This document shows positions 1-23,075 of a DNA stretch of 23,075 nt, in pieces. The DNA comes from Clostridia bacterium (GTDB lineage: Bacteria > Bacillota > Clostridia > UMGS1883). Position 1 is the stretch's first letter. Every line of letters begins with the position of its first letter. The stretch spans positions 1-23,075 of the forward strand of contig JAFUJG010000292.1 in the NCBI GenBank assembly GCA_017468215.1, in the 5' to 3' direction. A model generated the notes under the pieces. The model saw only the letters and a program-made list of their open reading frames with translations, did no database searches and was not told the DNA's origin. Position numbers and translations under genes: made by a program.

Positions 1-109
1 CGGGAAGTCTGTCCGTTTTGTGTCGGTGTGGGATCGGTTATGTTTTGTCTGCATGGCAAAGCGAAAGCTCGGTCCATCGCGCCGGCGCGGACAACTTGTC
101 CACAGGGCC
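1..109. other. GC-rich segment unlike the adjoining gene
   Basis: The first ~109 bases are clearly richer in G+C than what follows: about half in the first 60 bases and about 70% in 61-110. They include two compact palindromes (GCGCCGGCGC near 78-89 and GGACAACTTGTCC near 89-101). The reading frame passes through them, but the ~30 residues encoded are basic and hydrophilic and do not resemble the membrane helices expected before the conserved GLILFVTSVGF segment of this transporter family. An assembly chimera at a contig end is the simplest reading; a real rearrangement is possible. Confidence 0.5.
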
Positions 110-1132
110 GGTCTTATTCTTTTTGTTACTAGCGTAGGCTTTATTGCAGGTCCTAAGTTTTTCGGTAACCTTAAGAAAAACTTTAAGAGCTATGTAATGA
201 TGGGTCTTGTAATTATATTGGCAGGCGGTCTTTCCGCACTTCTTTGTATTTTTATCGGTAGCCGCACAGGCGGACTTACAGGCAGTGAACTTACATGTAT
301 GATAATAGGTCTTCTTTCCGGCTCGCTCACAAGTACTCCTGCCTTTTCTGCAGCTAAGCAGACTGCAGAATCTATTGCAGCAACACCTGAAATGGCAGAG
401 ACACTTGAAACTCTTGTAACAACAGGTCATGCCATCAGCTACATATTCGGTGTTATAGGCGTTGTTCTCTTTGTTCAGATTGTGCCTAAGCTTATGAAAG
501 CCGACATGGCACACGAAAGAAGTCTTCTTTCTGTAGGTGAAACAGAAACCGTAAAGAAAGAAACAGGAAAGCTTATTCATTTTGACCATTTAGGCTTTGC
601 GGCTTTTGCTTTAGCAGCAATTGTAGGTACTGTTATTGGTAATATTAAAATTCCGATGAGTTCTGCAGGCTTTACAGGCACATGCTTCTCTCTTACAACA
701 ACAGGCGGATGTCTTCTCACAGGTCTTATCTTTGGTCATTTCGGTCGCATTGGTAAGGTGAGCATTATGCCCGAAGCAAAAACACTTAATATCTTCAAGG
801 AACTAGGTCTTATTCTTTTCCTTGTAGGTGCAGGTGTTGCAGGCGGTAACGGATTCTTGGAAATTGTACAGCCCGTTTACTTCATCTACGGTGTTATTAT
901 GACTGTACTTCCTATGATAATAGGCTTCTTCTTTGCAAAGTATGTATTGAAGCTTTGTCTCCTCAATAACCTTGGCTCGCTTACAGGCGGTATGACATCA
1001 ACTCCTGCACTTGGTACACTTATCAATGTTGCTGAAACAGACGACGTTGCATCTTCTTATGCGGCAACATACCCTGTAGCACTTATTGCAGTTGTACTGA
1101 TAAGCCAGTTCATTATTCTTTTTGTAAGATAA
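20..1132 (+). CDS. AspT/YidE-type membrane transporter, 5' truncated
   Basis: An integral membrane protein with two copies of the Asp-Al_Ex (AspT/YidE/YbjL) permease domain. The first copy runs to about residue 165 and the second over about 185-370. Each half carries the family signature: SGSLTSTPAFSAA near residues 98-110, and GSLTGGMTSTPALG near 320-333, the hallmark of the inverted twofold repeat. About ten hydrophobic helices are visible. The TrkA-C domain found between the halves of longer relatives is absent; a short charged linker (HERSLLSVGETETVKKETGK) replaces it. Recognisable homology starts only at about residue 31, so the first helices of the family are missing and the true start lies outside the window or was lost at the junction near base 109. 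The GTG at 20 is only the first start-like codon in an open frame. The family exchanges small carboxylates or amino acids, but the substrate cannot be told here. Confidence 0.8.
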   Translation: MSVWDRLCFVCMAKRKLGPSRRRGQLVHRAGLILFVTSVGFIAGPKFFGNLKKNFKSYVMMGLVIILAGGLSALLCIFIGSRTGGLTGSELTCMIIGLLSGSLTSTPAFSAAKQTAESIAATPEMAETLETLVTTGHAISYIFGVIGVVLFVQIVPKLMKADMAHERSLLSVGETETVKKETGKLIHFDHLGFAAFALAAIVGTVIGNIKIPMSSAGFTGTCFSLTTTGGCLLTGLIFGHFGRIGKVSIMPEAKTLNIFKELGLILFLVGAGVAGGNGFLEIVQPVYFIYGVIMTVLPMIIGFFFAKYVLKLCLLNNLGSLTGGMTSTPALGTLINVAETDDVASSYAATYPVALIAVVLISQFIILFVR

Positions 1133-1143
1133 TCGAAATATTT

Positions 1144-1181
1144 AAGGCGGTGTAAAAAGCAAGTTTTTACACCGCCTTTTT
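1144..1181 (+). terminator. Rho-independent terminator after the transporter
   Basis: A perfect 13 bp stem (GGCGGTGTAAAAA at 1146-1158 with its complement at 1164-1176) closes a 5-base loop and is followed by TTTTT. It starts 13 bases after the transporter stop codon. Confidence 0.95.
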
Positions 1182-1184
1182 GCG

Positions 1185-1213
1185 TTGACAAGGGATTTTT
1201 TGGGCTATATAAT
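1185..1213 (+). promoter_or_regulatory. Full-consensus sigma-A promoter of the rhamnosidase
   Basis: TTGACA at 1185-1190 and TATAAT at 1208-1213 are both exact consensus with a 17 bp spacer. The start point should fall near 1220, which is the first base of the Shine-Dalgarno sequence. The leader is therefore only about 12 bases and leaves no room for an RNA-level control element. The -35 box begins 4 bases after the preceding terminator's T-run. Confidence 0.88.
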
Positions 1214-1231
1214 TAATCTGAGGTGAGGGGT

Positions 1232-3511
1232 ATGACAAATCCTTTTGAACTGTATAATGCAAAATGGATAGGTGAGGGCGATGATTGCACAGAGCATAAC
1301 CATGCACCTGTTTTAATGGGCAGATTTAATACAGATAAAAAATATGAAAAGGTTATGCTTTACATAACAGGGCTTGGTCTTTTTGAAGCAAGTGTTAACG
1401 GCAAGAAAGTAGCGGATATATACTTTGCCCCCGGCGAGAGCAATTTTGCAAAAAGAGTTTATTACGAAAAGCTTGATATAACCCGCCTGGTAAATGTGGG
1501 TGAAAATGAAATATCAATCCTTCTGGGTAACGGACAGTATACAAACTTTAAGATTAACCCGACCATGGAAAGTAACGGGCAGCTGATTGCACCTCATAGA
1601 TACCAGAAAAACGACGGATGCGTTTTTGCAAAGGGTATTAACGGAATGAAAAAGGCTATCTGCGTTGTTGAAGCAGACGGCGAGGCAATATGTGTAACAG
1701 ATGAAAAATGGTTTGTTGCAAAAAGCAATATAACATTCCAAAGCTGGTACGGCGGAGAGGACTATGATGCAACATATAAGGTTGTTTTCGAAAACAATGC
1801 AAAAATTATGCAGCCTCCCTCGTCAGAGTTTTACGAAACAATCTACGCACAACGGTTTTTTAACCCTGTGAGAGAAATTGAAAGATTTGATGCAATCAGT
1901 ATAACAAAAAATGGAGACAGCTATATTGTTGACTTTGGCAAAAACGGTGCAGGGGTGCCCCATATAGTCCTTGACACAACACCTGCCATGCGTGGTATTA
2001 AAATAAAAATGTTCCCCTGTGAGGAGCTTTCTGCTTCGGGCTTTGCCGACCAGAGAAGCTCTACCCAGAGCTGGAGCGAGACAAAGAAATGCGAAATAAG
2101 CGACAGCTATGTAATTGGCGGCACAGGTCGTGAGGAGTGGCATCCTGTGTTTTGCTACCACGGTTTCAGGTATCTGGAAATCAAGGGTATGCCCTATGAA
2201 CCAAAGTGCGAAAACTTCAAATATATAAGGCTTATGGCAGACAACAAAAAGGAAGGCTGTTTTGAAACTGATAATGACGTGTTGCAAAAGATTAATGATA
2301 TAACAGAACGCAGCATTGAGAGCAATATGTTTTTTTCTTTTACGGACTGCCCCCAGATTGAAAAGCTGGGCTGGCTTGAAACAAGCCACTTAATGTTCAA
2401 GAGCATGGCGTATGGATGGGACATAAAAAACTGGATATCTAAAATTGCACAGGATATGGCAGACAGTGTGCAGATAGAGGATTACGGAGACGGAGAAGCC
2501 TTTGGCTATATGCCTGCAATTGTTCCCGAGTACCACCGTATAATGGGGCTTCACCGTGATGTTAACTGGGGCGGTGCGTGTATTATGACACCGTGGTATT
2601 ATTATAAATTTTACAACGATAAAAGCATTTTAAAGCATGCATCTGCGGGCGGGTATTACATAAACCATTTAAGCCTGCACGAAAAAGACGGACTTTTAGA
2701 TAATTATTCGCAAATGGGCGACTGGGGGCAGATAAATGAAAACACTCCCACAAAGTTAGTGGAGAACTGTGCATATTATCTTTTGCTTAATACATATGCA
2801 GACATACAGTTTGAATTAGCGAAGGATATGGTTGGTGAGGCGGAAGCGAATGAGGTAGCAAAGCTGTACCGTGAAAGAGCAGAACGTGTTAAAAAAGCTT
2901 TTCATGAAAACTCTGTTTGCTACGATAAAGAAACCCATACCTACGGCAACGGCAGCCAGGCAAGCTATGGCTGTGTGCTTTTTTCGGGTATTTTTTTAGA
3001 GGAAAACGAAAATAGTGCGGTGGAAGGATTGGTTAATGCTGTAAAAAGAGCAGATTATCACCTCACAAGCGGTGAAGTTGGCTTAAAGCAGGTTTTCAGT
3101 ACACTTCATAAGTACGGCTATGATGACATTGTGTATAAAATGGTTACAAACCCAAATCCTCCTGGATACGGATATTTTGCCAAAAAAAATCTTACCACAC
3201 TTCCTGAGTACTGGAACTATGAACAGTTATGGTGGGGTATGGTACGAAGCCGTAATCATGCCATGATGGGTCATGTAAAAGAGTGGATTGCTGAAGCAAT
3301 TTTAGGCTTTGGACAAAATGGAGATAGAATTACAATAAAACCCTATATCCCCGAAGGCACAACCATGGCAAAAGGCAGAGTTTTAACAGCCTTGGGCTGT
3401 GTGGATATTTCGTGGAGGACAGACGGAAACAAAATAAAAATTGACTTCACGGCACCTGAGGGGGCACGAGTTACTTTGCAACCGCCCAAGGGATATATAC
3501 TAACAAGCTGA
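1232..3511 (+). CDS. GH78 alpha-L-rhamnosidase, cytoplasmic
   Basis: Predicted to release terminal alpha-L-rhamnose from oligosaccharides, such as rhamnogalacturonan fragments, or glycosides. It is 759 residues from ATG 1232. That start is preferred over the in-frame GTG at 1223 because GAGGTGA (1220-1226) is a Shine-Dalgarno sequence that ends 5 bases before the ATG and contains the GTG. No signal peptide is seen. The N-terminal beta-sandwich (about 1-150) shows the usual pattern (ITGLGLFEASVNGKKV, then ILLGNGQY). A central domain ends with GFRYLEIKG. The (alpha/alpha)6 barrel carries DCPQIEKLGWLE at 372-383, the GH78 catalytic block, with E377 the likely general acid, then VNWGGACIMTPW, MGDWGQI and the late SRNHAMMGHVKEW block. 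A C-terminal beta domain closes the chain. The acid block is one residue shorter than the DCPxRDERxGW form, as in the DCPHREKLGWLEQ subgroup. It has its own promoter and no operon partner. Confidence 0.9.
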   Translation: MTNPFELYNAKWIGEGDDCTEHNHAPVLMGRFNTDKKYEKVMLYITGLGLFEASVNGKKVADIYFAPGESNFAKRVYYEKLDITRLVNVGENEISILLGNGQYTNFKINPTMESNGQLIAPHRYQKNDGCVFAKGINGMKKAICVVEADGEAICVTDEKWFVAKSNITFQSWYGGEDYDATYKVVFENNAKIMQPPSSEFYETIYAQRFFNPVREIERFDAISITKNGDSYIVDFGKNGAGVPHIVLDTTPAMRGIKIKMFPCEELSASGFADQRSSTQSWSETKKCEISDSYVIGGTGREEWHPVFCYHGFRYLEIKGMPYEPKCENFKYIRLMADNKKEGCFETDNDVLQKINDITERSIESNMFFSFTDCPQIEKLGWLETSHLMFKSMAYGWDIKNWISKIAQDMADSVQIEDYGDGEAFGYMPAIVPEYHRIMGLHRDVNWGGACIMTPWYYYKFYNDKSILKHASAGGYYINHLSLHEKDGLLDNYSQMGDWGQINENTPTKLVENCAYYLLLNTYADIQFELAKDMVGEAEANEVAKLYRERAERVKKAFHENSVCYDKETHTYGNGSQASYGCVLFSGIFLEENENSAVEGLVNAVKRADYHLTSGEVGLKQVFSTLHKYGYDDIVYKMVTNPNPPGYGYFAKKNLTTLPEYWNYEQLWWGMVRSRNHAMMGHVKEWIAEAILGFGQNGDRITIKPYIPEGTTMAKGRVLTALGCVDISWRTDGNKIKIDFTAPEGARVTLQPPKGYILTS

Positions 3512-3525
3512 TTGTCATAAAATAA

Positions 3526-3554
3526 TTGACTATGCTTTTATTTAGGCGTATAAT
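3526..3554 (+). promoter_or_regulatory. sigma-A promoter of metY
   Basis: TTGACT (3526-3531), a 17 bp spacer and TATAAT (3549-3554). The expected start is near 3561, giving a ~29-base leader with AAAGGAGA at 3576-3583, 6 bases before the ATG. The leader is too short for a SAM riboswitch or T-box, which is notable for a methionine gene. No terminator hairpin separates this promoter from the rhamnosidase stop. Confidence 0.85.
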
Positions 3555-3589
3555 AATACCAAATATTCTGTTGGCAAAGGAGAATTAAA

Positions 3590-4867
3590 ATGAATTCAAG
3601 AATTGAAACAAAATGTATCCACGAGGGCTACAAACCCAAGCAGGGTGAACCCAGGCAGCTTCCTGTATACCAGTCTACAACATTTAAGTATGACACAAGT
3701 GACTATATGGGAAAGCTCTTTGACCTTGAAGCGGAAGGATACTTCTATACAAGATTACAGAATCCTACAAACGATGCTGTTGCAGCTAAAATCTGTGCCA
3801 TGGAGGGCGGCGTAGCAGCAATGCTTACATCCTCCGGTCAGGCAGCTAACTTTTATGCAATTTTCAATATCTGCGAAGCGGGTGACCACTTTATTGCATC
3901 CAGCTCAATTTACGGAGGAACATACAACCTCTTTGGTGTGAGCATGGCGAAGATGGGTATTGAATGTACATTTGTAGACCAGACCCTTTCTGAGGAGGAG
4001 CTTGCTAAGTATTTTAAGCCTAACACAAAGGCTGTTTTTGCCGAAACAATTACAAATCCCACCGTTACAATACTTGATATTGAAAAGTTTGCACGCCTTG
4101 CACATTCACACGGTGTTCCGCTTATTATAGACAACACCTTTGCAACACCTGTTAACTGCCGCCCCTTTGAGTGGGGTGCAGATATTGTAACACACTCCAC
4201 AACAAAGTACATGGACGGTCAGGGTGTTTCCGTAGGCGGATGTATCGTAGATTCCGGCAACTTTGACTGGATGGCAAATGCAGAAAAGTTCCCCGGGCTC
4301 ACAACTCCCGACGAGTCCTACCACGGCATTACCTACGCTGAAAAATTCGGTAAGGGTGCGTATATCACCAAGGCAACTGCTCAGCTCATGCGTGACTTTG
4401 GTTCTATCCAGTCTCCGCAGAATGCATTTTATCTTAACCTTGGTCTGGAAACCCTTCCTGTAAGAGTAGAAAGGCACTGCTCAAATGCATTGAAGGTGGC
4501 ACAGTTCCTTAAGAACAATGACAAGATTGCTTGGGTACATTATGCAGACTTAGAAGGCGATGAATACAACAGCCTTGCTAAGAAATATATGCCCAACGGT
4601 ACCTGCGGTGTACTTGCTTTTGCGGTAAAGGGCGACAGAGCTACTGCAAATAAGTTTATGGACAGCTTAAAGTTCATATCTATCGTAACACATGTAGCCG
4701 ATGCAAAGAGCTGTCTGTTACATCCTGCAAGCCATACGCACCGCCAGCTTACTGACGAACAGCTTCGTGAAGCAGGTGTTGCACCCGACTTAATCCGTCT
4801 TTCTGTAGGCATCGAAAACGCTGACGATATTATCGAAGATATCCGGCAGGCACTCAGTCTCATTTAA
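3590..4867 (+). CDS. metY: O-acetylhomoserine sulfhydrylase (homocysteine synthase)
   Basis: A PLP-dependent enzyme of the Cys/Met metabolism family that makes homocysteine from O-acetylhomoserine and sulfide in the cytoplasm. The 425-residue length is normal for the O-acetylhomoserine sulfhydrylase branch and longer than the ~380-400 of cystathionine synthases and lyases. Visible landmarks are the N-terminal ETKCIHEGYKP and PVYQSTTFKY blocks, YTRLQNPTNDAVAAKI, the SSGQAAN turn that holds the PLP phosphate, SSSIYGGTYNLF, and HSTTKYMDGQG, in which K206 should form the Schiff base. The C-terminal HPASHTHRQL and IRLSVGIENADDI blocks are also typical. The start is fixed by AAAGGAGA 6 bases upstream. 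It converges with metF, whose product supplies methyl-tetrahydrofolate for methylating the homocysteine made here. A methionine gamma-lyase is less likely given the length and sequence blocks. Confidence 0.92.
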   Translation: MNSRIETKCIHEGYKPKQGEPRQLPVYQSTTFKYDTSDYMGKLFDLEAEGYFYTRLQNPTNDAVAAKICAMEGGVAAMLTSSGQAANFYAIFNICEAGDHFIASSSIYGGTYNLFGVSMAKMGIECTFVDQTLSEEELAKYFKPNTKAVFAETITNPTVTILDIEKFARLAHSHGVPLIIDNTFATPVNCRPFEWGADIVTHSTTKYMDGQGVSVGGCIVDSGNFDWMANAEKFPGLTTPDESYHGITYAEKFGKGAYITKATAQLMRDFGSIQSPQNAFYLNLGLETLPVRVERHCSNALKVAQFLKNNDKIAWVHYADLEGDEYNSLAKKYMPNGTCGVLAFAVKGDRATANKFMDSLKFISIVTHVADAKSCLLHPASHTHRQLTDEQLREAGVAPDLIRLSVGIENADDIIEDIRQALSLI

Positions 4868-4878
4868 AATAAGGTAAT

Positions 4879-4922
4879 TACAAATAGAAAAAGCGACCAA
4901 ACGGTCTCTTTTTCTATTTGTA
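4879..4922. terminator. Shared bidirectional terminator between metY and metF
   Basis: A 15 bp perfect outer stem (TACAAATAGAAAAAG at 4879-4893 with 4908-4922), one C/T mismatch, then GACC/GGTC around a 4-base AAAC loop. It fills the gap between the convergent stop codons (4867 and 4927). The stem carries U-rich arms in either direction rather than a long external T-run. Confidence 0.8.
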
Positions 4923-4926
4923 AAAA

Positions 4927-5820
4927 TCAAAAGGTTTTACCCAGAATATCGGAAAGATTTGCACTGATTTTCTCGGCAATATCGGGTTTGTTCATGGAGT
5001 AAACGTGCACATTTGTAATACCGTTTGCATAAAGGTCAATTATCTGGTCAGTTGCGTAGGCTATGCCTGCCTGCTTCATGCTGTCCGGGTCGGTGCCGAA
5101 TTTATCCACAAGGCTTGCAAAGCGGCGGGGCATAAAGGAGCCCGAGAGCTTTATCGCTCTTTCTACCTGGTTGGCATTGGTTATGGGCATGATGCCGGGA
5201 ATTACAGGCACATTAATGCCCGCTTCACGGATTTTGTACAAAAAGTTATAAAGAAGATTGTTATCAAAAAACATCTGAGTCGTAAGGAAGTCGCAGCCTG
5301 CGTCGACCTTTTCCTTCAAAAAGGCTATATCTTCCTTTTGGTTGGTGCTTTCGGGATGAATTTCGGGATAGCATGCACCGCCAATGCAAAAATCGGGCGA
5401 TATTTCCTTTAAGTCTCTAACAAGCTCAATTGCATGCTTATAATCCCAGCTTGAACGGTCGGCACCCTCCAGCTGAGGCGGAATATCACCTCTGAGCGCC
5501 ATAACGTTCTGGATGCCTGCATCCCTAATTTCTTTAATTTTACCTAAAACGGTCTGCTTTGTAGAGGAAACACAGGTTAAGTGTGCAAGGGTTGGAACGT
5601 CGTAAAGCTTTTTGATATTTGAGGCAATATCTAAGGTGTACTTGCTTGTACCTCCGCCTGCACCGTAGGTTACGCTCATAAACGAGGGGTTAAGCTTGGC
5701 AATCTCCTCTGTGGCATGCTTTACGCTGTCAAAACCCATTTCGGTTTTGGGCGGAAAAACTTCAAAAGAAAGTGATAATGTATCTTTATTGAGAATGTCA
5801 ATTATTTTCACGGTAAACAC
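4927..5820 (-). CDS. metF: 5,10-methylenetetrahydrofolate reductase
   Basis: A flavoprotein that reduces 5,10-methylene-THF to 5-methyl-THF, the methyl donor for methionine synthesis. The 297 residues match the bacterial MetF TIM barrel. Diagnostic blocks include SLSFEVFPPKTEMGFDS near the N-terminus, SVTYGAGGGTS, TLAHLTCVS, NVMALRGDIPP, IGGACYPEIHPES, FLTTQMFFDN (catalytic region) and PVIPGIMPITNANQ. The start is uncertain. The longest frame opens with GTG at 5820 behind a weak SD. A second GTG at 5811 would give M-K-I-I-D-I-L, closer to typical MetF N-termini, also without a good SD. The ATG seen at 5822 is in another frame that stops at once. The gene has its own promoter and converges with metY. 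Confidence 0.93.
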   Translation of the reverse strand: MFTVKIIDILNKDTLSLSFEVFPPKTEMGFDSVKHATEEIAKLNPSFMSVTYGAGGGTSKYTLDIASNIKKLYDVPTLAHLTCVSSTKQTVLGKIKEIRDAGIQNVMALRGDIPPQLEGADRSSWDYKHAIELVRDLKEISPDFCIGGACYPEIHPESTNQKEDIAFLKEKVDAGCDFLTTQMFFDNNLLYNFLYKIREAGINVPVIPGIMPITNANQVERAIKLSGSFMPRRFASLVDKFGTDPDSMKQAGIAYATDQIIDLYANGITNVHVYSMNKPDIAEKISANLSDILGKTF

Positions 5821-5839
5821 ATCCGTTCATTTTTTTCAG

Positions 5840-5869
5840 ATTATACCACTTCTTTGGGGATTTAGTCAA
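5840..5869 (-). promoter_or_regulatory. sigma-A promoter of metF
   Basis: Read on the minus strand: TTGACT (5869-5864), an 18 bp spacer and TATAAT (5845-5840). Transcription should begin near 5833, only about a dozen bases before the GTG start at 5820, so the leader is very short. Confidence 0.8.
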
Positions 5870-5938
5870 TAAAAGGAATTGAAAAGTTTATAAAAGCACT
5901 AAAAAAAGGGAAAATTTTGAAAATTTAACAAAATTGCA

Positions 5939-5967
5939 TAGACAGAAAATTTGCCAAATGATATAAT
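5939..5967 (+). promoter_or_regulatory. sigma-A promoter of the GH16/PLC-like operon
   Basis: TAGACA (5939-5944, one mismatch to TTGACA), 17 bp, TATAAT (5962-5967). Directly upstream, 5900-5935 is a run of A- and T-tracts resembling an UP element. The expected start near 5974 leaves a ~30-base leader with AGAAGGAAGG at 5987-5996 before ATG 6004. No hairpin or operator-like palindrome is evident. Confidence 0.7.
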
Positions 5968-6003
5968 TGTTATATATAAGAATTTTAGAAGGAAGGCATT
6001 AAA

Positions 6004-9000
6004 ATGAAAAAAGTTTTGTCGATTGTTCTTGTTATTGTCATGATACTTTCTGTTGTAACAATACCTGCTTCGGCAAACGATGTAAGCGTAAAAGTGAACG
6101 GAAAAAGGACAAATGCTGCCGCCGTGTTCAGTGTAGAGCTTCATAACGCAGGAGCAAGCGACGAGCAGGTAAGTATCTATCTGGCTACCTTTGAGGCGGA
6201 TACATCGTTCAAAAATGTAGAGAAATATATAATAGATATTGCGGCAGAAAGCCGTGAATACCTGACCTATACAGCAGATATTTCGCAGGGTGCTGCAAGG
6301 CTCTTTATATGGGACGGCATGCTTCCTCTTGCAAGACTGTCCAGTGACGATTGTGAGGTCGTGGAAAGCCTTGAGGGCGAGAAGATTGATATTGGTGCAG
6401 ATGATGTATGGGCAAGCAATATTGACAGTACAAACCCTGCGGCGAATGCCGTTGACCAGGATGCCGGTACAGGCTGGGTTGTTGCATCGGCAAGTGATGA
6501 TGCCCCCGAAAGTATAACCGCTTACCTTGGCGGAGATTACATTTTGTCACAGTTTAGTATATCCTTTACAGGCACCTGTGATTATGCGGTTGCATGCTCT
6601 GAAGACGGTGAAAACTTTACTGAGCTTAAAGCTGCAACCTCCACCGGCAATGAAACCTTCAGCGTGTCACAGCTTCGTGCAAGGTATGTGCGTCTGACAG
6701 TTTTTGAAGCTACAACAGTTAACGAGCTGTCTGTATACGGCTTTGAAGATAATGTGGGTGCAATCCTTATGAGCAAAGAGGATATGGAAAACGACTGGCA
6801 TATTTCGGTGATGGACGAAATGACATACACAGATTACATCCCTCTTATGGGCTCAAAGCTCTATGCCGAGGCAGAGGGTAACTCCCTTGTGCTTTATGAT
6901 GCAGTTGGCCGTGACGGTACAGTTGATGGTGAAAAGCTTGCGATTTCCTCGGTTACTGCAAGCCAGGAACCCGAAAGTGCAAATGCGGCAGCAAACGTGC
7001 TTGACGGCGATGCTGCTACCATATGGACAGCATCGGGCGTAACTGATGCTGCTCCCGCAACGCTTGTTTTAGACCTGGGCGGAACAAACAATGTTTCAAG
7101 CGTTGGCATAGCCTTCGGTAACGGTTCCTCCAGAACTTATACATATTCTGTTGCTGTAAGCACAAATAAGTCAAGCTATACAGAGGTTGTTTCCAAGACA
7201 ACTGCAAAGAGTACTGACGATATTCAGAAAGCATACTTTACAAGTACAAGTGCAAGATATATAAAGCTTACCTTCTACGCAAGAGTAGACAGCTCAAACA
7301 ACGGCTGGATAAGAGTTAGCGAAGTTGAAGCTTACGGCGGTGATGCCCCCGTTGAAGGTGCAGGCGGTGTGCTTGCACAAAAAAGCCTTGATATACCCGC
7401 CTCCAGAGGCGACTATGAAATCACCTTTGATTTAGAGGTGCCCTCTGCTATCGAGTCGGAAGCTACAAATGCATTTTACTCGGGTATATCTCTTACAGAC
7501 GGTATTATTTCAGGCGGTGCAGACCTTGACAACTTTACCGCAATACAAATAAAGCTGGATAATGACGGAGAAAAGCTTGCCATAAAGCAGATGGTTTCTG
7601 ACTACTTCAACGAAGGCTCTCCGGTTGCTTTGTTTGAAAACACCTTCAAAAAAGATGAAAAGGTCAGCTTTTCCATGTTGGTTTCCCCTTTGAACAGATG
7701 TTGTTTTGTAACCGTTTCTGACTCAAATGTGACCGAAACCCAGGCTGTGTATTTCTCATATTCGGATGCAGAGCTTACACGTAATGTGGGCTGGTCAGGA
7801 TATGAGGCAAATACAATAGTTTTCAATACCGGTGCAGGTGCGAAAAACCAGATGACAATAACTGACTTTGAGCTTAGGCAGGTTGACCGAAATATCGGAA
7901 CTCTTTCCGGTGCCGACCCCATTAACGGTATTGTAAGGCTTGAAGCAACAAGACTTAGTTCATACCCCACAAGCGGGACAGCTTACGGACGCTACGTATA
8001 TCATAACGGTGCTGACGGCATTATTTCCGTTGCGGCAAACAAAAACCCTGCAATTACACGCTTTGTTGAACGTCGTGGGCTTATGGGCACAGGCGTATCA
8101 TTTGAATCTGTTACAATGCCGGGTTACTTCATTGTTGCCGAGATGGGAGATAGCTACTATCTTAAAAAGTTTAAAAACACAGGCGACTTCCTGGCAAGTG
8201 CAACCTTTTACAAGGAGGAGGCAGAAAATGTAGGCTACTACACAGGAAGCACATACATATACCGTTCCTATCTCACTGCGGCAAATTCTGACGCTACTGC
8301 CATGGAGACAAAGTATCTTTACGATACAACAAGCGACTACATCACAGGCGATATGAAGCCCTGGAAGATGTGGACACAGGCACAGGGTACATTCTACCTC
8401 AGAAGTGAAGGTATAGCATACGTATCCGACAACTTCAACGGAAACAGCCTTAACGGTCAGTGGTGGACAAATTATCCGTGGAAGTCGAACAATCCCACAA
8501 ACGATTCGTATAACTTCACAGCACTTATTACAAAAAACAATGTAATAGTTGAAAACGGCGAGTTGCTTCTTAAAGCCACAAAGATTGATGAAAATGCATG
8601 GACTACTGATACAAACGGCGAAACAGGTAAGCAGTATAACGGCGACTTCGGCAGAACAGACTGGAAAAAGTGGCAGGGCTATGTTGGTGTTGTAAGTGTT
8701 CAGAACAAGGTTTACAACAAGCAGTGCTATGTTGAAGGCAGGTTCAAGGACCCTGATAGTCCCATCGGCTACTGGAATGCGTTCTGGTTAACAGGCCGTG
8801 ACTCATGGCCTCCCGAAATTGACATTTTTGAAACCCTTTCCTCAAAGTATGGTCACTATGCATGGCATACAGCACTTCATGGGGAAGGCGATTCCGACAA
8901 CCGTTTCGGTAAGATAACAAGCGGTACAAACATTGCAACAGGCTACAATACTTGGTCTATGGACTGGGGCTATGACTACATTAAGTTCTATTTGAACGGA

Positions 9001-9162
9001 AACTTGTTTGCAAGCACACAGAACGACACATCCCTTGCATTCCAGACAAACATGCGTCTTATCATGAACACAGGTATAGGCGGTTGGGAAAATGAACCCG
9101 ACGACACAATGGTCTGGGACGACGGTTTGAGATGTCAGTATATAAGAAGCTTCCAATACTAA
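6004..9162 (+). CDS. Secreted multimodular GH16 beta-glucanase
   Basis: A 1052-residue exported glycoside hydrolase. A signal peptide (MKK, hydrophobic core, ASA|ND cut near residue 24) leads into a beta-rich module (about 25-112) ending RLFIWDGMLPLARL. Two F5/8 type C (discoidin/CBM32-like) domains follow at about 128-249 and 312-446, then a probable jelly-roll module (about 453-633) and an AbfB-like beta-trefoil (about 640-800; SFESVTMPGYFIVAEM...ATFYKEE). The C-terminal GH16 domain spans about 802-1052. Its active site is EIDIFE at 938-943: E938 nucleophile, D940 helper, E943 acid/base. FNGNSLNGQWW and YVEGRF...GYWNAFWL fit GH16 beta-1,3(4)-glucanases or laminarinases, though a galactan substrate cannot be excluded. 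There is no dockerin, SLH or LPXTG sequence, so it is free or held by its binding modules. It is the first gene of an operon; the next start is 19 bases downstream. Confidence 0.88.
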   Translation: MKKVLSIVLVIVMILSVVTIPASANDVSVKVNGKRTNAAAVFSVELHNAGASDEQVSIYLATFEADTSFKNVEKYIIDIAAESREYLTYTADISQGAARLFIWDGMLPLARLSSDDCEVVESLEGEKIDIGADDVWASNIDSTNPAANAVDQDAGTGWVVASASDDAPESITAYLGGDYILSQFSISFTGTCDYAVACSEDGENFTELKAATSTGNETFSVSQLRARYVRLTVFEATTVNELSVYGFEDNVGAILMSKEDMENDWHISVMDEMTYTDYIPLMGSKLYAEAEGNSLVLYDAVGRDGTVDGEKLAISSVTASQEPESANAAANVLDGDAATIWTASGVTDAAPATLVLDLGGTNNVSSVGIAFGNGSSRTYTYSVAVSTNKSSYTEVVSKTTAKSTDDIQKAYFTSTSARYIKLTFYARVDSSNNGWIRVSEVEAYGGDAPVEGAGGVLAQKSLDIPASRGDYEITFDLEVPSAIESEATNAFYSGISLTDGIISGGADLDNFTAIQIKLDNDGEKLAIKQMVSDYFNEGSPVALFENTFKKDEKVSFSMLVSPLNRCCFVTVSDSNVTETQAVYFSYSDAELTRNVGWSGYEANTIVFNTGAGAKNQMTITDFELRQVDRNIGTLSGADPINGIVRLEATRLSSYPTSGTAYGRYVYHNGADGIISVAANKNPAITRFVERRGLMGTGVSFESVTMPGYFIVAEMGDSYYLKKFKNTGDFLASATFYKEEAENVGYYTGSTYIYRSYLTAANSDATAMETKYLYDTTSDYITGDMKPWKMWTQAQGTFYLRSEGIAYVSDNFNGNSLNGQWWTNYPWKSNNPTNDSYNFTALITKNNVIVENGELLLKATKIDENAWTTDTNGETGKQYNGDFGRTDWKKWQGYVGVVSVQNKVYNKQCYVEGRFKDPDSPIGYWNAFWLTGRDSWPPEIDIFETLSSKYGHYAWHTALHGEGDSDNRFGKITSGTNIATGYNTWSMDWGYDYIKFYLNGNLFASTQNDTSLAFQTNMRLIMNTGIGGWENEPDDTMVWDDGLRCQYIRSFQY

Positions 9163-9181
9163 TCCAAAAGGAGACAGTAAA

Positions 9182-12100
9182 ATGAAAAAAATATTAACTA
9201 TTGCAATCAGCCTAATGCTTGTTTTTGTAATGACAATAACAAGCTCTGCGGCTACAATTGCATCGCTGAATGCAGCTGTGGGAACAGATGCCGACAGAAC
9301 TGTTCAGGTAACTGTTAATTATAACAGCCCTGAAGAAGCACAGGAGTCAACTTTGCTGGTTGTAAAAAAGGGTGTCAGCATTGTAACTGCAACAGCTGAT
9401 GAAATACATTATATTGACCAGAAGACCGTTGACGGCAACAGCGTTACATACTCAATTAAATTGGCAGAGGGCGACCGTATAGGTCAGTATGACCTGTACG
9501 TGGGCGGTACAAAGGTTGACGCTCCCGCATCAACAGAGATTAACTTTGATATGGATGCAACAACCACTATCAAGTTTGTTAATGAGGACGGCGAAGAAAT
9601 TGCAAGCCAGATAATGGTTTCAAGCCAGATTGGCGACACAATAACTGTAGGAAACTATGCTCCTCAGACAATTACCTACGGTACAAGCATCTACTCAAAG
9701 GATGCCTCTAATCCATCAACATTTATTGCTTCATCAAGTACAAACACTTTAACTGTTACATACACCTACCTTATGGAAAAGCGTGAGCAGATAACAGTTG
9801 GCGGTACAAGCTATGACCTTGTTACCGATAACCTTGTATTTAACGGTGACATGAGCCAGACTACAAACGACGGTACATATACCTACGTTACAGGCTGGCA
9901 GGGCGGTTATGTAAATAAGGTGCACAACCCGCTTTCCAACAGACCTTATCTTTACGAAGGCGGCGGTTGGAGGTCCACAACTGACCACCACTTTATCTAT
10001 ACTGCGGCGACAGACAGCAGCCTGGCATACGTTACAACGCCCGCTGTAACAACAATGACTAACAGCGAAGCATACCCCTTCAAGAGTGATGCCAGTGAAA
10101 ACTATATGGCATCCGTACTTACAAGCTGGATGATGGACTCCCGTGACAGCTCTGCATACCTTAAGGCAGAAAGCGGTAAGCAGTACTATATGTCCTTCGA
10201 TATTATGGCTACATCCATCAACGGCAACAGCTGGGTTAATAACGTTTTGGGATTTACTGCGGTAACTGAAAATGGTGACACCTATGCAAACAAAATCCCC
10301 GGTACAAACGGTGACATCAACACCCTTACATGGGTACTTGACAGTAGCATTGGCAGAGGTAAGCACACAACAGTGGCAAATCAGTGGACAACACTTTCAA
10401 CTGTTGCAACGGCAAATTCTGACGGTTATTTTATGTTCCAGTTAGGCTGGGCACATGAATGGGGTCAGACAAGTGTTCGTAATTTTAAAATTTACGAAAT
10501 TGAACCTTCTGCAACAAACAAGGACATTACTGTTACTTATACTGTAAACGACACAACTGTTGACTCTAAAACACAGACCATCAACACAAGTGCTGTTACA
10601 AAGGCAAACTTTGACGAATACTACTACCGTGCAAACGGCACAAATACACTTTATTATGCCGCAGCACAGAGCGTAAGTGACAATACAACCGTTGCCATGA
10701 CAGCACTTCCCAATTGGGGCAACTACGAAATCGATGACACAGTTAGTACAGACACAGCGGTTTATAAAATCGTAAGCGGAAACCTTGCTCCTAACGGTAA
10801 CTTTGAATACGGCATGAACGGCTGGTACAGCCGAGCAAACAGCACTCCTCCCACAACATATTCCGTAACAACAACAGATAAACCTGCAGATGCTCAGAGC
10901 GCAGCACTTTCAACAGGTGCAGGCGGTAATACTTCTGCAAACTCCATTAAACAGGCATGGGATATCGAGGTTGGTGACACCTACTACTACAGCATGTGGG
11001 TTAAGGCAGGTGACCAGTGGCACGGCTTAGGTCAGGCCGCCGAGCCTACAGTAGAAGCCTTGGACCTTATCGGAAATGGTGGTTTCGGAACAGGCGGTAC
11101 ATGGGTTCAGAAGACAGGCGTTTTCACAGCAACGCAGGAATATCTTGTATTCTTCGAGGGCTGGGGCAGTGTTGGTTTAGCTGATGTGGAAGTTTATAAG
11201 GTTGAGCTGGATGCTTCTCAGTCGGCTACAACAACAATTAAGTTTGTTGACGGCAATGGTAATGAAATTGCAACAAGCGTTACGGTTGACGGTATCATCG
11301 GAAGCGTAATTGACCTTACCGATACAACACTTATACCCGAGGCAATCACATACAACGGAAATGTTTACTCTAAAAAATCTACCAATGCAACAAGCTATAC
11401 AGTTGCAGGTCAGACCGACACAGTAACAATCACATACGAAACTGACGCAATCACAAGCATTGACGTGACAAGTGTAGCAGTTATTGACGGAAATTTGCCC
11501 ATACTTCCCACAACACTTAATGCTGCAACAGGTGCAGGTGCGGCAACAACTGTTACGGTAACAAGCTGGGATACATCCTCCCTTAAGGTTGGTGCTAACA
11601 CGGTTTACGGCACAGTTGACGGTCTTACAATAAAGGCACAGGCAAATGTAACGGTACTTGCTAAAACCTTTGACCTTAACGATGCCACAAGTACAACAGC
11701 GGGCAGCGGTAATGTGCTCAAGTTCCCCGTAGACCTTAGCGATGAGTTCTATATGGAATTTGACTTTGTATCGACAAATGTTGCAAATAACTGGCTTTAC
11801 ATATCCCAAGACGGTGCACTCTGGGGTGCAGGTCAGATTGGTATCGGTACAAATAACGACCAGACAGGTTCATTAAAGGCACAGCCTGTTGACGAAGTAA
11901 TCGGTACAATTACTGCAGGTACAACATACCGTATGTTTATCCGTGGTGATGCAAGTACAGATACTTACGATTTAACAGTTTACGATACAAATGCAAAAAC
12001 AACACTTGCCTCCGTTGCAGGCAGAAGCTTCCGTGCAGTGGGTGATACAATCAACTCTATTAACCTTTGCACAAACGGCGGCGGTGAATATACACTTTCC

Positions 12101-14971
12101 AACATTAAGGTACATTCTGCAACAGCAAGCGTTGAAACATATACCGTAAACGCAGTAGCAGCAGGTTCCACTCTTGAATCCTTCACAGCATATACAGGTT
12201 CAACCGATAAGCTGGGTTATGATGACAATGCTATATACCCCTATGTTAAGATACCTTCTTACGACGGTTACGTATTCAAGAACAAGACTGTTTCGGGCTC
12301 TGTTGTAACACTTAATTACGAAGCTGTAGCAGAAGCGGCGTTCTTTGACAATGTAGCTGATGATACAACCTTTGTATCGCTCAATATGCTGGGTGCACAC
12401 GATGCGTTTACGGCAAGTATATCGTCTTCTGATGCAAAATTTGACGCAGCAGGTACAGCACAGGGCGACAGCGGCAGTAAGAGTGCAGTTTCCAGCGCAT
12501 CTACTGCAGCTCCTATGAGTAAGGCACAGTCAAGCGATGCCCTTACAATGCTTAATCACGGTGTAAGATACTTCGACATTCGTCTTTCACGTTCCGATAC
12601 TACAGCAAAGGGCGGTCTTCTAGGACTGACTACAGTTAACCATACAAACGGCGTGTTCTACACAACACACGGTATGCTTTCCGATGAGTTCAGACCCATT
12701 GCCTACACAATTGCACAGTGGGCGAAGGAACATCCTGGTGAAATCATCGTGCTTGACTTCCAGGAAATGTGGGATAATACTTCCACGGCAGGCTCATCCG
12801 GTGACAGCGTTGCTCAGAGCTGGATTGACCTCAACAATCTCCTTACAGAAGCAGGCATTTACGACTATGTAACAATCAATAACTCAACAGACCTTTCTAC
12901 TGTTACATACGGCTCTCTTACAAATAATGGTACAAAGGCAGGCATCGTGCTCTTTGGCAGAGCAGTTGCAACAAATGCTTCTGTAGGCAGCTTTATCCTT
13001 CGTGGTACAACTTCTGCTGCATTTGACGGTAAGATGTACTCTAATTACGATAAGGGTGATGCAAGCGTATCAAGTAGCTCACTTGCGGCAGACTACATCC
13101 AGGCACAGGTTGACCATGCTTATACACAGACCGGCACAGTTAATAACATGTACCGTGTAATGCAGGCAATCAGTTCCACAAGTAACCTTATTAACCAGGC
13201 AGGTACAGATAACACATACATTGCAGGTGCGGTTAAGACCAACCCCACATGGCTTACAACCTTGCCTGTAATTATGGTAAACGATGCAACAGTTAACACA
13301 AGTGACCTTCTTGCAACTCTGAAGGCTTGCAATGTGCCTGTTGATGTTACAATGAACTACTCCGTTGGCGGCACAGTAACAGATTCCGGCAAGGCAAAGC
13401 TTATGGTAGGTACACTTTACACAAATGTTGTTGGTGCACTTTACGCAGGCGCAAGCGGTGAATATGCTGTTACAGAAGCAGTAACAGGTGAAGTGCCCGT
13501 ACCTTACAACGGTTCCGTTACAATAACAGTTGAAAAGCTTGGCAACGTTTACTCTACAAGAATAGAAAACAATGCTCACTCTGTTTACTCGGGTAACCTT
13601 GACGATGCTGCGGTATACGCCGGTAAGACAAACTTTGCGGCATACACATGGGGTCAGGACAATGACAGACTTGGTGTTGCAGTTCTTACGGCAGAACAGG
13701 GCAGAGACAATTATGCACTCAGTGTAAATGTTGTAAGAAAGAACTTTAACCAGGATTACAGAAACGTTAAGTTTTATGCTTTGCCTGTAATCGAATACAG
13801 AGCATTGGATTTAAGTAATAAGGATGCCCTTTTGGCAAAGCTGACAGACGATACACTTGTTGCAGCTATCAACCCTGATAATTATGATGTGGGTTCTCGT
13901 ATTATCGCACTTGACGGTGCAAAGATTAAGGCAGCGGCGGCAAGCGGTGATGTTGTTATTATCGGTAATGCACAGGGCGGTCTTTACGGTATTGAAGGTA
14001 GCAGCATGGCAATCGTTCCGGGCTACAATGTAACCGTTAACGGAGATATGACAGTTTCTTACGGTACATATACACTTCCTTCCGATAGCAGTGCTATTGC
14101 ATTCCATAAGGAGGACACCAAGGAAGTTTACAAGGCTGCCGAAACCGTAACAATTACAGCCGATACAGAATTTACCCCCTATTATTCCACCGGCGTGGAA
14201 ATGGTTGTGGGTGCACAGGTAAGAATTGGTGATGGTGTTACCGAGGATGGCAAGGCATCAAGCAGCAGCGGTCTCAGATTTATTACAACGGTAGACCGTA
14301 GTGATACCCTGGCAAGCCTTGACAGTGAAATTGATATGGAAATGGGTGTTGAAATCACAGCAGAAGGCAGCGAGACATCTCCTGTTGTAATCAAGGCAGA
14401 ACAGTGGCAGGACGGCGACGCTAAGAGTGTATTCACAACGGCTATCACAAACCTTGCAGTGGGTAACTTTAACCGTAAATTTACCGCTACACCCTATATT
14501 AAGGTAAACGACCGCACATTTTACGGAACACCCATAACAAGAAGTATTTATCAGGTTGCTGCAGGCTTGCTGACAAGCGATATGGAAAACACAGATGAAA
14601 CCGACTACGACGATACTGCACTTGCAGCTAAGCGAATGATTGAAGTACTCAACGCTTACGTTAACCAGACAGGTATCCGTCTGACACTTGCCACAAATGA
14701 CGAAACACAAACTGTAGAGTTTGTAGCTCGTACAGACGGAACCGGTGCATATTCGGGCGAAGTGTTCTTCGAGGTGGGAGAGACTATAGTAAACGGTACA
14801 GTTTATTCGGTAACTCTTACACCTGTGGGTGAAAACACTAAGATTAATATGGACTATTGGAACGAATACATCAGAATTAATAACAATAATTCTTCGGTTA
14901 AGGCTAAAACAACTCTTACCGAAAATTCCAACGGCACATATACTCTTACATTTGATACAGCAGACCTTTAA
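9182..14971 (+). CDS. Giant secreted protein with a PI-PLC-like phosphodiesterase domain
   Basis: A 1929-residue exported protein, translated from AAAAGGAGA at 9166-9174 as second gene of the GH16 operon. The signal peptide is cut near SSA|A (residues 22-25). Modules, approximately: MucBP-like repeat 128-199; CBM4/9-like 210-443 (DNLVFNGDM); linker 446-511; second CBM 528-676 (NLAPNGNFEYGMNGW); second MucBP-like repeat 682-756; Big_4 Ig-like 757-825; concanavalin-like 829-980; a degenerate repeat 983-1051. A PLC-like phosphodiesterase domain at 1053-1400 has GAHDAF (H1073), GVRYFDIRL (D1132, R1134), THGM (H1163) and a PGEIIVLDF strand. These match the two histidines and the D/R pair of the Bacillus cereus enzyme, so a Ca-independent cleavage mechanism is inferred. 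The C-terminus (1672-1830; GAQVRIGD, SSGLRFITTVDRSD) is a module I know from clostridial exoproteins but cannot name. Phosphatidylinositol, GPI or other phosphodiesters are candidate substrates; none is shown. Confidence 0.8.
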   Translation: MKKILTIAISLMLVFVMTITSSAATIASLNAAVGTDADRTVQVTVNYNSPEEAQESTLLVVKKGVSIVTATADEIHYIDQKTVDGNSVTYSIKLAEGDRIGQYDLYVGGTKVDAPASTEINFDMDATTTIKFVNEDGEEIASQIMVSSQIGDTITVGNYAPQTITYGTSIYSKDASNPSTFIASSSTNTLTVTYTYLMEKREQITVGGTSYDLVTDNLVFNGDMSQTTNDGTYTYVTGWQGGYVNKVHNPLSNRPYLYEGGGWRSTTDHHFIYTAATDSSLAYVTTPAVTTMTNSEAYPFKSDASENYMASVLTSWMMDSRDSSAYLKAESGKQYYMSFDIMATSINGNSWVNNVLGFTAVTENGDTYANKIPGTNGDINTLTWVLDSSIGRGKHTTVANQWTTLSTVATANSDGYFMFQLGWAHEWGQTSVRNFKIYEIEPSATNKDITVTYTVNDTTVDSKTQTINTSAVTKANFDEYYYRANGTNTLYYAAAQSVSDNTTVAMTALPNWGNYEIDDTVSTDTAVYKIVSGNLAPNGNFEYGMNGWYSRANSTPPTTYSVTTTDKPADAQSAALSTGAGGNTSANSIKQAWDIEVGDTYYYSMWVKAGDQWHGLGQAAEPTVEALDLIGNGGFGTGGTWVQKTGVFTATQEYLVFFEGWGSVGLADVEVYKVELDASQSATTTIKFVDGNGNEIATSVTVDGIIGSVIDLTDTTLIPEAITYNGNVYSKKSTNATSYTVAGQTDTVTITYETDAITSIDVTSVAVIDGNLPILPTTLNAATGAGAATTVTVTSWDTSSLKVGANTVYGTVDGLTIKAQANVTVLAKTFDLNDATSTTAGSGNVLKFPVDLSDEFYMEFDFVSTNVANNWLYISQDGALWGAGQIGIGTNNDQTGSLKAQPVDEVIGTITAGTTYRMFIRGDASTDTYDLTVYDTNAKTTLASVAGRSFRAVGDTINSINLCTNGGGEYTLSNIKVHSATASVETYTVNAVAAGSTLESFTAYTGSTDKLGYDDNAIYPYVKIPSYDGYVFKNKTVSGSVVTLNYEAVAEAAFFDNVADDTTFVSLNMLGAHDAFTASISSSDAKFDAAGTAQGDSGSKSAVSSASTAAPMSKAQSSDALTMLNHGVRYFDIRLSRSDTTAKGGLLGLTTVNHTNGVFYTTHGMLSDEFRPIAYTIAQWAKEHPGEIIVLDFQEMWDNTSTAGSSGDSVAQSWIDLNNLLTEAGIYDYVTINNSTDLSTVTYGSLTNNGTKAGIVLFGRAVATNASVGSFILRGTTSAAFDGKMYSNYDKGDASVSSSSLAADYIQAQVDHAYTQTGTVNNMYRVMQAISSTSNLINQAGTDNTYIAGAVKTNPTWLTTLPVIMVNDATVNTSDLLATLKACNVPVDVTMNYSVGGTVTDSGKAKLMVGTLYTNVVGALYAGASGEYAVTEAVTGEVPVPYNGSVTITVEKLGNVYSTRIENNAHSVYSGNLDDAAVYAGKTNFAAYTWGQDNDRLGVAVLTAEQGRDNYALSVNVVRKNFNQDYRNVKFYALPVIEYRALDLSNKDALLAKLTDDTLVAAINPDNYDVGSRIIALDGAKIKAAAASGDVVIIGNAQGGLYGIEGSSMAIVPGYNVTVNGDMTVSYGTYTLPSDSSAIAFHKEDTKEVYKAAETVTITADTEFTPYYSTGVEMVVGAQVRIGDGVTEDGKASSSSGLRFITTVDRSDTLASLDSEIDMEMGVEITAEGSETSPVVIKAEQWQDGDAKSVFTTAITNLAVGNFNRKFTATPYIKVNDRTFYGTPITRSIYQVAAGLLTSDMENTDETDYDDTALAAKRMIEVLNAYVNQTGIRLTLATNDETQTVEFVARTDGTGAYSGEVFFEVGETIVNGTVYSVTLTPVGENTKINMDYWNEYIRINNNNSSVKAKTTLTENSNGTYTLTFDTADL
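9562..9778 (+). repeat. Copy 1 of an internal MucBP-like module
   Basis: This encodes residues ~128-199 of the PLC-like protein, TTTIKFVNEDGEEIAS followed by a threonine-rich strand ending LTVTYTY. The same pattern (TTTIKFVDGNGNEIAT ... VTITYET) returns about 550 residues later. The two copies share the order IKFV-x-GxEIA, IG, Y/S-K and TVTxTY, as in mucin-binding-protein type surface repeats. Confidence 0.65.
11225..11450 (+). repeat. Copy 2 of an internal MucBP-like module
   Basis: This encodes residues ~682-756, the partner of the module at 9562-9778. Its position just before the Big_4 domain and just after the second CBM suggests that a block of binding module plus spacer repeat was duplicated within the gene. 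Confidence 0.65.
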
Positions 14972-14986
14972 TTAAAATTACCAGAT

Positions 14987-15021
14987 AAGCCGGGTTGAAA
15001 ATAACCCGGCTTGTTTTTTTT
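14987..15021 (+). terminator. Strong terminator of the GH16/PLC-like operon
   Basis: A perfect 10 bp stem AAGCCGGGTT (14987-14996) pairs with AACCCGGCTT (15003-15012) around a 6-base loop, followed by G and eight T. It begins 15 bases after the stop codon. Confidence 0.96.
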
Positions 15022-15036
15022 GTCAACATTTCTATA

Positions 15037-15065
15037 TGTACAAGCCGTTTGTAAAATGATACAAT
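15037..15065 (+). promoter_or_regulatory. Extended -10 promoter of the pectate lyase gene
   Basis: TGTACA (15037-15042, weak -35), 17 bp, TACAAT (15060-15065) preceded by TG at 15057-15058, an extended -10. The start is expected near 15072. AGGGGG at 15073-15078 lies 6 bases before ATG 15085, so the leader is again about a dozen bases. Confidence 0.65.
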
Positions 15066-15084
15066 CAAATAAAGGGGGATAAAA

Positions 15085-17961
15085 ATGAAAAAGCTGATAT
15101 CATTATTTTTAGTGTTTATATTAATTAGTATGGTGGTACCGAGCTATGCAAATGAGGATGAAGTGAGCCTTATGGCAGATGCGTTAATTGCGTTTCCCGG
15201 TGCAGAAGGTGCAGGCAGATATGCCACCGGCGGCAGAGGCGGAAGCGTTTATCATGTAACAAACCTTAACGACAGCGGAGCAGGCTCTTTCCGTGACGCT
15301 GTGTCGGCATCGAACAGGATTATTGTGTTTGATGTTGGCGGAACTATTGAGCTGACAGGCGACGTTGTTGTAAAAGGCAATAACACCATTGCCGGACAAA
15401 CTGCACCAGGGGGAGGAGGTATCACCCTCAGAGGCGGTAAAATAGGCATGGGCGGTGACAATATTATTATACGCTACGTTTCTTCACGCCCAGGTGAAAA
15501 CGGTTCGAGCGAATGCGATGCATGGGGCGGCGACAAGGGCTCCAACTCAATTATTGACCATTGCTCAATAGGTTGGGCAAATGACGAGCAGTTCGGTTTA
15601 TATTCGAACAATACAAATCAGACCGTTCAGTATTCTCTTATCGGTCCCTCCAACTGCATATCTTACCATTCAAAGGGTGCTCACGGCTTTGGTATAATGC
15701 TGGGTAAGGCGAATAATACATGGCATCATAATATGATTGCACATAACATTTCACGTAATTACCGTGGTAAGTCAACAGGGGCAATAGATTATGTAAATAA
15801 TGTTATATATAACTGGGGCTACCAGACCGCTTACGGTACCTTCGGGCAGGTAAACTATGTTGGCAACTACTTTAAGGCGGGTTTGTCGACAACTGGCGGT
15901 TACAGATATGTAGACCTTTCAAGCGGCACAGGCTATGACAAATTCCGCTTTTACCTTACAGGGAACAAAATGGTAACAAGCACAGGTGCAGATTACGACG
16001 CCTCTATGAACACAAATAACTGGAACGGCTTTAACTTCAGAGACACAGGGCTTACAAGGTCAAATCTTGAGGTTACAACGCCCATAGCGGTGTATGACAG
16101 CCAGGGGCAGAATGCCACTGTAGCCTACAATGCCCAAAGTGCCGATGCTGCTTTTGAAACAGTGCTCAATTATGCAGGCGCAGGCATCCGTGCTGACCTG
16201 AGACCTAAAATTGACAAGCAGGTAATGCAGGAAGCAAGGACAGGCACAGGTTACCTGACAGGCGGCCGTGACTTTGACACCCTTACCTCAAGCGATACTG
16301 CACTTAATGAGGCTATTGAAAAATACAGTATAAAAGAAATGAACTATGACGAGTATTATCCTCAGCCTGTAACAAAAAAAGAAATAACCGATGCTGATAA
16401 TGACGGCATGGACGATACATGGGAGCTGGCAAGAGGCCTTAATACTTCTGTTAACGATGCTATGGGCGACTACTTAGGTCAGGGCTATAACAATATCGAG
16501 TATTACATAAATGACCTTACGGTAGATTCTTTTCCTAAGGGGGTAGTAACACTTTCGTCCGAAACTGTAGAGCTGGGAGATAACTATGAAAAGGCAAAGG
16601 AAGCGGCCGACAGTCTTAAGCTTTCTGATGACGTTATAAAAGCCAAGGGCGATGTTATCCTGCCTGTGAAAGCAGGAAACGGTGCCGTAATTTCGTGGCA
16701 GAGCTCATCTGCGGCAATAGTTATAGAAAACAATGCAATTTCAAAGGTGAACAGACCCGGCACTTATGATGCGTCAGTTACGCTGACAGCAGGTGTAACC
16801 TACGGTGATTTTACCCTTAATAAGTCGTTTGTAGTTACTGTACCTGCACAGCCATTAAAGTTTGACTTCGGTAACGGCGATGTTCAGTCAGGCTTTGTGA
16901 AGGTGAATGCATCCAAGCTATATTCCCAAAGCTCGCCCTACGGCTTTGTAAGTGCATCCCAAAGCGATATGACCCGTGCACCGGGTAATGTGCCAAGCGG
17001 TTACGAGGCATTGCATGCTGACCAGATACAGGGCGAAACCACCTTCAAAGCAGAGGTTCCTAACGGAACATATACGGTGGTTGTTCACTACGGCTGTTGG
17101 AACACAAGCTTTGGAACAAGCTTTACAATAGAAGGGGTAAACACAGGAAACCTTTATGCAACAGATGTGGCACAGTATGTAACCGAAATAAAAATAACAG
17201 ACGGTTTGTTTGAGCTTAACATCAGAAAAGGTGATAAGGCATATGGCGGCTATGTAAACGGACTGGAAATTTTAAAGCCGGAATATTACTTTGATTTTGG
17301 CAGCGGAAATGTTCAGGAGGGATACACGCAGGTAACGGCTGCCGATGTATATTCTGATTCGGTAAGATTCGGTTTTAGCGATGCATCATCCCAATATGAT
17401 ATGGAACGAGCACCGGGTGGTATTAAAGCAGGCTATGAAAATCTTCATGCTGACCAGATACAGGGTACAGCCACTTTTAAGGTAAAGCTTCCCAACGGAA
17501 AGTATACCGTAACGGCTCACTATGGCTGCTGGAATTCGGGCTACGGCACACGTTATAATATTGAGGGTGTTGACAGTGGAAACCTGTATTCCACAACTGC
17601 AGCCGAATATGTGACCGAGGTTAGTGTAACAGACGGTGTGCTTGATTTAGGCATAAGCAAGGGTTCAAAAAGCTATGGTGGCTACATAAATGGGCTGGAT
17701 ATTGTTATGATTGAGCCCGACAAAAAAGCTACTATTAAGTACTCCGACGGTACAGTCACGGTTGTTGGTGAAAATGTGACAAAGGCAGTGCTGATACACG
17801 CATCCTACAACGGCGATGCTATGAGCTATGTCAGCGTAACACCGCTTAAATTTGATAATGGCGTGGCAACTGTGACAAAAACTCTTAAACAAGGCGACAA
17901 GCTTTTTGTCTGGAACAGTATAACGAAAATGGAGCCATTAAGTGCTGTATATGTAAATTGA
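15085..17961 (+). CDS. Secreted PL1 pectate lyase with tandem binding modules
   Basis: A 958-residue exported polysaccharide lyase for de-esterified pectin. The signal peptide is cut near SYA|NE (residue 22). The parallel beta-helix lyase domain (about 36-430) opens with AFPGAEGAGRYATGGRGG and VTNLNDSGAGSFRDAV, the PL1 subgroup signature. It carries HHNMIAHNISRNYRG, in which R224 or R227 is the probable catalytic arginine. A calcium-loop segment (DADNDGMDDTWE, about 436-447) marks its end. Next come an Ig-like strand module (about 480-588; VISWQSSSAAIVIENNAI, atrophied Big type) and two tandem ~142-residue modules (591-732 and 733-875) like the N-terminal domain of rhamnogalacturonan acetylesterases. 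The C-terminal module (about 880-958) is AVLIHASYN...GDKLFVWNSITKMEPL. No anchor is visible. The domains fit the pectin context set by the GH78 gene. Confidence 0.9.
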   Translation: MKKLISLFLVFILISMVVPSYANEDEVSLMADALIAFPGAEGAGRYATGGRGGSVYHVTNLNDSGAGSFRDAVSASNRIIVFDVGGTIELTGDVVVKGNNTIAGQTAPGGGGITLRGGKIGMGGDNIIIRYVSSRPGENGSSECDAWGGDKGSNSIIDHCSIGWANDEQFGLYSNNTNQTVQYSLIGPSNCISYHSKGAHGFGIMLGKANNTWHHNMIAHNISRNYRGKSTGAIDYVNNVIYNWGYQTAYGTFGQVNYVGNYFKAGLSTTGGYRYVDLSSGTGYDKFRFYLTGNKMVTSTGADYDASMNTNNWNGFNFRDTGLTRSNLEVTTPIAVYDSQGQNATVAYNAQSADAAFETVLNYAGAGIRADLRPKIDKQVMQEARTGTGYLTGGRDFDTLTSSDTALNEAIEKYSIKEMNYDEYYPQPVTKKEITDADNDGMDDTWELARGLNTSVNDAMGDYLGQGYNNIEYYINDLTVDSFPKGVVTLSSETVELGDNYEKAKEAADSLKLSDDVIKAKGDVILPVKAGNGAVISWQSSSAAIVIENNAISKVNRPGTYDASVTLTAGVTYGDFTLNKSFVVTVPAQPLKFDFGNGDVQSGFVKVNASKLYSQSSPYGFVSASQSDMTRAPGNVPSGYEALHADQIQGETTFKAEVPNGTYTVVVHYGCWNTSFGTSFTIEGVNTGNLYATDVAQYVTEIKITDGLFELNIRKGDKAYGGYVNGLEILKPEYYFDFGSGNVQEGYTQVTAADVYSDSVRFGFSDASSQYDMERAPGGIKAGYENLHADQIQGTATFKVKLPNGKYTVTAHYGCWNSGYGTRYNIEGVDSGNLYSTTAAEYVTEVSVTDGVLDLGISKGSKSYGGYINGLDIVMIEPDKKATIKYSDGTVTVVGENVTKAVLIHASYNGDAMSYVSVTPLKFDNGVATVTKTLKQGDKLFVWNSITKMEPLSAVYVN
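16858..17280 (+). repeat. Tandem carbohydrate-binding-like module, copy 1
   Basis: Encodes residues ~591-732 of the pectate lyase, from KFDFGNGDVQSGF to YVNGLEILKPE. It shares with copy 2 the blocks FDFGxGxVQxGxxxV, MxRAPG, LHADQIQG, VHYGCWN/AHYGCWN, IEGVxxGNLY and YGGYxNGL. Confidence 0.85.
17281..17710 (+). repeat. Tandem carbohydrate-binding-like module, copy 2
   Basis: Encodes residues ~733-875, directly abutting copy 1. The protein match is strong while DNA third positions have drifted, so the duplication is old and both copies appear to be kept by selection. Confidence 0.85.
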
Positions 17962-17968
17962 TAAAACG

Positions 17969-17993
17969 ACCGAGGGTATCCTCGGTGGTTTTT
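17969..17993 (+). terminator. Terminator after the pectate lyase gene
   Basis: ACCGAGG (17969-17975) pairs with CCTCGGT (17980-17986) around a GTAT loop, followed by GG and five T. It starts 8 bases after the stop codon. Confidence 0.85.
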
Positions 17994-17996
17994 ACG

Positions 17997-18023
17997 TTGA
18001 AAAAATAAGAAAAGTGATATAAT
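17997..18023 (+). promoter_or_regulatory. Extended -10 promoter of the DUF1349 gene
   Basis: TATAAT at 18018-18023 is preceded by TG at 18015-18016 (extended -10). TTGAAA at 17997-18002 lies at a short 15 bp spacing, which the extended -10 may compensate. GGAGGA at 18041-18046 is the SD, 9 bases before ATG 18056. Confidence 0.65.
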
Positions 18024-18055
18024 TGTTTTAAGAACTATATGGAGGATTTATAAAC

Positions 18056-18670
18056 ATGAAAATTAATGCAAAAACCATGAAATGGACAAGGGCACCAAAG
18101 GAGTATGCCATAACGGAAGATAGAGTAGAAATGCTGACTGAGCCCCATACAGATTTGTGGCAGAGAACATATTATCATTTTAGAAACGATAACGCACCGG
18201 CACTTCAAATGGAAACAGAGGAGGAGTATTTTTCCTTCATTGTAAAGACAGATTACGACACTAAGACAAGATATGACCAAAGCGGAGTTATTATGTATCT
18301 TGACAGCGACAATTGGCTCAAGGCAGCAATGGAATACGAAAACAAAGAAATACAGCGAATGGGATGCGTTGTAACAAATGACGGTTACTCGGATTGGTCT
18401 TCGGTAGACGTTGATGCGAATATAAAATCCATGTGGTTCAGATTAAGTCGCAGGGGAAAGGATTTTTGCGTGGAAAACTCTGTGGATGGTATAAACTTTA
18501 AACAGATGCGAATTTTCCATATGTTTAATGCTGAAAAGAAAATAAGTTTCGGTGTATTTGCTTGTAGTGCAGAAAATTCCGTGTTCAAGGCGACCTTTAC
18601 AGATATGGAAGTTACAGAATGCAAATGGCTTGCACACGATGGACAACAACCGGATGAAGACTTGAGTTAA
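18056..18670 (+). CDS. DUF1349-family protein
   Basis: A 204-residue protein of the DUF1349 family, a concanavalin-like beta-sandwich related to yeast Ree1. Recognisable blocks are the opening MKWTRAPKEY, then TDYDTKTRYDQSGVIMYLDSDNWLKAAMEY, SDWSSV, MWFRLSRRGKDFCVENSVDG and the late KISFGVFACSAENSVFKATFTDMEV. The length is normal for a stand-alone member. No signal peptide or membrane segment is visible, so it is cytoplasmic, unlike its three exported upstream neighbours. Biochemical function is unknown; the fold suggests binding of a sugar or small ligand, and its place after the pectin and glucan enzymes suggests a role in carbohydrate use, but that is inference. It has its own promoter and terminator. 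The acidic tail (QQPDEDLS) is probably disordered. Confidence 0.85.
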   Translation: MKINAKTMKWTRAPKEYAITEDRVEMLTEPHTDLWQRTYYHFRNDNAPALQMETEEEYFSFIVKTDYDTKTRYDQSGVIMYLDSDNWLKAAMEYENKEIQRMGCVVTNDGYSDWSSVDVDANIKSMWFRLSRRGKDFCVENSVDGINFKQMRIFHMFNAEKKISFGVFACSAENSVFKATFTDMEVTECKWLAHDGQQPDEDLS

Positions 18671-18691
18671 ATTATACCGAGGACAAATTTA

Positions 18692-18720
18692 AAAGCGACC
18701 GATTTCGGCCGCTTTGTTGT
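18692..18720. terminator. Bidirectional hairpin after DUF1349
   Basis: AAAGCGACCG (18692-18701) pairs with CGGCCGCTTT (18706-18715) with one A/C mismatch. The downstream plus-strand bases are GTTGT; on the minus strand the arm runs into TTTTAAATTT. It can therefore end DUF1349 on the plus strand and the small minus-strand frame stopping at 18721. Confidence 0.7.
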
Positions 18721-18835
18721 TTAGCTGAAGGCTACAACCTTTGTTTTGATGGTTTTTTGTAGGTCGGTTACACGGAGGAGGGCTTCACTTGAGCGAACAA
18801 AATGTAGCAAGTGAGTTTTTTTGTAGATGTAGCAT
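18721..18835 (-). pseudogene. Small minus-strand frame, copy 1, apparently frameshifted
   Basis: Read on the minus strand, the codons ending with TAA at 18721 encode THLLHFVRSSEALLRVTDLQ and 11 more residues (KTIKTKVVAFS), closely matching the copy-2 frame. The ATG equivalent to copy 2's (18833-18835) is out of phase because of one extra base in a run of seven A (T on the plus strand, 18816-18822). Translation from that ATG would stop after 16 codons. It may be a decayed gene, or slippage on the A-run may restore the frame. Function unknown. Confidence 0.4.
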
Positions 18836-18847
18836 TGGGATGAGCAA

Positions 18848-18876
18848 TTGACGGAAGTGGGGAATTTTTATAGAAT
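18848..18876 (+). promoter_or_regulatory. Candidate promoter of the 40-codon ORF
   Basis: TTGACG (18848-18853), exactly 17 bp, TAGAAT (18871-18876): one mismatch in each box. The start is expected near 18883, inside the left end of the inverted-repeat element and ~25 bases before the ATG at 18909. Confidence 0.5.
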
Positions 18877-18957
18877 GTATCTAATGGGATAAGTTTTAGG
18901 GGGTGGCAATGTGCAAAAACAGGCACGTCCCTATTTGCACCCTTTTTATTAGATACA
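18876..18957. mobile_element. Small hairpin element with 10 bp terminal inverted repeats (MITE/REP-like)
   Basis: TGTATCTAAT (18876-18885) and ATTAGATACA (18948-18957) are perfect inverted repeats bounding 82 bp. Inside, GTGCAAA (18911-18917) pairs with TTTGCAC (18934-18940) around AACAGGCACGTCCCTA. Its complement contains GGGACGTGCCTGT, resembling the loop sequence of REP hairpins linked to IS200-like (RAYT) transposases in Firmicutes; that resemblance is from memory. No target-site duplication is evident and no transposase is in the window, so it would be non-autonomous. Confidence 0.5.
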
Positions 18958-19031
18958 ACAATGAAAGTTTTGCTGTAGAGTATTCACCAGACCTAACAAT
19001 TGAAAGGATTGCGGAGTTGTTAGAATATTAA
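18909..19031 (+). CDS. Possible 40-residue protein or gene remnant
   Basis: ATG 18909 follows AGGGGGTGG (18898-18906) and opens a 40-codon frame ending TAA at 19031, just before a strong terminator at 19039. The first 14 codons lie in the hairpin element and look incidental. From about 18951 the frame encodes YNNESFAVEYSPDLTIERIA followed by ELLEY, which has the amphipathic pattern of a genuine protein C-terminus. The best reading is the 3' end of a lost gene now fused to an element-derived start, or a real small protein. I do not recognise the family. Confidence 0.35.
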   Translation: MCKNRHVPICTLFIRYNNESFAVEYSPDLTIERIAELLEY

Positions 19032-19038
19032 TACAAAG

Positions 19039-19065
19039 AAGCAGACCGAAAATCGGTCTGCTTTT
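19039..19065. terminator. Bidirectional terminator hairpin in copy 2
   Basis: A perfect 11 bp stem AAGCAGACCGA (19039-19049) pairs with TCGGTCTGCTT (19053-19063) over an AAA loop, followed on the plus strand by TT that extends the terminal T-run to TTTT (19062-19065). It lies 8 bases after the plus-strand stop at 19031 and just beyond the minus-strand stop at 19070. Confidence 0.9.
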
Positions 19066-19069
19066 AAAT

Positions 19070-19183
19070 TTAACGGAAAGTTACTCCGTTTGTCTTAATA
19101 GGTTTTTGTAAGTCTGTTACTCGGCGGAGCGCTTCACCGATGCGAACAAAATGCAGTAGGTGGAGTTTTAGTAGATGTAGCAT
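19070..19183 (-). CDS. Small minus-strand protein, copy 2 (37 residues)
   Basis: The ATG at 19183-19181 opens a frame reading MLHLLKLHLLHFVRIGEALR, continuing RVTDLQKPIKTNGVTFR and stopping at TAA 19072-19070, followed by the bidirectional terminator. An upstream in-frame ATG at 19246 would give 58 residues but overlaps the divergent promoter at 19209-19237, so the short form is preferred. Compared with copy 1, about eight of 33 aligned codons differ only synonymously (for example CTA/TTG, CTG/CTA, GCG/GCC, ACA/ACC) and the stop is aligned, a pattern expected of coding DNA. No convincing SD is seen. Function and family are unknown; the frame could also be incidental to a structured repeat. 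Confidence 0.4.
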   Translation of the reverse strand: MLHLLKLHLLHFVRIGEALRRVTDLQKPIKTNGVTFR

Positions 19184-19208
19184 GGAAATGGGTTGTTGAC
19201 GAAAGTCG

Positions 19209-19237
19209 TTGAAAAGAGGGTTGAAGGGTGGTATAAT
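19209..19237 (+). promoter_or_regulatory. sigma-A promoter of the GNAT-nucleotidyltransferase gene
   Basis: TTGAAA (19209-19214), 17 bp, TATAAT (19232-19237). The start is expected near 19244, giving a ~32-base leader. The -35 box lies at the very end of repeat copy 2. Confidence 0.82.
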
Positions 19238-19275
19238 TAGTATCATAAAATTAAAGATTGTTGGGGAGTGATGAT

Positions 19276-20547
19276 GTGGCTAATTTTGTTTATTTAAATA
19301 AAGCAGAATTTGATAAATTTGCTGATAGAATGTTTAATATTCTCGCTGATAATATGACCGTCATTGCTCCTACTGGGAACAGCCGTGAAGAAGATTTTAA
19401 ATTATGGCATCAAGCTATTGGTGGAGCTATTAAAAATGAAAATAGATACATTGTGCTCATTTATGAGAATGGAACTGACAATATTATTGGATTTTTTCAA
19501 TATTCTATAGATACTGATAGTTTTATGATGGAAGAATTACAGATTTGTTCAGGATTTCAAGGAAAGGATAATATCTTCAGAGATTTATTTGGTTTTGTTT
19601 TTAACAGTATTAGTCCGAAATTATTGTATGTAGAGGCCTATGCAAACAAGGCGAATCATAAATCTATAGGCATTTTGGGTAAGCTCGGCTTGAAAATTAT
19701 AGGCGAGAATAAGAATGGGTTAAGCTTTCATTTTAAAGGCGATTTTGTTGATTTTATGAGTTGGCATGCAAAGGGGGAAACATCGTTGAAAGCGGCAATT
19801 GCTGTTATGGCAAAAAGTATACAAGCAATATTAAAGGATAATCTTGCTTGTATTTATCTGTATGGTTCTGTTGCTATGGATGATTTCAAACTTGGTTGGA
19901 GCGATATTGATATAGTTTGCTTGACGAGAGAAACGATAGCTGATTCCGAAGCAGAAAAATTAGTTAGTTTAAGACAACAACTGTTAAATGAGGAGAGGGA
20001 AAATCAATATTATCATAGTTTTGAAGGGATTATTACAACGACTAATGAGTTTGTAAATAACAGATATAATAGAGTTGTATATTGGGGAACGAGCGGGCAG
20101 AAAATTATTGACAATTATCATTTCGACGAATGTTCGCTCTTTGAATTGATAAAATACGGAAAGTTAATATATGGCGAAGATATCCGTGGCAAAATGTCTG
20201 TACCTACTTATGAAGAATTGAAGGGTAATGTTCAAAGACATTACGAAACGATTAGAAAGTATGTCCAAAAAACAAATGAAAATATATATTCTTGCGGATG
20301 GCTATTGGATATAGCACGATGTATTTATACACTGCGACATAATGATATAATAAGTAAAACAAAGGCAGGGGAATGGACGCTTGAGGCGAATATCTGTCCT
20401 GAAAAGGAACAAATGATTCAGACACTTAAAGTAAGAAAAGAGCCATTGAAATTCAAAGAGCAAAGTGATATGAAACAATGGTTAAGTCTACTTGGCCCAT
20501 CAGTACAAAAATTTGCAGATGTTTTAGAGATTGAACTTAACAGATAA
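19276..20547 (+). CDS. GNAT acetyltransferase-AadA-like nucleotidyltransferase fusion
   Basis: 423 residues from GTG 19276. That start is preferred because GGGGAG (19263-19268) lies 7 bases upstream; the TTG at 19258 has no SD and the nearby ATGs are in a frame that stops quickly. Residues ~1-160 form a GNAT fold: the acceptor-side strand IIGFFQYSI, motif A around ELQICSGFQGKDN (the acetyl-CoA loop QGKDN is a weak QxxGxG) and motif B NHKSIGILGKLGLKIIG. Residues ~175-423 form a Pol-beta type nucleotidyltransferase with IYLYGSVAMDDF and SDIDIV: G197-S198, then D210 and D212 as metal ligands. Its C-terminal helical part (ARCIYTLRHNDIISKTKAGEW) resembles streptomycin/spectinomycin adenylyltransferases. 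A bifunctional drug- or small-molecule-modifying enzyme is the likeliest role; substrate unproven. Codon use is far more AT-rich than genes before 18670, suggesting acquisition. Confidence 0.82.
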   Translation: MANFVYLNKAEFDKFADRMFNILADNMTVIAPTGNSREEDFKLWHQAIGGAIKNENRYIVLIYENGTDNIIGFFQYSIDTDSFMMEELQICSGFQGKDNIFRDLFGFVFNSISPKLLYVEAYANKANHKSIGILGKLGLKIIGENKNGLSFHFKGDFVDFMSWHAKGETSLKAAIAVMAKSIQAILKDNLACIYLYGSVAMDDFKLGWSDIDIVCLTRETIADSEAEKLVSLRQQLLNEERENQYYHSFEGIITTTNEFVNNRYNRVVYWGTSGQKIIDNYHFDECSLFELIKYGKLIYGEDIRGKMSVPTYEELKGNVQRHYETIRKYVQKTNENIYSCGWLLDIARCIYTLRHNDIISKTKAGEWTLEANICPEKEQMIQTLKVRKEPLKFKEQSDMKQWLSLLGPSVQKFADVLEIELNR

Positions 20548-20564
20548 AATATAAAAGCAATTAT

Positions 20565-20605
20565 AAACAAAGGACTACTGCAGAGAGACAGTAGTCCTTT
20601 GTTTG
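20565..20605 (+). terminator. Terminator after the GNAT-nucleotidyltransferase gene
   Basis: A perfect 16 bp stem AAACAAAGGACTACTG (20565-20580) pairs with 20589-20604 around an 8-base loop. The 3' arm ends TTTGTTTG, so the U-tract lies partly within the stem. It insulates the downstream gene from read-through. Confidence 0.9.
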
Positions 20606-20621
20606 TTGGAAATCCGAAAAG

Positions 20622-20635
20622 CGGAACATGTTCCG
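20622..20635. promoter_or_regulatory. Palindromic operator candidate upstream of the HEPN-STAND gene
   Basis: CGGAACATGTTCCG is a perfect 14-base palindrome ending 11 bases before the -35 box. Further CCG triplets flank it at 20614-20616 and 20641-20643. The position suits a dimeric regulator. It is too short to be a useful terminator and has no T-run. No regulator gene is present in the window. Confidence 0.5.
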
Positions 20636-20646
20636 ATATTCCGTAT

Positions 20647-20675
20647 TTGCATATTTCGACAATATATGATATAAT
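20647..20675 (+). promoter_or_regulatory. Extended -10 promoter of the HEPN-STAND gene
   Basis: TTGCAT (20647-20652), 17 bp, TATAAT (20670-20675) with TG at 20667-20668 forming an extended -10. The start is expected near 20682. GAGGAG at 20701-20706 is the SD, 8 bases before ATG 20715. Confidence 0.8.
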
Positions 20676-20714
20676 GAGACGTATCCATAAATTGATATGC
20701 GAGGAGTGGAAGAT

Positions 20715-23075
20715 ATGTCTAATAGATACTGTGGAAGTGCACTTCATAGAAAAGCAGAAATGTATGCTATGGTTATGTCTATTGAAGAGGATTTTATATG
20801 CTATTTTAACGAAAAGTTAACCATACAAGACATTCCGGATGCCGTTGCCCAAAAAGCAAAGAAAGTGAAAGAAGAAAAATCGGAATTTCTTTCGCTTTTG
20901 CGTGGGTTAGATATTCAAGCATACATAGAAATATGCAATGCGAATGTATTGAAATTAAATATTACTTCGAAAGAGAAAGACTTTTTAAATACGACCTTAA
21001 ATAGAATAATACCGATAAGAAATGCTATTATGCATCCAAGACCATTAGGCTATTTTGACTATTCTATTTTAAAAACGGTATTTGATAATATTTGCAATGA
21101 TTTAAAAAATCTGGAATGGGTAAATGTAAGGCGTACGCAATATCAAATACAAAATGAACCAGATTCTTTAGCACTCCCTCCAGACAATTTGAAGAAAAAT
21201 GAAAAAATTATTGAAAACTTGCCTGCTATTCCAGATTATGAAGAAACGAGTTTTGTTGGTAGACATTGCGAAATTGGCGAAATAAAGGCGAAACTACAAA
21301 AACGAAATGTTAATGTTTTAAGTATAATTGGTGATGGAGGAGTTGGAAAAACCGCTACAACATTAAATTTGTTATACAATTTACTTGACGACCCTGATTG
21401 CAACTATGAAGTAATTCTGTGGACGTCTCTTAAAACAAATGAACTATCAGAAGATAGTTTTAAGGAAATTGGTGATTCAATAAAAACTACCTCTCAAATG
21501 TATGAAAAACTTGCAGAATTTGTTGGAAGTGATTCCATTGAGGATACAAGAAAATTCATAATTGAATTAGCTCAAAATTTCAATACTTTATTTGTTCTTG
21601 ATAACTTGGAAACAATAAACACATCGGAAATTAAAGATTTTATTGATGAATTTACTGAATACGGCAAAGTTTTAATAACTTCAAGAATTGGACTTGGAGA
21701 AATGGAACACAGATACAAGTTAAGTGGACTTAATGATAGTGATGTGTTAGAGTATACGGATAGACTTTTAGAACTCTATGGATATGAGTGTTATTTTGAT
21801 GATGAACAAAAAAAGAATATTGTAATCAAGGAATTGCATTCAAACCCCCTTGCAATCAAGTGGTTTATACGTTGCTTATATAATGGACAAACCGAAAAAG
21901 AAATTTTAAGTCATAAAGAAGATGTTATTAATTTCTGTATGGCAAATGTATATGATAAGCTTTCCGAAGAATCTCACCGAGTATTAGATATACTGACAGT
22001 TGCGGGAGTTGAATTATCGTTTCCAGAACTTATGTATTATTTAGAAGGTGATATTTCAGAATGCACAAAGGTAAAATATGCTATTAATGAATTAGGGAAA
22101 TGTAATTTTATTGACGAAGAAAAGTTTAGAAGAGCTGGAAGTGTTGCGGTGACAGATTTTGCGCAAGAATTTCTTAGACTCAATTACGTGGGAGATTCTA
22201 ACGAAATCATTAAATTCAAGGGATTAGAAAGGCGTCTCACAGCATTTGGACAACAACTATTAATTATGAAGGCGAAAGATAAGTTGAGCATCAAAGCTTT
22301 ATATTACAACAATAAGGGAGAATTAGTTGTTGCAATGGAGCTTGATAAAGCACTAGTACTTAAATTTCAAGGAAAGGTAGAGGAATCCGCGGAGGCGATT
22401 AAGTTTGCTAAAGAATTATTGCCAGGATATTATGAAAACTATCTTGTTTCTGCAACCATATATGGTCCCACAAGTCCGTTAAAGGCCGCAGAAGAATATG
22501 AATTAGCTATAAAACACAGTAAGGAATCTGAAGAAAAAGTGCGAGTGTACACTCAATATATTGACTTCTTAATTAGAACAAATGATTATCAAAAAGCTAT
22601 TGAGGCGATAGAAATTTCAGAAACATTTGATTCAAATTGCTTTGAAATACAAATGCAAAAAGCAAAGGTTTTCGCTTATATTGGTCGTTATGATGATGCT
22701 GAAAGTGTTTTAAATAATATTCCGTTCGCAACCTTATCTAGCAATAAAAAGAACAAAATTCAAACGAGACGTGCAGATATATGTCGTAGACGTAGTGAAT
22801 TGGTTAAGTTTTGGGAAATAAAAAAGAAATTAGAGTATTTAAAAGCATCATATACCTGCTTAAATGCTTGTGAAGAACCTGATGATAAAGTCTTTGAGTA
22901 TATGGCTAAGATTCTTGATTCTTTGAGTTATATGTGTACAGATGATGAAGCATTGGAGTTTATTTGGGAAATAGTAGACAAGCAATACCAAAACATGAAA
23001 CAGACATCTCTGTATAAAAAATTCTGTCAGCAGATGAGAACAAGAATGCAACAAATACAAAATGAGGAGTTCAAA
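20715..23075 (+). CDS. HEPN-STAND(NB-ARC)-TPR protein, 3' end beyond window
   Basis: An open frame of 787 codons runs to the last base with no stop, so the protein is incomplete. Residues ~1-140 are alpha-helical and carry IPIRNAIMHPRP: R102, N103 and H107 form the RNxxxH motif of HEPN ribonucleases (the Swt1-like type by eye). A P-loop NTPase of STAND/NB-ARC kind follows: FVGRHCEIGEI near 185, Walker A GDGGVGKT at 206-213, Walker B LFVLDNLE with D296, a KVLITSR sensor strand near 320, and NPLAIKW, the counterpart of the NB-ARC GLPLA motif. A winged-helix-like region comes next. From about 540 onward there are TPR-like helical repeats (YQKAIEAIEIS, GRYDDAESVLNNI). The architecture of RNase effector, switch NTPase and repeat sensor fits an NLR-like antiphage protein that shuts down the cell on sensing infection; this is inferred from architecture. 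It has its own promoter, is AT-rich, and sits next to repeats. Confidence 0.85.
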   Translation, partial: MSNRYCGSALHRKAEMYAMVMSIEEDFICYFNEKLTIQDIPDAVAQKAKKVKEEKSEFLSLLRGLDIQAYIEICNANVLKLNITSKEKDFLNTTLNRIIPIRNAIMHPRPLGYFDYSILKTVFDNICNDLKNLEWVNVRRTQYQIQNEPDSLALPPDNLKKNEKIIENLPAIPDYEETSFVGRHCEIGEIKAKLQKRNVNVLSIIGDGGVGKTATTLNLLYNLLDDPDCNYEVILWTSLKTNELSEDSFKEIGDSIKTTSQMYEKLAEFVGSDSIEDTRKFIIELAQNFNTLFVLDNLETINTSEIKDFIDEFTEYGKVLITSRIGLGEMEHRYKLSGLNDSDVLEYTDRLLELYGYECYFDDEQKKNIVIKELHSNPLAIKWFIRCLYNGQTEKEILSHKEDVINFCMANVYDKLSEESHRVLDILTVAGVELSFPELMYYLEGDISECTKVKYAINELGKCNFIDEEKFRRAGSVAVTDFAQEFLRLNYVGDSNEIIKFKGLERRLTAFGQQLLIMKAKDKLSIKALYYNNKGELVVAMELDKALVLKFQGKVEESAEAIKFAKELLPGYYENYLVSATIYGPTSPLKAAEEYELAIKHSKESEEKVRVYTQYIDFLIRTNDYQKAIEAIEISETFDSNCFEIQMQKAKVFAYIGRYDDAESVLNNIPFATLSSNKKNKIQTRRADICRRRSELVKFWEIKKKLEYLKASYTCLNACEEPDDKVFEYMAKILDSLSYMCTDDEALEFIWEIVDKQYQNMKQTSLYKKFCQQMRTRMQQIQNEEFK

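Follow-up and report, generated by a model that had tools for sequence, protein, structure and literature searches.

Proteins that place a HEPN domain ahead of a STAND NTPase have been described on the strength of sequence prediction. In the sections of their survey that were accessible, Anantharaman et al. (2013; PMC3710099) listed Abi2/Swt1 HEPN fusions that include 'STAND-ATPase, TPR, S1', together with bacterial proteins in which an N-terminal HEPN domain and a STAND NTPase are joined 'in some cases' by cold-shock OB-folds. What these proteins share with the family considered here is an N-terminal HEPN domain of the Abi2/Swt1 kind (described there as mostly active), a STAND NTPase, TPRs and a C-terminal OB-fold RNA-binding domain; the named examples (Npun_F6454, MED222_16016, Desac_1927 and a Bacillus cereus protein) are likened to it by description only. 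A survey published in eLife in 2021 (PMC8195603) likewise presents, as far as its accessible text goes, a HEPN RNase effector fused to a STAND module as a predicted prokaryotic conflict system. That HEPN-STAND module is described as inactive and is paired with a second STAND protein, whereas here the Walker A and Walker B motifs are intact and the protein is alone. S1-like and cold-shock OB-folds are named in conflict systems in a related paper (PMC7159879), in the accessible part of which no HEPN-NB-ARC protein was found.

Other systems share parts of the design. P4-like satellites encode TIR-STAND-TPR antiphage proteins (PMC9122126), which are also single proteins with an N-terminal effector, a STAND NTPase and C-terminal TPRs, but as effector they carry TIR, or else SIR2 or a DNA nuclease, and the accessible portion of that work treats HEPN systems separately and names no HEPN-STAND protein. 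DefensePredictor system DS-11 (CBS-HEPN; PMC13092281) has in common with our protein a HEPN ribonuclease effector, in which mutation of the catalytic residues abolishes defence; unlike the NB-ARC protein described here, it is regulated by CBS domains. The same paper, in its available text, reports validation of four HEPN systems and of seven with P-loop NTPases.

The gene examined here encodes HEPN, STAND and TPR parts in the order of the 2013 architecture, the HEPN domain being recognised by profiles and the TPRs by weak matches of the protein's own and by matches in its relatives. The window, by which we mean the whole stretch of DNA analysed, is one entire contig of 23,075 bases from an assembly of 1.67 Mb (73% complete, 3% contamination). 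Its relevant features are the following:

20565..20604, forward strand: perfect inverted repeat (16-bp hairpin) with a T-rich 3′ arm, a possible terminator of the upstream gene
20622..20635, no strand assigned: palindrome CGGAACATGTTCCG, upstream of the HEPN-NB-ARC gene
20701..20706, forward strand: Shine-Dalgarno-like GAGGAG, 8 nt before ATG 20715, read from the sequence
20715..23075, forward strand: gene for the HEPN-NB-ARC-TPR protein, 787 codons up to the contig end, without a stop codon
20736..21164, forward strand: predicted HEPN ribonuclease domain, residues 8-150, from a model and sequence profiles
21018..21035, forward strand: predicted catalytic motif R102-N103-A-I-M-H107, from conservation in aligned homologues
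21246..22199, forward strand: STAND NTPase of NB-ARC type, residues 178-495, comprising the nucleotide-binding domain and the ARC and winged-helix region
21330..21353, forward strand: Walker A GDGGVGKT, residues 206-213, K212 invariant in the aligned homologues that have a residue there
21600..21602, forward strand: Walker B aspartate D296, invariant (251/251)
22200..23075, forward strand: TPR-like helical repeat region, a sensor candidate, ending with the contig

Since the edge of the contig is also the end of the window, the gene has been cut by the assembly and its 3′ end is open; full-length relatives are mostly 865-890 aa, from which we estimate that some 80-95 residues are absent from the window's protein. 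The open reading frame offers two candidate starts, ATG 20697 and ATG 20715, and we prefer the second because GAGGAG lies 8 nt upstream of it and because the first methionine of the nearest of the relatives aligned with it (locus L004) pairs with it without a gap. The gene stands alone in the window, after the 16-bp hairpin, which is not among the sites listed by the terminator scan. The product of its upstream neighbour matches nucleotidyltransferase and AadA C-terminal models, farther upstream lie carbohydrate and housekeeping genes, and no further defence gene is seen in the 23,075 nt. The original prediction placed the gene in an AT-rich segment with an operator-like palindrome and a promoter of its own. 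The base composition bears this out (GC 0.32 and GC3 0.25; the gene at 15085-17961 has GC 0.45). CGGAACATGTTCCG exists and has no second copy elsewhere in the window with up to two mismatches allowed, but the window contains two other perfect palindromes of 14 nt, three in all, and CGGAACATGTTCCG is absent from the 200 bp upstream in 12 of 12 relatives; judged by these sequences, it is probably not a conserved operator. A promoter-like TTTGCA-18-TATAAT is present at 20646-20675, although sites of this type occur here no more often than in shuffled sequence (23 versus 22.2).

The family to which the protein belongs is broad. Among 5.8 billion proteins, 287 match it at E <= 0.001 (its own entry included), and a relative from Rhizobium etli used as query recovers 187 at the same threshold; the two results may overlap, and the best 120 of each are listed. 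Within the matches listed, the nearest homologues (903 and 879 aa) are 64-65% identical over 98-99% of the query, and the organism-named members of the R. etli-query set are, we presume, Alphaproteobacteria. Eleven plasmid records contain a match: one from Planococcus (29.6% identity at 96% coverage of the query), three from Rhizobium (73-74% coverage, 24.6-26.3% identity), six from Acinetobacter (57% coverage, 25.2% identity) and one from Nostoc (18% coverage, the NB-ARC part only). The two R. etli records look like duplicates of each other, and so do the six from Acinetobacter. Relatives are also encoded on three IMG/VR contigs. Among 98 related genomes searched, a long match occurs only in the protein's own; none of the other 97 has one, 25 of them matching over no more than about 160 of the model's 874 positions in a stretch. 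In a wider search of the phylum that scored up to two candidates in each genome, none of 397 other genomes reaches E 1e-30. Such a patchy distribution, with long matches lacking in these genomes, is that of a mobile defence gene.

Conservation was read from a joint alignment of 251 sequences, made up of the 120 window-like proteins (own included), the 120 of the R. etli-query set (query included) and 11 from further loci. The RNxxxH motif had been predicted to be intact, and so it is. Counting, for the three sets in that order, the sequences with a residue at the position, R102 is R in 118/118, 118/118 and 11/11, H107 is H in 118/118, 119/119 and 11/11, and N103 is N in 118/118, 115/118 (three have A) and 11/11; the two catalytic residues are thus invariant wherever a residue is aligned at their positions. 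E24 is conserved along with them across this deep divergence, in which some sequences are only about 25% identical, and in 13 diverse members E24, D26, R102, N103, M106 and H107 are all invariant at a mean column identity of 44%.

A single short domain, all helical in its model (mean pLDDT 87.3), makes up the N-terminal part and immediately precedes the NB-ARC. HEPN_Swt1 matches seven of the 13 members of the domain alignment (best 5.8e-4) and Abi_2 two of them (best 9e-4); neither matches the window's own first domain. Two HEPN_Swt1 proteins match the domain profile at 13.1 and 11.2 bits with R-N-x3-H in register, the best score in a shuffle control being 9.9 bits (1603 sequences reported by hmmsearch of 2000 made), and hhalign gives a probability of 38%. 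These profile matches, weak but in register, suggest that the first domain may be a Swt1/Abi2-like HEPN domain. The expectation that residues 1-140 adopt a HEPN fold has sequence-profile matches on its side but no clear structural match: the isolated domain finds nothing significant in the PDB by fold or by sequence, as would be expected of an unrelated helical bundle, perhaps a CARD-like adaptor, with RNxxxH by chance. We regard such a bundle as very improbable, given six invariant residues in 13 diverse members, HEPN_Swt1 matches to seven of them, and the HEPN domains described ahead of STAND NTPases in just such an architecture in the accessible sections of PMC3710099.

NB-ARC is the best Pfam match of the window's protein, at 32.7 bits against a curated cut-off of 23.5, and the remaining motifs that had been claimed, Walker A at 206-213, D296, an ITSR ending at R324 and an NPLAIKW beginning at N377, are all in place. 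K212 is K in 119/119, 120/120 and 11/11 of the sequences with a residue there; R324 is the same residue, and P378 is P, in 251/251 aligned. N377 is N in the window-like set only, with K or R in the R. etli-query set. The invariance of motif residues in the joint alignment argues that the motifs are not there by chance.

The helical repeats that were said to run to the window edge are supported by TPR models that match several relatives. TPR-type matches in the window's own protein are weak and lie under the Pfam cut-offs; TPR_19 is above its cut-off in relatives P0004 and P0079, and the model of P0004 has helix hairpins in the repeat region (the model of a full-length relative has a mean pLDDT of 89.7). 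Mean pairwise identity over 105 proteins is 64% in the nucleotide-binding domain, 47% in the HEPN domain, 34% in the cold-shock domain and 31% in the repeats, the lowest of six segments, as expected if the repeats are the part that meets changing invaders. The cold-shock (OB-fold) domain of the relatives is missing here because the contig ends. A profile of 13 relative tails matches cold-shock-domain proteins in the PDB, down to E 1.2e-11, and Pfam CSD matches nine of the 13 tails (best 2.5e-10). A model derived from the tails places the domain near the C terminus in 108 of 109 window-like proteins of at least 820 aa, a figure that is partly circular since the model was built from the same family, and in 10 of 11 further proteins. 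Applied to the Rhizobium-type set, it finds the domain in 0 of 112 at E 1e-3 and in seven at 0.05; some of the 120 listed there carry precomputed PF00313 labels and names such as 'cold shock domain-containing protein'. Read from their sequences, the full design of the relatives is HEPN, NB-ARC, TPR and cold-shock domain.

The surroundings of relatives were scanned at 12 loci, where greedy longest-ORF calling gave 125 proteins of at least 100 aa within 7 kb; the window itself was excluded, as were L005 (a short contig), L016 (a 92-aa remnant) and L017 (without HEPN). Twenty of the 125, chosen by size and nearness and none of them from L010, were traced singly against PADLOC, and in seven of the 12 neighbourhoods a hit at E <= 1e-10 was traced to a protein. 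Avs2-type and Avs1a/LmuA-type proteins lie directly upstream of the relative at L013; a PARIS-type AriAB protein is the divergent upstream neighbour at L014, where a type III restriction enzyme is also present; and PtuA (Septu-type) is two genes upstream at L012. PADLOC matches to methyltransferases at L004 and L008 (the latter also with a Schlafen-type helicase), to a DpdF-like protein at L007 and to a dGTPase model at L015 may hint at a defence context for these four. One Rhizobium copy is one gene from a type I R-M operon. The expectation that homologues occur in defence contexts thus agrees with the neighbours tabulated, Avs2-, PARIS-, Septu-type or restriction genes being found near some relatives. 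PADLOC families at E <= 1e-10 number 176 for the 125 neighbours versus 19 for 125 control proteins, in a control not matched genome by genome; 25 of the 176 families are listed, and family counts are not protein counts. For the control, 159 proteins were called on 12 stretches, each 17 kb long, in genomes of the same class (none on L073), and the 125 scanned came from nine stretches after L063, L066 and half of L074 had been dropped to equalise the number. Defence names appear in the control as well (LmuA 8.7e-16, Avs1a 9.4e-11, AriA 8.5e-11), at weaker scores than near the homologues.

Some of these contexts would also suit a factor for addiction or exclusion borne by a plasmid or prophage, in which the same RNase switch guards the mobile element instead of the cell and is triggered by a competing element. 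Relatives are carried on plasmids and viral contigs. On one IMG/VR contig the gene comes directly after that of an amidase carrying CW_7 repeats, and a prophage tail protein is encoded farther up; accessory prophage genes are commonly found in such a position. Serine recombinases lie near three other relatives (L006, L007 and L012), and toxin-antitoxin genes occur within a few kilobases in two of four annotated plasmid neighbourhoods. Those four neighbourhoods have no partner gene in common, however, and such a factor would differ from an antiviral switch in beneficiary and trigger only; we think it unlikely. Around the R. etli copy lie sugar-transport genes, with none annotated for defence up to 10 kb away, and several relatives in its set bear the source annotation 'LuxR family glucitol operon transcriptional activator', as might be seen if the protein were a transcriptional or RNA regulator, its NB-ARC-TPR part working as in LuxR/MalT-type STAND proteins and its HEPN and cold-shock domains binding RNA without cutting, a role proposed for some HEPN domains in the accessible text of PMC3710099. 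An R and an H that never vary over 251 aligned sequences, where present, would be unexpected in a mere RNA binder; moreover, the Pfam matches of the window's protein and its relatives include no helix-turn-helix domain, and neighbourhoods vary between relatives. A regulator seems to us quite unlikely.

From the order of the domains, the conserved residues for catalysis and nucleotide binding, the cold-shock tails found in relatives, and the mobile-element and defence contexts, we infer that a defence role is likely for this protein, which is cut by the contig end but intact as far as it goes and belongs to a predicted class of bacterial NLRs armed with an RNase. The original prediction of a candidate defence protein, with a HEPN RNase effector, an NB-ARC switch and a TPR-like sensor, is in keeping with an NB-ARC match above its cut-off, the conserved R, H and E24, the TPR models matching several relatives and the plasmid, viral and defence contexts. 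The protein, related to the immune receptors of plants and animals, is probably a single-protein NLR-like antiviral (abortive-infection) switch with a ribonuclease as its weapon, and we would expect it to cut RNA and to act against phage. At rest it would be an autoinhibited monomer, probably ADP-bound. A phage or plasmid product would be sensed by the C-terminal TPR superhelix and, in intact relatives, by the terminal cold-shock domain, which should bind single-stranded RNA or DNA or may alternatively position the RNA to be cut. Sensing would lead the NB-ARC to exchange ADP for ATP and to oligomerise, bringing the N-terminal HEPN domains together, and since the HEPN active site is predicted to form across a dimer, from R102 and H107 of each subunit, assembly would switch on RNA cleavage. 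With the loss of tRNA or other RNA, translation would stop, and the infected cell would die or become dormant before phage are released. This scheme is drawn by analogy from what is established for STAND proteins and HEPN nucleases (PMC13245274, PMC3710099).

Antiphage proteins of the bNACHT group also combine a STAND NTPase with an N-terminal effector and a C-terminal sensor; the NTPase clades and effectors of bNACHT and Avs are other than those seen here. The same three parts make up Avs (AVAST) proteins (PMC13245274, as available in part), and membership of Avs was considered and rejected, no PADLOC family matching the window's protein at E <= 1 and NB-ARC being its best Pfam match. The nearest worked-out parallel is a virus-activated anticodon nuclease, human SAMD9, whose order is SAM, Alba, SIR2, NTPase, TPR and OB in the accessible text of PMC13245274. 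SAMD9 and SAMD9L share with our family the succession of RNase effector, P-loop STAND-type NTPase, TPR and OB-fold, and the proposed common logic is that virus-triggered RNA cutting halts translation. They differ in having an Alba-type tRNase along with SAM and SIR2 and a glycine in place of the Walker A lysine, whereas here there is a HEPN domain and an intact Walker A; no Pfam match to SAM, Alba or SIR2 is found before the NTPase at E <= 1 in the window's protein. A Foldseek search with the model of a full-length relative gives as best match 6mfv, a STAND-TPR protein; the first nine matches also hold plant NLR resistosomes and CED-4, and ranks 4, 5, 7, 8 and 9 are human SAMD9 (9zjv, 9zjr, 9zjw, 9zjz and 9zjs; E 8.6e-7 to 1.6e-5). 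The SAMD9 matches have TM-scores of 0.14-0.16 of the query, which gives no support to whole-length superposition or homology, and SAMD9 is thus an analogue.

We speculate, with considerable doubt, that this is a widespread bacterial NLR class forming the prokaryotic counterpart of SAMD9, in which the cold-shock domain would read phage RNA or single-stranded DNA (or hand over the substrate) and an NB-ARC ring would bring the HEPN domains together in pairs as an RNase, which might be an anticodon nuclease; bacteria would then have an NLR immunity that senses nucleic acid rather than protein. No report of a tested HEPN-NB-ARC protein was found in the open-access PMC literature, a scope that covers main texts and few subscription papers and in which the four validated HEPN systems of PMC13092281 are only partly described. 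Since PMC3710099, in its accessible sections, described the architecture in silico in 2013, the kind is already known as a prediction and is apparently untested; its cousins that have been tested use TIR (PMC9122126) or other effectors and regulators (PMC13092281). If the antiviral reading is correct, bacteria have NLR-type receptors that use RNA cleavage, with a SAMD9-like build and an unrelated nuclease; prokaryotes and eukaryotes alike put the succession of RNase, STAND switch, TPR and OB-fold to antiviral use; and the sensing role of the OB-fold end becomes testable in simple laboratory bacteria. Specialists familiar with the 2013 survey will not be surprised, yet the family is clean, testable and broad, and its parallel with SAMD9 is instructive.

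The HEPN - NB-ARC - TPR gene is immediately preceded in the window by a gene whose GC content (0.33) indicates that the two share a single AT-rich segment. The genes on this side of it are as follows:

19258-20547, + strand, upstream gene: nucleotidyltransferase domain plus AadA-type C-terminal domain
9182-14971, + strand, 1929-aa protein flanked by glycoside-hydrolase-type genes
1223-18670, carbohydrate-degradation stretch

The upstream product also gives a weak GNAT (acetyltransferase) match at its N terminus, and the PADLOC profile PDC-S09 covers part of it (1e-7). Members of the carbohydrate-degradation stretch include an alpha-L-rhamnosidase, a GH16/F5-F8 protein, an agarase/YXIM-type galactose-binding protein and DUF1349, with genes for a Cys/Met PLP enzyme and MTHFR interspersed; the 1929-aa protein has no Pfam match at E <= 1e-5.

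A further, weak NB-ARC match, under the Pfam cut-off, lies on another contig of the same assembly (G000:C104:2541-2666, in that contig's own coordinates). In Butyrivibrio sp. INlla18 (L016:10001-10276) the matching frame is just 92 aa long, drawn from a relative's NB-ARC region, and looks like a decayed copy. Two other loci carrying relatives have these neighbours:

L011:6911-9586, Lachnospiraceae, gene adjoining the relative: metallophosphatase-type protein with DUF4116
L008:4840-9696, Mycoplasmatota, three tightly packed genes 5' of the relative

Of the Mycoplasmatota trio, one gene encodes a methyltransferase, one a protein that gives two matches to GHKL-type ATPases and one an unknown 431-aa protein. 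A Schlafen-type helicase is found 3' of the relative; this may be an unnamed defence operon.
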